Below, piece by piece: positions 1-64,000 of a DNA stretch of 64,000 bases (its first letter is position 1; each line of letters starts with the position of its first letter). The stretch is from Blastopirellula sp. J2-11 (lineage in GTDB: Bacteria; Planctomycetota; Planctomycetia; Pirellulales; Pirellulaceae): contig NZ_CP097384.1 of NCBI RefSeq assembly GCF_024584705.1, positions 2,852,001-2,916,000 of the forward strand. The letters are read 5' to 3'. The notes beneath the pieces were generated by a model. The model had not been told where the DNA came from. It saw only the letters and a program-made list of their open reading frames with translations, and ran no database searches. A program made the position numbers and the translations under genes.

Positions 1-2
1 TT

Positions 3-770
3 ACCTCGTCGGCAAACGAACGAACCACGTTTGAGGCCGCCTGTGAACGCGCAGACGCCGTATTGGTGATCGCTCCCGAATTTGACTCTCTATTGCTGGA
101 TCGCGTTCGCTGGGCCGAAGCGGGGGCGGCTCGCTTGATCAGTCCCGGTTCCGACTTGGTGGCAATCGCCGGCGATAAGTGGAAGACTTACCAATGCTGG
201 CTTCGCGCCAGCGTGCCGACTCCGCCCACTTGGCTAGCGAAAGACTTCACGCTTGCAGACGATTGCGATCGTTACGTTCTCAAACCAAGGGATGGAGCAG
301 GCTCACAAGATACTGATTTTTTAGATTCCGTCGAAAAATTGGCCGAACGTCCCGGGGCCATTGTTCAAACTTACTGTGATGGTTTGCCTGTCAGCACTGG
401 CCTGTTGAGTGACGGAAATCAAATCGTTTCGCTTCCTCCAGCAATCCAGCAGATCGACTGTTATAAGGGATTTCAATATCGTGGAGGCTCTTGGCCCCTT
501 ACTGGGGATCTGAAGGAGCGTGCAGAGACGTTGGCGCGACGCAGCGCTGCGGCTCTGCCACCTTTTCGGGGTTATATCGGCGTTGATATGATTCTGAACG
601 CGATGGATGGCGGTGATTTCGCCATTGAGATCAATCCTCGCTTGACGACTTCCTATTTCGGATTGCGTCAGCTTTGTCGCGGCAACTTGTCAGCGGCGAT
701 GTTGGCTTTCGCTCTGGGCGAACCAATCGAAATCGAATTTTCCAGCGAAGCGTATCAATTCAAACTTTGA
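3..770 (+). CDS. ATP-grasp ligase, MfnD-like (5' end outside the window)
   Basis: The frame is open to the left edge, so the start lies outside the window and only the C-terminal ~255 residues are visible. ATP-grasp features are the lysine in VLKPRDGAGS and the Mg-binding EINPRLTTSYFG near the C-terminus. The family joins carboxylates to amines using ATP. The two genes that follow (oxoprolinase-like and amino-acid kinase) are the usual companions in methanofuran/methylofuran synthesis, where an ATP-grasp enzyme (MfnD) adds glutamate to tyramine. That specific role is inferred from context. The stop lies 22 bp before the next gene, suggesting co-transcription. No frameshift or missing motif was seen in the visible part. 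Confidence 0.8.
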   Translation, partial: TSSANERTTFEAACERADAVLVIAPEFDSLLLDRVRWAEAGAARLISPGSDLVAIAGDKWKTYQCWLRASVPTPPTWLAKDFTLADDCDRYVLKPRDGAGSQDTDFLDSVEKLAERPGAIVQTYCDGLPVSTGLLSDGNQIVSLPPAIQQIDCYKGFQYRGGSWPLTGDLKERAETLARRSAAALPPFRGYIGVDMILNAMDGGDFAIEINPRLTTSYFGLRQLCRGNLSAAMLAFALGEPIEIEFSSEAYQFKL

Positions 771-792
771 CGACGTCTACGGTGATAAACTG

Positions 793-1803
793 ATGCCGGT
801 ACTTGCTCTCGACGTTGGCGGAGCCAATATCAAACTCGCCAACGCTTCTGGCTACGCCGATTCGATGGAGTTTCCTCTTTGGAAACGTCGCGACGCGCTG
901 CCTGAAATCCTGAAGGAAGTTCGCGAACATGCGCCCGTGTTCCAGCGGCTGGCGTTGACCATGACCGGCGAGTTGGCCGACTGTTTTGGCACCAAGCAGG
1001 AAGGGGTTCGTTTTATCCTCTCTTGCGTTCAGGACATTTTCAACGATGTTGAGATTCGGGTCTATCTAACCACCGGCGAACTAGCGTCGGTATCCAGCGC
1101 GGCGGAACGTCCGTTGGACGCGGCGGCTTCGAACTGGCACGCGCTGGGGCGCTACGCATGTCGTCACTTTCCGACCAAGGGAGATGGCGCGGTGATCGAT
1201 ATCGGTTCGACGACGACTGACTTTGTGCCGATTCGTGACGGCAAACTGCTCAACGTAGGGCGAACCGATCCGCAGCGGCTGCTCGCAGGCGAGTTAGTCT
1301 ATTCCGGCATCGAACGTACGCCGATCTGTGCGATGGCTCAAACCGTCCAACTACGCGGCGCCGATTGTCCGCTGGCGGCCGAATTGTTCGCGACTTCGCT
1401 CGACATCTTTTTGGTGATGGGGCTGATCGACGAAGCGACCGAGAATCATGAGACCGCCGATGGCCGACCGGCGACGCGCGAATTCGCCAAATCACGACTG
1501 GCCCGCATGGTTTGTGCCGACGCTGAAGAGCTGACCTGGACCGAAGTGAACGAGATGGCGCGTGAGTTATATCGCAAGCAGGTAAAGTTCGCGGCCGCTC
1601 GCTGGGAACGTGCGATGAGCGCCAAGAGTTTATCGCCTGAGTTGGTCGTCATCTCAGGGCATGGCGATTTTCTGGCGGAAGCGATCTTAGACGCCGCTGG
1701 GGTCACCTCGCAACGGATTTATCTTTCGGACTTGATTAACGATCGCGCCGCGCGCTGCGGTCCTGCGTTTGCGCTCGCGGTCTGGGCGGAAGAGAACTGG
1801 TAA
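793..1803 (+). CDS. Hydantoinase/oxoprolinase-family protein of the H4MPT-linked C1 pathway (MfnF-like)
   Basis: 336 aa. The N-terminus VLALDVGGANIKLAN and the internal motif AVIDIGSTTTDFVP are the phosphate-binding signatures of the ASKHA/oxoprolinase fold. A third glycine motif, VVISGHGDF, lies near residue 280. The length and the two DxGxxxxD-type motifs match the family annotated as 'probable H4MPT-linked C1 transfer pathway protein'. Its archaeal member MfnF couples the furan and tyramine halves of methanofuran. The ATG is 22 bp after the ATP-grasp gene and the stop is 7 bp before the kinase gene, so the three look like one operon. The biochemical step is inferred from archaeal homologues. 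Confidence 0.82.
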   Translation: MPVLALDVGGANIKLANASGYADSMEFPLWKRRDALPEILKEVREHAPVFQRLALTMTGELADCFGTKQEGVRFILSCVQDIFNDVEIRVYLTTGELASVSSAAERPLDAAASNWHALGRYACRHFPTKGDGAVIDIGSTTTDFVPIRDGKLLNVGRTDPQRLLAGELVYSGIERTPICAMAQTVQLRGADCPLAAELFATSLDIFLVMGLIDEATENHETADGRPATREFAKSRLARMVCADAEELTWTEVNEMARELYRKQVKFAAARWERAMSAKSLSPELVVISGHGDFLAEAILDAAGVTSQRIYLSDLINDRAARCGPAFALAVWAEENW

Positions 1804-1810
1804 CGCGGCT

Positions 1811-2404
1811 ATGAACCTACGCGTCGTTAAACTGGGAGGAAGTCTCTTTGACTTGCCTGACTTAGGGCGACGCGTAGAAGTCTGGCTCGCTGAGCAAACG
1901 CCGATGCCGACCGTGCTCATCGCCGGCGGCGGCATGTTCGCCGACGCGGTTCGCCAGTTTGATGCGATTCATCAGCTCCCCTCCCCTACTTCGCATCAGT
2001 TAGCGCTGAGCAGCATGGAGTTGGGCTCGCAGGCGCTTGCCGCCCTGTTGCCGACGCTCGACTTTATTCGCGAAGCGGATCGGCTGCGGCTTGGTTTGGC
2101 GTCCGCTGCTCAAGGGATCTGTGCCGACTCGTATGTCGGCGTCTGGAATGTGATCGACTATTGGCGCAGCGAAGTCGAGCCGACGTTGAGCCTAACGTCG
2201 CTCGATTGGACGCTGACCAGCGATTCGATCGCCGCGACATTGGCCCATCGTTGGCAGGCCGATTCCTTGGTCCTGCTGAAGTCGTGTGATCGTCCCGGCG
2301 AGACGGTTAGCGATTGGGCCCAAGCCGGCGTCGTCGATCCACAGTTCACCACAGCGGCCTTAGGCGTCAACGTGACCTGGGGGAACCTGCGAGGACGAAA
2401 CTAA
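1811..2404 (+). CDS. Amino-acid-kinase-fold protein (MfnE-like)
   Basis: 197 aa, starting at ATG 1811. A longer in-frame start at 1769 would overlap the upstream gene and adds residues unlike the family. VVKLGGSLFD at the N-terminus and LIAGGGMFADAVR at ~36-48 are the two nucleotide-binding motifs of the aspartate/glutamate/uridylate kinase fold. TSDSIAATLAHR and LVLLKSCD follow later. The protein is short, as for MfnE, the kinase that phosphorylates aminomethylfuran phosphate in methanofuran synthesis. It is the third gene of the cluster, and transcription probably ends at the hairpin immediately downstream. Confidence 0.78.
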   Translation: MNLRVVKLGGSLFDLPDLGRRVEVWLAEQTPMPTVLIAGGGMFADAVRQFDAIHQLPSPTSHQLALSSMELGSQALAALLPTLDFIREADRLRLGLASAAQGICADSYVGVWNVIDYWRSEVEPTLSLTSLDWTLTSDSIAATLAHRWQADSLVLLKSCDRPGETVSDWAQAGVVDPQFTTAALGVNVTWGNLRGRN

Positions 2405-2437
2405 AGAAGGCCGCGTCAAACGCGGCCCTCTTATTCT
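2405..2437. terminator. Bidirectional intrinsic terminator
   Basis: GGCCGCGT-CAA-ACGCGGCC forms a perfect 8-bp stem with a 3-nt loop (2409-2427). It is flanked by an A-rich left side (AAAGAA) and a T-rich right side (CTCTTATTCTCTT). It lies between two convergent genes and could stop transcription from both. Confidence 0.75.
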
Positions 2438-2456
2438 CTTGATCCAGCGGTAAGAA

Positions 2457-3824
2457 CTAGTTCCACCACCAAGTCGCATCGCCGGATTTGGCGTTCTGTT
2501 CTCGCAGCGGCTGCATGGTTGGGACCGCTTCGCTGTTGCTGGCGACCGTCCACGAGTCGATGTCGACGCCGCCAGAGACGGTGATAACCCAGTTGCGGCC
2601 TTTCTTCCCGGCGCTGACGATGCTCGGGACATTCTTCGGAGCGTAGTATTCCGATTGGGTCATCGAGTTGGTCGCGTCTCCCAGCATTGGCAAATCGAGA
2701 TTCGCTTTCTTCAGCATGTTCTCTTTCGAGATTAGTGCGGCCACGACACACATATCCATGATGTTGCGCAGTTCGCCGAAGATCTTGTCTTCGCCCGACA
2801 GTTCTTCGTAATTGGCGGTCATCTTGTCGGCCCAAGCTTTGGCGGCCAAGCCTTCTTTGCCGGTCTGTTGGACCTTGCCGTCCGCGGTGATGATCTCGTC
2901 TTCGGTCATCGCTTTGACGCCGGGGCCACGCAGTTGCCAGGCGAGGCCATCTTCGCTTTTGGCGAGCGGCTCGTAATTGCAGGCCAACCACCAACGAGGC
3001 GCGGCATTTGCATTCAGCACTGCGACCGAGGCCGTTTCAACAAAGCTCTTCAAACCACGAACCGGGGCCTTGTCGTGTCCCATCGCGATTCGCTTCATGC
3101 GGTAGTCGGCGCCGACCAACACGCGAGCGAAGTGGCTCGTTTGCGGAACGCCTTGGACGGTGACGTCCTGCATCCCCATCGCTCGTTCGATGCCTTGAAC
3201 CAAGGCCGGGGACATCTGCGACGCTCGTTTCACATTGCTCATGTATTGTTGAAAGTTGATGCGACCCTGTTGGGTCGGATCGATCGAACAGGTAATGCCG
3301 CCGTTGCGGGCGTTGTCGACCGATTGCAGCGCAACAACCAAATCTTCCAGCAGCAAGACCGGTCGACCTGTCGTCACGCCGACGACCGTGCCGTGATCGT
3401 CAACTGTCCAGCCTTCGCCGGGCCCGGCCAAAACAATATCGTTCTCTTCGGGATAGACGAAGACGTATTCGATTCGTTGCAGTCCGGCGAGGTATTTCAC
3501 TTCGTCCGGCAACACGCCCAGGTTGTTCGCTTGAGCGTCTTTGATTGCCGCATTCAGACCACGCAGCGATACTTTTCGCATCTCGGTGGGTGCGTTGAGT
3601 TCGCCGGGAGCCTTCTCCAGCGCTTTGACCATCTCGGCCCGCAGCATTCGCTGCGAATCGACGCTCGCGAGACCCACGACCCCTTGGGCGTCGATCGAGA
3701 TACCACCGACCGAATTGGAGCGGAAGTTCTGATGCCCTGCCATCGCTGCTGTCGGCAGGGCTAACGCCGCAACCACTAGCAATAGTAGAGATTTAGTGGA
3801 AAGATAACTCACGGTCCGAATCAT
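2457..3824 (-). CDS. Secreted DUF1598-type planctomycete protein
   Basis: 455 aa from ATG 3824, which has AGGAG 7 nt upstream. The frame extends further upstream, but without signal-peptide character. The N-terminus (MIRTVSYLSTKSLLL, hydrophobic stretch, then TAAMAG) is a Sec signal peptide, so the protein should be exported. The body carries the conserved blocks LRGLNAAIKDA, QRIEYVFVYPE, CSIDPTQQGR and SHFARVLVGADYRMKRI, which I recognise as the DUF1598 family of planctomycetes. Its function is unknown. It stands alone, converging on the cofactor genes across a terminator. The family name is from memory and could be checked with Pfam. Confidence 0.72.
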   Translation of the reverse strand: MIRTVSYLSTKSLLLLVVAALALPTAAMAGHQNFRSNSVGGISIDAQGVVGLASVDSQRMLRAEMVKALEKAPGELNAPTEMRKVSLRGLNAAIKDAQANNLGVLPDEVKYLAGLQRIEYVFVYPEENDIVLAGPGEGWTVDDHGTVVGVTTGRPVLLLEDLVVALQSVDNARNGGITCSIDPTQQGRINFQQYMSNVKRASQMSPALVQGIERAMGMQDVTVQGVPQTSHFARVLVGADYRMKRIAMGHDKAPVRGLKSFVETASVAVLNANAAPRWWLACNYEPLAKSEDGLAWQLRGPGVKAMTEDEIITADGKVQQTGKEGLAAKAWADKMTANYEELSGEDKIFGELRNIMDMCVVAALISKENMLKKANLDLPMLGDATNSMTQSEYYAPKNVPSIVSAGKKGRNWVITVSGGVDIDSWTVASNSEAVPTMQPLREQNAKSGDATWWWN

Positions 3825-4206
3825 TGCGAAACTCCTGAGGGATGCTGGCGAAAATGACGTGCACCCAAAGCGTCTGACTTGCGTATTGGTTCCCGGAGAA
3901 CCCGAGAGGGAATCTGAAGAGCGAGCGTCACCCAGCGCCGGATTTCGACGAGAGGGCAAGAAACTACACAAACTTACGATAGTTCCGGACTGCGGTATTT
4001 GCAAGAAAACGTCCGCTAAGTTACCCAAGTTCTACGGATTTGAATTATTCGCCAGGAAATTGCCGTCTCGTCCTTGGAGAGCGAGGTTACCTATAATTTA
4101 ATAAACCGGCGCTCCGACTCCCCCCAAGGATCTCGGCAGACGACTTAAGTTTAATTCTGGCATGCATTTACGCTGAAAAAGCAAGGGACGGCATTTAAAT
4201 TACCTG
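3825..4206. other. Divergent intergenic region without a recognised gene
   Basis: 382 bp between the DUF1598-type gene (leftward) and the FHA regulator (rightward). It must hold both promoters, but no strong -35/-10 pair was identified. A short plus-strand frame at 3859-4101 has no recognisable protein character. No clear Shine-Dalgarno sequence precedes ATG 4207. The purine-rich AAGGGACGG lies about 17 nt away, which is too far. Confidence 0.5.
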
Positions 4207-6246
4207 ATGGTCGCCTTTTTGATTATCCGAGAAGGTTCGAATTGGACCGACGTTTTTCGCCTTGTACCGGGTCATACGGTGACGATCGGTCGTGCGCCGA
4301 CCAACCAAATTGTGATCAAGGACGATCGTTGCAGTCGTTACCATGCGGAGATTTTCCTCTCGGAGGGGGAATGGATTTTACGCGATCTCGACTCTCGCAA
4401 CGGGACGGTTGTCGGGGAAAACGCGATTCGGGGGGACTGGCAACTCGATTTTGGCCAGGTCATTCGGATCGCCAGCATGCAGTTGGCGTTTGTGCAGGAT
4501 CTGAATACCGCCTTTCCAGACGGATCCGGCAGCAGCGCCCATCTCTTCAGTGACGTCGCTCAGAACGATCCTTCGACTTTTCGAACGGTGGATGAAGGAG
4601 AGCACGTCCTCGACATCGCCGAACCGACCACGATCACGCACCGCCGCGGAGAGACAAAGTTCCTCAAAGCGGTGGAAGTCAGCAAAGAGACCGACGCATC
4701 GACGATCCCCAAAGTTGGTAAAGCGGCGACGTTGTTGTGCAAGTTGGCTTTTGATCTCGCCAACCAGACCGACATTACCGCAGTGGCCAATTTGGCGTTG
4801 GAAGGGTTGTTTGAGTGCACCAGCATCGACGCCGGAGCCGTGTTGCTGTTGCCGCGAAGTCATAAAGGAATCGCGACCGAGAAAGATCTGGAACTGATCG
4901 CGTCGCGCGCCGACAAAGGACCAAACTATCACCGCGTCTCACGTTTCTTAGCCAACACCGTGTTGCGTGAAGGAGAAGCGGTGCTGGCCCGCAACGTGAT
5001 GGACGATAGTCGCTTCGGCATTCGCGATAGCAAAGGAGACATCCACGCAACCAGCGTCCTCTGTGCGCCGATTCGTCAGGATGGTCGCGCGATCGGCGTG
5101 GTCCATCTCTATTCGACCGACGCCGGACGAATCCCTGATCCTGATGATCTTGAGTTCGCGCTGGCCGTGGCCGACAACGTAGCACTCGCGCTCAAAAATC
5201 TAGGACGTCAGCTCGAACTGACCGAGACGATCTCCCAAACGCAGGTCGAAATTGACGAACTGCGCAAGAAGCTGGGCGCCGAAAGCCAGATCGTCGGCCG
5301 CAGTCCGTTGATTATGGCGCTGCAGCAGCAAATCGCGCGCGCTTCGCCTAGTCGAGCGACGGTGCTGATTTGCGGCGAAAGCGGCGTCGGCAAAGAATTG
5401 GTCGCGCGAGCGGTTCACTTCGCCAGCCCCCGCAAGAAAGGGCCGTTCGTCTGTTTGAACTGCGCCGCGCTCTCTGAATCGCTGTTGGAAAGCGAACTGT
5501 TCGGTCACGAACGAGGTGCGTTTACCGGCGCGACCGATCGCAAGATGGGCAAATTTGAAGCGGCGCATAACGGCACGCTGATGCTCGACGAAATCGGCGA
5601 AATGAGCGAAGCGATTCAAGCTAAGTTTTTGCGCGTGTTAGAAGGTCATCCCTTTGAACGCGTCGGCGGCAGCGAGCCGGTGCAAGTCGACGTGCGGGTG
5701 ATTGCCGCGACCAACCGCGATTTGGAGAAAGAAGTCGAGCGAGGAAGGTTCCGCCGCGACCTTTATTTCCGCTTGCGGGTCGTCGAGATCACCGCTCCCC
5801 CACTCCGCAAACGCCCCGAAGACATCGTCGAACTGGCGAGTCACTTTCTGGAAAAGTACAACGCCGAGACCGGCCGCAAGTTGCTTGGTTTTACGCAAGC
5901 CGCCTACGAACACATGAAAAAATATCGCTGGCCCGGCAACGTGCGCGAATTGAAGAATGTGATTGAACGAGCGGTCGTATTGGCGCAAGGAGAGCGAATC
6001 GAGATCGACGATTTAGCGCTTTCGAACCTGGCGACGTCGGGAGACACCGCCGACAATATTTCGCTCTCGGACGAGTATGAGCCGGCATCGTTGGCGGAAG
6101 TGGAACGTCGGCATATTGCGTTGACGCTTGAGTCGACTGGCTGGAACAAAAGTCGCACGGCCAGCATTCTAGGGATCGAACGATCGACGCTCGATCGCAA
6201 GATTCGTCGCTATCAACTTCGTCCCAATACGACGATCCAGCGCTAG
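4207..6246 (+). CDS. FHA-GAF-AAA+-Fis sigma54-dependent transcriptional activator
   Basis: 679 aa. Domains in order: FHA (about 5-95, with GR 28-29, SRYH 43-46 and NG 65-66, the phosphothreonine-binding residues); GAF (about 170-340); sigma54-interaction AAA+ (about 360-600) with Walker A GESGVGKE near 389, GAFTGA near 437 and Walker [10 protein letters not shown] near 457; and a Fis-type helix-turn-helix at 630-675 ([19 protein letters not shown]). The intact GAFTGA loop means it should open sigma54-RNA polymerase complexes. There is no response-regulator receiver domain. The FHA domain suggests control by Ser/Thr phosphorylation, and two Ser/Thr kinases are encoded elsewhere in the window. 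The GAF domain implies an unknown ligand. It is a single gene, and its targets are not visible. Confidence 0.93.
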
Positions 6247-6535
6247 TCCGCCGCCTGGTGAATCGTTGGTTGCGGGGAATCGCAAGGTGCGATTGCAACG
6301 ATCGCGTCGTCTACTTCAGCCTAATAAGATCTTCAAAACGATTGGGACGTTCCGATTATGTCGGTCACGGCATTTCTACGCGTTTTAGACGACTCGACGT
6401 TTCAGAAAATGGACATTGACGGTCGATTCTCAGCTTCAAGCCTAAAATCGTAGCGAATACTTTTTTGGAATTGTGCGGCCATGTTTGGTCGCGAATTAGC
6501 CACAATTCAAGCACCGTACAGAGCGGCGACTAAAC

Positions 6536-7063
6536 ATGGCGACAGCAGAAGCGAATAGCTCGGCCAGCTTTACCTGCACCGATCCCACCTTAACGCAAGC
6601 CGTTATCGAATCGGTCAGCGGCGCACTTTCGATGTGCAACATGACGGCTCGCTGCGTCGGCGTCGCCGCAGTGCCGATGGGTGAAAAAGGGCTGGTCACC
6701 GGCATCATCGGCGTGCATGGCAAAGTTTCCGGTTTCATTACCGTGAACATGTCGGAGCGATTGGTGATCAAAGCGGTCGAAGGACTGCTGCAAGACGAGT
6801 TCGGCAAGTTGACGTCGCAAGTGGTCGACGGAGCCGGCGAACTGACCAACATCATTTGCGGCGGCATCAAGTCGAAGCTCGCGCGAACTCTTTGGGCCTT
6901 TCAAGGAATCACCGTTCCTTCGGTGATCGTCGGCGAAGGGTATCAAATGGCGTTCGCACGCGGACTGGAGTTCGTCAGCGCCACCTTTGAAAATGCCGAC
7001 CCCGAAGCGGTGATGCTGGAAGATCGCTTGATGAGCGTCAGCATGTCCTTCTTGCGACTGTAA
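6536..7063 (+). CDS. CheX/CheC-family chemotaxis phosphatase-like protein
   Basis: 175 aa. The C-terminal half holds VVDGAGELTNIICGGIKSKL (about 97-116). The E102-x-x-N105 pair is the CheX/CheC active-site signature that removes phosphate from CheY-P. Sheet segments GLVTGIIGVHGKVSGFITV match the repeated CheX core. The length fits CheX (about 150-160 aa) with a short N-terminal extension. No che genes are nearby, so it may serve a distant chemotaxis cluster or another receiver protein. The ribosome-binding site is weak. Confidence 0.82.
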   Translation: MATAEANSSASFTCTDPTLTQAVIESVSGALSMCNMTARCVGVAAVPMGEKGLVTGIIGVHGKVSGFITVNMSERLVIKAVEGLLQDEFGKLTSQVVDGAGELTNIICGGIKSKLARTLWAFQGITVPSVIVGEGYQMAFARGLEFVSATFENADPEAVMLEDRLMSVSMSFLRL

Positions 7064-7087
7064 GCCAGCGCAGAAAGAGAGATGGTC

Positions 7088-7114
7088 GAACACGGCGGTT
7101 TCGTCGCCGCGTTC
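7088..7114. terminator. Hairpin between convergent genes
   Basis: GAACACGGCG (7088-7097) can pair with CGCCGCGTTC (7105-7114), giving a 10-bp stem with one A.C mismatch and a 7-nt loop. It fills the 52-bp gap between the CheX gene and the leftward glycosyltransferase. The U tract is poor, so efficiency as a terminator is uncertain. Confidence 0.45.
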
Positions 7115-7115
7115 T

Positions 7116-7796
7116 CTATTTCGGTTGATCGTGTCGTCGATATCGGGCGGCCAGTTCCTCCAATGGAACGCCGCGGTGATAGGCGGCCAACAGTCGCCAG
7201 TTCAAAAGGGTTTGACGAATCACGCCCTGCTTTCTCCAACGTCGCGCCGATGTGATCACCGGACCCGGCAATAGCGTCGGCCAATGCTGCTGACGCAGTT
7301 TTCGCGAGAGCAGATAGTCTTCGAGAAACGGGACGTCCGCAAATTGGCCCGCTTGTTCAAAGATCGCTCGACGGACGGCGATCGCCTGATCTCCATACGG
7401 CAATCCTAGCCAGCGAATCCGCAGGCAGTTTCCCCACTCGACCAGTCGATAGACAATCGACGCCGCGTCGATTTTTTGGCGAAACGCCCCAAAGACAAAG
7501 TCGCCGCCCCGCTGACGAATCTGCGAGATCGATTCGGCCGAAAGCCGACAGTCGGCGTGTAAGAAAAGCAGCACGTCGCCGGTAGATGCGGTGACGCCTG
7601 CATTTTGTTGAATCGCACGACCCGGGGGGGAATGAATCAGGGTCGCGCCCGCTTGCGTTGCTAACGCGACGGTCGCATCGGCGCTTCCGCCGTCGACGAC
7701 GATGATTTCATCCGCGCCAGCAGCTTGCGCCGAACCGACCGCGGCTTGAATATTGGCTTCTTCATTCAAAGCCGCGGTAATGACCGAAACTCGCAC
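7116..7796 (-). CDS. Family 2 glycosyltransferase (TIGR04283-like)
   Basis: 226 aa from a GTG start at 7796. VSVITAALNEEANI at the N-terminus, EIIVVDGGSADAT at ~30-42 and LLFLHADCRL (DXD equivalent, here HAD) at ~76-85 are the GT-A motifs. The short length and the block SPPGRAIQQNAG match the TIGR04283 subgroup, often annotated as arsenosugar or rhamnosyl transferase. The donor and acceptor sugars cannot be deduced. The start is 22 bp after the stop of the thioredoxin-like gene, so the two are probably co-transcribed. No transmembrane anchor is evident. Confidence 0.85.
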   Translation of the reverse strand: MRVSVITAALNEEANIQAAVGSAQAAGADEIIVVDGGSADATVALATQAGATLIHSPPGRAIQQNAGVTASTGDVLLFLHADCRLSAESISQIRQRGGDFVFGAFRQKIDAASIVYRLVEWGNCLRIRWLGLPYGDQAIAVRRAIFEQAGQFADVPFLEDYLLSRKLRQQHWPTLLPGPVITSARRWRKQGVIRQTLLNWRLLAAYHRGVPLEELAARYRRHDQPK

Positions 7797-7818
7797 CAGG
7801 CGGTTTCTCTCGCTGCGA

Positions 7819-8268
7819 CTATTCGCTTTCGGTATGCGAGGCCGTCACGACGGCTTGCTCGCCGGTCAGATTCTGTTGCGACGCTTGCATTTCTATAGCG
7901 CGTTCCACCAGGGTTTCGACCGTTGTTTCGGACTGGGCGCCGACCAACAGCGAACGACGCCAGCCGGTGTTCGTCTTCCGGTAGAGGATCAATTGCGGGA
8001 TCGAACCACCCTGCATCAGCTGACCAGCCAGAGTCGACTGCGAATCGGCGTCCACTTCGGCGTAGGCGACGCCAGACAATTTCCCCTTGCGAAGCAGCGA
8101 CGGCATCACCGAACGCTTCATCGTCACACAACCGGGGCACCAATTGGTTCCCACGAGAATCAGCAGCGGTTTGCCAGTTTCGTCAGCCGAGCGAAAAGCG
8201 GCAGGGTAGTCATGTTCGCCACCGGCCATGGTAGCTTGCAGCAGTACGGCGAGCAGAACGCCATGCAT
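7819..8268 (-). CDS. Exported thioredoxin-fold protein (CPGC active site)
   Basis: 149 aa. A short hydrophobic N-terminus (MHGVLLAVLLQATMAGG) looks like a signal peptide. A thioredoxin fold follows with C44-P-G-C47 in VGTNWCPGCVTM and the cis-proline loop GGSIPQLILY near residue 90. AAAGGA sits about 8 nt upstream of ATG 8268. A second ATG four bases further in is out of frame. Its likely role is disulphide reduction or exchange outside the cytoplasm. Pairing with a glycosyltransferase gene gives no clear pathway. Confidence 0.83.
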   Translation of the reverse strand: MHGVLLAVLLQATMAGGEHDYPAAFRSADETGKPLLILVGTNWCPGCVTMKRSVMPSLLRKGKLSGVAYAEVDADSQSTLAGQLMQGGSIPQLILYRKTNTGWRRSLLVGAQSETTVETLVERAIEMQASQQNLTGEQAVVTASHTESE

Positions 8269-8657
8269 AGGTGAGTCCTTTGTGCGTAGTCAACATCGCG
8301 CAGCGGTAATAAAACAGTTACCGGTGGCGTGGAAAAAGCCTGGACGACTTGCGAGAAGAACTCGAGTCAGAAGCGATCCGTCAGAACCACATCCTGCGAC
8401 GTCAGTCTTAACCTTGCCCGAGGTAGGAAACCGTGCTGCGCTCCTGCGACAGGGGTTTTGGGTCTTCCAAAGTCACGATTAACGCCACAGTTTACCTGAG
8501 TCGTTACAACCTGCAAGGACTTCCCTGTTATAAAAAACGGCGCAATTCCCCTATACCTACTTCCGGGGTGCATCCAACGCATAACCATTGCCTGACGGTG
8601 CAGAAACGCTATCCTTAAGCAGCGGAACATCTTAGTCTTATTCTAAACGGCCAGTTC
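8269..8657. other. Divergent intergenic region
   Basis: 389 bp between the leftward thioredoxin gene and the rightward Gfo/Idh/MocA gene. I see no RNA gene, no repeat and no convincing small ORF. It presumably contains both promoters. Confidence 0.45.
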
Positions 8658-9665
8658 ATGCGTCTGCGAGTAGGTGTTATCGGGCTTGGGCCAGAATGGG
8701 ATTCTCGTCATCGACCGGCTCTCCTGGCACTGGGAGATCGATTTCATGTCGAATCGATCTGTGACGAAGTATCTCTACGAGCCGAAAACGCCGCTCGTCA
8801 GATCGGCGCCAAAGCGGTCAACGGCTTTCGGAAGCTGGTCGCAACTCCCGAGATTGAAGCCGTTTTGATGCTCGGCCCGCAGTGGCACGGCGTCGAACCG
8901 TTGATTGCGGCCTGTGAAGAAGGAAAAGCCTTCTATTGCACGTCCATTCTCGAAATCGCCGGCGCCAACTCGGCCAATCTCCGCGATTCGGTCGATCGGG
9001 CCGGAATCGCGTTCATGGCCGAGTTCCCGCGTCGACATTCGCCAGCGACCATTCGGCTCAAAGAACTGATCGCGACGCGTCTCGGAGCGCCTCAGTTGCT
9101 CTTTTGTCACGAGCGAATCCGGAAACCCGAAAACGCCGCCGTCGATCGCTTTGGACAGCGCCCCGTCAAACGTCATGTCGCCGAATTGGTCGATTGGTGC
9201 CGCTATGTGGTCGGCTCGGAAGCGCAAACTGTCTTTGGCGTTCAGCACCGCAAAGATGCTGACAACAATCTCGACTACGAGATGTTGAGCGTCGAGTTCG
9301 ATTCCCCCACCGGTGGCCCGCCGGTCATCGCACAGATTAGCGCTGGCAGCTATTTGCAACATCGCTGGCCCGAAGCTTCGTCGTTCCGGCCGCCTGCCGC
9401 ATTGCAGGTCTGCTGCGCCAACGGAGTCGCTTTCGTTGACCTGCCGTCAACATTGATCTGGTTTGACGAAGCTGGCCGCCACATGGAGTCGCTCGACCAC
9501 GAGCGCCCCGTCGGCGAGCAAATGCTCAGTCTCTTTCACCGCAGCGTCACCAGTTTGCTGCGCAACACCAGTTGCCTGAACGACGTCGACTGCGCCCTGC
9601 GCGTCATGCGGGCCGCTGACGAGAGCTACGAGAGCCGCACCCGCGTTGCAATTGACGCGGCGTAA
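8658..9665 (+). CDS. Gfo/Idh/MocA-family oxidoreductase-like protein
   Basis: 335 aa. The Rossmann start VGVIGLGPEWDSRHRPAL replaces the usual GxGxxG with GLGPEW, so dinucleotide binding may be altered. The middle section (EAVLMLGPQWHGVEPLIAAC, then EEGKAFYCTSILE where the usual motif is EKP) and the C-terminal half follow the family layout. The missing EKP lysine-proline motif and the altered glycine loop suggest a divergent, perhaps non-catalytic, member. It ends 24 bp from the convergent kinase gene and has no partners that reveal a substrate. Confidence 0.75.
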   Translation: MRLRVGVIGLGPEWDSRHRPALLALGDRFHVESICDEVSLRAENAARQIGAKAVNGFRKLVATPEIEAVLMLGPQWHGVEPLIAACEEGKAFYCTSILEIAGANSANLRDSVDRAGIAFMAEFPRRHSPATIRLKELIATRLGAPQLLFCHERIRKPENAAVDRFGQRPVKRHVAELVDWCRYVVGSEAQTVFGVQHRKDADNNLDYEMLSVEFDSPTGGPPVIAQISAGSYLQHRWPEASSFRPPAALQVCCANGVAFVDLPSTLIWFDEAGRHMESLDHERPVGEQMLSLFHRSVTSLLRNTSCLNDVDCALRVMRAADESYESRTRVAIDAA

Positions 9666-9689
9666 AACCGCCGACAAAAAATGGGCCCT

Positions 9690-10874
9690 CTACTCTTCCA
9701 CCGTCTCGTCCAGCTCTTCGTCCAGACCGCGCAACTCTTCCACCCACAGGCGAATCTCGTTGTCGTATTCGCTCGCCATGTCTCCTTTGACCAATTGGCG
9801 GTGGAATGCGGCGGCGCCTCCCTTGCGTAGTTCGGCGTCTTCGGCCGAGGGAAAACGGCGCATCGGATCAGGGGCGATCAGACCGCGACAGAAACTCATC
9901 AGCAATTCATTGCAGGCAACTTCGGCCGGCAAAATATCGTTCAATCGCTGCGCCAAAAAACGCTTCGCTTCCAGCAATTCGCGATAGTTGTTGATCCCGC
10001 CGAACAGCGATCGTCCGGCCAGCATTTCGATCAATACATAGCCCAGGCTCGCCAGATCGCTGCGCGGCGACGCTTCGTTTCCTTCCAGCACTTCCGGCGC
10101 TGCGTAAGAAGGAGTGCAGGTTCGCTCTTTCGGAGGCGAATCAATCAGAAAGGCCGAGCCAATATCGATCAGTTTGGCGGTGCCGGTCCGCTTTAACATC
10201 ATATTGGAAGGCTTTACGTCGCCGTGGACGATCCCTTCGCGATGCAGCGCCGCCAGAGCCGCCAGGCAATCGCGTACGATCGCGACGGCGACGCCTGGCT
10301 TAAATCGGGGCTGTTCCGGCCCGCGCGTGACGATCACCTGATTGATGTATTCCCACCGCTTTTGCGTGACGCGGTCACGAATGCGTTCGACCATGCCGGG
10401 GGTGAGCAACTCTTGCAAGTCATAGCCGTCGACCCATTCCATCACCATCACTCGGATCCGGCGACGATCGAGGAAGTTATGGACTTCCAGCAAATTGTGC
10501 TGTTGAATCTGGGCGACGCGTGAAGCGATATGTGCGATGCGAGACATCGCCGCTTCGTACGAGTGAATCCCTTCGTAGCGCTCAGGAGAGAATACCTTCA
10601 CCGCCAGCGGAATCGTGAAGTCATCGGCGCCGCGGCGCTCGGTCAAAAAGACCATCCCCTGGCCGCCGCAACCCAACAACCGCCGCAATTTGTAATGCTC
10701 GGTCCAACTGGATCGTTTGGCATGGACAAGCTCGTCGTACCGCCGCAGCAGATCCTCTGGGCACTTGAACGTTTTCCCCTCGCTGAAGGTGAGCGTGGGA
10801 TGCAGGTCGTGGCGCGTGGTGGTGAGCATCGGCTGCGCCTGGTCATCACCTGAGGGGAATTCGGAGTCTGCCAT
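9690..10874 (-). CDS. Ser/Thr protein kinase (non-RD type)
   Basis: 394 aa. The kinase domain covers about 60-360: glycine loop LGCGGQGMVF (68-76), lysine K93 in LAVKVFS, catalytic loop HGDVKPSNMM (217-226), DIG (237-239) in place of DFG, and APE near 259. The catalytic arginine of HRD is glycine, so this is a non-RD kinase, a class usually not controlled by activation-loop phosphorylation. No PASTA, transmembrane or PQQ segment follows. The C-terminus is acidic (ELRGLDEELDETVEE), so it is probably cytoplasmic. It is a single gene and its substrates are unknown. The FHA regulator at 4.2 kb is a possible reader of its products, by inference only. Confidence 0.9.
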   Translation of the reverse strand: MADSEFPSGDDQAQPMLTTTRHDLHPTLTFSEGKTFKCPEDLLRRYDELVHAKRSSWTEHYKLRRLLGCGGQGMVFLTERRGADDFTIPLAVKVFSPERYEGIHSYEAAMSRIAHIASRVAQIQQHNLLEVHNFLDRRRIRVMVMEWVDGYDLQELLTPGMVERIRDRVTQKRWEYINQVIVTRGPEQPRFKPGVAVAIVRDCLAALAALHREGIVHGDVKPSNMMLKRTGTAKLIDIGSAFLIDSPPKERTCTPSYAAPEVLEGNEASPRSDLASLGYVLIEMLAGRSLFGGINNYRELLEAKRFLAQRLNDILPAEVACNELLMSFCRGLIAPDPMRRFPSAEDAELRKGGAAAFHRQLVKGDMASEYDNEIRLWVEELRGLDEELDETVEE

Positions 10875-10977
10875 TACTCGGACCGAATCATCTTAAGATG
10901 CATGATGGGAAAGCGTCTAGGCGAATATGCCGCGCCTGAAAAGTCAAAGCCGCGAGGAGCGTCGCCAACAAAGCCGT

Positions 10978-11946
10978 TTACGAGGGGGCGTTACGGAGGG
11001 GGAATCCGAGACGTTTGTCAACAACATTGATCAGGGGTTGGTTCGTACGGAAACGACGAAGATTTTCACAAAACAAGTCCGTGACGTCATCGTTACGGGT
11101 TCGGCCTTGGGCGCCGACGTGAGGAGTTATAATCACATTGTCAAAATCCCAGAGCGGGCTTTCGGGGGGCAAGGGTTCAACTTCGGCCACATCAACGCCT
11201 GCGGCGGACAGATGTTGGGAAGTTAATGCATGGATGAGGGCGGACTCGCGAACCACCTGGCCGCGAGCCACATTAATAAAGATAGCGCCCGTTTTCATCG
11301 CTGCAAATTGATCGGTGTCGAATAGATGCCGAGTTTCGGCATTTAGCGGTAATGCGAGGATCACAATATCGGACTGTGCCAATAAGTCGTGCAAGCGGTC
11401 GGCGGGCCATAATTCATCCACGCATTGCGGTTTGTCGTACGGACAGTAATCGGTCGCGATGATGCGAATTTGAAACGGCGCCAAGATTTCGGCAAGCCGC
11501 CGTCCATTTCCTCCCAGACCGACAATCCCGACGGTTTTGCCATGCAGGTCCCCTGTCGGACGGCGGATGTATTCTTTTTTCACCTGGGCGCGAAAGAAGG
11601 TTGGCAGCGAGCGAATTACTCCCAATAGCAGCGCCATTGTCTGCTCGGCGACCTGATTCGCGAATAGTCCCGAGGCGCTGGTAACCGGAATTTCCGAAGA
11701 AATTACTTCCGGAACCAGGCAATGGTCCATTCCGGCGGCCGAAGATTGGATCCATTTCAGCCGCCCTGCCGCGACCGTTTCTTGCCACGGGACCGGAACT
11801 TTAGCGTGTCCGCAGTAAATATCGGCTTGCGGAAGCGCGGCGGCGATTCCTTCCTGGCCGGCGTCAATCACGTTCCAGTCTTCAGCGACGGCGCGGATTT
11901 GTTCGAGATGAGCAGGGACAGTCTGATAGCAAAGAACAATATTCAT
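10978..11946 (-). CDS. D-2-hydroxyacid dehydrogenase
   Basis: 322 aa from ATG 11946. The frame extends upstream, but without family similarity. The NAD-binding motif is VGIVGLGGNGRRLAEIL (139-155). Catalytic residues are R228 in INVARGQVVRE, E257 in AEVEPLP and H276 in IITPHVGA, all present. It reduces or oxidises a 2-keto/2-hydroxy acid with NAD(P)H. The substrate is not predictable among glyoxylate-, phosphoglycerate- and hydroxypyruvate-like enzymes. It is divergent from the MATE gene, with 174 bp between the starts. The region before the ATG lacks a strong ribosome-binding site. Confidence 0.9.
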   Translation of the reverse strand: MNIVLCYQTVPAHLEQIRAVAEDWNVIDAGQEGIAAALPQADIYCGHAKVPVPWQETVAAGRLKWIQSSAAGMDHCLVPEVISSEIPVTSASGLFANQVAEQTMALLLGVIRSLPTFFRAQVKKEYIRRPTGDLHGKTVGIVGLGGNGRRLAEILAPFQIRIIATDYCPYDKPQCVDELWPADRLHDLLAQSDIVILALPLNAETRHLFDTDQFAAMKTGAIFINVARGQVVRESALIHALTSQHLSAAGVDVAEVEPLPPESPLWDFDNVIITPHVGAQGRTRNDDVTDLFCENLRRFRTNQPLINVVDKRLGFPLRNAPS

Positions 11947-12120
11947 AGGGGCAAATTCGCAGAAACTTTGTCGTAATTTTTCTATCGTACCCGGGGCGAC
12001 GGCGAAGCGTGAGACCGGTTTGACCTGCGTGCGGATATAATGCGAGCAATTGGCGAACCTATCGGCGACCGCGATGTCCTGGGGAGACCGATTCAAAATA
12101 TCGCTGCTAGGTTACCCCCG

Positions 12121-13536
12121 ATGGACGCTTCACCCCGCTTGCTCGCCAACAACGCCTCTTGGTGGGGAAGACGCTGCGGAATTCGCGAAGTTTTGATCGT
12201 CGCGTTGCCGCTGGTCATCTCGACCGCTTCCTGGTCGCTGACTAACTTTGTCGACCGCATGTTTCTGTTCTGGCACTCCACCGAAGCGATGGCCGCTTCG
12301 CTGCCGGCCGGCATGCTTCACTTCTCGTTGCTTTGCTTTCCGATCGGCGTCGCGTCGTATGTAAATACGTTCGTTTCGCAATACAACGGCGCCGGCGAGA
12401 CCCGCCGAATCGGGCCGATCGTCGTGCAGGGAATGATCTGGGGCTGCGTTGTCGCTCCCTTCTTCTTTTTGGCGGCGATTCCCGCCTATTACATCTTTGC
12501 TGCGACCACGGTTGAGCCAGAGGTCGCTCGGCTTGAAGGAACTTATTTTTGGGTGTTGGCCTACGGCGGGGGCGCCGCGGTGGTCGCGAATGCGATGTCG
12601 GCGTTTTTCTCGGGCCGGCAAAAGAACGGCGTCGTCATGGCGGTCGACAGCAGCTCTTGTTTGGTCAACATGATCCTCGATTACTTTTTCATTTTCGGTT
12701 ACGTCTCGTTCGTGCCGGATGGAATCGCCGGCGCCGCATGGGCGACCGTGATCAGTCAGTGGTATAAGATCGCGCTTTACGGCGGTTTGATCTTACTGCC
12801 GGCCAACTGGCGGAACTTCGGCTTTGGCGATGCTCGCCTGTGGGATTGGGACGTGATGCGCCGCCTGATGCGGTTTGGCTCGGCCAGCGGCGTGCAATTG
12901 GCGCTGGAGGTCTCGGCGCTCACCTTTTTTCTGCTGCTGATGGGGCGGCTCGGATCCGAGGCGATGACCGCGACCAATTTGGCCTTTTCGATCAACGGCT
13001 TCGCATTTGTGCCGCTGATCGGCATCGGGATCGCAGTCACAACGTTGGTCGGCCGAGAAATCGGCGCCGGTCAGCCAGAGATCGCCAGCAACGCGACCTG
13101 GTCAGGCTTTGCGATTGCGCTCGTCTATAGCGGCGTCATGGCGATGATCTATTGGACGTTGCCCGATATCTTTCTCGCGTTCCACAAAGTCGCGGACGCC
13201 GGCGTCGTCGCGCACGCCGAAAGTGTCCTGTCGACAACGACGATTCTGTTGCGATTTGTCGCCTTTTTCTGCTTGCTGGATGCGGCCAACGTGGTGTTTG
13301 TCAGTGCGCTGAAAGGCGCCGGCGACGTCAAGTTTGTGATGATCGCCACTTGCGTTATTTCGGTGGTGCCGGTCTGCGTCGGCGCGGCGGTTTTGTTCGC
13401 CGGCGGCGGCTTGTACGCCTGCTGGGTGGTGATGACCCTCTGGGTCTTCGCGATGGCGGCGACCAATCTGGTCCGCTTTTTACTCGGCAAATGGCGCGGG
13501 ATGAAAGTGATTGAACCTGAGTTGGTCTCGGCGTAG
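12121..13536 (+). CDS. MATE-family multidrug/Na+ efflux transporter
   Basis: 471 aa from ATG 12121 (MDASPRLL), which has AGGTTA about 9 nt upstream. An earlier in-frame start at 12040 adds non-family sequence. About 12 hydrophobic helices are visible. The first holds the MATE signature (LVISTASWSLTNFVDRMFL), and the duplicated half begins near residue 255 (SASGVQLALEV, then a second FSINGFAFVPLIGIG block). The family exports cationic drugs or other small molecules in exchange for Na+ or H+. It is a single gene divergent from the dehydrogenase, and its substrate is unknown. Confidence 0.92.
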   Translation: MDASPRLLANNASWWGRRCGIREVLIVALPLVISTASWSLTNFVDRMFLFWHSTEAMAASLPAGMLHFSLLCFPIGVASYVNTFVSQYNGAGETRRIGPIVVQGMIWGCVVAPFFFLAAIPAYYIFAATTVEPEVARLEGTYFWVLAYGGGAAVVANAMSAFFSGRQKNGVVMAVDSSSCLVNMILDYFFIFGYVSFVPDGIAGAAWATVISQWYKIALYGGLILLPANWRNFGFGDARLWDWDVMRRLMRFGSASGVQLALEVSALTFFLLLMGRLGSEAMTATNLAFSINGFAFVPLIGIGIAVTTLVGREIGAGQPEIASNATWSGFAIALVYSGVMAMIYWTLPDIFLAFHKVADAGVVAHAESVLSTTTILLRFVAFFCLLDAANVVFVSALKGAGDVKFVMIATCVISVVPVCVGAAVLFAGGGLYACWVVMTLWVFAMAATNLVRFLLGKWRGMKVIEPELVSA

Positions 13537-13559
13537 GCATATCCAATGGCCGGGGCGCC

Positions 13560-13621
13560 ATGGCCACGGCTTTGCGTGGCCATGATTGTGGGTGAGTGAC
13601 AGGCTCACTTAGTGACCCACT
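13560..13621. repeat. Two adjacent palindromes downstream of the MATE gene
   Basis: ATGGCCACG-GCTTTG-CGTGGCCAT (13560-13583) is a perfect 9-bp stem with a 6-nt loop. It is followed at once by a nested hairpin at 13588-13621, with outer GTGGGT/ACCCAC and inner AGTGA/TCACT arms. A third, imperfect GGCCACG/CGTGACC palindrome lies at 13675-13693. Neither hairpin is followed by a U tract, so a REP-like dispersed repeat is as likely as a terminator. Confidence 0.55.
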
Positions 13622-14243
13622 CGGTTGGCTATATTTCCAGTAGATGCACCGCAGCCAATTCGCCGACTGCATTCATGGCCACGAAGACGTGACCACGGCG
13701 CGCGTGCGAAAAAAGGCTGTTGTTCAGTGCCACTCAGCCGTAAACCATTTCGGGAAAGCGGCTTGCGGATCGGTTCGACAAAACAGCCTCTAAGGGGACG
13801 TTCTTTGATTCCCCGAAACAGACCGTTCGGTCAAAGTCCGAAAAATTACGAAAATAGTTCGCCGAGGATTGTCGGTCCCACCAAGAAGATTGGGGCAAAA
13901 GTGCGCGTTTGTTTCTGGCGCCCTTTTGGGGAAACCCCGGCCGTGCACTGTGATATTGGACGCAAAATCTCTTTTTCGGGCCATTCAGTCATCAGCGAGG
14001 ATTGCTATTTGGCTTCGAGGGAATGGTGGAATTAAGAGGTGAAGAAAGAGATTTTCCTGACGCCATGTTATGCAGAGGCCCCCCCACTCCAGGAGTATAG
14101 AAGTGTTGAATTGCCCTTCGTATTTTAGCGTCTGCCCCCGCGGATAAGCGCAACCCCATCATGCCCATCGGTTGCGAATCAATGGCCTAGCGCAGGTGCG
14201 ACAGGCTTTGAGTTTATTTTCCATAATTTAGGGGACGCTTAAG
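13622..14243. other. Intergenic region upstream of the DUF1559 gene
   Basis: About 620 bp with no recognised gene. The frame at 13625-14035 reads arginine/proline-rich sequence with no domain and is probably chance. The last 50 bp are AT-rich (TTTGAGTTTATTTTCCATAATT) and probably contain the promoter of the following gene. AGGGGAC before ATG 14244 is its ribosome-binding site. Confidence 0.45.
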
Positions 14244-15185
14244 ATGCAGATCTCTTGGTCCGACGGACGCCGTCGTAGCGCTTTCACCTTGGTCGAGTTG
14301 TTGGTGGTCATCGCGATCATCGGCGTCTTGATCGCTCTGCTATTGCCGGCCGTGCAACAAGCACGAGAAGCGTCCCGCCGCATCAGCTGCAGCAACAACT
14401 TGAAGCAGTTGGGCTTGGCGATGCACAACTACCACGGCACGTTTCAGTCATTTCCGTATGGTCAGTTCAACGATCAACAGTTGGATGAGGCGACGCAGCA
14501 GCCGAATCGCGCTACCTGGTTCGTGGCGACGCTGCCGTTCGTAGAGCAGTCGACCATGTACGACGCGATCAAGGGATCGATGGGGACGACGCCGGCCAAT
14601 GAGTGGGACGAAACATCGCGTAAGACGGTCTTGAGCGCCTTTGTCTGCCCGTCGGATCCCAATGGCGGAAAGGTCGGCACGGACGGTTTTCAGGGGAACT
14701 ATCTCGGCAACGCCGGCGTGGAAGCTCTGTCTCAAGCAGAGGCGGCTATATCGGCGACCGACAATACCGGTATGAACGGCTTGTTCTTTGTGAAATCACA
14801 CATCAATTTCAAGGATATCACTGACGGCACTAGCAATACCTTGATGTTCGGCGAGATTCGTCAAAGCCCTCAAGAGAATTGCACGATCGGCAATTACTGG
14901 AACGGCTGGGGAATGGAGACGATGTTCTGCGCGGTGTTTAGTAAAATCAACACGACTTCTATGGACTTTGTTCCTTTCGGGGCCGGAGCCGACAATCCAT
15001 GGCGGCCCACGCAACAGCTGCCGGCGAGTGCATTTACGGCATATCACCTTCGCAGCGCACATGTCGGGGGCGTAATGGCGACCCGTGCAGACGCATCTGT
15101 TTCGTTTCTGCCGAATACGCTTAGCGGCCAAGTGTATAAGGATCTGTTGAATCGCGGTGACGGTTCGGTAGTCCCCCCGTTCTAA
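14244..15185 (+). CDS. DUF1559 pseudopilin-like protein
   Basis: 313 aa. The N-terminus [20 protein letters not shown] (11-30) is a type IV prepilin processing signal, and it runs into the planctomycete extension [14 protein letters not shown] and [17 protein letters not shown]. The C-terminus has [17 protein letters not shown], a variant of the usual HxGG...DGSV motif. These proteins are very numerous in planctomycetes. They are probably cleaved and assembled by a type II secretion/type IV pilus-like machine, but their function is unknown. The small lipoprotein gene 146 bp downstream is the usual partner of this family. Confidence 0.92.
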
Positions 15186-15331
15186 CGTGGGCGTCCCGCA
15201 AGTTGTTGCAGCGGTCTGCGATCAGGCTCGGCGTTCGATGATCTTCGCCTCGGCAGCGCTGATTGCGCGTTGCTGAGGCGTCTGTTCTCTCTGTTTATTG
15301 CGATAATATGTTCATAAAAGGAACCCATGTT

Positions 15332-15712
15332 ATGAAATCAATGGTGGGTATGTGGCGAATTTGTGCGCCGTTAGCACTGATGTCGCTGTTTGCATTGGGG
15401 TGTTCGCGCGGTCCAGAAACATTCGCGATCAGCGGCCAAGTGACGCTGGATGGGAAGCCGCTTCATTCGGGGAGCGTCGTCTTTTCGCCGATCGATGGGT
15501 CAGAGTTCGTCGCTTCCGGAAAGGTCGTCGACGGCAGTTACAAGCTGGACTGCATCTCCGGTGAAAAGCTAGTGCAAATCGGCGGCTATACGGCCGAAAT
15601 GAAGGTTGTGCCGGTCACCTACGTGAGCGAAGCGTCGGGCTTAACGGCTTCGGTTACCGAAGATGGCGAGATCAGCTTTGATCTTCAATCGAAGCGAAGC
15701 CGACGTCGGTAA
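15332..15712 (+). CDS. Small lipoprotein with carboxypeptidase-regulatory-like fold
   Basis: 126 aa from ATG 15332, with AAAAGGA about 10 nt upstream. The frame reaches back to 15263, but those residues are not signal-like. The signal sequence ends in a lipobox, LFALGC, so the protein should be lipid-anchored. FAISGQVTLDGKPLHSGSVVFSP is the classic start of the planctomycete beta-sandwich protein that accompanies DUF1559 genes. The very basic C-terminus (SKRSRRR) is unusual and may reflect a shifted reading frame at the end. Function is unknown. Confidence 0.78.
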   Translation: MKSMVGMWRICAPLALMSLFALGCSRGPETFAISGQVTLDGKPLHSGSVVFSPIDGSEFVASGKVVDGSYKLDCISGEKLVQIGGYTAEMKVVPVTYVSEASGLTASVTEDGEISFDLQSKRSRRR

Positions 15713-15731
15713 ATCCGGCAAGCAAAGAGCT

Positions 15732-15787
15732 GCGCCCCAGCGAGAGACGCTCGGCCTGTTGGTTTTTTCGACGGGCGGCTGGGGCGC
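15732..15787 (+). terminator. Inverted repeat after the lipoprotein gene
   Basis: GCGCCCCAGC (15732-15741) and GCTGGGGCGC (15778-15787) are a perfect 10-bp inverted repeat with a 36-nt loop. The loop itself contains TTTTTT. It sits 20 bp after the lipoprotein stop. It is a possible terminator, though the long loop makes this uncertain. Confidence 0.4.
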
Positions 15788-15851
15788 GAAGAGCTTCGCT
15801 CAGAGTCCGGCCAGTTTGAGAAATGTCCCGATGGCATTTCTCAACGAGCAA

Positions 15852-16343
15852 CTAAGCGGGCTGAACGGTTCGGCAGCCCGCTTGGATGGAAGCGACAAGC
15901 AGCGCTCCCCAGCCGAGCAGCAGCAGCATCGCCCCGACAGGCGTTAGGATGACAAGCGTAGGTTCGCTCAGCAATGCGCCGATCGAAAGGCCGCCGCTAT
16001 AGATCACGCTGCCGAAAACAAACGCCGTTCCGCCAACCTGTTGGCAACGAACGCCGCCGTTGATTACTCCCAGCCCGATCAAGGCAAGCGCGCTGTAGAA
16101 GAGATATTGAATACCCGATTGATATCTTGCCAGCCGCTGCTCGCTTTCCTGGCGATCAATCGCGCTGATCTCCATCGTCTCACTTCCTTGCTCGCCGTTC
16201 GGGTAAGTGCGCCCCGGCATTGGCGTCGCTTTCTCCACCAGGTCTGCGTTGAACTTCGCTACGACGCTTTCGCCGAAGATCGGGGCGCCGAGGACGGCGA
16301 TCATGCCGAAGAGCGAGCCGGCAATTAAGTTCAACCGCAACAT
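15852..16343 (-). CDS. DUF423-family small membrane protein
   Basis: 163 aa from ATG 16343, with AAAGGG about 10 nt upstream. Four hydrophobic segments are visible at about 4-22, 75-95, 103-120 and 130-150. The motif YHALALIG-like block appears as YLFYSALALIGLG, followed by AFVFGSVIYSGGLSIGAL, as in DUF423 (YwdK/YgdD). Normal members are ~120 aa. This one has an extra hydrophilic loop of about 45 residues after the first helix (FNADLVEKATPMPGRTYPNG region). Its function is unknown. It is a single gene. Confidence 0.8.
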   Translation of the reverse strand: MLRLNLIAGSLFGMIAVLGAPIFGESVVAKFNADLVEKATPMPGRTYPNGEQGSETMEISAIDRQESEQRLARYQSGIQYLFYSALALIGLGVINGGVRCQQVGGTAFVFGSVIYSGGLSIGALLSEPTLVILTPVGAMLLLLGWGALLVASIQAGCRTVQPA

Positions 16344-17035
16344 GACAAGAGCCCTTTGTTCAAGATGAGATATGTACGAATGTGGAAGTATGTATTGTAG
16401 TGGATGTGTTGATGTTCGGTAGTGCTGGCGTATGGAAATGTGATAAAACTTTAGGATGGCTAGGTTATATTCGCTGTCATGAATTGCTGCATGGCCAGCA
16501 CGCACTTTGGGTAATCTGGCGTAGCCGCTGGCTGGCACTGACCAACGGCTAGATTTTCCGTGTGCCACTGGCACGGGCGCCCAGGCGACTTTCTTCGTAA
16601 GTGCGAATCGCAAGATTTGAAGTTTGCAGGAATCGAAGAATAGAACACGGCAAGTCCACGGCTGGTGTACGGTAGTCGTGGGCTATCGCACTTTCCCTTG
16701 CTCCGATGCTTTGCTGTAGAGGAAAGAGAAGAGGCTGGCTGAAAAGAGCCAGTGAAGATATAGGAAGCCGAGGCTCCATGTGGCACCCGAAAAATAGACA
16801 TCCGACTGTGCCGCCCCGCTCCAGGTCAAGGCCGCTGGCGCCAGCTCCATCAATCGATTTCCGCGTCGTGCTTGCAATGCTTTCGACAGCAAACCCGTGA
16901 AGCATGCCTTTTGGCCTTTGATTTACGTGCGATCTGCAAGGATACCACTACCACTAAAGTGGTGTGGCGATTGCTCCGATAGTATGTATGGCGCCCATCT
17001 AATCGATTCAATCGGTATTTATTTCGGAGCTGGCA
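16344..17035. other. Gene-poor region with possible remnants
   Basis: 692 bp without an intact recognised gene, and AT-richer than the surroundings. It includes the start region of the leftward DUF423 gene and of the rightward lipoprotein gene, which has GGAG 6 nt before ATG 17036. A protein-like fragment is listed separately at 16683-16911. Confidence 0.45.
16683..16911 (-). pseudogene. Possible remnant of a membrane protein
   Basis: About 75 codons between an upstream TAA and a TAG read a hydrophobic, protein-like sequence (ELAPAALTWSGAAQSD, then SLGFLYLHWLFSASLFSFLY). There is no ATG near the beginning, only a TTG and an internal ATG. Overlapping frames look random by comparison. It may be the 3' end of a lost gene. 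No family was recognised. Confidence 0.25.
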
Positions 17036-18046
17036 ATGTCGTCTTATTGGAAGATTCGCCTCTTATGCGCGGTACTTGTCGCCGTCGCCTTAGTTGGCTG
17101 TCATGCGACTAAGCCTCTCCGACGCGATCAAGATGATTTCAGGCAGGCATTGCTGGAGATGGAAACAAATCAGATCTTCAATAATCTCGTGCGTGCCAAG
17201 CGTGGTCTGCCAATTATCCATGTTGATTATGATCGAATTTCGGGAGTCGTAACGCAAACGGGTAACGCTCAGATTGGCGGTAGCTATACAGATATCGTAG
17301 GAGGCGCCGTCACACGCGTATTGTCTCCATCTGTAAGCGGAAAGCAAGACAATCAGCTGGGAGTTACTGGGAATCCCGTTCGAGACAAGCCAGAAGTATA
17401 CGTGTCGTACCTTCAGTACCTAGCTCTCGGCGATGGGCTAGTCTTTACAACATTTGCGCCACCGCCAGGCTCCGCGCATCTATGCACGGAGACGTGTGAT
17501 GGATTCTACTGGGTGCCCACTCATCGAACTGGGGATTTCTTTAAGCTTTCAATGGACGTAATGGGTTTGCGTGGCAAATTACTCGCGTCACCACCATATT
17601 TCGAAATCACGTTGAAGGGGGTATCGAAAGTCGAGCCCGGGGTTAGGGTGCTAATGCAAAACGAGAAACTTCCTCTTGGAACACAGCACGAGATGATTGT
17701 TGAGCTTAGTGAACCATTAGCCAGGAATGACTCAGGAACCGCAGCTGTTTCAATAGATGGATTCATTGTTCCGGTTCTCTTTTCGGCTGCCCCGGGTATT
17801 GCCATTGGCGAAAAGACATCCAAGTTAAAGATTGACTATACATATGGAAACGACATGGATAGTGGGGAAATTCCGATCACTCCCCAGAAATTTATTGACG
17901 GCCTGAGGGGGCAAACTGTTAAATTCTATGCTTCGCGATTTCAGCCGGAGCCCCCAAAGCAAGACGTGCTGCTGGGGCAAATCCGTGATGAACTGAATGC
18001 CTTACGGTTTGAGACGATTCGACAAGGCAACGACCAAGGCCGGTAG
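17036..18046 (+). CDS. Lipoprotein of unknown function
   Basis: 336 aa. A signal sequence ends in the lipobox VALVGC (about 17-22), giving a lipid-anchored protein. The segment FNNLVRAKRGLPIIHVDYDRISGV near 50-73 resembles a short block of uncharacterised envelope lipoproteins that begin '..NIVRARxGxPxxFxD'. The rest was not recognised. GGAG lies 6 nt upstream of the ATG. Base composition is clearly AT-richer and codon choice (ATA, AGA, TTA, TCA) differs from the neighbours, which suggests acquisition by transfer. The 91-aa gene 35 bp downstream may belong with it. Confidence 0.75.
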   Translation: MSSYWKIRLLCAVLVAVALVGCHATKPLRRDQDDFRQALLEMETNQIFNNLVRAKRGLPIIHVDYDRISGVVTQTGNAQIGGSYTDIVGGAVTRVLSPSVSGKQDNQLGVTGNPVRDKPEVYVSYLQYLALGDGLVFTTFAPPPGSAHLCTETCDGFYWVPTHRTGDFFKLSMDVMGLRGKLLASPPYFEITLKGVSKVEPGVRVLMQNEKLPLGTQHEMIVELSEPLARNDSGTAAVSIDGFIVPVLFSAAPGIAIGEKTSKLKIDYTYGNDMDSGEIPITPQKFIDGLRGQTVKFYASRFQPEPPKQDVLLGQIRDELNALRFETIRQGNDQGR

Positions 18047-18081
18047 TCCCGTACTTAAATTGAACAAAGCAGCTAATTGCC

Positions 18082-18357
18082 ATGACCAGTCATAGAGATG
18101 TCAGTTCGATACAGCTGAATATTCAGCTGGGAAAAACACAGCGAATTTCCGTTGTCGCCGACCATCGAGTCACGCGCGATCTCTGCCGAGTGGGCTCTGA
18201 TCATCAGACTATGGGACTAACCAGCGTCCACCCCGAATACGTGACCCTTATAAGACAGATATGCTCAAAGATAATGTCTGCAATAGATAATCGCGAAGAG
18301 CAAATCACCGTTTCTATTGAGGACGACGGCGTAACAATTACTCCGGACCATCCGTAG
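18082..18357 (+). CDS. Small protein of unknown function
   Basis: 91 aa, acidic at the C-terminus (ITVSIEDDGVTITPDH). It has no signal peptide or membrane segment. It follows the lipoprotein by 35 bp on the same strand and shares its AT-rich composition, which is the main argument that it is real. There is no good ribosome-binding site before ATG 18082. No family was recognised. Confidence 0.45.
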   Translation: MTSHRDVSSIQLNIQLGKTQRISVVADHRVTRDLCRVGSDHQTMGLTSVHPEYVTLIRQICSKIMSAIDNREEQITVSIEDDGVTITPDHP

Positions 18358-18442
18358 ACGGATCGTAAAATCGGCAAAGAAAAGGGGGCGAGGGCAATAC
18401 TGTTTGGCAACAGCTGGATGGCACTGGTGAACTCGCATTCTT

Positions 18443-18586
18443 TCAGGCGACGCTGGCCAGAGCCAGTGTCTTCTCTTCCATCTGCTGCATTGGATCCAGT
18501 AGCAGTCGGGCACGTTGAGCGAAAGATTTTCTATTCGTCGCCGCAACATTCCATCTACCGTCCGCATCACGATTGTTGACGTCTAC
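18443..18586 (-). pseudogene. C-terminal gene remnant
   Basis: 47 codons ending at TGA (18443-18445) read a coherent protein tail: VDVNNRDADGRWNVAATNRK, then SFAQRARLLLDPMQQMEEKT. An in-frame TAG lies just upstream and no start codon is available, so it cannot be a whole gene. The NNRDADGRWNV motif resembles the asparagine/tryptophan-rich tails of some phage-like or C-type-lectin-fold proteins, but this is weak. It probably marks a deleted gene. Confidence 0.3.
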
Positions 18587-18620
18587 CTAGGGCTGCATCG
18601 CTTGGCGACTACGCCCTAGG
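18586..18620. repeat. Inverted repeat CCTAGGGC/GCCCTAGG
   Basis: A perfect 8-bp inverted repeat (18586-18593 and 18613-18620) with a 19-nt spacer. It sits exactly at the point where the protein-like remnant to its left begins. A 5-bp GC hairpin (GGCCC-GCC-GGGCC, 18633-18645) follows. It could be the scar of an excised element. Confidence 0.45.
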
Positions 18621-18840
18621 CTAGGTTGGGTCGGCCCGCCGGGCCTGGGCAATTTGATGGGTGATCGCTGCGGCTGCGGTCAGAATCTCGCCAAAAATTG
18701 TCTCTAGACAAAGCGCACGCGTTTGGGGTCGATTGTGGGATGAGGATTTGGCAGCGTTCTGCTTTGTCGGGCAAATGTCGAATGTCGAAAAGCAGAATGT
18801 CGAATGACCCGATCGCCGGACTCCCCCAAAAAAAGCGATC

Positions 18841-19110
18841 GGTCCAGTCCAACGTTGTCCAGTCCGATCCAACGTTTTCCAGTCCGATCCAACGTTTTCC
18901 AGTCCGATCCAACGTTTTCCAGTCCGATCCAACGTTTTCCAGCCGATCCAACGTTTTCCAGCCGATCCAACGTTTTCCAGCCGATCCAACGTTTTCCAGC
19001 CGATCCAACGTTTTCCAGCCGATCCAACGTTGTCCAGCCGATCCAACGTTGTCCAGTCCGATCCAACGTTGTCCAGTCCGATCCAACCTTGTCCGGTCCG
19101 ATCCAATTGG
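18841..19110. repeat. Minisatellite, 14 tandem copies of a 19/20-bp unit
   Basis: The consensus is CCAGTCCGATCCAACGTTTT (20 bp), or the same without the T after CCAG (19 bp). The AAC core of successive copies begins at 18851, 18871, 18891, 18911, 18931, 18950, 18969, 18988, 19007, 19026, 19045, 19065, 19085 and 19105. Periods are therefore 20 bp (x4), 19 bp (x6) and 20 bp (x3). Edge copies carry GTTGTCC, inner copies GTTTTCC, and the last copies decay (AACCTT, AATTGG). The unit lacks stop codons in several frames, so long frames across it are artefacts. Confidence 0.95.
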
Positions 19111-19686
19111 GCCTCCGTTATTTGGAATGGCGGTCACAGTCGCTCGGCTAGCGTATTTGGGCTGGTGTTGGATCGGTTTGACCCGTTGGATAGAAAAATT
19201 CAATAGTCCGGTCCGGTCGAGTGCGGGGCTCCAATTGGGGACCAGTTGATCCGTCTTTTTTTCAAGGCGAATTGCGCCCCGCAAGGAAATGCGGTTTTCA
19301 ACGAATGGGGGGGAGTGAAATCCAGCATCAAGCGAGATGCGTAAAATCCGCATGCATAAATGAATCGAGTCCTGCTTTCAGGCGATTTGTCGGTTTCCGC
19401 CCCTGGCTGGGGCGTTTTAGGATGGGCGGCGAAGAGGCCCCCCCATTGGGTTTGGAGGGGCTGTTTAGGCGAAAAAAGGCGCAAATAGATGCCTGTTCTT
19501 GGCGAACAGCCTACTTCTGTTCATAATGAGTAGCTATCGGATCGTTCTGCATTCTTGGTGACCGCCCACGACCACACCTCTAGCGCGGCGCCGCTGAAGA
19601 TCGCGACCTACCGACTTTCAGCCTATCCCGCCTATTCCGCTTCGTAGGGAGTTTGAGCAATAACTACGTCAAAGACCCAAATTGGC
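19111..19686. other. Non-coding stretch after the minisatellite
   Basis: About 575 bp with no recognised gene on either strand. Open frames here are short and have no domain or signal features. The promoter of the DoxX-like gene is expected in the last 100 bp, but no clear motif was found. Confidence 0.45.
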
Positions 19687-20556
19687 ATGCTGACGATTGT
19701 AATTATCGTCGCGCTTCGCTTAGTCATCGGCTGGCACTTCTTTATGGAAGGGTCCAAGAAGATCAAGTCCGGCGATTTTTCGTCGGCTGGTTTTTTGCGC
19801 AACGCCAAGGGACCGCTGGCCGGCTATTTTCGGAACTTGAGCAATGATCCCGACGGTAAATTGCGTCTCGATCGCGATCGCGTGCTCCAATATTGGAATT
19901 TCTATCGCGACCAGGCGAACCAACAATTTGGCCTGGATGAAGCCGGCCAGAAGAAAACGCAGCGGACGTACAGCATCTACGTCAATCGGATCGATTCGTA
20001 CATGGCCGACAAACGGGAAGAAATGGACGAATACTTCCTGGAAGTTGAACGGTTGGCCAAGGCCCGCTCGAAACCAGAAAGCAGCGAACTGCAGTACGAG
20101 CAGGAGCGATTGGCCAAGAAAGATAGTGAGCTGTTCGGTAAAATGAATGGTTGGACGAAGGACGTCAAAAAGATGCAGGATGAGTACGTGGAGGATTTGA
20201 ATCGTATTGGCCGCATGGCCGGAGCGACTTCGACCTTCTCGGTCCGCGATCCGAACCAAATGCCGATTGATGTCGTAGTAACCTATGTCGTATTCGGCAG
20301 CGGCGTTCTCCTTATCCTGGGATTGTTTACCCGGATCGCTGCGCTGGCCGCGGCTGGATTCCTGTTGCAAGTGATGGCCGCCCAATGGCCCGGTGCGATC
20401 GGCGCCGAGCCGGTTTACAACCAATCAGTCGAATTCGTCTCCCTCCTACTTTTGGCCGCAGTCGGCGCTGGTCGATTCGCCGGTCTTGATTTCATCCTCG
20501 GCGCGATGTTCCGCCGGTGTTGCGCTCCAACCACATCTCCAACCGAAGGGGAGTAA
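19687..20556 (+). CDS. DoxX-like membrane protein with a large hydrophilic insert
   Basis: 289 aa. The first helix (LTIVIIVALRLVIGWHFFMEG) ends in the DoxX-type RLxxGxxFxxxG motif. A hydrophilic, lysine/glutamate-rich insert of about 165 residues follows (about 28-195), probably helical or coiled-coil. Three more helices then complete the four-helix DoxX core (VVVTYVVFGSGVLLILGL onward). Normal DoxX proteins are ~130-150 aa. The stop is 2 bp before the next ATG, so the downstream oxidoreductase is translationally coupled. DoxX proteins are linked to thiol or quinone redox chemistry in membranes. The role here is unknown. Confidence 0.82.
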   Translation: MLTIVIIVALRLVIGWHFFMEGSKKIKSGDFSSAGFLRNAKGPLAGYFRNLSNDPDGKLRLDRDRVLQYWNFYRDQANQQFGLDEAGQKKTQRTYSIYVNRIDSYMADKREEMDEYFLEVERLAKARSKPESSELQYEQERLAKKDSELFGKMNGWTKDVKKMQDEYVEDLNRIGRMAGATSTFSVRDPNQMPIDVVVTYVVFGSGVLLILGLFTRIAALAAAGFLLQVMAAQWPGAIGAEPVYNQSVEFVSLLLLAAVGAGRFAGLDFILGAMFRRCCAPTTSPTEGE

Positions 20557-20558
20557 AT

Positions 20559-22322
20559 ATGAACCTGAAGCCTGACGCCAAAAAGGCGGGTAAAGAAAAC
20601 TTCAACGAAGCGGTCGGTGTGAATCGGCGCGACTTTTTGAAAGGGGTCATCGCCGCCGGCGCCGTCTCTGGCGGTGGTCTGGGAGCGATGTACTTTGGCT
20701 ATAGCAAGGTCGAAAACCCGGTGCGTATCGGCGTGATCGGCACCGGCGACGAAGGGAGCGTGCTGATCGGCGCGCTCAATCCTGACTATGTGCAGGTCGT
20801 CGCGATCTCGGACATTCGCCCATACAACGTCCATCGCGCTTTTCATGGCGATCATTCCAGCGAAGCCGCTTACTCGGCTCGTCGCGGTTTGATGAACGTC
20901 TACGGTTGGAAGACCGAAGAAGAAGCTCGTCAGCATGTGAAAGTCTATGAAGACTATCACGATCTGCTGGCCGATGATTCGATTGAAGGGATCATCTGCG
21001 CGACCCCGCTCTTTTTGCATCATCCGGTTGTGATGGACTCGCTGAAGTCGGGCAAACACGTGCTGACCGAAAAGCTGATGGCCCACAACATCACGCAGTG
21101 CAAACAGATGGGCCGCGCCGCCAACGAAGCCGACCTGCATCTGGCGACCGGTCACCAACGTCACTACAGCGTGCTGTATGACAATGCGGTCAACCTGCTG
21201 CAATGGGGTTTGCTGGGTGAAATTCACCACATTCGCGCCCAATGGCATCGCGGCAACTTGCCTGGCGCCGATAGCTGGAGCCAACCGCTGCCCGGCGGCG
21301 AAGTGAACGCCAACGGCAAGCTGGTCGACAAGATCCTCGACGGCATGAAGAAGTTTGAAAAGGCTCACGCCAACGGGAAAGATGGCGATCCTTCGACGCT
21401 GGCCAAGAACTGGGCGATGTACGAGCAGTACAAAGCTTGGAACGAAGACCGCAACATCAAGCCTGAGAACTTCGGTTACCAAGAGTTTGAACTGGCCGAC
21501 GGCCGCAAGATCTCGGCGATGGAAGAACTTTGCCGTTGGCGCTTGTGGGACCGTACCGGCGGCGGCTTGATGGCCGAACTGGGAAGTCACCAACTGGACG
21601 CGGCGTCGATCTTTATCAGCGCGATGCGGAAGCAAAAGGATGGCAAGAAGGTTCACCCGCTGACGGTTCACGCCACCGGGGGACGCCAGACCTTCCCGTA
21701 CGATCGCGATGCGGACGATCACGTCTATTGCACGTTCGAGTTCCCGGGACCAGGTTACGACGCGAACGAGGTCGGTTACTACGACCAGTTCCGTGACTAC
21801 CCCAACAAGGAAAAAGGGGTTCCATCGTACGAGCAGGATCCGAACAAGAAGGTCGTCGTCACCTACTCTTCGATCAACGGAAACGGCTACGGCGGTTACG
21901 GCGAAGTGGTGATGGGGACGAAGGGAACGCTGATTCTGGAGACAGAAAAGGATATCATGCTGCTCAAGAATGGCTCGACCTCGAACGTCAAAGTCAAAGA
22001 CAGCAAAGATGGCCCGACGATGGATACCCAAGCGAGCGGCGCTCCGACGCAAGCCGCCAACATCGCCAGCGCGGCGACTTCGGGCCCGGTCAGCCGTGGT
22101 TATACCGAAGAGATCGAGCACTGGGCTTACTGCATCCGGAACCCTGCTCCGGAAAACAAGCCGAAGTGTCACCCGGAAGTCGCGATGGGCGACGCGGTGA
22201 TCGCGCTGACGGCTCGCCTGGCGATTCAACGGTCGAACCAAGGCAAAGGTGGTTATGTTCAGTTCAAGCCGGAATGGTTCGACCTGAACAGCGATGCGAC
22301 GCCGGAAGAAGACCTCGCCTAG
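20559..22322 (+). CDS. Gfo/Idh/MocA oxidoreductase with twin-arginine signal
   Basis: 587 aa from ATG 20559, with AAGGGGAG about 6 nt upstream. The frame runs back to 20517, overlapping the previous gene, but that part is not family-like. NRRDFLKGVIAAGAVSGG near residue 22 is a Tat signal, so the protein is exported folded with its cofactor. The Rossmann core begins VRIGVIGTGDEGSV, with EKLMAH as a variant of the EKP motif. The length exceeds the 350-450 aa norm because of loops typical of planctomycete members. It is coupled to the DoxX-like gene. It probably acts on sugars or inositols outside the cytoplasm, but the substrate is unknown. Confidence 0.88.
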   Translation: MNLKPDAKKAGKENFNEAVGVNRRDFLKGVIAAGAVSGGGLGAMYFGYSKVENPVRIGVIGTGDEGSVLIGALNPDYVQVVAISDIRPYNVHRAFHGDHSSEAAYSARRGLMNVYGWKTEEEARQHVKVYEDYHDLLADDSIEGIICATPLFLHHPVVMDSLKSGKHVLTEKLMAHNITQCKQMGRAANEADLHLATGHQRHYSVLYDNAVNLLQWGLLGEIHHIRAQWHRGNLPGADSWSQPLPGGEVNANGKLVDKILDGMKKFEKAHANGKDGDPSTLAKNWAMYEQYKAWNEDRNIKPENFGYQEFELADGRKISAMEELCRWRLWDRTGGGLMAELGSHQLDAASIFISAMRKQKDGKKVHPLTVHATGGRQTFPYDRDADDHVYCTFEFPGPGYDANEVGYYDQFRDYPNKEKGVPSYEQDPNKKVVVTYSSINGNGYGGYGEVVMGTKGTLILETEKDIMLLKNGSTSNVKVKDSKDGPTMDTQASGAPTQAANIASAATSGPVSRGYTEEIEHWAYCIRNPAPENKPKCHPEVAMGDAVIALTARLAIQRSNQGKGGYVQFKPEWFDLNSDATPEEDLA

Positions 22323-22368
22323 AAGGGGCCTCTTAGTTCGCGCTTCTTTGCCGTAATTGTTAACTCAT

Positions 22369-22401
22369 TGACCGCAGCCTTCCAGCTGCGGTCATTTTTT
22401 T
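22369..22401 (+). terminator. Strong intrinsic terminator
   Basis: TGACCGCAGC (22369-22378) pairs perfectly with GCTGCGGTCA (22385-22394) around a 6-nt loop, followed by seven T. It lies 47 bp after the Gfo/Idh/MocA stop and separates that gene pair from the sugar isomerase gene. Confidence 0.92.
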
Positions 22402-22535
22402 GCGCTCGGCGCGGGTAGCACGTTGCGGAAGTGCTATCAGGGGCTTAAATTGCGTAGTAATACGAAGTTAGGCGTCTGGTCAACGATTGGCTGGCGCAGC
22501 AATCTAGATGATTCCAATCTTGAAGGAGTTGCAAC

Positions 22536-23378
22536 GTGGCAAAATGGCCCTTAGGCGTCTTCGCCAGCATTGATGCGGGACTAGGCGTACAGTTGTCAGT
22601 CGCCGAAGAGTTAGGCGTGCCGACGATTCAGTTGCAGGCTCCTTCCAAAGAATCGCGTACTTCGGAAAACGCCGCTAAGTTTCTGGCGACCCTCGCGGCG
22701 ATGGACATCACCCTGACCTGCGTCTTTGGCGGGTTTGAAGGAGAAAGCTACGCCGACATCCCCACCACCAAAGAAACGGTCGGGCTCGTTCCGCCGGCGA
22801 CCCGCGCTGAGCGGTTGGCCGAGATGAAAGAGATCGCCGACTTCGCGCGCGTCCTTGATTGCGACGTGATCGGCTTGCATGTCGGATTCATTCCGCACGA
22901 TACGGCTGATCCGATGTTCGCCGAAGTTGTCGCCGTGACCCAAGAGTTGTGCGATCACTGCGAAGCTAATGAGCAGGCGCTGCACTTAGAGACGGGACAA
23001 GAGTCAGCCGAGGGCTTGCTGGGCTTTATCGCCGCCGTCGACCGGCCCAACTTGCGCGTCAATTTTGATCCGGCCAACATGATCCTGTATGGAACCGGCA
23101 ACCCGATCGAAGCGCTGAAAATGGTCGGCAAGCATGTCGGCAGCGTTCACTGCAAAGACGCGAAGTGGTCCGATGAGCCAGGCGTGACCTGGGGATCCGA
23201 AACGCCGCTGGGCGAAGGGGACGTCGGCATGGAAGAGTTTCTGCGAACCGTCAAAGAGATCGGTTACACCGGCCCACTGACGATCGAACGCGAAATTCCG
23301 CAAGAGCCGGAACGGCAAAAGGCTGAGATCGGCGCCGCCGTCGAACTGCTTACCGCGCTTCGGACGAAGATCGGCTAA
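22536..23378 (+). CDS. Sugar phosphate isomerase/epimerase (xylose-isomerase-like TIM barrel)
   Basis: 280 aa from GTG 22536, with GAAGGAG 7 nt upstream. It is a TIM-barrel protein of the AP-endonuclease-2/xylose isomerase-like family. Metal ligands fit E152 (LHLETGQE), D178 (NFDPANM), H205 (SVHCKDAK) and E251 (LTIERE). Such enzymes isomerise or epimerise sugars or inositol derivatives and are often found with Gfo/Idh/MocA oxidoreductases. That fits the neighbour, though a strong terminator lies between them. Its last 29 bp overlap the 3' end of the opposite-strand membrane protein gene. Confidence 0.88.
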   Translation: MAKWPLGVFASIDAGLGVQLSVAEELGVPTIQLQAPSKESRTSENAAKFLATLAAMDITLTCVFGGFEGESYADIPTTKETVGLVPPATRAERLAEMKEIADFARVLDCDVIGLHVGFIPHDTADPMFAEVVAVTQELCDHCEANEQALHLETGQESAEGLLGFIAAVDRPNLRVNFDPANMILYGTGNPIEALKMVGKHVGSVHCKDAKWSDEPGVTWGSETPLGEGDVGMEEFLRTVKEIGYTGPLTIEREIPQEPERQKAEIGAAVELLTALRTKIG

Positions 23379-23751
23379 CACGCTTTTTGGTGGTCGCTTT
23401 GGATGCTGGGGGCGGTCTCAGCATCCAAAGGACGATCAGCAGCGGGATTGCGACGAGCGCCGCTTTCTTCCAGACCGACGAAGCGACCGCGGTGACGATC
23501 GCGACCAAGATGATCGACAACGATAGCCAGACCGGCAGCTTGACGATCTCTGGATAGGCGAGCCAGAGCATCGCAAAGACGCCGCCCACTTTGATCAACG
23601 CTCCCTGGAAGTGCTCTAGCGACGTTCCCTGCAGGTCGAACAGGAACATCCCGGCGCCGATCAGACAGCAGACGATGGCGACAATGCCGATTTTGGTACG
23701 AGAATTCACGATGGCGATTGTCTGGCGCTGTTCAATCAGCGCTGTTTGCAT
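23350..23751 (-). CDS. Small membrane protein of unknown function
   Basis: 133 aa from ATG 23751. An in-frame TTG at 23781 would give 143 aa. Four hydrophobic segments: IGIVAIVCCLIGAGMFLF, VGGVFAMLWLAY, WLSLSIILVAIVTAVAS and ALVAIPLLIVLWML. The C-terminus is basic (TTKKRVSRSSSEAR). It lies 39 bp downstream of the last protease-fold gene on the same strand, so it may be the final gene of the long operon. It converges with, and overlaps by 29 bp, the sugar isomerase gene. No family was recognised. Confidence 0.68.
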   Translation of the reverse strand: MQTALIEQRQTIAIVNSRTKIGIVAIVCCLIGAGMFLFDLQGTSLEHFQGALIKVGGVFAMLWLAYPEIVKLPVWLSLSIILVAIVTAVASSVWKKAALVAIPLLIVLWMLRPPPASKATTKKRVSRSSSEAR

Positions 23752-23790
23752 GGAGGGAAGGCGTCGCACAGGCGGAAGCAAATCGCAGGC

Positions 23791-25752
23791 TTAGATTCGA
23801 TCGAGCGAATCAAGCCAGCGAGTGATCGCAGTACGATCGTCATCGGTCAGCTTGTCGGCGCCTTTGGCCGCGCTGCGATGGACGACGGGGAACTTCATCT
23901 TGGCGAGCGCTTCATCCAGCTTCTTCAACTGCGCCGCTTGCGGCGACATGTCGTCGTAGAGCGTAAAAATTGCGAGACGATGAAGCGGGTCATTATCAGG
24001 AGGTTGCACGCCGCGCGGAATGGGCGCGGCCAAGGTGACGACGCCGGCGATCGCTTCTCGGTTTTCAAAGGCGACCATGTAGGCCATCGCACCGCCGCTG
24101 CGAACGCCGACCAGCGCCGTGCGGCCTGGGGCGATATTGTATTTGCCGGCCAACTGTTCGATGCATTTGCGCACGACGCCGGTTTCGGACGGCGTCCAGC
24201 GCTCTTTCGACGCCGGCGACACCGACAGGAGAATGGCGCCGGACTGTTTACAAACCGCTTTCCACGCGTCGATCGTCGCTTGCTTATCGACGTCGCCTGG
24301 TTCTTGCAGCAGAACGAGCAAGCTGTAGCGGCGATCGGCGTGATAGTCGTCTGGGATCCAGGCAAACGCCGCGTTCGGCTCTTCGGCCAAGCGAACTTCG
24401 ACTTCGCCGGTCTGCGGCGGTTGGGCTGGTTGCTCTACTTCTTTCGACCAAGCCGCCGGCAATTCGCCAGGCACGCTGGTCGGCAAGGTCGCCAAAGTGA
24501 TCTCGGCGTTCTTTTCTTCTTCGCCGCGCCGGTAGACCAGTTGGATCGCCGTATCCGGCTCCAAGGCCGAGATCTGAGTTCGCAACTCATCAACGGTCGT
24601 CGCCGGTTTGTCGTTGACTCGCACGATCACATCACCGGCCGTCAGGCCAGCCGTTGCGGCGGGGCTATCGGCTAGCACGTCGCGGACGACGATTCCTTCG
24701 GCGTCGCGCACCGGCAAGATGCCGAGAAACGGATGAGCGTACGGCACTAGCACCGCGGTCAGCGTCGCTTTGACTTCGACCGAATCATCGCCGCGCTGCA
24801 AGGTCAAAGCGACCTCGTCGCCGGCGTACATCGGTTCGAGCTGGTGTTTCATTTGAGCATGGTTAACAACCTGGCGCCCTTGGATGGCGGTGATGATGTC
24901 GCCGGCAAGGATACCCGACTCTTGAGCGGGTGAATTGTAGCGAACCGCTCCGATCTCGGGGCGATCGGCCATGATGTCGTTCCCCTTCAGACTGATTCCC
25001 AGCAAGCCTTGCCGGAGGTCTTCTCCCTGCATCAACTTTTCTAGGCGGGGCTGCATCTCGGTCAGGGGAACCGCGAAGCCGATGCCAGAGTCATACCAGT
25101 CGGCGCCTGCCTGAGGACCGGTCGCTTGCGGCGATAGCGACGTGATGACGCCGATGACGCGACCATGAATGTCGATCAGCGCGCCGCCGTAGTTGTTCGG
25201 TGAGATTTTGGCGTCCGATTGAATCGCTTTGCCCCAGACGCGATGCAGCGCGCTGAGCACGCCGATTGAAGCGTTCGCGTCGACCGGCGAAAACGACTTG
25301 CCGACAGCGATCGTCCATTGGCCGACGCGAAGGTCGTCGCGAGGAACAAATGTGGGTACCGGCAGCGGCTCTTCGGCGTTGATCTTCAACAGCACCAGGT
25401 TGCGACTGTGATCGCGGGCGATGATTTTAGCCGAGGTGCGTTTGCCGCCGGGTAGCGACGCCAAAATAGAGGTCGGTTCATGGACGAAGTTATAACTGCT
25501 GGAAAGCAGGTAGCCGTCGGCCGAAACGACCAACGCACTGCATGGGCCGCCGCCGGCGAGTTGATCGCCAACTTTTTCGAGGCCGCCGACCGTTTCGATC
25601 TGAATGACCGAGGGGGCGACAACTTCGACCGCTTCGCGCAGCGCTTTCTGTTCGAGCGTATTGAGATCTTCCGCCCCTTGGATGACCGCCGACAGGGACG
25701 CGAAGAAACCGAGGGCGACCCCCAGCATTGCGAGCGAGTATTTCTTATTCAT
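23791..25752 (-). CDS. Catalytically dead HtrA-like protein with two PDZ domains and a C-terminal hydrolase-like domain
   Basis: 653 aa with a Sec signal (1-27). The trypsin-fold domain (about 35-240) lacks all three catalytic residues by alignment with its intact paralogue two genes upstream. Tyr87 replaces His (GYLLSSSYN), Asn118 replaces Asp (SRNLVLLKI) and Tyr188 replaces Ser (SPNNYGGAL). Two PDZ domains follow (about 248-335 and 342-422, with SPAQESGILAGDII and SPAATAGLTAGDVI). The C-terminal part (about 455-653) resembles an alpha/beta-hydrolase, with Ser552 in GVRSGGAMA, although the first glycine of GxSxG is Val. It is probably a periplasmic scaffold or binding protein. The ATG overlaps the preceding gene by 8 bp. 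Confidence 0.85.
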   Translation of the reverse strand: MNKKYSLAMLGVALGFFASLSAVIQGAEDLNTLEQKALREAVEVVAPSVIQIETVGGLEKVGDQLAGGGPCSALVVSADGYLLSSSYNFVHEPTSILASLPGGKRTSAKIIARDHSRNLVLLKINAEEPLPVPTFVPRDDLRVGQWTIAVGKSFSPVDANASIGVLSALHRVWGKAIQSDAKISPNNYGGALIDIHGRVIGVITSLSPQATGPQAGADWYDSGIGFAVPLTEMQPRLEKLMQGEDLRQGLLGISLKGNDIMADRPEIGAVRYNSPAQESGILAGDIITAIQGRQVVNHAQMKHQLEPMYAGDEVALTLQRGDDSVEVKATLTAVLVPYAHPFLGILPVRDAEGIVVRDVLADSPAATAGLTAGDVIVRVNDKPATTVDELRTQISALEPDTAIQLVYRRGEEEKNAEITLATLPTSVPGELPAAWSKEVEQPAQPPQTGEVEVRLAEEPNAAFAWIPDDYHADRRYSLLVLLQEPGDVDKQATIDAWKAVCKQSGAILLSVSPASKERWTPSETGVVRKCIEQLAGKYNIAPGRTALVGVRSGGAMAYMVAFENREAIAGVVTLAAPIPRGVQPPDNDPLHRLAIFTLYDDMSPQAAQLKKLDEALAKMKFPVVHRSAAKGADKLTDDDRTAITRWLDSLDRI

Positions 25753-26752
25753 TAAGCGTAACTTCGATAAGTTCGTCGCCGCGAAGCAGCGTCAGACGGA
25801 CGGGATCGTCCCGATCAATAAAGGTTAGCTCTTCGCGCAGATCTCGCTGCGAAGAAATCAGTCGCCGCTCGACAAACATCACCAGGTCGTTGGGCCGCAA
25901 ACCGGCGGTCTCGGCCGGCGATTCCGGCGCGACACGTTCGACAAACGGCGGCGTTTTCGGCAGCACGTCCGGCAGCAGGATCAAACCAAGTTGCGCCAGC
26001 GTAATCGGCTGCATTGGACGATTTTGATTTTCATCGCGAGAGCGAGGGCGAAATCGGCCGCTGAGGATATCTTCGACCGAATTTTGCAGCTCACGAATCG
26101 GTATCGAATAGTTGAGCCAAACGTTGTTGGATGCATTGCGAATTTCTTTGCCTAGCACGCCTGCGATTTGCCCTTGCTGATCGGTCAACGCTCCGCCGGC
26201 GGCGCCGGGGTTGTTGGTCATCGCGTCGACGACGTAGACCGGGCCTTTGTAGCGAACCTCGGCGGCGCTGCGTCGTCCTTGCAGGTCGGTGATTGCGGTG
26301 ATGTACCCATGCAGCACGCTCGCCGGTTCGTCGCCGGTAGCGATGCCGTACAAGTTGCTGAAGGTCAGAACGCGCTGTCCCGAGGTGAGCTCGACCGACT
26401 CGTCCAGGTTGAAGAAGGGCAAGTCGTCGGCGTCGACTTTCAGGACGGCGACTTCCAGTTCGGGATCGGCGCCGACCAGTTCGGCCGTAAAACGGCGACC
26501 ATCGTTGGCGACAATGGTGATGACGCTCGAATCAAGCACGTAGCTCCAGACCGTCAGGATGTGTCCTTCCGGCGAAATCACGAAGCCGCTCTGGTACGAT
26601 TCCAAACCGCGTAGACCGCCGGCGCCAAAGATCTTGACGATTCGAGGCTGCACGCCGCGAATGGTTTTCGCAAGCGAAGACTCGGCCTGCGCGGCCGAGG
26701 TCAGCAAGCCGAGCGAAAGGGTCAGCGCAATAACAAACGGGCTACGGTTCAT
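25745..26752 (-). CDS. Catalytically dead trypsin-like (HtrA-type) protein with PDZ domain
   Basis: 335 aa from ATG 26752. The 26788 start reads into the upstream gene. Signal peptide MNRSPFVIALTLSLGLLTSAAQA. The trypsin fold aligns well with the next gene upstream, but the triad is gone: Ser70 for His (HILTVWSYV), Glu100 for Asp (DPELEVAVLKV) and Ala185 for Ser (NPGAAGGAL). The surrounding oxyanion glycines remain, suggesting a preserved binding fold rather than decay. One PDZ domain is at about 240-335 (SPAETAGLRPNDLV). It overlaps the neighbouring genes by 4 bp and 8 bp, so stoichiometry may be coupled to the active protease. Confidence 0.87.
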   Translation of the reverse strand: MNRSPFVIALTLSLGLLTSAAQAESSLAKTIRGVQPRIVKIFGAGGLRGLESYQSGFVISPEGHILTVWSYVLDSSVITIVANDGRRFTAELVGADPELEVAVLKVDADDLPFFNLDESVELTSGQRVLTFSNLYGIATGDEPASVLHGYITAITDLQGRRSAAEVRYKGPVYVVDAMTNNPGAAGGALTDQQGQIAGVLGKEIRNASNNVWLNYSIPIRELQNSVEDILSGRFRPRSRDENQNRPMQPITLAQLGLILLPDVLPKTPPFVERVAPESPAETAGLRPNDLVMFVERRLISSQRDLREELTFIDRDDPVRLTLLRGDELIEVTLNE

Positions 26753-28470
26753 GCGGCATCCTTCGGTTCGGACGACGACAAGGTCCACTTCAGACCATGT
26801 AGGATATTGTAAATCTGATCGCCGCGGCGAATGATGATTTTGGTTGGCAGCCGGACTCCCTCGAAATCGTCATACTCCTGGAAACGGAGCTCGCACGGAT
26901 CCGAGTCTGCTTCGGGGAACATTTCCATCGCGATTAGATCGCCGGTCTGGGGAGCGAAGTAAAAACGCGTTTCGATCGCATCGTAGAGCCCGATCAGTAC
27001 GTCGAATCGCTCGTCGATCGAATCCAATGGCGCGGTTCCTAAGTAGGAGACCTCGCCGAATTTTTCGAGGCCCTGCAATTGCAGTCGCTGCCAAGCATGC
27101 AGCGCGAGCAGCAATCCGCCGCTCCCGGCAGGTTCCAGCTTGCTGGTCAAATCTCCTTCGATCTCGATCGTCGAATCTCGGCCTGCGACCGAAGCGGTCA
27201 CCTTCAGCGGGCTCAATTCAATTTGCGCGGCGTCGCCGTCCGCTAGTTGACCGGCGACTTTCCAGACGTCGAGGGAAGAATCGTCTCCTCGCTTCCAGGC
27301 TTGCCAGGTGCGGTCACGCTGCTCCAGATTGAAGTGATAGTTCGCGTAGCCAGAGCGAGCTTTGAACAGCTTTTTCAATTCATCCGAGACCGGCTTCGCT
27401 TCTTCGTCGTGATCTTCCGGATGAGATCCATCGGGGCTTGGAGGAGCGACCGACTTTTGGATTTTGGCGAGCAGTTCTTCCCGCGAATGGACCCCCGCCA
27501 AGCGAACGATAATGTCATGCCGTTCGCCGCCGCGGAAGAAGCCGACCGGAACGCGCCAGCCGCGCGGATAAATGCCGAGTGCGTTTTTAAAGCCGTTGAC
27601 CGTCGTGACCGGTTTCGAGCCGAACGAGACAAGCTCGTCGCCGTAGCGGAGCCCGCGACGATAGGCGTCGGACGTGTCCAGGATGTTGGTGACGATCACT
27701 TCGCCTTCGGAATCGGTCGAAACCGTCGCGCCCAAGGTTGCGTGGTCGACGACTCGGCCGCTTTTCAGGTAACCGAGGAAGTTCATCACCTGGTTCATCG
27801 AAATTGCGTAGCCGACGCCGACATTGACGCGTCCTCGCTTCTCGATCGAGATCCTGCCGTTGATGCCGATCACTTGGCCATCGCGATTGAAGAGGGGCCC
27901 GCCCGAGTTGCCGGGGTTGATCGAAGCGTCGGTCTGAATGCAATCGGTGTATTCAATCAACGTGCCGCTGGGGTACTGATAGCGTCCGACGCCGGAGACC
28001 ATGCCCCAGGTGACGGTTGGCTGCATGTCGGTCGCCAGTAAAAAGGGATTGCCGATGGCGAAGCACCAATCGCCGACTTCCACTTTGTCGCTATCGCCGA
28101 TTTCTGCGGCTGGAAAATCGTCGCGGCCTTGCAATTTGATCAGCGCGACGTCCCCGACCGGATCGATACCGACGATGACGGCGTCATACAATTGCCCATC
28201 CGAAAGGCTGCACTTCATGAACGATCCGGCAGGATCGGCGACGTGATAATTGGTGACCGCATAGCCGTCACTGGAGATCAAGACTCCGCTGCCGCCGCCG
28301 GCGGCGCCGGCGAAAACGCAAACCGCAGAGCGGGTCGCTTTTTCGACCGCCGCGATCCGAGCGTTCTCGGCGTCTAAGACCTCTTGGGGAGGCGCAGCAT
28401 CAAGACTCGCGAACGTTCCCAAAAACGCCGCGGCGAAACAGAGCGTGAAATAGGCGATACTACGCATCAT
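26749..28470 (-). CDS. HtrA/DegP-type serine protease with PDZ and C-terminal extension
   Basis: 573 aa. Signal peptide 1-25. The trypsin domain (about 40-240) has an intact triad: His76 (AVTNYHVAD), Asp107 (VGDVALIKL) and Ser189 (NPGNSGGPL). A PDZ-like domain follows (about 245-330). The last ~200 residues form an extension of unknown fold (SGYANYHFNLEQRDRTWQAW onward) that occurs only in planctomycete proteins as far as I can judge. It is expected to degrade or sense misfolded envelope proteins. The ATG overlaps the preceding gene's stop by 4 bp, and its own stop overlaps the next start by 4 bp. Confidence 0.92.
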   Translation of the reverse strand: MMRSIAYFTLCFAAAFLGTFASLDAAPPQEVLDAENARIAAVEKATRSAVCVFAGAAGGGSGVLISSDGYAVTNYHVADPAGSFMKCSLSDGQLYDAVIVGIDPVGDVALIKLQGRDDFPAAEIGDSDKVEVGDWCFAIGNPFLLATDMQPTVTWGMVSGVGRYQYPSGTLIEYTDCIQTDASINPGNSGGPLFNRDGQVIGINGRISIEKRGRVNVGVGYAISMNQVMNFLGYLKSGRVVDHATLGATVSTDSEGEVIVTNILDTSDAYRRGLRYGDELVSFGSKPVTTVNGFKNALGIYPRGWRVPVGFFRGGERHDIIVRLAGVHSREELLAKIQKSVAPPSPDGSHPEDHDEEAKPVSDELKKLFKARSGYANYHFNLEQRDRTWQAWKRGDDSSLDVWKVAGQLADGDAAQIELSPLKVTASVAGRDSTIEIEGDLTSKLEPAGSGGLLLALHAWQRLQLQGLEKFGEVSYLGTAPLDSIDERFDVLIGLYDAIETRFYFAPQTGDLIAMEMFPEADSDPCELRFQEYDDFEGVRLPTKIIIRRGDQIYNILHGLKWTLSSSEPKDAA

Positions 28471-29666
28471 TTAATCAGCCGTGGTTGGCACAGATAAACG
28501 CGGTCCCCTAAATCGCCGTTGCCGGCGAAGTCGACGACAATTTTCAGACGTCGGGCGCCCCGAACGTCGCCGTGTATATCGAGAGACGTTTGATTCTCAT
28601 CCAGCACTTGGTCGACCAGCACCGTTTTGTCGGCCGTGATCGTCAGTTGCAAGGGACCGCTCGCCCCTGCTGGTAAACCGGCGAACGCATAAAACTGCCG
28701 CACATCTTCTGGAAGCAGATAGGTCAGCTCGGTGTGTGCATGCAGCGCGATGCCGTTGGCGAACGATTTCGCTTCGCCAGCCAGCGAGAGCTCGAGCGGC
28801 TGAGCGGCCGAGCCGGTTCGGACATCGGGTGCATAGATCAGCGAGAGCTGGTCACGCGACAAGTTAGAGGGAATAAAGCTCGTCCATGCGTCTTGATCGG
28901 GCGAGAGATCGGTCAGCGGAATAATGTTGCCGGCGGCGAAGTCGATCGCTTTGAGCGCCGCGAGCGCGACTGCGAACTTGCCGCCAGAGACCGATTCGAT
29001 CTGCAATAACTGTTCGTCCAGCATGATTTTGCCGGCGAAGATCACTCCGCCATCTTGCAGTTCAAGCTTGCAGATCGGCGTCGCTAGTTTGCGGTTGTTA
29101 CGTTGGTAGAAGAGGAGCCCGGCCATTTTGCTGAGCGGGATTTTGGCCTCCAGCTCATCGAGCTGAATCGACGCTTTGCCATCAATGATCGATTGAATGA
29201 TCGCTTCTTGATACGAGAGGTCATCGCCGCGGCGAATGACGACGGCGTCTCCCAGAATCTTTTCTTCTAGCAATTGATCCCAACGCTTATCGAACGAACG
29301 CTGGTCGCCATCGAGTCGCAGCATGCGCAAAGCAGTCGCCGGAACTTCGAACAAGTCGAAGTTTTGAGACGTGACGATGAACTTGCGATTCTCGAGGATA
29401 AAGTTTTTCACCTCCAGACGCGAACCATCGGCCAATTGCAGCAACGCGCCGCCCGACTCCGGCGAGGTTTCTTCGCCAGGGAAATCAACCCGCATCAACG
29501 AATCGTACGGAAAGGTCTCGTCGCCAACGCTCGTGCGCAGACCGATCTCATCCGCCGAGAGTTGACGCAACTCTCCGTGCATGGTGCGACCGTCCAGCGT
29601 TTCGACATCGACGTTGATCGCCGATAACGTGGATGCTGCGATCATGATGAGCGGAATGCAATTCAC
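28467..29666 (-). CDS. Secreted protein with C-terminal NPCBM domain
   Basis: 399 aa. A short hydrophobic N-terminus (MNCIPLIMIAASTLSA) looks like a signal peptide. Three similar beta-rich segments (VETLDGRTMHGELRQLS, LQLADGSRLEVKNFIL, LELQDGGVIFAGKIML) may be repeats of one small fold. The last ~125 residues match the NPCBM/NEW2 carbohydrate-binding module (SFANGIALHAHTELTYLLP, ending DRVYLCQPRLI). It probably binds glycans or envelope polymers. ATGA overlaps of 4 bp join it to both neighbours inside the MoxR operon. Confidence 0.8.
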   Translation of the reverse strand: MNCIPLIMIAASTLSAINVDVETLDGRTMHGELRQLSADEIGLRTSVGDETFPYDSLMRVDFPGEETSPESGGALLQLADGSRLEVKNFILENRKFIVTSQNFDLFEVPATALRMLRLDGDQRSFDKRWDQLLEEKILGDAVVIRRGDDLSYQEAIIQSIIDGKASIQLDELEAKIPLSKMAGLLFYQRNNRKLATPICKLELQDGGVIFAGKIMLDEQLLQIESVSGGKFAVALAALKAIDFAAGNIIPLTDLSPDQDAWTSFIPSNLSRDQLSLIYAPDVRTGSAAQPLELSLAGEAKSFANGIALHAHTELTYLLPEDVRQFYAFAGLPAGASGPLQLTITADKTVLVDQVLDENQTSLDIHGDVRGARRLKIVVDFAGNGDLGDRVYLCQPRLIK

Positions 29667-30718
29667 TTCGTATCCTCTTCGCGGGCCAGCTTGCGGAAAT
29701 ATTCTTCGATGACGCGTCGATAGTGCGATGGAAATTCGTTGGAGATGTGCTGCAACGCTTCTTGTCGCTCTTTGGGAGGCAGATTGCCCCAGTTGTCGCC
29801 GGGGTTCATCTTCTTTGGGTCGACGTTGCCGGGGCCTGAACCGCCGGCCGGCATCGTGTCATTCAAAGGACTGCTCGGCTGCGTGTTGTTGCCTCCTTGC
29901 TGACCTCCCTGCGATTGTTGCTGTTGCTGCTGCATCTGCTTTTCAAGATCTTCGATCATCTTGTCGAGCTTGGCGACCACATCTTCTTCCTGCGTACGAA
30001 CCTTTTTGCCGGCGCGCCCCAGATCAAGTCGACGCTCGACATCGCGCATCAGACGCGCGATTTCGTCCAGCGAATCGGTCTCGAGCGGTTGAATGTCGGC
30101 CAGCATCAGTTTGGCGACCGTCAGATAGCGGGGAGCGATCTGTTCTTGGTTCGAGAGCAACGTTCCGAGGGTTGCGACGCAGTCTTCTTTCTTCAGCAAG
30201 TAATGTTCGCAAACGGCCCGATGAAACAGCAGCGCCGCCGGGTCGGCGACCTCGGCGACCGGCGCCTCTTTCAACTGCAGGTACGCTTCATCCAGCATCC
30301 GCTGTTCGGCGAGCCAACGGCCATATTGGAAACGTAGGTTATCGCGCATCCATTTGGGAAACGGTTTCGACTCGTCGGCCAACCAGGGGAACTGCGGGAG
30401 TTCGGCCTGGACGCTGGCGCCGAGCGTCGTCACCGCGAGTTCACGTGCGTCGGCGTCGATAATCGCAGCGGTCTCTAGCAAGCGGATACCCAACTCGGCA
30501 GGCGTGTCGCTGGGGGCCTCCTCTGGCCAGAGCTGCGAGACGGCGGTCATTTGTGCTTCGGGAGCGTCTGACTCGGTGAGCCAGTCGATCAACTTTTGGC
30601 GGATCTCCGGATATTCCGGGTTACGCCAGTCGGCCTGTTTTTGCAATGCATCCGCCGCACCGACTGCGGAAACAGTCGCCAGGCTCAGCACGATCGAAAG
30701 CAAGAGACGCGGCGTCAT
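29663..30718 (-). CDS. Secreted helical protein with Gln-rich linker
   Basis: 351 aa. Signal peptide MTPRLLLSIVLSLATVSAVGA. The body is helical, with HEAT/TPR-like character (residues 25-250). A linker rich in Gln, Gly and Pro follows (QMQQQQQQSQGGQQGG), then a conserved tail NLPPKERQEALQHISNEFPS and RRVIEEYFRKLAREE. The tail is common to planctomycete MoxR-operon proteins. No catalytic motif is visible. Four-base overlaps with both neighbours indicate translational coupling. It probably works with the KPGE-repeat protein encoded just before it. Confidence 0.72.
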   Translation of the reverse strand: MTPRLLLSIVLSLATVSAVGAADALQKQADWRNPEYPEIRQKLIDWLTESDAPEAQMTAVSQLWPEEAPSDTPAELGIRLLETAAIIDADARELAVTTLGASVQAELPQFPWLADESKPFPKWMRDNLRFQYGRWLAEQRMLDEAYLQLKEAPVAEVADPAALLFHRAVCEHYLLKKEDCVATLGTLLSNQEQIAPRYLTVAKLMLADIQPLETDSLDEIARLMRDVERRLDLGRAGKKVRTQEEDVVAKLDKMIEDLEKQMQQQQQQSQGGQQGGNNTQPSSPLNDTMPAGGSGPGNVDPKKMNPGDNWGNLPPKERQEALQHISNEFPSHYRRVIEEYFRKLAREEDTK

Positions 30719-32619
30719 TTGTTTTTCCCCAAAACGTTGTCCTGCGTGATTTGGTAGACGCGTTGTTGCCGTTGGGCGAGTTCGCGGAGCGCGTCGAGCA
30801 CTTCCTCGCTCGTCGCTTGACCCACTTCATCTTCGAGATCGCGTAATAGTTTCGAGTACCGATCGGTCCGCTGGTTGATGCGCACCTGCATCGACTTGAT
30901 CAATTTCAACTCTTGGATCTTGTTGACCAGCGATTCGTCTTGCTGGCCCTGCTGCTGTTGTTGTTGCTGCTGTTGTTGCTGTTGACGTTCTTCCTGATCC
31001 TTTTGGGCCTGCTTGAGCGCGGCCAACAACTCTTCCAGTGCGTCAATCACGTCTTGCTCAAGCGTCAACGTCAGCGGATCAACTTTGGATTGGCTCAAGC
31101 GATCAGCGATTTGCTGCATGTCGTCACGCAGTTGCTGCAGCGCTTCGGGAAAGGCGATCGACGATCCCTCTTCTTGCAATAACGTCAACGCCTTGTCGGC
31201 CTCTAGCACAATTTGCTTTTCAGCGAAGGCCAACTTGCCGGCTTGAATGTCTTCGGCGGCGCCGCGCTGCGGTTCGGGGACCTGCGACAAGCGTTCTGAA
31301 TCGTCGTACACTTTCAGTTGCATCTCAAGCATTTTGGAGAAGCGGGCTTCCAACCGGGCCAGCACGCGTTCGATTTCTTCTTCACGCAGCTGACGCAGCA
31401 CTTCTTCTAACTCAGCGATCGCTTTGGCCAACTCGCGTTCGGCCTCTTTTTGCTCTTCGATCGCTTCTTCGGTCTTTTTCTCGTCGAGATTCTTCTTCGC
31501 CTCTTCCATGCGCCGCTGGGCTTCTTCGACGCGCTGACGCGCCGGGAAGTCAGGCTGTTGCTGCTGTTGTTCTTGTTGTTGCTGATCGCCGGGCTGGGGC
31601 TCTCCTGGCTGCGGTTGACCCGGCTGAGGTTTTCCCGGTTGCGGTTGCCCGGGCTTTGATTCTCCTTCGCTCGGCTTCGATTCGCCTTCGCTGGGCTCAT
31701 TGGGAGATTGCTCGCCTGGCATCGGTTCGCCGGATTTCGACTCTTCGCCCGGTTTCTTTTCGCCGGACTCATCTTCGTCCGGTTTTTTCATTTCCCCTTC
31801 TTCACCCGGTTTGTCTTCGCCGGGCTTACTTTCACTAGGTTTCGACTCGCCGGGTTTGGATTCCCCCGGTTTCGATTCTGAGCCTTCAGAAGGCTGGGAC
31901 TCCCCTTCCCCTTTGCTCGGTTTCGCTTCGCCTTCACTGGGCTTTGAGTCCCCCTCTTGGCTGGGCTTCTCACCGACGGGATCTTGGTCGCCGTCCTGCT
32001 CTTCGCCAGAGGGATCCCCTTCAGATTGGGGCTCTTCGTTCTCTTTCATCCGCTGGGCAAGTTTCGCGGCGTCTTGCGACAGTTGGTCTTGTCCTTCCGC
32101 AAGTCGCTCAGAGTTTTCTCCCCCTTCGGCGCGACCTTGCAGACTGCGCTGGCGATTGAGGAGCTTGCGCGTGTCTTTGATGTATTCGCGAATTCGCTCT
32201 TGTTCTGACTTCAATTCGTCGTCGCGGTTCTCACTTTGCAGCAATTGCAGCAAGTTGCTGAGATCTTTCGAAACATCCTTTTGGCCGTCGACGGCTCGTT
32301 TCAATTTGCCATCGCCGAGGATCGCCGCCAGCGATTCGAGTTGCGAACGAATCAGCTTGTCTTTGCTGGAATGAGCCGCTTCACGCAGCAGTTTCGCGCG
32401 ATCGGGATTCTCAATCTCGTCGATCTCGGCCATCTTGATCATCAGATCTTCGAGACGCGAAAAGCCTTGGGCGAGCCGCGCTTGGCGTTCGGACAGCGCG
32501 GCTTCGGGTTTGGGCTCGACCGGCGCTTCGCCGGCGTCTTGGGCTTGCAGGCAAGCGGCCAGGGATAGAAAGACGGTGACCGCAGACGCCGTAAGCGACA
32601 AATTGCGTACATAGAACAT
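30715..32619 (-). CDS. Secreted coiled-coil protein with a KPGE/SEGES low-complexity repeat
   Basis: 634 aa from ATG 32619, with AGGAGG about 9 nt upstream. The 32643 start is less likely. Signal peptide to about residue 27. Residues ~30-200 are helical. About 200-365 is a strongly acidic, Pro/Gly/Ser/Lys repeat built on S-K-P-G-E and S-E-G-E units, ending in Gln runs. About 365-634 is long coiled coil (RVEEAQRRMEEAKKNLDEKK) with another run of ten or more Gln near 580. The repeat resembles cell-wall spanning segments of surface proteins, so the protein may bridge envelope layers. The function is unknown. Confidence 0.78.
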   Translation of the reverse strand: MFYVRNLSLTASAVTVFLSLAACLQAQDAGEAPVEPKPEAALSERQARLAQGFSRLEDLMIKMAEIDEIENPDRAKLLREAAHSSKDKLIRSQLESLAAILGDGKLKRAVDGQKDVSKDLSNLLQLLQSENRDDELKSEQERIREYIKDTRKLLNRQRSLQGRAEGGENSERLAEGQDQLSQDAAKLAQRMKENEEPQSEGDPSGEEQDGDQDPVGEKPSQEGDSKPSEGEAKPSKGEGESQPSEGSESKPGESKPGESKPSESKPGEDKPGEEGEMKKPDEDESGEKKPGEESKSGEPMPGEQSPNEPSEGESKPSEGESKPGQPQPGKPQPGQPQPGEPQPGDQQQQEQQQQQPDFPARQRVEEAQRRMEEAKKNLDEKKTEEAIEEQKEAERELAKAIAELEEVLRQLREEEIERVLARLEARFSKMLEMQLKVYDDSERLSQVPEPQRGAAEDIQAGKLAFAEKQIVLEADKALTLLQEEGSSIAFPEALQQLRDDMQQIADRLSQSKVDPLTLTLEQDVIDALEELLAALKQAQKDQEERQQQQQQQQQQQQGQQDESLVNKIQELKLIKSMQVRINQRTDRYSKLLRDLEDEVGQATSEEVLDALRELAQRQQRVYQITQDNVLGKNK

Positions 32620-32676
32620 CGGTCGGTCCCTCCTGGGCGGCATAGCCCGCCGTTACTCCAGTTTAAGCGGATTGTC

Positions 32677-35013
32677 TCAATCCGACGACTCTAAATTAAA
32701 CAGATCTCGGAATAGCCGCTTTTGCTCGGTTTCGGTATCTTTTTGCAATTCTTCCTGCAATTGAATGATTTCGCGGATTTGGTCGACCAGCTCGTTGAAG
32801 GTCTCCAGGTCGAGCATCTTGTCCAAGACTTGCTGCATCGCCAGGATGATCTCGTCCGTTTCGGCAATCGCGGCGCCAACCGACTCCACCGATTGGGTGG
32901 GATCGCTCAACGACGCTTCCAGCCGTTTGATCGCTTCTCGTAGGTCAGGCTGGCGGACGTCGGCGATCTGGTTGATCGGGCTGATCACGTCATTTTCGAG
33001 ACGTTCCTTCCGTTTCTCGGTATCGACGCGATTGTTGATGATCTCTTGGCGAATCTCCTCGAACCCCGCCGCGACCCCCCGCAGTTCTTCTTCCGCTTTG
33101 CGGCTGGCCTGGGGAGTTCGCTGCACGCGGAGCAGTTGTAACTCGATTGCCTGTTGCATCTTGGCGACGGGATCGGCAGCGTTTTCCCCTTCCAACTCGC
33201 CTGAGGAGAACGAACTGGGCCCGGTCGCGATTCTTTTGGCGTCGAGCTGAACGCGGACGAATTCTTCCCGCAACTGCTGGGTCTCTTGCAAGATCTGTTC
33301 AAAGCGCCGGCGTAGCCCAAGCTCCCGAGCTTCTAGTAACGATAGCAGTTTGCTGGGGGAGACTACATCCAGCGGATATCGCGTGCTGACGCCGATATTG
33401 GAACCGCCGGTCAGATCGTGCAGGTCGCTCGCTTTGAGGGTGAGCGAAATTTGATCTCCGGCGATCAGCTGCGGCGCTCCGGTCGTTTCTTTCAAATCGA
33501 GCACATAGTTGACTTCGCCTTGGGGGGTCGGCTTGATCGCGAAAGGGGTAATGTCGCCGTCGCCCGGTTGAACGTCGAGCCAAGCGTCTTTGGTTTCGTA
33601 GTCGTCGGTGATGGTTCCCAGGAGCGGGATCCGGGCCTGGGGCGTAATCGCCGTGCCGATGCCGGCCAACTGCAAGTTGACGTTGGGCGCCTGATCCGCG
33701 GTCGCTGCGATCTGCACGCGGAAGGGAGCTTCGCTATAAATACCGTCGCTATCGATCAAGGTGAGTTCCAACGACAAGTCGTCGGTCAGCGGTGGGAACT
33801 CCAGCTCGAACTGATCGTTCGGCTCGGTCAGCGTGATTTCGCTTTGGGTCTGCTCACGTAAGTTGGCGACTTCAACCCGGACGATCGGTTTGTTGGTTTT
33901 CGCCAACAGCTTGTACTGCGATCCGATCGGCAGTTCGGAGGAAGAGGTCAGCTCTGAGACGCGCGGCAGCAAATTGGTGTACTCTGGCGGAGCGGCGTCG
34001 ACTTGCATCGTCAAGACCGCCGGACTGTCAACCGCTTCGATCCTCAGACTGCGGAGACGATGGTCGTAGCCGATGACGTCAAACGAGATCGACGCCAAGA
34101 TGCTTTTCAGCGGCTTGCGCTGGAAGATGTAACGCTGATAGTCGCTGCGAGCGGCGCCGACGCGCTGCATCGCGACGCTGCCGCGCGCTCCATCGGCGGT
34201 CTCGTACACAATCGTGCAGTAAGCGGGAACCACTTCGGCGTCCGACTTGGCTCGCACCAGCAGTTTGGGAGAAGATCCCCGTGCGACGGTTGCAACACCA
34301 TCCTTAAACGGAATAACTTCGACCACATCGGCGGCGGTCGTGCCATCGCTGGCGGCCGAAGGGCGGCTTACTTCGACGCCGACTACTTCGATTCGAGCCA
34401 GACGTGGCCAGGCTTCGTCTGAGAGCCAATAGAGTCGACGTCCCCAAATTTGGAACGAATCAAACGAAATGGCGGCGAAAGCGCCGACGCTGATCAACAG
34501 GGCGACCGCCAACGTAATGTTGCGGGTCAGCGGCCAAGGATTGAAAATCTCGTTCAGCTTGACCTGACGGCTATTATCGAGCGCCTGGGTGACCGCCTGA
34601 CGGATCATGCCTTCGCGAAAAGCGACATCGGTCAGATCTTCTTCGACCGGACTTTCGACGGCGGTGAGCAGGCTCTCGTGGAACGCCGGATAGCGCCGCT
34701 CGATCAAGATCGCCATACTCGTGTCGGACATCCGCGCTACGAGGCGAATCAGGATCCAGCGATAAAAGATGTAAGCGCTGACCCCGTAAATCGCGACCAG
34801 GCAGACGATTCGCGCCTCGCGAGGCATTTCGCTAGCGCCAAAAGTAACCGGTAGATAGTCGACCGCCAGACCAATCCAAAAGGTGACGGCCAGCCAAGCG
34901 ACCAGCAGCGCCAGCCCTTCGAGCAGCACGTAGAGCCGAATCCGCCGGCGCAGCGAACCAAGCAGCTCGCGCAGATCGGCGGGAAGTTCGGATTTCGGTT
35001 GGGGCGTCGTCAT
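32677..35013 (-). CDS. DUF4175-like membrane protein
   Basis: 778 aa. Two transmembrane helices near the N-terminus (about 28-52 and 66-88) and a third at about 165-185 (NITLAVALLISVGAFAAISF) are followed by a large extracytoplasmic part with beta-sandwich segments. The final ~230 residues are helical and likely coiled coil (ELGLRRRFEQILQETQQLRE onward). The layout matches DUF4175 proteins that sit in MoxR/BatA-type operons. It is 18 bp after the VWA gene and 57 bp before the KPGE-repeat gene. The function is unknown. It may connect membrane VWA proteins to the envelope. Confidence 0.75.
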   Translation of the reverse strand: MTTPQPKSELPADLRELLGSLRRRIRLYVLLEGLALLVAWLAVTFWIGLAVDYLPVTFGASEMPREARIVCLVAIYGVSAYIFYRWILIRLVARMSDTSMAILIERRYPAFHESLLTAVESPVEEDLTDVAFREGMIRQAVTQALDNSRQVKLNEIFNPWPLTRNITLAVALLISVGAFAAISFDSFQIWGRRLYWLSDEAWPRLARIEVVGVEVSRPSAASDGTTAADVVEVIPFKDGVATVARGSSPKLLVRAKSDAEVVPAYCTIVYETADGARGSVAMQRVGAARSDYQRYIFQRKPLKSILASISFDVIGYDHRLRSLRIEAVDSPAVLTMQVDAAPPEYTNLLPRVSELTSSSELPIGSQYKLLAKTNKPIVRVEVANLREQTQSEITLTEPNDQFELEFPPLTDDLSLELTLIDSDGIYSEAPFRVQIAATADQAPNVNLQLAGIGTAITPQARIPLLGTITDDYETKDAWLDVQPGDGDITPFAIKPTPQGEVNYVLDLKETTGAPQLIAGDQISLTLKASDLHDLTGGSNIGVSTRYPLDVVSPSKLLSLLEARELGLRRRFEQILQETQQLREEFVRVQLDAKRIATGPSSFSSGELEGENAADPVAKMQQAIELQLLRVQRTPQASRKAEEELRGVAAGFEEIRQEIINNRVDTEKRKERLENDVISPINQIADVRQPDLREAIKRLEASLSDPTQSVESVGAAIAETDEIILAMQQVLDKMLDLETFNELVDQIREIIQLQEELQKDTETEQKRLFRDLFNLESSD

Positions 35014-35031
35014 AGTCGACCGCTCTTCAGG

Positions 35032-37815
35032 TTACGCTAATTTCAACAAGCGCCGCGTCAGCCATTCCAGGGCAAGCACCCCGCAAATCAGGCCGAGCAG
35101 CCATGTCCGCAGCAGCCGGTCGAACTTGCGATCGACCAAATCTGGCAGCGCAGTGTACATATCTTGGGGCGGCAACGTGGCCGGCAAATATACGGCCGGC
35201 AGCGCCGATTTGCCGAGCGCCGCGTCCATCCCTACGTAGTAGACGGCGCCGGTCCCCTCTGCGATTTGTCGCATCGAAGCGTCGTCGCGTTCCGGACGCT
35301 CAATCTCTTTGTCTGGCAGCCGCACGCGGATGTCCCGCGTCAGCAACGAATCTTCGCCGCCGCCGGCCAATTGCAACTCGATGTGGTAGTCTCCTTCGAT
35401 CAGCGGCGTAAATTGGCCGTGGTATTGGCCCTTCCCTCCCTGCTCGGCTTGCGTCAGCGTCAGTTCGTCACGACGACCGTCCGGGCGAGAGACCAACGCT
35501 TTGACCAACGGATCGGTCAGCGGCTCATGCTTGGCGTCGGTCAGGTGAGCGCGAACTTCAACCGTTTCGCCCACCAGCAAGCGGTCTTTGTTGGTCAACA
35601 AGACGCCGCGGCTCGAGTCTCGCAGCAAGCGCCCTTGCGATACGTAGCGGATCAACTTGGTATAGAACTGCTCAAAGTAGCCTTCGTGCAAAGCGCGAAT
35701 TCGCCACATCTCGGAACTTGCCATGAAGAAGACGCGCCCGGCGCCATAAAACTGGGTCGCCATATAAACCGGCGGATCATCGCCGAGCGTCGCATCGGGA
35801 TCGTTGTAGCGCGCCAAAATTGAAGCGCCTTCTTTTTTGTCGCGCACCGCGTAATAGCCGTAAACGCCGGCAAACTCTTCCCAGCGAGCGGCGCTGCCGG
35901 CGCCATCGTTGCCTAGCCACAAGAATGATTGCGACTGACCTTCCTTGGTAAAGACCAGCGGCCAGGCTTTATCCGAATCGAAGCGATTCTGGCCGATCGA
36001 AGTGCCGCGGCTATGGAAAGTGACGGGGTAAAGCTGTTTGACGATATCGATTACCGGATCACCGCGTCGTTGGCTGGCCCATTCGGCCGTAAAGACCGGA
36101 CCGGTGGTGACGATCAAGCCGCCGGCCTTCTCGGCGACCCACCGCTCGAGCAGTTCGGCTTGCTCCACGGTAAGTTGCGACCAATCGGGATCAAACGCGA
36201 CGATGCAGTCGTAGTTTTCAAACAGGTCAGCCGCATCGTTGGGGAAACTAAAGAGCAACTCGTCCGACTCTTGCGAAATGCCGGGCTTGCCGCTTTGCAG
36301 ATAGACGTGCAGTTCGACATCTTTGTCGCGATACAGTTGATTTCGCAAAAAGCGGAAGTCGCGGGAAGGTCCGCCGGCCATCAGCAGCACGCGGTTCTTC
36401 CGCTGAACGACTTGCACTTTGACATCTTTTTGATCGTCGCTGGTATCCTGATCAGAACCGGCCGGCGATAAAATTCGCAACTGATAGGTTCGCTCGCCCA
36501 GCGAGTCGGGAGTCACGTCAAACGTGGTCGCGACCACCGCGCCGTCAGCGCCCAAGGTAATGCGACGCGCTTCTCCCTCTAGCGATTCTTCGCGGAACTT
36601 GCCATCCGAGTCGGTTGTACCGGATGCAAGTTGCACGTTGACAAAGTCCGTCTTCGACGCGAAGGCCTGGATGTAGCCGGTGATTTGGAAGGCGTCGTTC
36701 GGGAAGACGCGCGACGGCGCTTCGAGATCGACAACCCGCAGATTGATCGGTCGCTCGGACGGTCCCAACCCGATCGGAAAGACCGGCGTCTCTGAATCGG
36801 CGGCGATCTGAATCGCTTCGCGAATATCGAGTCCGCCGTTGTTCACGCCGTCAGAAAGGAGCAGGATGCCGGCGATCGGCCGACCGCGCTCTTGTTGTAC
36901 GATTTGAGCGATCGCGTCGCCGATCCGCGTTTCGACGCCGTGCGGCTTGAGCTTGTCGAGCCAGTCAATGTCGGCATAGGTCGGCGCAGCCGCTTGCTCT
37001 TCGGCTTCGGTCTGTTCTGGCTGCGACGGCTGGGCCGCATGGACGCTTAGATCCCCTTGGGCCAATTGGCGCAGGCTGAGCTCGGGGGCTCGCAAGTTCG
37101 CCGTCGCGGCCAATGAGGCGCCGACGACCAACGCAAAAGCGCCAATCATCGACCAAGCGGCGGCGGTCTCGCGCCAACTGGGAGCCAGCCGACGCGTTGC
37201 GAGTGCGATCAAGTAAGCGAGTAGGCTGATCGCCAGCACGCCGAAGCTGATCAGCAGCAACAAGCGAGCCGAGCGGAAGCGAGCATCCATCTCGGCCGAA
37301 TCTTCGGTGTCCGAGACGGTATCGGTCTGCGGGCGACGAAAGACGGCCAATTCGGTTGGTTGCGCCGTTTGATCGAATTGATAGACCAACACGTCATGCG
37401 ATTTGCGCAATTGTTCGAGCAGTTCCCCTTCAGAGAACTTGTTGACGATCTGCTCGTAGCGCGGCGACGATCCGCTTTCGATGCTGTTGGGCAGCGCCAT
37501 GCTGAGGCTGGTGTCGACCAGTACGACGACACGCGAGTTTTCGTGCAGTTCGCTCTCGGTCTTCTTTTCGAGATTGAAAAAGAAGAGGAGCAGACCAGCC
37601 AGTGCGGCCAGTCGAAGTCCGGTCAACGTCCAGCGGACGGGACGTGATTGCTCACGCGTGTCGCGCCGATAGAGCCAGCCGACGAAGGTGATCACTGCGA
37701 CGACCAGAGCGACCAACAGCGCCCAATGACTCCACTGCGTCATTTCGGCCAGACGCGAGAACTCATAGGTGGTTCGCGTCGCGGCGGCGTCGGTTTGTGC
37801 GAGTAAGAAGGTCAT
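35032..37815 (-). CDS. VWA-domain membrane protein with glutamine-amidotransferase-like domain
   Basis: 927 aa from ATG 37815, overlapping the previous stop by 4 bp (ATGA). Upstream in-frame residues lie inside the neighbour. N-terminal helices at about 33-50 and 62-80 precede the VWA MIDAS motif VLVDTSLSM. Two further helices at about 180-235 interrupt the domain, which then resumes at GILLLSDGVNNGG. A class-I glutamine-amidotransferase-like region without its cysteine signature follows (VLLMAGGPSRDFRFLR at ~470). A final helix is at the C-terminus. Such proteins bind metal and partner proteins and are common clients of MoxR ATPases. Confidence 0.82.
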   Translation of the reverse strand: MTFLLAQTDAAATRTTYEFSRLAEMTQWSHWALLVALVVAVITFVGWLYRRDTREQSRPVRWTLTGLRLAALAGLLLFFFNLEKKTESELHENSRVVVLVDTSLSMALPNSIESGSSPRYEQIVNKFSEGELLEQLRKSHDVLVYQFDQTAQPTELAVFRRPQTDTVSDTEDSAEMDARFRSARLLLLISFGVLAISLLAYLIALATRRLAPSWRETAAAWSMIGAFALVVGASLAATANLRAPELSLRQLAQGDLSVHAAQPSQPEQTEAEEQAAAPTYADIDWLDKLKPHGVETRIGDAIAQIVQQERGRPIAGILLLSDGVNNGGLDIREAIQIAADSETPVFPIGLGPSERPINLRVVDLEAPSRVFPNDAFQITGYIQAFASKTDFVNVQLASGTTDSDGKFREESLEGEARRITLGADGAVVATTFDVTPDSLGERTYQLRILSPAGSDQDTSDDQKDVKVQVVQRKNRVLLMAGGPSRDFRFLRNQLYRDKDVELHVYLQSGKPGISQESDELLFSFPNDAADLFENYDCIVAFDPDWSQLTVEQAELLERWVAEKAGGLIVTTGPVFTAEWASQRRGDPVIDIVKQLYPVTFHSRGTSIGQNRFDSDKAWPLVFTKEGQSQSFLWLGNDGAGSAARWEEFAGVYGYYAVRDKKEGASILARYNDPDATLGDDPPVYMATQFYGAGRVFFMASSEMWRIRALHEGYFEQFYTKLIRYVSQGRLLRDSSRGVLLTNKDRLLVGETVEVRAHLTDAKHEPLTDPLVKALVSRPDGRRDELTLTQAEQGGKGQYHGQFTPLIEGDYHIELQLAGGGEDSLLTRDIRVRLPDKEIERPERDDASMRQIAEGTGAVYYVGMDAALGKSALPAVYLPATLPPQDMYTALPDLVDRKFDRLLRTWLLGLICGVLALEWLTRRLLKLA

Positions 37816-40112
37816 CGAGCGGCTCCCATCACAGGAGGATGGTAGCTCGTCAAGAATGCCAGTATCTGTTCCACGACCAGTAATCCTAACAACGCGTAGA
37901 GCAGATAGTCTTGCCAGGCGAAGCCTTCGCTGGCGCTCCAACTGTAGTCGACCGATTCGACGGTGTGATAGGTGAAGACGACCGGAGCGAGCGCCGCTTG
38001 CAGTTCACTGCGGTCGGTCGTCGTCAGATCGCCTTCAAGCGGATCGACGTTGAGCGCGAAGCGCCGCAGATTGGGAAGCCCGTCGCTTTGCGTCAGCCAA
38101 ATGTCATAGACGCCCGATAGACCGGTCAGCGAATCGCCGGTGATGTTGTTCACGCCGGCATAGTCGAGCTTTCTAAATGGGCGCGTTTCTTCTTTGGGCA
38201 GGAACGCGTCATCTCGTTTGACGGTCGGCATGCGATCGGCGCCGGGCGCGTAAACAAGCGCGTCACTGCGGAAGTTCGCTTCATCGACTTCCAAACGTAG
38301 CGGACTGCCGACCAGACGTTCGGTCGATTGCCGCGTGCCAGAGGCTAAGTAAGCTTGCAACTCGAGTGCGGTGACGATAAAGCCCGGCGTAATCGACCAG
38401 TTGTTCCAATCGGGAGTCAAGCTGGTCAGGAAGGTGACGACGCTGCCGTCGCCCACTTGCTGTTCGACGATCAGAGGTCGTCCGTCACGAAGTTTGCCGA
38501 GCACGGCGCCGTTGTCGCTGGGATTCCAGGTCGCGTCGAGATCGTAGTATTTGTAGAACTTCAAGTCGTTGCGGAATCGATTTTTCTCACCGCGAAAGAC
38601 GGCGAATATCGGATGTTCGGACGGCACAAAATCAACCGTCTCTTCGCCGGGAATCGACGGCGCTAGTTCTTTCGTGCCGATGACCGCCGCCGGCAGCAAA
38701 CCGCCGTCATGCAGCGAATTCAACGCATCCAGCGTCGTGCCGGGGCCGGCGAAGATCGCGACTCCGTGACCGCTGGCGGCGTACTGGTTCAGCTTCTCGA
38801 CCGCATTGCCGTCAAAGCGGGGAATATCAAACAGGTAGATCGCGTCAAAGCCTTGCAAGGTTTCGAGCGACGCATCCCGTAGGTATTGCGGACCAACGAC
38901 CAACGGTTGAATGCCGGTGTTGACCGCTTCGCCTGGCTGGAAGACGGCGGTCATGAAGTAGGCGTTCCGTTGATTTAGATCCCCATCGACCAGCAGCACC
39001 GGAATGCTCGGCGGCGCGTTCAAGATTTGAAAGCGGCGATTGTCGGCGGCGATAGCGTCGTCCGGCAACTGAGCGACGGCGACATGTTGTCCGGCGGTCG
39101 GAAAGAAAATCTGGGCGCGGCGGGTCACTTCTTCGCCCGGCGGGATTTCCTCGAAGTACACGGTCGGTTCAGAGTGCGGCGTACCGAGCCCTTCGCCGGC
39201 GCTGGTGAACTTGCGATCGACGCCGTCGTCGTGATAGGTCTGCAACTTGACTTGCACGCCGTTGGCAGGCGTGTCGCTATAATTGCGGACGGTCACTTCC
39301 AGGAAGGTCGGCACTCCTGCGGCCAACGTCGCGGATTCGGGCGCGAGACGCGTGATCCCCAGATTCACCGGATTGCGCCGAGAGCAATTCACCAGATGAA
39401 CTTCGGCGGTTCGGGTCGAAAGCTCTTGCAGGCGTTGTTTCACATCTTGCGATTGGGACCAATCGCGGCGGCGGAAGTCGCCAACCAGGTAGACGAGCGC
39501 ATTTTCGTTTTCGACATTGTCGGTGATGAAGCGGTTGACGGCCGCAATCGCTTCAGCCGGTCCGACGGATAACTCCGACGAGTCGACGCTGCGTAACGCT
39601 TCTTCCAGCGAATCGCGGAACGATGGATCGACATCGTCGCCGCTAATATCGACACGGGCGACCCCGCCGTCACCGGCGCCGGCTCGGGAAGTTCGCAGCA
39701 AAGTCAGACGTTGCGGCGTTCGCTTTTCGGCGGCTGCGGCGGCGATCTGTTTGATCACTTCGCGGCCGCGGTCCATGACTTCGACGCCGCCGGTGCGGTC
39801 TGACATCGAAAGGCTATCGTCCAAAATCACATAGTGATGCGTACCACCCCCGCCGAACAACGAGGACCATTGGTCCGAAGTGGTCAGGCCGGCCATGATG
39901 GCGACCAACAATGCGATCGCCGCCATGCGAGCGAGCAGCAGCAGCAGTTGTTTGAACCAGACCGAGCGTTGGTTCCGCTTCTGGCTTTCCAGCAAAAACT
40001 GCATCGCGGCCCATTGGACGCGGCGTCGTCGCATCATGTTGATCAAATGGATCAACACGGGGACGAGCAGGAGCAAAAAGCCCCATGTCAGTGCTGGATG
40101 AACAAACTGCAT
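37812..40112 (-). CDS. BatA-type membrane protein with VWA domain
   Basis: 766 aa. The N-terminus FVHPALTWGFLLLLVPVLIHLIN is the BatA (aerotolerance operon) N-terminal helix, and a second helix is at about 55-78. The VWA MIDAS motif is D98-x-S100-x-S102 in VILDDSLSM. Residues ~250-370 form a beta-sandwich (CARDB-like). A final transmembrane helix is at about 735-755 (YLLYALLGLLVVEQILAFL). It is anchored in the cytoplasmic membrane with a large outer part. It follows the DUF58 gene by 18 bp and overlaps the next gene by 4 bp. The role in planctomycetes is unknown. Confidence 0.87.
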   Translation of the reverse strand: MQFVHPALTWGFLLLLVPVLIHLINMMRRRRVQWAAMQFLLESQKRNQRSVWFKQLLLLLARMAAIALLVAIMAGLTTSDQWSSLFGGGGTHHYVILDDSLSMSDRTGGVEVMDRGREVIKQIAAAAAEKRTPQRLTLLRTSRAGAGDGGVARVDISGDDVDPSFRDSLEEALRSVDSSELSVGPAEAIAAVNRFITDNVENENALVYLVGDFRRRDWSQSQDVKQRLQELSTRTAEVHLVNCSRRNPVNLGITRLAPESATLAAGVPTFLEVTVRNYSDTPANGVQVKLQTYHDDGVDRKFTSAGEGLGTPHSEPTVYFEEIPPGEEVTRRAQIFFPTAGQHVAVAQLPDDAIAADNRRFQILNAPPSIPVLLVDGDLNQRNAYFMTAVFQPGEAVNTGIQPLVVGPQYLRDASLETLQGFDAIYLFDIPRFDGNAVEKLNQYAASGHGVAIFAGPGTTLDALNSLHDGGLLPAAVIGTKELAPSIPGEETVDFVPSEHPIFAVFRGEKNRFRNDLKFYKYYDLDATWNPSDNGAVLGKLRDGRPLIVEQQVGDGSVVTFLTSLTPDWNNWSITPGFIVTALELQAYLASGTRQSTERLVGSPLRLEVDEANFRSDALVYAPGADRMPTVKRDDAFLPKEETRPFRKLDYAGVNNITGDSLTGLSGVYDIWLTQSDGLPNLRRFALNVDPLEGDLTTTDRSELQAALAPVVFTYHTVESVDYSWSASEGFAWQDYLLYALLGLLVVEQILAFLTSYHPPVMGAAR

Positions 40113-40130
40113 AACGGAAACAAATCGGGG

Positions 40131-41033
40131 TTAGTTGCGGTGGTGCATGCCAAGTCGGCTGTTCAAGTAGGTCGAAAGAATCGCTCCCAACGAATCGCTG
40201 GTGCGAACCAACGCGTAATCGACCGTGTTTTTCGCGCAGCCGCGACGAACTTCGTCTAGGTACGTCTGCATCGCTTTTAGGTATCCATCACGCAGCGCTC
40301 GGGGATTGCAGTCCAACTGATCGTCGGTCTCCATTCCCTCAAATCGAGTCGGGCCGCTAAAGGGGAAATCGAGTTCGTCGTCGTCCAGGATGTGGAATAC
40401 TAAGACATCGTGGCCACGCTGACGCAGCAGTTTCATTCCTTTGATGGTGTCTTCGACATCGCCAAATAAATCGGACGCGATCACCATCATGCCGCGGCGC
40501 GGATAAGCTTCGGCCGCTTCGCGACAGATTCGCAGAAAGCTGGTCTTCTCGCGCGGCTTGTTTTCGTCAAACGCTTTGATGACCGAAAGCAAATGGTTGC
40601 GTTTGCTCATCATCGGCACGCGCGCACGAATCTTTTCGTCGTAGATCGCGCAGCCGATCGCGTCTTGCTGCTTGAGCACTAGATAGGCTAGACTGGCCGC
40701 CGCGGTGCAGGCGTATTCGTACTTGTTGAGCGGTCCCGAGCCGTACTGCATGCTCGACGACGCGTCGATCAGCAACGTGCAACGCAGGTTGGTCTCTTCT
40801 TCAAACTGCTTGATGTAAAAGCGATCCTGCTTGGCCCAGACTTTCCAGTCGATATGACGTAGATCGTCTCCGGACGCGTATTCGCGATGTTGCAAGAACT
40901 CGATCGATTGACCGAAGTAAGGGCTGCGATGCATTCCCGAAAGAAAACCTTCGACGATATGCCGTGCCCGTAACTCTAGCCGAGTGATCTGCTTGATCGC
41001 CTCAGGATGCAAAAATCTTTTGGAATCGGGCAT
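40131..41033 (-). CDS. DUF58-domain protein
   Basis: 300 aa. The DUF58 signature [20 protein letters not shown] lies at 49-68. A VWA-like MIDAS motif follows at D90-x-S92-x-S94 ([10 protein letters not shown]). No transmembrane helices are present, unlike many DUF58 proteins, so it should be cytosolic. It overlaps the moxR gene by 32 bp, which is unusually long and suggests tight translational coupling. It is the standard partner of MoxR ATPases and probably acts as adaptor or substrate in assembly of the following VWA membrane proteins. Confidence 0.92.
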
Positions 41034-42054
41034 CGCTTGTTAGCTCGTCTTCCTTGGTGGGGGTCGATTCCAGAATCCGATCGATCACATCGTCGGGCGT
41101 AATGCCGTCACTATCGGCGGCGAAGTTCACCGAAACGCGATGCCGCAGCACCGGTTTGGCCAGCGCTTTAATATCATCGGTCGAAACATGCGTTCGTCCG
41201 TGCAGCAAGGCGCGAGCTTTGCCGCCGAGAATCAAAAACTGCACTGCGCGGGGACCAGCGCCCCAACTGACCAGATCCTGCACAAAGTCAGGCGTACCAG
41301 CCGCGCCGACGCGGGTTTGTCGGACCAGCGAAAGTGCATAGCGAATTACGTGGTCGGTAATCGGAACTTCGCGGACGATCTTTTGCAGTTCGATCAACTC
41401 TTCGCCGGTCAGGACCGGAGAGATCTCGCCTTTGGCGCCGCCGGTGGTGCGGCGCGCGATTTCAAATTCGTCGTCGAAATTCGGATATTTTACGTAGACC
41501 TTGAACATGAACCGGTCTTGCTGCGCTTCGGGCAGCGGATAAGTTCCCTCTTGTTCAATCGGGTTCTGGGTCGCCAACACGAAGAAGGGATCGGCCAGTT
41601 CGTGGCGGACGCGGCCGACGGTCACTTGCCGCTCTTGCATCGCTTCCAACAGCGCGGCTTGCGTCTTGGGAGGCGTCCGGTTGATTTCGTCGGCGAGTAC
41701 GATGTTCGAGAACAACGGACCTTCGAGAAAGCGAAATTCGCGATGGCCGGTCGAACGGTTCTCCTCGATGATTTCGGTGCCGGTGATGTCGGCCGGCATC
41801 AAGTCAGGCGTAAATTGAATGCGGCTGAAGCTCAGGTTGAGCGTTTTCGCCAGCGAGCTGATCATCAATGTCTTCGCCAGTCCCGGCACCCCTTCTAACA
41901 AGCAGTGACCGCGGCTGATGAGCGAAATCAGCAGTTCTTCAATCACGTCGGTCTGGCCGACGATGATCTGTGAAAGCTGCTCATGAATCTGGCGACGTGC
42001 GGCGGCAATTCTCTCGACCGCGGCGGCGTCTGCCTGAAGAGGAGAGTCGGTCAT
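41002..42054 (-). CDS. MoxR-family AAA+ ATPase
   Basis: 350 aa from ATG 42054, with GAAGGAA about 7 nt upstream. A TTG at 42120 is a weaker choice. Walker [11 protein letters not shown] (53-62), Walker [11 protein letters not shown] (117-126), sensor 1 [17 protein letters not shown] and the lid helix motif [20 protein letters not shown] are all intact. MoxR proteins are chaperone-like ATPases that activate or assemble VWA-domain complexes. This gene opens the 12-gene minus-strand unit. The 283-bp region before it should hold the promoter, but none stood out. The gene symbol is not assigned because the MoxR subfamily is uncertain. Confidence 0.93.
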
Positions 42055-42337
42055 GAGCGGTTCCTTCGATCTGGCGGCAGATATTTCTAAAGGCGGTAGT
42101 TCGTAGGGCGAATTCGCCAACCATTAAAACGGCGATTCGTAGACTTCGTGTCGCAATGTTCACAATTAGTTCATCAAAGCCGATTTTCGACCTCAAAAGG
42201 TAGCTCGCAAATCAACATTGGGCCGTCTCCCTTCCCAAACGATGGGGTGGTGACGATTATACCGATTGCGCTAAGTTGTTGTACCGCAGGAGTTTATCGG
42301 AGGAGTGCCCGCGACGGCCCCGATTTGCCGCACGCGG

Positions 42338-45300
42338 CTACTCTGCTGGGGGATAAGTCGTGTTGGGTAGGGAGGAACCGCTGGGCGCCGGCGGGGCCGG
42401 CGCGGCGGTAAAGTTGAGCGCGAACGACATTTTGGTCAAAAGAACGCGCAAGGTTTGGTTCTCTGGATCGCCAAACAGTTGGTAGGTCGCCGTATGTTCG
42501 GATTGCCCATCTCGCAGCAAGATGCGTCCGTCGCGGCGATCGACCAACAGCACGATCGCTTCGTGCGCCTTTTTGTCGATCCGATTTTGCCGTGACGCGA
42601 ACGCCAGAACCGGCAAACGGGGAGACTGTTCTGCTTCGATCAGGTGAAAATCACGAATCGGCTCTGGCGTTTGCCATACTAATTCGCCCTCGTTGCGTGA
42701 GAAGCTGTAAACCCGCGAAACGGGGCCAGCCGGTTCTTTGGAGTTGTAGGGAATACTTTTCGAGGTGAAGCGGCTTTCCTTGCGACTGGTCGTCGCGATC
42801 AGTTGGAAGTCATCGGCGCCTTCGACGATTTTGATTTGCGAATCTCGCTGGCCGAGTTCCGGTTCGGCGTGCAATTTTTCTTCGATGATCGTCTTGCCGC
42901 TGGTTAGTTCAAAGACATGGAATTGGCCGCTCGGCTCTAGGATCGCGACTTGCGAGCCAAAGACGCGACCGCGTGAGCCGGGCTCCGCTTCGTAGCGCCA
43001 CAGTTCTTCGCCGGTCAGCAAGTTGCGCGCGACCGCTTCTAATTTGACGCCCTTTTCCCAGGTCAGATAGTTCAGCCCTTCCGTCGCCCAAATCATTTCT
43101 CGCACCGGTGATTTGACGGTTCCGATCGGAACTCCGCTGCGCAGATCAAAGAGCAACGCTTCGGTTTCGGAGGCGTTATTTTCTTTGCGCGGTGGAATCG
43201 CCGCCAACACCGAGTCATCGGAAACCAAGAAACAGCCCGGCGGAACATTGTCCCGCTCCCAGTTCGAGTCGCCGGTCAGCGGATCGACGCAAATTAGCTT
43301 GTTGCCACGCTGGAAGCAGAGTGAATCGTACCGCAATGAGCTGAAATAGCCGATCGGTCGCTCGTTGAGCGAGTCATGTCCATCGTACAAGTAGTCGCCA
43401 AACGGATTGTCGTTGACTTCGACGACATTGACTTTGGGTCGACTGCGCGACGTGCTTCCTTCGGGCGAAAGATTCTCTTGCCAAAGGGCTCGTTCGCGAA
43501 CGTCATCCTCGTCAGAGCGATCCAGCGTATCAAACGCATGGACTTCGTTGCCAAACGAGACGACGACCAGATGGCCGAGTCGATCGGCATGAATCTGGGC
43601 CGTTTGCGAATTGTAAAGCTGGGCTTCGTTGAGCATGGTGAACGGCAGATGAATCCGTTGATTCCCATATTCGTCCACGACGACGATGTGGCGTTCTTCA
43701 TTGTCGAGTTTGAGCGCCTCGCGCGGGATGTCAAAACCGAACCGTTCGTCGATCCGAACCGGGTGCAACAACCGAACGGCGGCGGCCAGGTCTTCACTGC
43801 GGCGCTGCAGCGTTACGGCGCCATAGTTCCAGTAAGGGTTGGCGACCTTAACGGCCTGCTCCATCGCAAGTTGACGCCCTGATTGTCCGCTGGCGAGTTT
43901 CTCGTTGCGGAACCGATCGGCCAAGCGGCGATAGACGATTGAAGCGTCCGCCGTATGTCCGCGCACCGTTAACAGGCTCGCGAGTTCAGCGGTCGCTTGA
44001 GCGGCGATCGCGGGATCATCACAGAAGGCAAGTTGCTGCCAAATCGTTTCAGCCGTCAATTCATTTCCGTCGGTCATTGCAACGCGGGCCAATTCCAACT
44101 CGGCGGCTCGCGCCAAGCGAAACGCGCCAAAGCGTCGTGTGAAACGGCGGAGCTTATTCGCGTAGCGATCGCTTTTGGCGTGCTGTTGCAGGTCTGACCA
44201 GCGCTGGGCGATTGATTCGTTCATCGAAACGGCCACCGCCGGCTCGACGGCGGTTAGCAGCTGCGCCAACTGCCCGCCGATCCAGCGGTCACGTTGGACA
44301 CGCAAATTCGGGCCGATGTTTTGCAGCGGACGTTCCGACTTCCCTTGCTCGAGGATCTGGTCTAGCAAGTCAACGTAGCGACTGTAAGCGTCAAACGCGG
44401 CTTGGTGTTCGCCGGCCTGGTTCAGACCAATCGCGGTCACTCGGACCAGCTCGAGACGATCGTCCATGCTTTCGACAATCGCTTCCAGCTTGGTTGCGGT
44501 TTCACGATTGCCGGCGAAATCTTCACGCAGCGCTTCTAGTGCGGTCGAGACGTACGCTTGCTGCGTTTCGGGAGAATCGACCAGTTCGAGCGATCGATGC
44601 AGCGTCGCTAAGGCCTCTTGGATTTTCCCGTCGTGAACGAGGAGTTCGCCTTGGTTACGCAGCGCTTCGGCGTCTTGAGGGTTCTTCGCCAGGCGAACGC
44701 GCACTTCTTCGCGCAGCGCGTCAATCTGCTTGAAGGATGCGACAAAGTTCACCCCTTGCGAGATGACGTAGCGGCCATGGCAGACCAAATTTCCCAACGT
44801 CCCTTCGGTCGGGATCGATTTGTCAAGTTTGCCGGTCCGAATGTTGATGCGAACGATCTCTTCCTGCGTCGAAGGGAGATAGTAAAAATCGCCGCTGAGA
44901 AAACCTCGACCGCTCGGCAGTCCGCCGTCCGGAATCGTCTGGCTCTCCCAAGCGGAGGCGCCGGTATCGACCTTCAAGCCGTAGATCGCATTCGTGCCGA
45001 CAATGAGCGCTATGTCGCCTGATACGGCGGCCAGATAGACGCCGTCTTCACGCGGCTTTTGCCACAACAGTTTGCCGGTCATTCGATCCAGACAGAAGAT
45101 TTCGTCGGTCTCAGGAGGCGTCATAAAGACCCGATTTCCGGCGACGACCACTTTGCCGTCGGCCCAGCGGTCTCCATACCCTGGGCGGGATTCTTGCGCT
45201 CGTCGTTGCTGGATGAAACCTTGTCGGGGGTGACGCTCGAGCGTTTGATATTGATAGCCCCACAGCAGTGAACGTTGACGGACGTCGATCGCCGCGACGA

Positions 45301-46951
45301 CGCCGATATTGGTGGGACAGATCAGTACGCCGTCGGAGTATGAAGGAGAGGCGCCAAACAGCCGATGAGCCGGCTCGTTGACCGACATCCAAAGTCCATC
45401 AAGTTGCGCCAATTGTTGCGACCATTGGAGCGAACCGTCGACTGCGTTAAAGACCAATAGGCGAATCTCGCCGTTGACTTCCGCGATCGTGTAAAGCGAA
45501 CCTTCGACTGGCAACGGAACGCCCAGAAACTGCGCTTCGGCCAGGGCAGGCTCGTCGCTCATTTCGCTTCCGGCGATCCAGAGCGTCTCCCCTTCCCCAC
45601 GCAAGCCGAAGCAACGCAGGCGATTTGGCGATGGAGCGCGGGCTACGTTAAAAAAGGCGATCGCAGGGCCATTTTGTTTGGTCTCGGAGGGGGTCGCTTC
45701 TTCGATGATGAAGACGCGTTCGCCATCCGAAGAAATCTGGCCGTAGCAACCATCCAACCAGGTTCGTTTTTTAATCTGATCCAAATAGCTAGAGCCTGGA
45801 TCGTTCGACATGGCGCTAAATCGCGAATCGGCCCGATTGACGTCGGATGCGTCCCAGGGGTAGTTCCATTTCACTTTGCCGGTCGTCAAGTCGACTCCTA
45901 GCAGATGCCAGGGAGTGCGGACCAATACCTGGTCTCGCACCACCAACGGCTGCGCCGCCGGCAAGGCGGCGACGCCGTTTTCGATAAAGCCCTGCGACGT
46001 ATCGTCGGCTTGCTCTTCATCATTGCTGCTGCGCGCCATCCGCACGTGCCAATTCAAATTGCGGAGCGGCGCACTGCCGCGGGTCGGAGCATTGCGCGAC
46101 GCGTCGCCGCCAAACACGATCCAGGATTGCGGGATCTTCGAGCTGGGGTTCGACAGGTCCTGAAACTGCATTGCAAGCCACAGACGCGGCTCGGTCGATT
46201 CGGCGAACAGCTGTTGCAGGGAAGCGGGGACGTTGAAGTTTTGGCTCTTCTGCTTTGCGCGGAGCGACTCGAGCGTCTCGACCGCATGTTCTTCTTCACC
46301 GGCGGCGAAATAGCCGATCGCCATCAACAGCGAAATCTCTGGTTCGTACTTCTGCATCGCCAGTCGGCTGCTCTGCAGCGGCAGCAGGGCCAAGACCGCG
46401 GACATCGGCATTCCCTGGTCCAACTGGGTGCGAGCTAGCAAGATGGTCGCCTGATAGCCAGCGTCGGTGTGAGCGTAGCGACGCGAGATTTCGGCGAGCA
46501 TGCCGGGGTCGCGCGAGGTGATCGCCTGCTTGAGCATCGCCTTGGCGTCGGCGCCATAGAGCAGCTCGAAGGCTTCTTGCCCCTCTTTGGGGAGCGAGTT
46601 AAGCAGCTCGCGCGCTTCTTTTTTGATGCTCATGTCGACTGGGCCCGCGGCCTGGCCCGGCAGGAAGAAGTCTTCCAATTCAGGGTCGTTCAGCAGCATC
46701 CCCAGTTCTTCTGCGGCGGCGGTCCACTTCTTTTCAGCGATCGCTTCCCGGGCTCGTTCGGTTTGCAGCCGAATTTCACGTGGGGGCGCCAGAAAGACGG
46801 CGTCCTCGTTGGTTTCTACTTGTCCCCTAACCGAATTGGGCGGAATCGATACCCAAGCGGCTACGGCGGCGATCAATCCGATGATCGCCAAGCGACCGAT
46901 GCGAAGCGGCTCGCCGGAAGTGGGGAGAGAGGGAAGGTTGTGAAATTTCAC
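42338..46951 (-). CDS. Giant PQQ-type beta-propeller protein with TPR segments
   Basis: 1537 aa from GTG 46951, which has GGAG 9 nt upstream. A TTG at 46966 has no such site. One N-terminal helix (RLAIIGLIAAVAAWVSIPP) is a signal or membrane anchor. Residues ~50-260 are TPR-like. Two PQQ/quinoprotein-type propeller regions follow (about 300-720 and 1090-1460), with repeats such as LTTGKVKWNYPW, MTGKLLWQKP and LTGDSNWERD. A TPR-like helical segment (about 740-1050) separates them. There are no quinoprotein catalytic residues to recognise, so it is probably a binding scaffold. It lies upstream of moxR on the same strand but 283 bp away. Confidence 0.82.
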   Translation of the reverse strand: MKFHNLPSLPTSGEPLRIGRLAIIGLIAAVAAWVSIPPNSVRGQVETNEDAVFLAPPREIRLQTERAREAIAEKKWTAAAEELGMLLNDPELEDFFLPGQAAGPVDMSIKKEARELLNSLPKEGQEAFELLYGADAKAMLKQAITSRDPGMLAEISRRYAHTDAGYQATILLARTQLDQGMPMSAVLALLPLQSSRLAMQKYEPEISLLMAIGYFAAGEEEHAVETLESLRAKQKSQNFNVPASLQQLFAESTEPRLWLAMQFQDLSNPSSKIPQSWIVFGGDASRNAPTRGSAPLRNLNWHVRMARSSNDEEQADDTSQGFIENGVAALPAAQPLVVRDQVLVRTPWHLLGVDLTTGKVKWNYPWDASDVNRADSRFSAMSNDPGSSYLDQIKKRTWLDGCYGQISSDGERVFIIEEATPSETKQNGPAIAFFNVARAPSPNRLRCFGLRGEGETLWIAGSEMSDEPALAEAQFLGVPLPVEGSLYTIAEVNGEIRLLVFNAVDGSLQWSQQLAQLDGLWMSVNEPAHRLFGASPSYSDGVLICPTNIGVVAAIDVRQRSLLWGYQYQTLERHPRQGFIQQRRAQESRPGYGDRWADGKVVVAGNRVFMTPPETDEIFCLDRMTGKLLWQKPREDGVYLAAVSGDIALIVGTNAIYGLKVDTGASAWESQTIPDGGLPSGRGFLSGDFYYLPSTQEEIVRINIRTGKLDKSIPTEGTLGNLVCHGRYVISQGVNFVASFKQIDALREEVRVRLAKNPQDAEALRNQGELLVHDGKIQEALATLHRSLELVDSPETQQAYVSTALEALREDFAGNRETATKLEAIVESMDDRLELVRVTAIGLNQAGEHQAAFDAYSRYVDLLDQILEQGKSERPLQNIGPNLRVQRDRWIGGQLAQLLTAVEPAVAVSMNESIAQRWSDLQQHAKSDRYANKLRRFTRRFGAFRLARAAELELARVAMTDGNELTAETIWQQLAFCDDPAIAAQATAELASLLTVRGHTADASIVYRRLADRFRNEKLASGQSGRQLAMEQAVKVANPYWNYGAVTLQRRSEDLAAAVRLLHPVRIDERFGFDIPREALKLDNEERHIVVVDEYGNQRIHLPFTMLNEAQLYNSQTAQIHADRLGHLVVVSFGNEVHAFDTLDRSDEDDVRERALWQENLSPEGSTSRSRPKVNVVEVNDNPFGDYLYDGHDSLNERPIGYFSSLRYDSLCFQRGNKLICVDPLTGDSNWERDNVPPGCFLVSDDSVLAAIPPRKENNASETEALLFDLRSGVPIGTVKSPVREMIWATEGLNYLTWEKGVKLEAVARNLLTGEELWRYEAEPGSRGRVFGSQVAILEPSGQFHVFELTSGKTIIEEKLHAEPELGQRDSQIKIVEGADDFQLIATTSRKESRFTSKSIPYNSKEPAGPVSRVYSFSRNEGELVWQTPEPIRDFHLIEAEQSPRLPVLAFASRQNRIDKKAHEAIVLLVDRRDGRILLRDGQSEHTATYQLFGDPENQTLRVLLTKMSFALNFTAAPAPPAPSGSSLPNTTYPPAE

Positions 46952-47191
46952 GCGCGGCGACTCCAACGTTTGGAAAAGAACTCACTTCCTCAATTTACGA
47001 CAATTGGGCGAAAATGACCAATTGAATCGTACGAAGTTCCACCCTTGAAGAGACGTTTGGCACGCCGCGCCGCCGACCGTCTCGTGGGGACGAAGGACAT
47101 TTTTGACGGAAAAAAGAGGGTCTAAATGTGCCGAAATGGCGTTATTTCCCGGTTTTTCGGCCTTTTTGGGCCTTATGGAGCGCTGTCAGGC

Positions 47192-47219
47192 TTGAAAAAC
47201 TCGACTGAAATCTTTTAAT
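47192..47219 (+). promoter_or_regulatory. Sigma70-type promoter of the HU-like gene
   Basis: TTGAAA (47192-47197), 16-bp spacer, TTTAAT (47214-47219). Each box matches consensus at five of six positions. The start codon is 67 bp downstream, preceded by the strong ribosome-binding site AAGGAGGG. It lies in the 334-bp divergent region 46952-47285, where no gene is seen. Confidence 0.6.
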
Positions 47220-47285
47220 CAACGCGTTCCGCTCAACGGACGGACAAATCATTCCACACTGCACAGCCTCGCAAGGAGGGAAAAA

Positions 47286-47627
47286 ATGGCGAAAAAAGCC
47301 GTAGCGGCCACCACTGTCAAAAAGCCGCTGACGAAGACCGAACTGCTGAACAACATCGCGGAAGAAACGGGCATTGCCAAAAAGGACGTGTCGATTGTCC
47401 TGGACTCGCTCCAAAACCAAGTGAAAAAATCGCTTGGCAAGACTGGCGCTGGCGCCATCTCGCTTCCCGGTTTGATCAAAATCGAAAAGAAGAAGGTTCC
47501 TGCGCGTCCCGCTAAGAAGGGTGTTCCGAATCCTTTCAAGCCGGGCGAATTGATGGACGTTCCGGCCAAGCCGGCGTCGGTCAAAGTGAAGATCCGCGCT
47601 CTGAAAAACCTGAAAGACATGGTTTAA
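47286..47627 (+). CDS. HU-family DNA-binding protein
   Basis: 113 aa with a strong AAGGAGGG upstream. TKTELLNNIAEETGIAKKDV (17-36) is the HU/IHF dimerisation helix pair, and GAISLPGLIKIEKKKVPARPAKKGVPNP begins the DNA-binding arm. The arm replaces the usual GRNP with KKGVPNPFKPG, a planctomycete variant. The N-terminus carries a basic extension (KKAVAATTVKK). It is a nucleoid protein that should be highly expressed, which fits the good promoter and ribosome-binding site. A long palindrome follows the stop. Confidence 0.88.
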   Translation: MAKKAVAATTVKKPLTKTELLNNIAEETGIAKKDVSIVLDSLQNQVKKSLGKTGAGAISLPGLIKIEKKKVPARPAKKGVPNPFKPGELMDVPAKPASVKVKIRALKNLKDMV

Positions 47628-47672
47628 TCACGAGCGTTTTACCGCCTAACCGCGATCGACGCACGTTGTCTC

Positions 47673-47736
47673 GCGTAAGGCCGCAAGATTTGAGGGGCGC
47701 AGCAGACCCGCGCCCTTCCTTCATGCGGCCTTACGC
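47673..47736. terminator. Long palindrome, probable bidirectional terminator
   Basis: GCGTAAGGCCGCA (47673-47685) pairs perfectly over 13 bp with TGCGGCCTTACGC (47724-47736). Inside it GGGCGC (47695-47700) pairs with GCGCCC (47710-47715). The sequence after it is T-rich (CGTTTCTTGAG). It lies between the HU gene and the convergent HD-domain gene. Confidence 0.6.
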
Positions 47737-47828
47737 CGTTTCTTGAGATTGGCCACTTTGGTCGTCCGATATCGCGACTACGCCGAGTCGGCGCAATCGC
47801 GTAAAAACGGGGCAATTTCGCCAAATAA

Positions 47829-48336
47829 TTACGATACCGGCGGCGTTTCCATCTCGGGCTCTTTCCCCAGATCGTCAAATTGTCGCAGTGCGATCGCTTG
47901 ACGCCAGAAGGGTTCTCGCTTGAATTCGGCGACTTCTGCGGCGGACATCGGTCCTCCTTGCAACTGCAGGCTCTGCAACGACGCAGCCGACAATCCGCTT
48001 AGGTAGTCGGCGTCGGTCGCACAGAGAAACCGCTTGGCCGCAACATGCAGACGTCCTGGTTCGACGATCTCCGGCGTGAAGTAGCGCGAAAGAAATCTGG
48101 CTCCCAATTCTTCGTGCTGTGCTTCGACTCCCTGCTCGGCGATTCTCTCGTCTTTGCCCGGAGATGAGATGACCAAAGTCATGCAGAAAGCAAGCAGCGA
48201 TCATTTCGTCGCCGGCCCCAGACATCTCAGCGAAATAAGCCGATTGCAGCGCATGTTGCCGCTCTGTCACCTCTTCGCCGTAGGTTCGATCACCCAGTTC
48301 GGCAAATTTCCGTTCGATAAATTCAATGGCGTTCAT
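47829..48336 (-). pseudogene. PhnZ-like HD-domain oxygenase, frameshifted
   Basis: From ATG 48336 the first frame reads MNAIEFIERKFAELGDRTYG, the HALQSA motif and CFLHDFGHLI, then loses similarity. The +1 frame continues exactly from there with GKDERIAEQGVEAQHEELGA, ATDADYL and AEFKREPFWRQAIALRQFDD. Together they give about 168 aa matching the phosphonate-degradation HD-domain oxygenase family (PhnZ; diiron, cleaves 2-amino-1-hydroxyethylphosphonate). The extra base lies near 48158-48170 (GGAGATGAGAT). All metal-ligand motifs are otherwise intact, so this is either a recent mutation, a sequencing error or recoding. No phosphonate genes are nearby. Confidence 0.8.
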
Positions 48337-48580
48337 CGATGATCCAAAGCAGCAACAGAAAATTAGGTGCTGGAGAGATAAGGAACGTGCCACTTAGCTT
48401 ATCCGAGCGGCGGAAAAGCGAAAGATATTTTGAACAATCTGAAGCGCAAGGCCACGATACGTCGGTTGCGCCAAGCAGTGGGAGCTTCCGAGAATTGGGG
48501 AGCAGGACAGTTGCCAATCGCCATTTTCTTAAGAAAACAACGCCTCAGCGGCGTCGAGAGCGACGCTAAATTGCAACGGT

Positions 48581-48626
48581 ACAAAAAAGAAACGCCGAAA
48601 GTCTTTCGTATAAAAGACTTGCGGCG
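48581..48626 (-). terminator. Intrinsic terminator of tRNA-Phe
   Basis: On the minus strand CGCCGCAAGTCTTT pairs with AAAGACTTTCGGCG (48593-48626, one mismatch) and is followed by TTTCTTTTTTG. It begins 11 bp after the tRNA 3' end. Confidence 0.88.
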
Positions 48627-48637
48627 TTTGTGAAAAG

Positions 48638-48710
48638 TGGTCAGGGCCGGAATCGAACCGGCGACACTCGGATTTTCAGTCCGATGCTCTACCAACTGAG
48701 CTACCTGACC
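48638..48710 (-). tRNA. tRNA-Phe (anticodon GAA)
   Basis: A 73-nt cloverleaf. The acceptor stem GGTCAGG/CCTGACC has discriminator A. The D arm is GCTCAGTTGGTAGAGC and the anticodon loop CTGAAAA has GAA at 48675-48677 (minus strand). The T arm is CCGGTTCGATTCCGG. The 3' CCA is not encoded. A strong terminator follows. Confidence 0.97.
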
Positions 48711-48825
48711 AAGCGACGAAAGACCAAATCTAGGTCAGTCGCGACGCCTTGTCAATTGGGGCGCCAGACGCCCGAGGTAAAGTCCCTGTCGTGACTTACG
48801 TCGTATGAAGTTCGTCGCAGATTGC

Positions 48826-48854
48826 TTGACAGTTTGCGGAGGAACTTCTAGTTT
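48826..48854 (+). promoter_or_regulatory. Possible promoter of the ExbB/ExbD operon
   Basis: TTGACA (48826-48831) is a perfect -35 box. A 17-bp spacer leads to TAGTTT (48849-48854), which matches -10 at only three positions. It lies ~70 bp before the first start codon of the eight-gene plus-strand unit. Confidence 0.4.
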
Positions 48855-48925
48855 GACCAGAACCTCTTCTCACGGAACATTCGCTTTACAACAACGAATC
48901 CTGCGCCGTATGTATCGACTTGTCG

Positions 48926-50605
48926 ATGCGTAACAGGGTTCGCGTTTTCCTTTTCCATTTGCGTCAGGCCATGCGCAGCGACGGACGACGTAGTTTATTG
49001 AGCCACCCATGGTGGGGAGCCCTCTTTTTGGCGCTCTTCCCGACGGTCCTTTGCGCCTATTCGCCAGAGAGTCCCGAAGTCGAGACGATGGTTCAAAAGG
49101 GCGCCGGATTTCTCAAGTCGACTGGAGTTCACGACCGTCCTGGCGGCAAAGCGTTAGTCGCCCTGGCATTGCTAAAAGCGGGCGAAAAAGAAAGTCACCC
49201 GCGCGTTCAAAGCGGCGTCGACGCGGCCAGAAGTCTGGGAAGTAAGACGCCGTCCAATGCCCACGACAACGCCTATGACGTCGGCATGTCGCTCATTCTG
49301 TTATGTGAACTTGATCCCGAAGCGAATCGCGAGCCGATTCAAAATCTCCTGCAATATTTTCTCGATACGCAAAAGCCCGGCGGCGGATGGGGATATGCAG
49401 GTCGAAATACCGGCGATAATTCGATGACGCAATATGGCGCACTTGGATTGTGGTTGTCGCAACGTAGCGGTTTTGAAGTGCCGATTCCGACGGTGGAACG
49501 ACTCTGCAATTGGATCCTTCGTTGTCAGGATCCTTCCGGCGGCTGGGGCTACCAAGGTGTCGATCCGGGACCGGGAAACTTTCAACGCGTTCAGCAGGTC
49601 GAAATGCGACCGACCATGGTGTGCGCCGCACTGGGCAGTCTCTACATGGGAAGTGATCTGCTCAACATCACCGAACGCCGTAAACAGGACGTGGAAGAAA
49701 AGAGTCCCAGCCTGCCGGGCTTTGTCCGTGAAGTAAAAACGCCGGACGCTGTGGAGCGGTCGAAAATCTTGACCAAAGCGGTCGATGCCGGCAGGGTGAC
49801 CGCTTCGAAAAACGCAGGGCGGAATAATCTCGCCGCGACTTTCACCATTTCGCCGAATCAGTGGGATTTTTATTACCTCTACGCGCTGGAGCGTTACGAA
49901 AGCTTTCGCGAATTAGATCTCGGGAAGAAAGACCCTAAACCGGCTTGGTACGATGCCGGCGTCAACCATCTCCGGTCGACTCAAGCCAATACCGGCAGTT
50001 GGCGGGGAAAAAATGAAGAGCCCATGGTAGCGACGGCGTTCGCCATCTTGTTCCTGAAACGCAGCACCGCGCAGTCGATCAAAAAACGGAGTCGCGTCTT
50101 TGACGAAGGACGACTCGTCGGCGGGCGCGGGCTGCCGAAAGTGGTGGAAGACGCCACCATCAAAAACGGCCAAGTCGTTAACAAATCGGAACTGCTGGAG
50201 TCCGATAAATTTCTCTCGATGATCGAAGCGGATGACGCCGAGCTGGAGCGGTTTTTGCACCAGGACGTCAAGTTTGAACTGAGCGAAGACGAGCGGGGAC
50301 GATCTGAGCAGATCGTGCAACTGCGTCGTAAGATTCGCGAAGGTTCGTTTGGCGCTCGCTTGTTAGCGATCCGAGCGATTCGGCAATCGAAAGATTTCGA
50401 TAGTATCCCGGCATTGATTTACGCACTAACCGACCCGGATGTGCGCGTTGCGATTGAATCGCGAGACGCTCTCCGATTTATCACACGCAAGTTCAACGGC
50501 TTCGGGATGCCACGCGGAGCAGATTTAACGCAACGATCCCTTTACGCGAACCAATGGAAACAATGGTATCGCTCCGTCCGTCCCGACGCTGAGTTTCTCG
50601 ACTGA
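48926..50605 (+). CDS. Squalene-cyclase/prenyltransferase-fold repeat protein, exported
   Basis: 559 aa from ATG 48926. ATG 48971 gives a cleaner signal peptide (MRSDGRRSLL, hydrophobic stretch, then PTVLCAYS) and may be the real start. Alpha/alpha-toroid repeats contain QW-like motifs: QKPGGGWGYAG, QDPSGGWGYQG and TGSWRGKNEE. No DXDD-type cyclase acid motif was seen, so it is probably not a terpene cyclase. The C-terminal part (about 480-559) has HEAT-like features (ALIYALTDPDVRVAIESRDA). It begins the operon with ExbB/ExbD and its stop is directly followed by the next ATG. Confidence 0.8.
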   Translation: MRNRVRVFLFHLRQAMRSDGRRSLLSHPWWGALFLALFPTVLCAYSPESPEVETMVQKGAGFLKSTGVHDRPGGKALVALALLKAGEKESHPRVQSGVDAARSLGSKTPSNAHDNAYDVGMSLILLCELDPEANREPIQNLLQYFLDTQKPGGGWGYAGRNTGDNSMTQYGALGLWLSQRSGFEVPIPTVERLCNWILRCQDPSGGWGYQGVDPGPGNFQRVQQVEMRPTMVCAALGSLYMGSDLLNITERRKQDVEEKSPSLPGFVREVKTPDAVERSKILTKAVDAGRVTASKNAGRNNLAATFTISPNQWDFYYLYALERYESFRELDLGKKDPKPAWYDAGVNHLRSTQANTGSWRGKNEEPMVATAFAILFLKRSTAQSIKKRSRVFDEGRLVGGRGLPKVVEDATIKNGQVVNKSELLESDKFLSMIEADDAELERFLHQDVKFELSEDERGRSEQIVQLRRKIREGSFGARLLAIRAIRQSKDFDSIPALIYALTDPDVRVAIESRDALRFITRKFNGFGMPRGADLTQRSLYANQWKQWYRSVRPDAEFLD

Positions 50606-51493
50606 ATGGCCGGCTCTTCGACTGCAACTTCTTCCGCTTCTGCACGGCCGCCGCGATCGACGCCGCCGATGAAGGTTTCGTCGTATGATCGCGTCGCCAG
50701 CATGCTGGTGGCGCTGTTGGTGTTGGTGGGTCTGGCGGTCTTGATCTTGTTTTTGATCTTCTTGACGACCCGCACCTATCCGACGCAAACGGCGGTGCCG
50801 GTCATTCTGGAAGAAGTCTCGGGACGAGGCGACAACGCCGCCGGAGTTGCCCGAGATTTAGAACCGCCAGGACTGGATGAGTTGGACGAAGTCTTGGAGC
50901 CGCAACTAGAAATGTCGCTGGAAGCGGTCACGGAAGTTGTGACGTCGCAGTCGGCGGCGCTGGAGTCGCTGGAAGGTCAACTGAACCCTAATGGCACAGG
51001 GGGCGGACTAGGAGACAGCCGCCCTGTCGGTCCGCCGGGGGATGGCGAAGATGTCGTTCCGCGCTACGAGCGGTGGGAAATTCAATTCGCGTCTTCCGAC
51101 TTGAAAACCTACGCACGGCAGCTCGATTTTTTCAAGATTCAACTCGGCACGCTCGCCGGCGGCGACAAAGTGCGGTACGCATCGGCGTTGGCGACCAATC
51201 CGCAAAGTTCGGATGGATCGACCGCCAAAGAAGAGCGACTGTACATGACGTGGCGCGATGGTTCGTTCAAAGAAGCGGATCGCGAATTGCTAAGCTCGGC
51301 GGGGATTACGCCGGGACCGGTGGTGATGCAGTTTTACGATCCCGAAACGGAAAACATGCTGGCGTTTCTGGAGAAGCAATACGCGAAAGATCGCAAGATT
51401 GGACAGATTCGCCGCACCTATTTTGGCGTGCGAAAAAAAGGTAATGCGTTCGAGTTTTACGTAGTTCGACAGGAATATCGCAACGCTCGGTAA
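50606..51493 (+). CDS. Single-pass membrane protein of the ExbB/ExbD operon
   Basis: 295 aa. The ATG follows the previous TGA without a gap. One transmembrane helix at about 32-54 (MLVALLVLVGLAVLILFLIFL) is preceded by a basic, Ser/Thr/Pro-rich cytoplasmic tail, so the C-terminal part (55-295) is outside. It has an acidic Leu/Glu-rich linker (80-120), then a conserved globular part starting RWEIQFASSDLKTYARQLDFF. The layout (short cytoplasmic part, one helix, periplasmic domain) resembles TonB or ExbD in topology, but not in sequence. No family was recognised. Confidence 0.75.
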   Translation: MAGSSTATSSASARPPRSTPPMKVSSYDRVASMLVALLVLVGLAVLILFLIFLTTRTYPTQTAVPVILEEVSGRGDNAAGVARDLEPPGLDELDEVLEPQLEMSLEAVTEVVTSQSAALESLEGQLNPNGTGGGLGDSRPVGPPGDGEDVVPRYERWEIQFASSDLKTYARQLDFFKIQLGTLAGGDKVRYASALATNPQSSDGSTAKEERLYMTWRDGSFKEADRELLSSAGITPGPVVMQFYDPETENMLAFLEKQYAKDRKIGQIRRTYFGVRKKGNAFEFYVVRQEYRNAR

Positions 51494-51556
51494 CCGGTGA
51501 AACGGCCATTGGTTCGCCTACGTCACCCCCACTTTCCACAAGGTTTTGACAACTCG

Positions 51557-52213
51557 ATGGATATTAGCGGCCTCACAACCATCTTTGGTTATATCATTTA
51601 CGGCGCACTTGGTTTGATTGCGCTTTGGGGCGCGTTTTGCGTCATCGTAGTTTGGATGCGAGTCGCGGAAAAACGTTTTCGTAGCGAAGCCGACCAGGAC
51701 GCATTTTTAGACGCGGTCGAAGAACCGCTGTTGCGCGGCAACTATTCCGCCGCCGAAGAACTGTGCGAAGACGATTCGCGAGCTGTTCCGCAGTTGGCGC
51801 TGTTGGCGCTGCAGATGCGCGACAACAGCTATGCGCAAATCAAACAGATGATGCTCGATCGGTTTCAACGTGATGTCCTCTCGGATCTCGAATACCGGCT
51901 CAGCTGGGTCTATACCGTCATCAAAGGCGCCCCGATGGTCGGGCTGCTTGGTACGGTGGTCGGCATGATGGGAGCATTCGGCAAGTTGGCCGCCGGCGAA
52001 AGCGGCGGGACCGACATTGCAACGCAAATGGCCGAAGACATCAGCTTGGCGTTGATCACCACCGCCGCCGGATTGGCGATCGCTATTCCGTTGGTGTTTT
52101 GCACCGCCAGCATCAATGTGCGGATTCGCAAGATGGAAGACTTGGTTGGCGTGGGTGTGACTCGGTTTCTCGGCGCACTGCGTGAACGAATGAACCGGGA
52201 ATCGGAATCATGA
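51557..52213 (+). CDS. ExbB/TolQ/MotA-type proton channel subunit
   Basis: 218 aa from ATG 51557. A GTG at 51497 adds a non-family leader. Three transmembrane segments: about 10-33; 115-140 (GAPMVGLLGTVVGMMGAF, the channel motif); and 155-185 (ISLALITTAAGLAIAIPLVF). The TTAAGLAIAIP helix holds the polar Thr residues that line the proton path. With ExbD it forms the proton-motive-force-driven stator. The stop overlaps the ExbD start by 4 bp. Confidence 0.93.
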   Translation: MDISGLTTIFGYIIYGALGLIALWGAFCVIVVWMRVAEKRFRSEADQDAFLDAVEEPLLRGNYSAAEELCEDDSRAVPQLALLALQMRDNSYAQIKQMMLDRFQRDVLSDLEYRLSWVYTVIKGAPMVGLLGTVVGMMGAFGKLAAGESGGTDIATQMAEDISLALITTAAGLAIAIPLVFCTASINVRIRKMEDLVGVGVTRFLGALRERMNRESES

Positions 52214-52731
52214 TCAACGCAAGTCACGGCAAATCGCCAGGGGACGCATCGCCGGTGGAGCCGGAAGCGATCTCGTTTCGGCGTCCGCAGGCGAAGAAGG
52301 ATGAGGCCGATCTCGATATCACGCCGATGATTGACATTACGTTCTTGCTGTTGATCTTTTTTCTAGTCGCGTCTCGTCTCGACTCCGATTCGGTCCGTAA
52401 CCTGCCCGACGCCAAACAAGGAATCAGCATCTCGGCCACCGAGACCGTGGTGTTGACGGTCACGGCCGATGGTCCCGCTGGCGCCGCAGTCGTCTATCTA
52501 GGGGATGGCCCCTCGGACGCGACTCGCACTTCGGGCAGTTTGGATGCGCAAGAAGAGGAGATCATGGCTTACGTCGATCGTGAAATGCAGTCGCGCCCGG
52601 CTCGATCGATTTTAGTCAAAGCGGAAAAGAGCGTGCATGCCGGCGACGTCGTTCGCGTGATGCGAGCGGCGGCCAACATCGAAGGCGCCGAGGTCTCCAA
52701 GGCCTATATCGGCGTGAAGGATGGAGCATGA
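52210..52731 (+). CDS. ExbD/TolR-type protein
   Basis: 173 aa. One transmembrane helix near 38-56 carries the protonatable Asp42 in DITPMIDITFLLLIFFLV. The periplasmic domain (about 65-173) has the ExbD fold (VVLTVTADGPAGA, and ILVKAEKSVHAGDVVRVMRA). It is the partner of the ExbB subunit immediately upstream. ATGA overlaps of 4 bp join it to both neighbouring genes. Confidence 0.93.
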   Translation: MINASHGKSPGDASPVEPEAISFRRPQAKKDEADLDITPMIDITFLLLIFFLVASRLDSDSVRNLPDAKQGISISATETVVLTVTADGPAGAAVVYLGDGPSDATRTSGSLDAQEEEIMAYVDREMQSRPARSILVKAEKSVHAGDVVRVMRAAANIEGAEVSKAYIGVKDGA

Positions 52732-53405
52732 GCGAACACCTGTTTCGATTTCGTTGCTCCGCTTGCGGAGACGTACTTTCGGCGAGCATGGACATGATCG
52801 GCGCCGAGATCAAGTGCGCCAACTGTGCGACGCGTTTGGAAGTGCCGGCCCCGGCCAAGACCCGTTCGACGCCCAGCGACGAGGTCGAGTCGAAAGGAAA
52901 GCGAAAGCGTTTGGAGGAAGACGCGATCGCCGACGAAACGCCGGTCCGATTTCGCGACAACCACGCGATTGAAGAAGATGAAATGGATCTTACGCCGATG
53001 GTCGACGTAACGTTCCTGTTGCTCATCTTCTTTATGGTGACCGCTTCGTTCAGTTTGCAGAAAACGTTGGAGACGCCGGCGCCCCGCAATGATTCGCCCA
53101 GTTCGCAGGCTCGTACGATGGACGAACTGATGGACGATCCTGATTACGTCGTCGTCCGCATCGATTCTTACAACACGTTTTTTGTCACCTGCGCCGCTTG
53201 GAGCGACGAACGCGAAGCTCCCAGTCGCCAAGAGTTACTGGTAAAAATTCAAGAGGCCCGCAATTCTAACCCGGCTTCTCCGCCAGGCACATTGCTGGTC
53301 AACGCCCATGTCAACGCCGCGCACGAAAAAGTGGTCGCCGCGCTCGATGCCGGCAATACCGTCGGAATGAATCAAGTGAAACTGTTGACGACCGAGGAAG
53401 AATAA
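52728..53405 (+). CDS. ExbD/TolR-type protein with N-terminal zinc ribbon
   Basis: 225 aa. The N-terminus has C10-x2-C13 and C30-x2-C33 (FRCSACGDVL, IKCANCATRL), a zinc-ribbon pattern not normal for ExbD. A charged linker (45-80) leads to the transmembrane helix with Asp93 in DLTPMVDVTFLLLIFFMV. The periplasmic ExbD domain follows (VVVRIDSYNTFFVT, LLVNAHVNAAHEKVV). The cytosolic zinc ribbon may sense or bind a regulatory partner. Its ATG overlaps the previous gene by 4 bp, so the stator probably contains two different ExbD subunits. Confidence 0.9.
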   Translation: MSEHLFRFRCSACGDVLSASMDMIGAEIKCANCATRLEVPAPAKTRSTPSDEVESKGKRKRLEEDAIADETPVRFRDNHAIEEDEMDLTPMVDVTFLLLIFFMVTASFSLQKTLETPAPRNDSPSSQARTMDELMDDPDYVVVRIDSYNTFFVTCAAWSDEREAPSRQELLVKIQEARNSNPASPPGTLLVNAHVNAAHEKVVAALDAGNTVGMNQVKLLTTEEE

Positions 53406-53456
53406 CCTCCTCGATCGCCGCCCATCGCTAGTCCGCTGAATGAAACGTTTTCGCTT

Positions 53457-56400
53457 ATGATGAACATCTCCGAATTTCTCGATCTGCTCGAAATGTACGA
53501 GTATCTGGCAGAAAACCAGATCGCCGCACTACGTCGGCAACTTGCGCAAATGGATCGGGATGTTACGCCAGAGCAGATCGTCAACAGTCTTTTGCAGCGC
53601 GGACACCTGACCAAATACCAGGCGAAGCGGATGCTTGCTGAAGCGCAAAGCGGCAAGGCTCAGCGCACGCAAAGCGTCAGCAGCGGCCGCCGCCGCGCCC
53701 AGGAGAAGTGGCTCAGTTCGACCCCGGTCGAAGAAGAGATCATGGATCTGGGAGAAGGCGATCTGGTTCCGCTCGACGAGGATGGCAGTTCGACGTTTGA
53801 TGATGTCATCGGCGATGACATTCTGTCGGATCAAGATGATCTGGTTCCGATCGAGGAGGCTGCGCCTGGAAAGCGGAGGAAGTACGTCAAAAAGCCGCAG
53901 CGAAAAAATCGCTGGGATTCGCCGCTGCTCCTCTTTGGAGGCGCCGGACTCGTGATGCTGGTGTTGGCCGGCGGATTGCTGTTCGCCTGGCTGTCATGGG
54001 ATAGCGGCGATTCGGTGTTTCAGTTGGCCGAAACGGACTATGAGGGGCGAAAATACGCCCAAGCGGTCTCCAAGTACGACAAGTTCCTCTCGTCGTTTCC
54101 GACCCACTCGCAAGCTCCTACCGCACGTGTGCGACGCGGTCTGGCGAATCTGCGTCTTGCGATCGAAGGGACCAACAATTACGAACAAGCGCTCACGCGA
54201 ACGACCGAAATCCTCGACGAGCTGAAAGACGAGCCTGAATTTGCGCTTGCCCGACCCGAGTTGGCTTCGCTCTTGCCGGATGTCGCCAACGGTTTGGCGC
54301 AAGCGGCCATCGCCGAGGATGCGACCGCCAAGCGACGCGAGTTGGTCGCTCGAGCCCAAGAAGCGATGACGCTGGTCGACGACAGCAATTACCTTCCCAC
54401 TTCGCTGCGCAGCGGCCAACAAACGCGCATTGACGGAATCGTCGCCGACATTCAGCGTGTGGAACGCGGCATCTCGCGCGATGAAGAATTGGCCGCGGCG
54501 GTGACCGATATTCAAGCCGCCGCGCAAAGCAACGACTTTGAAGCCGTCTATCGTCGTCGTCAGACGCTGCTACGAATCTATCCCAGCTTGAGTGACGACG
54601 CTCGGCTGCAAGACGCCGTGCGCGATGCGGTGACGGCGCTCGAGGCGCAAGTGGTTGTTTCCGCAGAGAACGTCCCAGCGACTCGCCAAGATCATCCCTT
54701 AGGTCCGGCTCAAACGGTGATGATCGCCGCACGCACGAGCAGCGTTTCGCCGCAACCAGCCAAAGAAGCGGTGACCGTTGTGCTGGATGGGGCCATTTAC
54801 GGATTGGACCGCCGCGCCGGCAGCCCGCTATGGCGACGCTTTCTCGGCTTTCCAAATCAAGTCGATCCGCTGATGACCAGCGATCAATCGGCGGTGATCG
54901 CGGCCAGCAGCTTGCGGCAAGAACTGGTCAAACTGAACGCGCTGACCGGGGAGCTCGCATGGCGATTTCCGTTGACCTCAGAAGTCGTGCAACTGCTCCC
55001 TTTGGGGGAAGATTTTTTGGTCGTCACCAAGCAGGGAAAACTGCTGCGTCTCAATCAGAAGTCAGGCGATCAAACGCAAAGCGTACAGCTGCCGCAGCAG
55101 GTCGCCGTCGCCGCGGTGATCGGTAAAACGCCCGACCGCGTGATGGTCGTCGGCTTACACTCGACTCTCTATGTCTTGGACGCGAAGAGTCTCGCCTGTC
55201 AGCAAGCGATCTTCTTAGGACATGAAGCCGGCGCTATCGTCTCGCCTCCCGTGATGTCTGAACTGGGGCACCTATGTTTGTTCGAGAACGCAGGCTCCGA
55301 TTTTTCTCTGCTGCATGTGCTAGGGAACCAAGAGAAATCGCTCGAACAATTGCAGCCGCCGACCCGTTTGCCGGGTCTCATTTTGGCGCCGGCGCTCACC
55401 TTTCAGTCGCGCGTCGCGGCGGCTAACGACCGCGGCGCCCTCTTCGTGTTTGAAGGGGGAATGACCAAAGAGAATCCTGTGCGTCTGTTGGCGCAAACCA
55501 AAGCGGAACGTGGAGAACGACTCTATTCGCTGATCGCGCTGGAAAATGGCTATCTCTGGGTCGGCGACAATCGGCTGTCACGCTATGCGCTGCAGCTTTC
55601 ACAACAATCGATTGTGCCGCGCGTCGTCGAATATGATCGTGACAATTTCGTCTCGCTCCGCATCGACGGTGATCTGCTGGTTCATGTCCGCCGACCAGCG
55701 CAAGGAGGCGGCGTGATCGTGACTGCCGCCGATTTGAACGAGAATGGCGCCAAGCAGCGTTGGGCGACCACACTTGCAGCGCCGTTGGCTGGACCGGCGT
55801 TCGCGATGGCCCCGCAGCAGTCGCCGCTGGTGATGACCTCGCGTGGCGACTTGTTCGAGATCACCAAAACCGCCGTGGAATCAGGCGTCGCTGACGCACC
55901 CTCCGATTCGGCCAACTACGTCAGTCCTCCGCTGCTCAATCGCCAGGTGTTTGTGGCCGATACGCGTCGTCTGTTTCTGTCGGCTCCCCCAGAAAATCGG
56001 GCGATCTATTTTGACGCGGCCCGCAACGGCAGTCTGCTCAAACAACTCACGCTCGAGGTTCCCAGCGATAGCGTTACCTCCGGCGCCGTACTTGCCGGAG
56101 CCGGCGTGGCGGCCCCCAGTTCGCAAGGCCAGGTCTTCTATCTTGATCCCGCAACCGGCTCCGCCGCCGCTTTGCCGTTTCAACCCCGTTTGGCGCTCGG
56201 CGAAAACCTGGATTGGAACGAGCCGGTCGCCGACGGCCAGGCCGCGATCGTTTTTGACGGTCGACATACGCTCTACCGCTTGCAAGTGAATGATCCCACC
56301 ACGCCGCAGTTGGCCAGCGTCGCCGAATGCGTCATCGATGGTAAATTGGGCCCGATCATGGCGGTGATGGGGCCAACCTTGATCGCCAAACAGATCGGCG

Positions 56401-56798
56401 ACACGACCGATCAGCTCGTCTTTGTATCGCTTCCCGATTTGCAGTCGGTGCAAAAGGCGCCGATCGAGGCCCGCGTCATCGCCGGGCCGTTCGCCGTAGG
56501 AGATCGAGCTTTGGTGCAAACTTCGCAAGGAGTACTGGTCGCGTATGGCGCCGATCAGCAAGAACAGTGGCGCGTGCCGACCGAGACGTCCGTTTTGCTG
56601 GGCGAGCCGATCTACGCCGATGATCGCATTATCGTCACTTGCGAAGATGGACGGATTTTGCAAATCGACGCAACGACCGGCGAAGTTTCAAAAACGATTC
56701 AGATGGATGAGCCGTTGGCCGGAGGCGCTGCTCTGCACGACGGCAAATTGTGGATCAACGGGTACGGCGGCGTCGTTCATGTCTTGGATTGGAAGTAA
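53457..56798 (+). CDS. Membrane-anchored PQQ-type beta-propeller protein
   Basis: 1113 aa. The cytosolic N-terminus has a short helical module, SLLQRGHLTKYQAKRMLAEA (45-64), also found in planctomycete kinases, including the one at 60562-61968. Acidic repeats follow (DLVPLDEDGSS, DDLVPIEEA), then one transmembrane helix at ~155-180. The outside part has a TPR-like region (about 185-420) and a PQQ-type propeller (about 440-1113) with blocks like LNALTGELAWRFPL and IYGLDRRAGSPLWRR. It probably binds a ligand outside and a partner inside. A second ATG 3 bp further on is equally possible. Confidence 0.83.
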   Translation: MMNISEFLDLLEMYEYLAENQIAALRRQLAQMDRDVTPEQIVNSLLQRGHLTKYQAKRMLAEAQSGKAQRTQSVSSGRRRAQEKWLSSTPVEEEIMDLGEGDLVPLDEDGSSTFDDVIGDDILSDQDDLVPIEEAAPGKRRKYVKKPQRKNRWDSPLLLFGGAGLVMLVLAGGLLFAWLSWDSGDSVFQLAETDYEGRKYAQAVSKYDKFLSSFPTHSQAPTARVRRGLANLRLAIEGTNNYEQALTRTTEILDELKDEPEFALARPELASLLPDVANGLAQAAIAEDATAKRRELVARAQEAMTLVDDSNYLPTSLRSGQQTRIDGIVADIQRVERGISRDEELAAAVTDIQAAAQSNDFEAVYRRRQTLLRIYPSLSDDARLQDAVRDAVTALEAQVVVSAENVPATRQDHPLGPAQTVMIAARTSSVSPQPAKEAVTVVLDGAIYGLDRRAGSPLWRRFLGFPNQVDPLMTSDQSAVIAASSLRQELVKLNALTGELAWRFPLTSEVVQLLPLGEDFLVVTKQGKLLRLNQKSGDQTQSVQLPQQVAVAAVIGKTPDRVMVVGLHSTLYVLDAKSLACQQAIFLGHEAGAIVSPPVMSELGHLCLFENAGSDFSLLHVLGNQEKSLEQLQPPTRLPGLILAPALTFQSRVAAANDRGALFVFEGGMTKENPVRLLAQTKAERGERLYSLIALENGYLWVGDNRLSRYALQLSQQSIVPRVVEYDRDNFVSLRIDGDLLVHVRRPAQGGGVIVTAADLNENGAKQRWATTLAAPLAGPAFAMAPQQSPLVMTSRGDLFEITKTAVESGVADAPSDSANYVSPPLLNRQVFVADTRRLFLSAPPENRAIYFDAARNGSLLKQLTLEVPSDSVTSGAVLAGAGVAAPSSQGQVFYLDPATGSAAALPFQPRLALGENLDWNEPVADGQAAIVFDGRHTLYRLQVNDPTTPQLASVAECVIDGKLGPIMAVMGPTLIAKQIGDTTDQLVFVSLPDLQSVQKAPIEARVIAGPFAVGDRALVQTSQGVLVAYGADQQEQWRVPTETSVLLGEPIYADDRIIVTCEDGRILQIDATTGEVSKTIQMDEPLAGGAALHDGKLWINGYGGVVHVLDWK

Positions 56799-56806
56799 CG
56801 GATCTC

Positions 56807-59068
56807 GTGAATCGATCAGCTTGGACAATCCGAACGATCATGTTCAGCAGTTTTTGCCTGTTGACATCATCCCTGGCTGCGCAAGAGGTGCGAATCGCTC
56901 AGCCCGACGATGTTCCGTTTGACCAGATTGTGCTGCGCGACAAAGGCGATACGTATGTAATCAGCATTCGCCCGCTGGTTCTCCCCAAAGGGAAGTTCTG
57001 GGACACGATGAAAGAGACGGATCTCGTACGCATGGTCACCGACGATGATCGCACGTTGGAGGTCAAACGCAAATTTGTCACTTCCTACGTGAAGTTTCCC
57101 CAACTCTTGCTCAACGAAGCGGATCGTTTGACCAAGGGAGGCAAGCTTGACGCGGCGTACGACTATTTCGATCGAATGATGGCCGACTATCCGCAATACG
57201 ACGGCTTAGCGGCGGCGCTTTCCGGCTATTTGTACGAAAACGCCAAGGTTTCGTTTCGCAACGAAAACTACTCGGAAGCGTTGGGATTTTTGGAGGAAGC
57301 GAAGTCGTACCGCCCGCCGGTCGATAATCTCGACACGGCGATCAGCGCCGCGGCCGACAAGTTGTTGGGGATTTATATTGCGAATGAGGAATTCTCGGCG
57401 GCGCGCGACCTGTTGTCGAGACTATCGCAAAAACGGTTTGGCGAACTTGCCGCTGTTACGAAATGGACGACCTATTTAGAAGCGGAAGCGGCGAAGAAAC
57501 GTGACGAAGCGCAGCGACTGCTAACAGCGGGTGACTTGAACGCCGCTTTTATCGCCGCTAAGCGAATGCGGTTGATCTACTCCGATGTTAGCGGCGGCTC
57601 TCAACTGTCAGAAGAGATCGCAAAGCGTTTTCCTTTCATCCGCGTTGGGATCACGGCGCCCGGCGTTTCGGCCGATACTACTAGTTTAACCTTCGCCGCG
57701 ACGCGCGATCGGCGGTTGCTGCATCGCTGTTTGACCGAGATGATCGCCTTTGGCGCCGACGGCGGCCAATACGCATCGCCGTTCGGCACGTTGGGACGCT
57801 CGGCCGGCGGCGTTGAGTTCAGTTTATTGTTTCGCAACCCGTCGGAAGCCTATTCCTGCTCGACTCAACTGTTGACGCAACCTGCCGCTTCTCCACGACT
57901 GAGCATGTTGCAGGAGTGCTTGAAATACGTCGAGTTTGAAAATGGTCGCGAACTGCACGTTCAATTAGAATCGCCGCACGTTCGCCCCGAGGCGCTGGCC
58001 CGCATCGAGATCGGCGCAGAACTGCCGGAAGCGATTCCGTACGTCGACAAGACCAGCGGCGATTTGCGACGTTTGGTGGTCAATCCGGATTACTCGTTAC
58101 GAACTCCCACCCAGCCGCACGCGATTGAACTGCAATCCTATCCCTTTTCAAATCGCGCGCTGTCGGCGCTTCGTTCGGGACAGATCGATATCGTAGATCG
58201 ATTGTTTCCCACTTTGGTCGATGACGCCCAAGCCGACAATTCGCTGGTTGTTGACTACTACCGGATGCCGTCCGTTCATTTTCTCGCTCCCAACTATGAT
58301 AACCCCTTTATGCAATCGGCGACGTTTCGGCGCGGCTTGCTCTATGCGATCAATCGCAGCGCGATCTTGAATAGCCGATTGTTGGGAGATCACGAAATCC
58401 GTGGTTGCCATGTGATCAGCGCCCCGATTCCGGCAGGGCTCGAAGCGGACGATCCAGCCGGTTATGGATATGACAACTCGATCGATTCGCGTCCCTATGA
58501 GCCTGAGATGAGCGTGACGCTATTCCGCTTGGCGCTGCTAGAACTAGAGCAACAAGCGGAAGCCGATGGTTCTCAGGCGCCGACGATGCTAAAGACCTTA
58601 AAGATTGGCCATCCCGATAGCGAAGTCTCGCGTGAAGCGGTCACGGCGATCGCCAAATATTTGAAACGGGTCGGCTTGGAAGCGGAAATTGTCGTCACCC
58701 CTTCCGAGGCGATTCGCGCCGCCGATGTGGGCGTCGATCTGCTGTATGTCGAAGCCAGCGTGCAAGAATCGCTTGTCGATATTCCGTTGCTGTTTCAGCA
58801 GTGCGTTCCTGAGGATAAACAAAGTCGTTATTTGCGCGCTGCGTTGCGGCGACTGAACGAAGCGACCAACTGGACTCAGGTACGCGAACGCTTTTGGACG
58901 GTCCATCGTTTAGCCTATGACGAGACGACGGTGATTCCGTTGTGGCAGCTGCGCGACTATTTTGTGCGTTCGTCCGAGTTCGGCGGCGTCTCGCGACAGC
59001 CCATATCGTTATTTCAAGATGTCGAGCGTTGGACCGCCATTTCCCTGACTCCGAAAAAGGGAAACTAA
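56807..59068 (+). CDS. Secreted protein with solute-binding-protein (family 5)-like domain
   Basis: 753 aa from GTG 56807, which has CGGA 6 nt upstream. The internal ATG 56840 is an alternative. Signal peptide (WTIRTIMFSSFCLLTSSLAAQE). Residues ~60-250 are helical, TPR-like (KLDAAYDYFDRMMADYP). From about 300 the sequence resembles extracellular solute-binding proteins of peptide/nickel transporters (SNRALSALRSGQIDIVDRLF, then ATFRRGLLYAINRSAIL). No ABC transporter genes accompany it, so it may bind a ligand for the ExbB/ExbD machine instead of uptake by ABC. The stop overlaps the next start (TAATG). Confidence 0.75.
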   Translation: MNRSAWTIRTIMFSSFCLLTSSLAAQEVRIAQPDDVPFDQIVLRDKGDTYVISIRPLVLPKGKFWDTMKETDLVRMVTDDDRTLEVKRKFVTSYVKFPQLLLNEADRLTKGGKLDAAYDYFDRMMADYPQYDGLAAALSGYLYENAKVSFRNENYSEALGFLEEAKSYRPPVDNLDTAISAAADKLLGIYIANEEFSAARDLLSRLSQKRFGELAAVTKWTTYLEAEAAKKRDEAQRLLTAGDLNAAFIAAKRMRLIYSDVSGGSQLSEEIAKRFPFIRVGITAPGVSADTTSLTFAATRDRRLLHRCLTEMIAFGADGGQYASPFGTLGRSAGGVEFSLLFRNPSEAYSCSTQLLTQPAASPRLSMLQECLKYVEFENGRELHVQLESPHVRPEALARIEIGAELPEAIPYVDKTSGDLRRLVVNPDYSLRTPTQPHAIELQSYPFSNRALSALRSGQIDIVDRLFPTLVDDAQADNSLVVDYYRMPSVHFLAPNYDNPFMQSATFRRGLLYAINRSAILNSRLLGDHEIRGCHVISAPIPAGLEADDPAGYGYDNSIDSRPYEPEMSVTLFRLALLELEQQAEADGSQAPTMLKTLKIGHPDSEVSREAVTAIAKYLKRVGLEAEIVVTPSEAIRAADVGVDLLYVEASVQESLVDIPLLFQQCVPEDKQSRYLRAALRRLNEATNWTQVRERFWTVHRLAYDETTVIPLWQLRDYFVRSSEFGGVSRQPISLFQDVERWTAISLTPKKGN

Positions 59069-60549
59069 TGCGCCATCCTCTGACCGCCATCATGATCGGG
59101 TTTGCGTTGCTGATGACCAATACGGCGTCCGCGGCGCCGTGGGAATATGATCCGTATCGGATCGAAGTTTGGATCGCCGCCGATGATCCGCGCCTGCTAG
59201 AGGAAGCCGCACGGCAGCAACTGCGCGAGCGAATTCTCGAAAGAAGTTGGATCTCGGCGAAAGCGGTCTGGGAGATCGACGTCGCCGCTTGTCCGGCAGA
59301 TCTTCGTTGGGACGCTTTTCACAATCTGTCCAGCATGACGCAGACCTTGGCGCCCATCAGAGACGCCGAGGGACCGGCGCTCGATAAAATCGCGCTGGTG
59401 ACGATTCAAACCCACGGATCGCAGATCAAACTGGCGACGCGGCAATTTGACGTTCGCACGCAACAATGGGGGGGCGTTCATCGTGATCAGGTGGGCAACT
59501 TGCACCTGGTCAGCAGCGCGATCGTTGATTTGCTGAATCGATCGTTCGAGCCGATCGGTCAGATTGAACGAATCGACGAGGACGAAGCGCTGGTCGCGAT
59601 GAAAGCGCAAGGTTTGGCCGACACGGCCGAATCGCCGGCCAGCGTACCGCCAGGCTCGGCGATGACTGTCGCGCTGCGGCGTCTGAATCGTGTCGGCGAG
59701 ATGGAGCCGGATGGATTGCAGCCAGTCGACTGGACCGTGTTGGAAGTGCTGGAAGATCAATGGAACTTCAAACGCTGTAAAATTTTGTCCGGATTTCGTC
59801 GTCCGCTGGCCGGACGCAAAAGTATTCGCGTTCAACGACTCGCGATCGCAGTCAAGCCGTCGTACGAACAGACGGAGCTAAACCTGGCGAGTCGCCTGGG
59901 TAACGCTCTGGCTGGCTATGAGATCTACGCCAAAGACACCAAGTCGGGCGAAAGCGAGCGTTTGGCCGAAAGCGACGAGCATGGAGTCGTCAAGCTTGCC
60001 CTCGATCCGGCGCACCCGTTGCGTTTGCTCTACGTCCGCAGCGGCGGAAGTTTGTTGGCCCGTTTGCCGCTGGTTCCGGGGCTCGTTCCTCAGGTAACCG
60101 CATTGATGAGTGATAACTCACGGCAGATCGAAGCGGAGGGGTTCGTATTGGGTTGGCGGCGTCGAATGCTGGATATCGTCGCTCGCCGAGAATTGATCGC
60201 CGATCGGATTCGCCGTCGCATGGAAGAAGACGATGTTGATGGCGCCGAAAAATGGCTGGATGAGTTGCAACAGATGACCACGATCAACGATTTGCTCTAC
60301 CAGTTTCGTCAGGCCAAGAATGACTTTTTGGAAGGGGATTCGTCGGATCCACGGGGCAGCGCTCAGATCACCCAACTGTTTGACAAAGCGCAGCAACTTG
60401 CCAGCAAGAACTACAATCGTAATCTCGAACGCGATTTGTCAGAACAAGTTCGCAAACTGCGCGATTCGAAGGGAGCCTTTGGCGGCTCGCCATCAACGCC
60501 AACTCCGCCGCCGAGCCCGACTGCGGGCTCCGATGCGTTCGGCTCGTAA
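59068..60549 (+). CDS. Secreted protein of unknown function ending the ExbB/ExbD operon
   Basis: 493 aa from ATG 59068. Signal peptide (HPLTAIMIGFALLMTNTASA). The N-terminal half begins PWEYDPYRIEVWIAADDPRL, and a second conserved block is DWTVLEVLEDQWNFKRCKIL. The C-terminal ~130 residues are helical (DIVARRELIADRIRRRMEED), then a Pro/Ser/Gly-rich tail. No known domain was recognised. TAATG coupling to the solute-binding-like gene suggests the two act together outside the cytoplasm. It converges with a kinase gene 12 bp away. Confidence 0.75.
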   Translation: MRHPLTAIMIGFALLMTNTASAAPWEYDPYRIEVWIAADDPRLLEEAARQQLRERILERSWISAKAVWEIDVAACPADLRWDAFHNLSSMTQTLAPIRDAEGPALDKIALVTIQTHGSQIKLATRQFDVRTQQWGGVHRDQVGNLHLVSSAIVDLLNRSFEPIGQIERIDEDEALVAMKAQGLADTAESPASVPPGSAMTVALRRLNRVGEMEPDGLQPVDWTVLEVLEDQWNFKRCKILSGFRRPLAGRKSIRVQRLAIAVKPSYEQTELNLASRLGNALAGYEIYAKDTKSGESERLAESDEHGVVKLALDPAHPLRLLYVRSGGSLLARLPLVPGLVPQVTALMSDNSRQIEAEGFVLGWRRRMLDIVARRELIADRIRRRMEEDDVDGAEKWLDELQQMTTINDLLYQFRQAKNDFLEGDSSDPRGSAQITQLFDKAQQLASKNYNRNLERDLSEQVRKLRDSKGAFGGSPSTPTPPPSPTAGSDAFGS

Positions 60550-60561
60550 CTGGCGAAGTTG

Positions 60562-61968
60562 CTACCGCGCCGCCAGCGCCATGTAGGTGACGATAGCGCC
60601 TAAGATGGCCGATAGCGGTAACCCAACCAGCAGCGCGATCGTCAGTTGGCGTTCACGTCGCGTATGCCGCGGCTGAAAAAGGAGTCGCGAAGAACTGGGC
60701 GATTGGATCGCCTGAGTATCTTGCGAAGCGAACAACGATTGTTCGGTCGACTGCGACGTATGGCTAGGACTATCATCCGTGCTGACTTCGTAAGCGTTGG
60801 AGCCTGCTTCGGTATCGTTGAGGTGGCCGCCGTTGGCGTAAACCGGCGGCGGCGGTTGCCAGGCGGGCTGCATCGTCTGATTCAATTCGAATTGCCGGGA
60901 GTCGGAGACCCAGGGTTCGAGCCGCGCCACAATTTCCGCTGCCGACTGGATCCGTTTCTCCGGATTTTTCTCCATCATCTCCGCGATCACATCGACCAAA
61001 TCCCGATCAATGTCGGGGTTGAACCGATGCGGATGCAGCGGCGGTTCGTCGCGATGACGGCGAGCTTTATCTTGGACCGATCCGCCGGGAAACGGAACCT
61101 TGCCGGTCAGCGCGTAATAAAAAGTGCATCCCAGCGAGTAAATATCCCACAGCGGCGAGACATCCAGCGGATCGCGAATCTGTTCTGGCGCTAGATAATC
61201 GATCGTGCCGACGATTTTGCCCGACGCGCCGGAACTGCTCGCTTCGTTCATGAAGTCGGCCAGACCCAGGTCAGAAACTTTCGCCTGACCTTCTGGCGTC
61301 ACCAAGATATTGCCCGGCTTTACGTCGCGGTGGCAGAGATCTTTTTGATGCGCGTAGTCGAGTCCACGAGCCGCATGCGAGACGATTGTCGCCGCATGAT
61401 ATTGCGTCAAATGTCTTTTGGCACGGATGAGGCGACGTAAATCGGTTCCCGGCACATATTCGGTCACCAGATAGTGAACGTTGCCATCTTGTCCGGCGTC
61501 GTAGGCCCGCACCAAGCAGGGATGGTCCAATTGGGCCTGCATGCGTATTTCGCGCATGAACCGGGCAATCGCCTCGGGCGTGCTGCGCTGCAGCGGCAAA
61601 ACCTTGATCGCGACCTGGCGCCCCATGAAGTTGTGTTCGGCCTTGAACACCTGGCCCATTCCGCCTTGGCCGATCCAGTCGGTAATGACATACGGACCCA
61701 GGGTCAGCTTGGTCAAGCCTTTTCGCAGCTGGTCCGCTTGGTACTGGGTGAGAATTTTGCGGTCGACCAACGCGGCGGCCAAATCTTCGTCGCTCACCGT
61801 GCGACGAATGGAAGCCGCGTGCAGTCGCTGAACAGTCTCTTCGATTTGTTCTGAAGAGATTAGTCCACTGACTAACGCGGTTTCTCGAAACGATTTAGCA
61901 GAGTCTGTCGACACGGCATTCTTGCCAGAAAGAGAAGTAGTTGAGTTGATTTTACTCGCTTCCGCCAA
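60562..61968 (-). CDS. Membrane-anchored Ser/Thr protein kinase
   Basis: 468 aa if translation starts at TTG 61968; GTG 61914 is an alternative. N-terminal module ALVDRKILTQYQADQLRKG (67-85), shared with the propeller protein across the convergent junction. Kinase domain at about 93-350: GQGGMGQVFKAE (100-111), K122 in VAIKVLP, HRDVKPGNIL (213-222), DLGLA (233-237) and GTIDYLAPEQ. A disordered linker and a C-terminal transmembrane helix follow (ALLVGLPLSAILGAIVTYMA). The kinase is cytosolic, RD-type and should be active. It lies 57 bp downstream of the RluA gene, possibly co-transcribed. Confidence 0.92.
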   Translation of the reverse strand: MAEASKINSTTSLSGKNAVSTDSAKSFRETALVSGLISSEQIEETVQRLHAASIRRTVSDEDLAAALVDRKILTQYQADQLRKGLTKLTLGPYVITDWIGQGGMGQVFKAEHNFMGRQVAIKVLPLQRSTPEAIARFMREIRMQAQLDHPCLVRAYDAGQDGNVHYLVTEYVPGTDLRRLIRAKRHLTQYHAATIVSHAARGLDYAHQKDLCHRDVKPGNILVTPEGQAKVSDLGLADFMNEASSSGASGKIVGTIDYLAPEQIRDPLDVSPLWDIYSLGCTFYYALTGKVPFPGGSVQDKARRHRDEPPLHPHRFNPDIDRDLVDVIAEMMEKNPEKRIQSAAEIVARLEPWVSDSRQFELNQTMQPAWQPPPPVYANGGHLNDTEAGSNAYEVSTDDSPSHTSQSTEQSLFASQDTQAIQSPSSSRLLFQPRHTRRERQLTIALLVGLPLSAILGAIVTYMALAAR

Positions 61969-62025
61969 TCTTCAAGAGGCGAGAAATGGAAATTAAGGAT
62001 TTTTCAGATTCGCAACATTTCTAAG

Positions 62026-62697
62026 TTACAAATAAGCTTGCCATGCCTCTGGCAGCGGCGCTTCGATCGTAACCATTGTCTTCAGCGTAGGATGCGTAAA
62101 CACAAGCCGGCGTGCATGTAACGCAATTCCCGGCGAATAGCGGTCGGTGGAGCCATACTTTTTGTCTCCCAGGATCGCCGCCCCACGACTAGCGAGTTGC
62201 AGACGGATCTGATGTTTCCGCCCAGTGATTAAACGCAAACTGAGTAGCTGGCAATTCCGGAGTCGCTGTTGCTCGAGGATCTCCATTTCGGCTCGATCGG
62301 CGTTGGCGGTCCCCTCTTCGGAGATCACCATGCGGTGGAGTCGATCTTCCTTGCGAATCCAGTCCACCAACTCACCATTGCGGATTTTGGGACCGGTCGG
62401 AATGAGTGCGGCGTACTCTTTGACGGTCGAACGATCCCGAAATTGCTCGGAAAGTCGCGACGCCGCTTTGGAAGTTCGGGCAAATAGTAGGACCCCGGTC
62501 ACATGCGCATCGATCCGACTAACAATGCCGACGTAGACGTTACCCGGCTTGTTGTAGGTTCGTTTCAGATAATCCTTGGCCCACTGTGCGGCGCTCGGCT
62601 CACCCTCTTGCGCGCCCATTGTCGCTAGCAACGCAGGTTTCGAGATCGCGAGTAAATGGTTATCTTCGTAAAGAACTAGCGGAGTCGCGTACTTCAT
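62026..62697 (-). CDS. RluA-family pseudouridine synthase
   Basis: 223 aa from ATG 62697. Earlier in-frame starts lack family similarity. VLYEDNHLLAISKPALL begins the catalytic fold. The active-site Asp lies in SRIDAHVTGVLLFA (usual motif HRLDxxTSG). ITGRKHQIRLQLA and ILGDKKYG match the conserved C-terminal motifs. There is no S4 domain, as in the short RluA/RluC-like group. It converts uridine to pseudouridine in rRNA or tRNA, but the target site is unknown. It is divergent from maf with 80 bp between the starts. Confidence 0.9.
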   Translation of the reverse strand: MKYATPLVLYEDNHLLAISKPALLATMGAQEGEPSAAQWAKDYLKRTYNKPGNVYVGIVSRIDAHVTGVLLFARTSKAASRLSEQFRDRSTVKEYAALIPTGPKIRNGELVDWIRKEDRLHRMVISEEGTANADRAEMEILEQQRLRNCQLLSLRLITGRKHQIRLQLASRGAAILGDKKYGSTDRYSPGIALHARRLVFTHPTLKTMVTIEAPLPEAWQAYL

Positions 62698-62777
62698 AGG
62701 ATGATCGTCATTGCAAAGCGGTCCCCGCGAAAACTTCGATTCTACGCGTCCCACGCCCTCTCGTTCCAGACCTGCGA

Positions 62778-63350
62778 ATGTATCCCAGCTTGATCTTGGC
62801 CAGCGGCTCTCCTCGTCGACACGAATTATTGACCGTCGCGGGAATTGATTTTCAGGTATGTCTACCGCATGCCGACGCCGAAACTCCGCCCCAGGCCGGC
62901 GAATCGCCGCGTGAAACGGTTTTGCGTCTGGCCCGCGATAAAGCGGCGAATGTCGCGCTGCGCACCGAGGAAGGAATCATTTTGGCCGCGGACACCTTGG
63001 CCCAATGCGATGACTTGCCGCTCGGAAAACCGCGTGATCGTAATCATGCCCGTGAAATCTTGCAAACGCTGCGTGGTCGCGAACATACGGTCGTTACCGC
63101 GATTTGTCTCTGGCGTCGGCCGGATGATTTTGTCGCCGTCGATGCGGCCGAATCGCATTTGCGCATGCGAATGCTCAGCGACCAAGAGATCGAATCGTAT
63201 CTCGACACCGGCCTATGGGAAGGAAAAGCAGGCGCGTTTGGCCTGCAGGATCGTATCGACTGGATCGAAGTGGTCAACGGCAGCCAATCGAACGTTGTCG
63301 GACTGCCGCTCGAACTATTGGCGATTTTGCTGATGAATTTCCATGAGTAA
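62778..63350 (+). CDS. maf: Maf-family nucleotide pyrophosphatase
   Basis: 190 aa. LILASGSPRRHELL at the N-terminus is the Maf signature. Catalytic Asp is in GIILAADTLAQCD (about 66-78). GKAGAFGLQDRIDWIE and GSQSNVVGLPLE are the remaining Maf motifs. These enzymes hydrolyse dTTP/UTP or modified nucleotides to monophosphates and delay septum formation when overproduced in Bacillus. The start is 80 bp from the divergent RluA gene. The stop is 9 bp from the convergent methyltransferase gene. Confidence 0.92.
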   Translation: MYPSLILASGSPRRHELLTVAGIDFQVCLPHADAETPPQAGESPRETVLRLARDKAANVALRTEEGIILAADTLAQCDDLPLGKPRDRNHAREILQTLRGREHTVVTAICLWRRPDDFVAVDAAESHLRMRMLSDQEIESYLDTGLWEGKAGAFGLQDRIDWIEVVNGSQSNVVGLPLELLAILLMNFHE

Positions 63351-63359
63351 TGAAATTCT

Positions 63360-64000
63360 TTAAAACCCGCCCTGATAGTCGGCGATCAAATCGCGATCGC
63401 TCAAAATCGACTCGCTCTTCCGGCCAATAAAAAAGAAGGCCGACGCCGCGTCAAACGACGCCTTCCGCCGAACGAGGTAGTAATCGAAGTATTTCAGCCA
63501 AAACAGGCTGCATCGCGCCGCCAAACTGGCTGCCTGGCGAAGACGCTTCGATTGGAAGAAGCTCATCATGAAATAGCGCGCCGTCCAGGCCAGCGCCATG
63601 CCGGGGCCGCACGTCACGCCGCTTTCGACTTCTTCAAAATGGCGAAACAGCCGGCGATGTCCGAGTCGCGTGAAGCGGGTGAAATCGAACTGGCGACCAT
63701 GCACTTGTTGAATGAACGGCGTATCGGCGTAAACAAGGCCATCCCGGCGAAGCACGCGGTAAATTTCTTCCACGCAGCATTGCGGGTCCACTACATGTTC
63801 CAGCACCGCTTGCACGATCACGGCGTCAAATGCGTCGCCGCGAAACGGCAAACTGTGAGCGTCGCAAATAATTTGCGTTCTCGGCCCCCAAGAGGCGTCC
63901 GTTTCGATCACTTCAATCGACGTATCGCCAAGCAATTGATCGAGTCCGGCGCCAACAACCCCGCCGCCGATGACCAACACGCGAACCGGTCGGTTACGGG
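63360..64000 (-). CDS. Class I SAM-dependent methyltransferase (5' end outside the window)
   Basis: The frame is open to the right edge, so the N-terminus is missing. The visible ~213 residues include RVLVIGGGVVGAGLDQLL (SAM-binding glycine loop), IICDAHSLPFRGDAFDAVIV (acidic loop and motif II region) and EEIYRVLRRDGLVYADTPF, the Methyltransf_11 pattern. The substrate is unknown. The later part (FQQVHGRQ-like region, then YFMMSFFQSKRL) is hydrophobic in places. It ends 9 bp from maf in a convergent arrangement. Confidence 0.85.
   Translation of the reverse strand, partial: RNRPVRVLVIGGGVVGAGLDQLLGDTSIEVIETDASWGPRTQIICDAHSLPFRGDAFDAVIVQAVLEHVVDPQCCVEEIYRVLRRDGLVYADTPFIQQVHGRQFDFTRFTRLGHRRLFRHFEEVESGVTCGPGMALAWTARYFMMSFFQSKRLRQAASLAARCSLFWLKYFDYYLVRRKASFDAASAFFFIGRKSESILSDRDLIADYQGGF

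Follow-up and report, generated by a model that had tools for sequence, protein, structure and literature searches.

The window (the whole stretch of 64,000 nucleotides of Blastopirellula sp. J2-11 that was analysed) carries three consecutive trypsin-fold genes, P1, P2 and P3, together with the neighbours listed in Table 1. The first-pass annotation had the three genes overlapping by 4-8 bp, which the junctions and ORF coordinates confirm, and the junction between the NPCBM gene and P1, read directly, is likewise a 4 bp ATGA overlap. For P2 the ORF list gives a GTG start at 26788 (25745-26788), the alternative being the ATG at 26752, which yields a protein of 335 aa; its triad positions 70/100/185 counted from the ATG correspond to 82/112/197 counted from the GTG. 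Promoter- and terminator-like sites at the locus were no more frequent than in shuffles.

Table 1. Coordinates (window positions) of the trio, its junctions and the neighbouring genes
Feature	Position	Strand	Remarks
P1, HtrA-type serine protease	26749..28470	minus	H76/D107/S189 intact; one PDZ-like stretch
P2, pseudoprotease, trypsin fold and one PDZ	25745..26752	minus	ATG start; S/E/A at triad positions
P3, pseudoprotease, trypsin fold, two PDZ, alpha/beta-hydrolase-like tail	23791..25752	minus	Y87/N118/Y188
P1 stop/P2 start overlap, ATGA	26749..26752	minus	4 bp
P2 stop/P3 start overlap, ATGAATAA	25745..25752	minus	8 bp
NPCBM-domain protein	28467..29666	minus	upstream of the trio more constantly than any other gene; ATGA overlap with P1
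Q5, conserved neighbour	29663..30718	minus	no Pfam family
Q6, conserved neighbour	30715..32643	minus	no Pfam family; long charged/proline-rich stretch
Q7, conserved neighbour	32677..35013	minus	no Pfam family above cut-off
VWA-like protein	35032..37941	minus	weak match, below cut-off
BatA N-terminal family protein	37812..40112	minus	
DUF58 protein	40131..41033	minus	
MoxR-type AAA ATPase	41002..42120	minus	AAA_3 match

Bat/MoxR aerotolerance-type operons have genes for a MoxR ATPase, DUF58, BatA and VWA proteins in a row, and such a row lies upstream in the window, the VWA match being weak. The gene that we call MoxR, which we take to be the name for the AAA_3 family, scores 215 bits with AAA_3, far better than with bpMoxR (41 bits; cut-off 27), and is adjoined by a gene for a PQQ-repeat protein. 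Describing the trio as tied to the MoxR/VWA operon, as was done initially, overstates the link: the steadier neighbour is the NPCBM gene (56/60 family loci), BatA turned up in 28/60 within the fetched stretch, some of these stretches ending early at contig ends, and some trios are scattered, with no neighbour model matched in the loci where the trio genes are unlinked (L292-L307).

All three proteins match Pfam Trypsin_2 (P1 120, P2 77 and P3 68 bits; cut-off 27.6). PDZ_2 is above its cut-off in two stretches of P3 and one of P2, while the P1 match (26.0 bits) falls just under the cut-off of 27; the C-terminal region of P1, approximately 200 residues, weakly resembles DUF4292 in three of 27 relatives. 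The predicted models have a pLDDT of 87 (P2) and 92 (P3), and their best Foldseek matches are DegQ and DegP chains, with modest whole-chain TM-scores by query length (0.51 and 0.37, respectively). A trypsin-like domain followed by PDZ, as in the HtrA/Deg (S1C) superfamily, is found by Pfam, and by Foldseek for P2 and P3, and the His-Asp-Ser of an active S1C peptidase is present in P1 and absent from P2 and P3. From their sequences, P2 and P3 are filed here as predicted non-peptidase homologues of HtrA/Deg (S1C). The cut-off of TIGR02037 (Do family serine endopeptidase; 416.2 bits) was not reached by P1 (234.7), P2 (112.1) or P3 (203.8).

The triad columns, determined using phmmer against solved DegP/DegQ structures and separately with a MAFFT alignment that took in five intact paralogues from the same genome, hold His76/Asp107/Ser189 in P1, Ser70/Glu100/Ala185 in P2 and Tyr87/Asn118/Tyr188 in P3. 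The two routes agree with each other and with the residues first assigned, and the alignment to the solved structures places no P2 or P3 triad elsewhere; together with an HMM alignment they argue against a misalignment that masks a triad. Only the first gene of the trio has His/Asp/Ser. Across two locus sets (window included, also in the family rows; fused P1-P2 ORFs split into halves before counting), the triad is present in 116/116 complete P1 rows, 0/120 complete P2 rows and 0/116 complete P3 rows, L153, L085 and one part of L166, in which a column is missing, being omitted. The His position is without His in all 120 P2 rows and has it in one of the 116 P3 rows, where it is mostly aromatic, and Tyr occupies the P3 serine position in 114 of 116. 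Relatives checked for normal triads gave a full triad in no P2 or P3 row examined, and the substituted sites are conserved across much of the class as well as in loci beyond it, further families of the phylum included. Outside the family the P2 nucleophile position varies widely (A, Q, P, Y, G, F, H and others), and this site itself may have no role.

Folds, PDZ domains and oxyanion-region glycines had all been described as kept. This holds for the folds, the PDZ domains and the P2 glycine (Gly at Ser-2 in 61/61 family rows), and fails for P3, where Gly is found in 1 of the 58 family rows with a letter and the oxyanion-position glycine is lost. Similarly, the hydrolase-like C-terminus ascribed to P3 is indeed alpha/beta-hydrolase-like, and its usual nucleophile Ser is missing: the position where it is expected, 551, holds Arg in the window, and only three of the 55 relatives with this column filled have Ser there. 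One residue further on, at 552, 9/58 rows carry Ser, none of these being required by the motif, and in such rows the elbow may be placed one position over. Within the window's class P3 often has this second, seemingly dead enzyme domain.

In the tree P1, P2 and P3 form one clade each (support 100/99/100), each extending beyond the class, and within-genus dN/dS ranges between 0.04 and 0.15. Among 198 genomes of the class, all three genes are present in 146, none in 49 and part of the set in three (singly: P1 147, P3 147 and P2 149, the latter at E ≤ 3.6e-52); the genomes without the trio represent some five lineages, one family (f21) accounting for 45 of them. Phylum-wide, P2 was detected in 32/199 genomes, 11 of these within the class (E ≤ 3e-44), and its distribution outside the class is patchy. 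Close relatives of Blastopirellula marina DSM 3645 are among the carriers in the best 80 of 544 relatives, and these 80 have planctomycete names (some genus and family names presumably being planctomycete) save L207 ("bacterium").

The set also persists where its genes are apart. Two single-contig genomes (G268 and G355) have the three genes at three unlinked positions and retain the division into live and dead copies (P1 HDS, P2 S-D-G, P3 ending in Tyr), which argues against operon hitch-hiking as the only explanation. In four genomes (G028, G307, G393 and G382) it is just P3 that lies elsewhere; G133 has P2 and P3 together and P1 on another contig only; and in G263 (330 contigs, 89% complete) P2 adjoins NPCBM, P1 and P3 not being found. 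P1 and P2 are joined in one ORF in two genomes (L186, 1045 aa; L196, 1290 aa), the active half first; both assemblies are fragmented and the fusions may be sequence errors. The set is ancient, and a genome usually has either all of its members or none of them, which suggests that the trio works as one unit.

The claim that no system of this form has been described needs qualifying, as MamE/MamO, CspBA/CspC and plant Deg7 also pair active and dead protease domains. In the magnetosome island MamE is active and MamO is a dead HtrA-type relative that binds metal and activates MamE-dependent proteolysis without catalysis (PMC4794232). As in the trio, active and dead HtrA-type proteins are encoded in one gene cluster; there is, however, one dead copy rather than two, MamO keeps His and Asp with Thr for Ser, unlike P2 and P3, and its role as described is metal-binding, a surface di-histidine metal site being a trait of the MamE/MamO pair. 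The NCBIfam MamE and MamO models (cut-offs 800) were not reached by P1 (130.9 and 54.6), P2 (47.4 and 36.3) or P3 (103.0 for MamE). In Clostridioides difficile spores an active and a dead protease are fused in CspBA, CspC is dead, all belong to one transcription unit, and the dead relatives are proposed to restrain the active protease and sense signals (PMC6464247). This resembles the trio in having one active and two dead relatives, the active and first dead one fused as in L186 and L196, whereas the fold is subtilisin-like, the process is spore germination and the proteins are not homologous to the trypsin-fold trio. Plant Deg7, an HtrA family member whose single chain combines active and degenerate protease domains, is reported to use the dead domain for trimerisation (PMC3473262); its layout is that resembled by the two fusions, yet it is a single gene with four PDZ domains and lacks a third dead paralogue. 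MoxR-vWA ternary conflict systems have inactive trypsins fused to the vWA component and hypervariable effectors (PMC7159879), and are defined by a VMAP/iSTAND/beta-propeller third component and variable effectors. The trio shares the MoxR and vWA neighbours, whereas its P2 and P3 are proteins of their own that carry PDZ domains, are conserved and are sometimes unlinked from MoxR. The trio is not described in the available parts of PMC6411480 or PMC2754498; HtrA, trypsin and peptidase are absent from the available main text of the Planctopirus limnophila essentiality paper (PMC10632474), and none of the terms looked for is present in PMC12283558.

Co-inheritance, retention when unlinked and the two P1-P2 fusions point to a mixed HtrA assembly in which P2 and P3 are regulatory or scaffold subunits, a reading to which we give a probability of roughly 0.6. 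It would be an old three-subunit HtrA system with P1 as the sole peptidase and P2 and P3 as dedicated non-catalytic relatives retaining the protease-PDZ scaffold. Judging from N-termini read by eye the trio would be secreted, and P2 and P3 probably join P1 in a complex outside the inner membrane, HtrA-type oligomerisation being the likeliest route. Ligands or clients could be bound through their PDZ domains and the cleft, which would be emptied in P2 and filled by tyrosine in P3, and such binding would determine the timing or the targets of cleavage by P1. Against this reading weigh the incomplete or split sets of G263 and G133, the few lineages behind the absences, the patchy spread of P2 beyond the class, the variable P2 nucleophile position, the fragmented assemblies of the fusions and the modest TM-scores. 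A stricter version, to which we give slightly less than even odds, is an obligate machine of three ancient chains with a fixed division of labour: the peptidase P1, the emptied-site scaffold P2, and P3, whose almost invariant Tyr would fill the cleft and serve as an internal mimic of a ligand or as a switch.

A less probable arrangement, which still deserves weight, is that P2 and P3 act in the P1 pathway outside any complex, as stand-alone adaptors, binding peptides or proteins, or as chaperones of the NPCBM/BatA/MoxR module. The constancy of the NPCBM neighbour (56/60), a locus with P2 by itself next to NPCBM (L173) and the PDZ domains retained in both dead proteins fit this, whereas the P1-P2 fusions and the retention of all three genes where the NPCBM and other linkage is gone (L292-L307) do not. 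That the dead domains were turned to binding a small ligand or metal, and control P1 only secondarily or not at all, seems rather improbable; it has a precedent in MamO (PMC4794232), and the nearly fixed P3 Tyr and mostly aromatic His position look as a specific site would, but no His is among the listed invariant and nearly invariant P2/P3 columns. We consider it very unlikely that P2 or P3 retains enzyme activity through other catalytic residues: Tyr does stand at the P3 nucleophile position, but a general base is missing (His 0/120 in P2, 1/116 in P3), P3 is without Gly at Ser-2 and its tail mostly lacks the usual Ser. Decay, with P2 and P3 as duplicates drifting to loss, is the least credible of all: their branches are longer than those of P1 (tree, by eye), but the low within-genus dN/dS, the substitutions fixed across the class and other phylum families and one ancient clade per dead gene bear out the earlier view of selected loss of catalysis.

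To our knowledge, a partner has been identified for few bacterial pseudoproteases. For the mixed HtrA assembly, sequence reveals the likely partner along with the dead sites and the co-inheritance in 146 of 198 class genomes, so the idea that a dead HtrA controls a live one becomes directly testable. On the stricter version, P3 with its dead tail would be a pseudo-enzyme twice over. Finally, the trio has persisted over most of a class and in parts of others, also in genomes whose operon has broken up, and it offers a handle on a planctomycete envelope quality-control or signalling route.

The three HtrA-type genes P1, P2 and P3 overlap one another, with ATGA at the P1/P2 junction and ATGAATAA at the P2/P3 junction, and P1 also overlaps its upstream neighbour, the NPCBM gene, by ATGA. 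All three match Pfam Trypsin_2 (P1 120, P2 77 and P3 68 bits; cut-off 27.6), and PDZ_2 is over its cut-off in two stretches of P3 and one of P2, the P1 match of 26.0 bits being one bit under it. Signal peptides of the trio proteins were judged by eye. The C-terminal region of P1 may resemble a lipoprotein-carrier fold.

Coordinates of the trio and of other features in the window, in fetched loci (L numbers) and in the window's own genome
Feature	Location	Strand	Remarks
P1, P2 and P3	window 23791-28470	minus	three overlapping genes
P1		minus	573 aa
P2	ATG at window 26752	minus	335 aa from this ATG; 347 aa from upstream GTG
P3		minus	653 aa
P1 C-terminal region	window 26749-27360		about 200 residues past PDZ-like stretch; weak DUF4292 similarity in 3/27 relatives
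Repeat array	window 18848-19106		20-bp unit repeated about 13 times with 97% matches
Lone P2	L173 7887-8963		directly after NPCBM gene
Second tandem pair, own genome	L284 652-2903 (C1:1013200-1016700)		intact H/D/S trypsin-like gene, then degenerate one (Ser at His position, Asp retained, Cys at Ser position)
Trypsin-like protein, own genome	L289 342-1679		broken triad R/T/A; very long tree branch
Trypsin-like protein, own genome	L291 917-2116		broken triad S/P/Q; very long tree branch

A comparison with solved DegP/DegQ and another with five intact paralogues from the window's own genome both give, at the triad positions, His76/Asp107/Ser189 in P1, Ser/Glu/Ala in P2 and Tyr87/Asn118/Tyr188 in P3, which bears out the one live and two dead proteases of the first-pass annotation. 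The survey of the family that it had proposed came out in its favour as well. Counting first the family set (window among the rows) and then a second set from other families of the order, the class and the phylum, H/D/S is found in 59/59 and 57/57 complete P1 rows, in 0/61 and 0/59 P2 rows and in 0/58 and 0/58 P3 rows. The His position of P2 is Ser in 60/61 and 40/59 rows and never His, and its nucleophile position is Ala in 53/61 and 27/59, Ser in 1 and 2, and T, Q, P, Y, G, F, H, D, N or E in the remainder. For P3 the nucleophile position is Tyr in 57/58 rows of either set (the two exceptions are Phe and Val), and the His position is mainly Phe, Tyr or Trp, with His once. Since this position varies in P2 and is Tyr in 57 + 57 rows of P3, P2 has abandoned its nucleophile, and P3 has put one particular, almost invariant residue in its place. 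The oxyanion-region glycines, which the first-pass annotation also lists as kept, are so in P2 (Gly two places ahead of the serine position in 61/61 family rows) but not in P3 (1/58 family rows with a letter). One genome (G156) carries two trios (L150 and L151), and the P3 of L150 has Val at the near-invariant Tyr position.

The trio is real and conserved. Among 149 Pirellulaceae genomes (window genome included) 126 have a P2 match at E <= 7e-58, set apart from paralogues scoring 2e-48 and weaker, and 23 are without one. We fetched 60 of the 125 non-window loci (58 genera), and in 56 of these P1, P2 and P3 follow one another among the matched ORFs and share one direction; in the exceptions the contig ends before P1 (L092) or after P2 with P3 on another contig (L090), P3 lies at 2.3 Mb distance (L068), or P1 is absent from the locus and present on another contig (L097). 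The second set of 60 picked loci (20 from 19 genomes in other families of the order, 20 from the class and 20 from the phylum) has the P1-P2-P3 order in 57, with P1 and P2 fused in two of them, and the exceptions have P3 alone in the stretch (L143), P3 elsewhere (L162) or P2 alone beside NPCBM (L173). Model searches of the L173 genome did not find P1 and P3. Neither set gives a frequency, because each locus was chosen on a P2 or P3 match.

One set of 198 class genomes was searched with all three models, giving matches to P1 in 147 (E <= 1e-60), P2 in 149 (E <= 3.6e-52) and P3 in 147 (E <= 1e-66); 146 genomes have all three, 49 none and three a part. The 49 comprise 45 from one family (f21) together with G164, G234, G255 and G344, and the partial sets (G263, P2 only; G399, P2 and P3; G395, P1 and P2) come from assemblies of at least 300 contigs each; the absences are few independent events. 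Retention without linkage is a stronger point than these counts. G268 and G355 are single-contig genomes in which each of the three genes sits at a place of its own, P1 being HDS, P2 S-D-G and P3 having Tyr, and models of the usual neighbours had no match in the stretches fetched. The genes are far apart or on separate contigs in G340 and G265, and P3 is distant from P1-P2 on the same contig in G028, G307, G393 and G382. Across 16 stretches fetched from genomes with unlinked trio genes, P1 is HDS in 4/4, P2 lacks the triad in 4/4 and P3 has Tyr in 8/8. Because the genes stay together in genomes after the operon has dissolved, joint function would most simply explain their retention.

Single ORFs joining P1 (H/D/S) to P2 and followed by P3 occur, in fragmented assemblies, at L186 (1045 residues; P2 S-G-Q) and L196 (1290 residues; P2 T-L-Y). 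If real and translated whole, they would put P1 and P2 in one compartment in equal number, and of the sequence evidence here they speak most strongly for a physical association. In a tree of 86 protease domains P1 (25 rows), P2 (25) and P3 (27) each form a single clade (support 100, 99 and 100), and all three clades extend to families outside the class; the tree was made by a quick method, with 39/83 inner branches open and some paralogues on very long branches. Within-genus dN/dS (four comparisons, four genomes) was 0.054-0.075 for P1, 0.038-0.149 for P2 and 0.078-0.139 for P3. For the predicted models of P2 (pLDDT 87) and P3 (pLDDT 92) the top Foldseek matches are chains of DegQ and DegP, with modest whole-chain TM-scores.

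P3 ends in an alpha/beta-hydrolase-like domain, with a weak match in the window to an esterase/depolymerase model (26.6 bits, far under its cut-off of 150) and Pfam Abhydrolase_3 at E <= 0.1 in 8/28 relatives. This domain looks inactive as well, since the expected nucleophile is Ser in only 3/55 filled rows, and it lies outside the shared core of the trio, as P3 is short and tail-less in several relatives. In the window the trio closes a run starting with MoxR-type ATPase, DUF58, BatA and VWA-like genes, but BatA is present in only 28/60 of the fetched family stretches versus 56/60 for NPCBM, and the link to MoxR is thus loose.

That an active protease works with dead kin is a principle already known. 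Earlier reports provide precedents for dead P2 and P3 acting with active P1: dead MamO activates MamE-dependent proteolysis (PMC4794232), in plant Deg7 the dead domain reportedly has a role in trimerisation (PMC3473262), and for two dead Csp proteins a restraining effect on active CspB has been proposed (PMC6464247). Among the matches listed in literature searches on HtrA pseudoproteases and inactive HtrA paralogues, MamO/MamE, Deg7/Nma111, MoxR/BatA/HtrA, planctomycete MoxR operons, Rhodopirellula proteases and Planctopirus essential genes, no title or abstract opening describes the trio, and within this scope there is no description of an HtrA set of three chains in which two are ancient and each of these is disarmed in a different way. 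We infer that P1 would be the cutting member and that P2 and P3 are likely its subunits or dedicated partners, which may bind ligands or clients through their PDZ domains and the changed cleft; in this way they would position P1, gate it or activate it.
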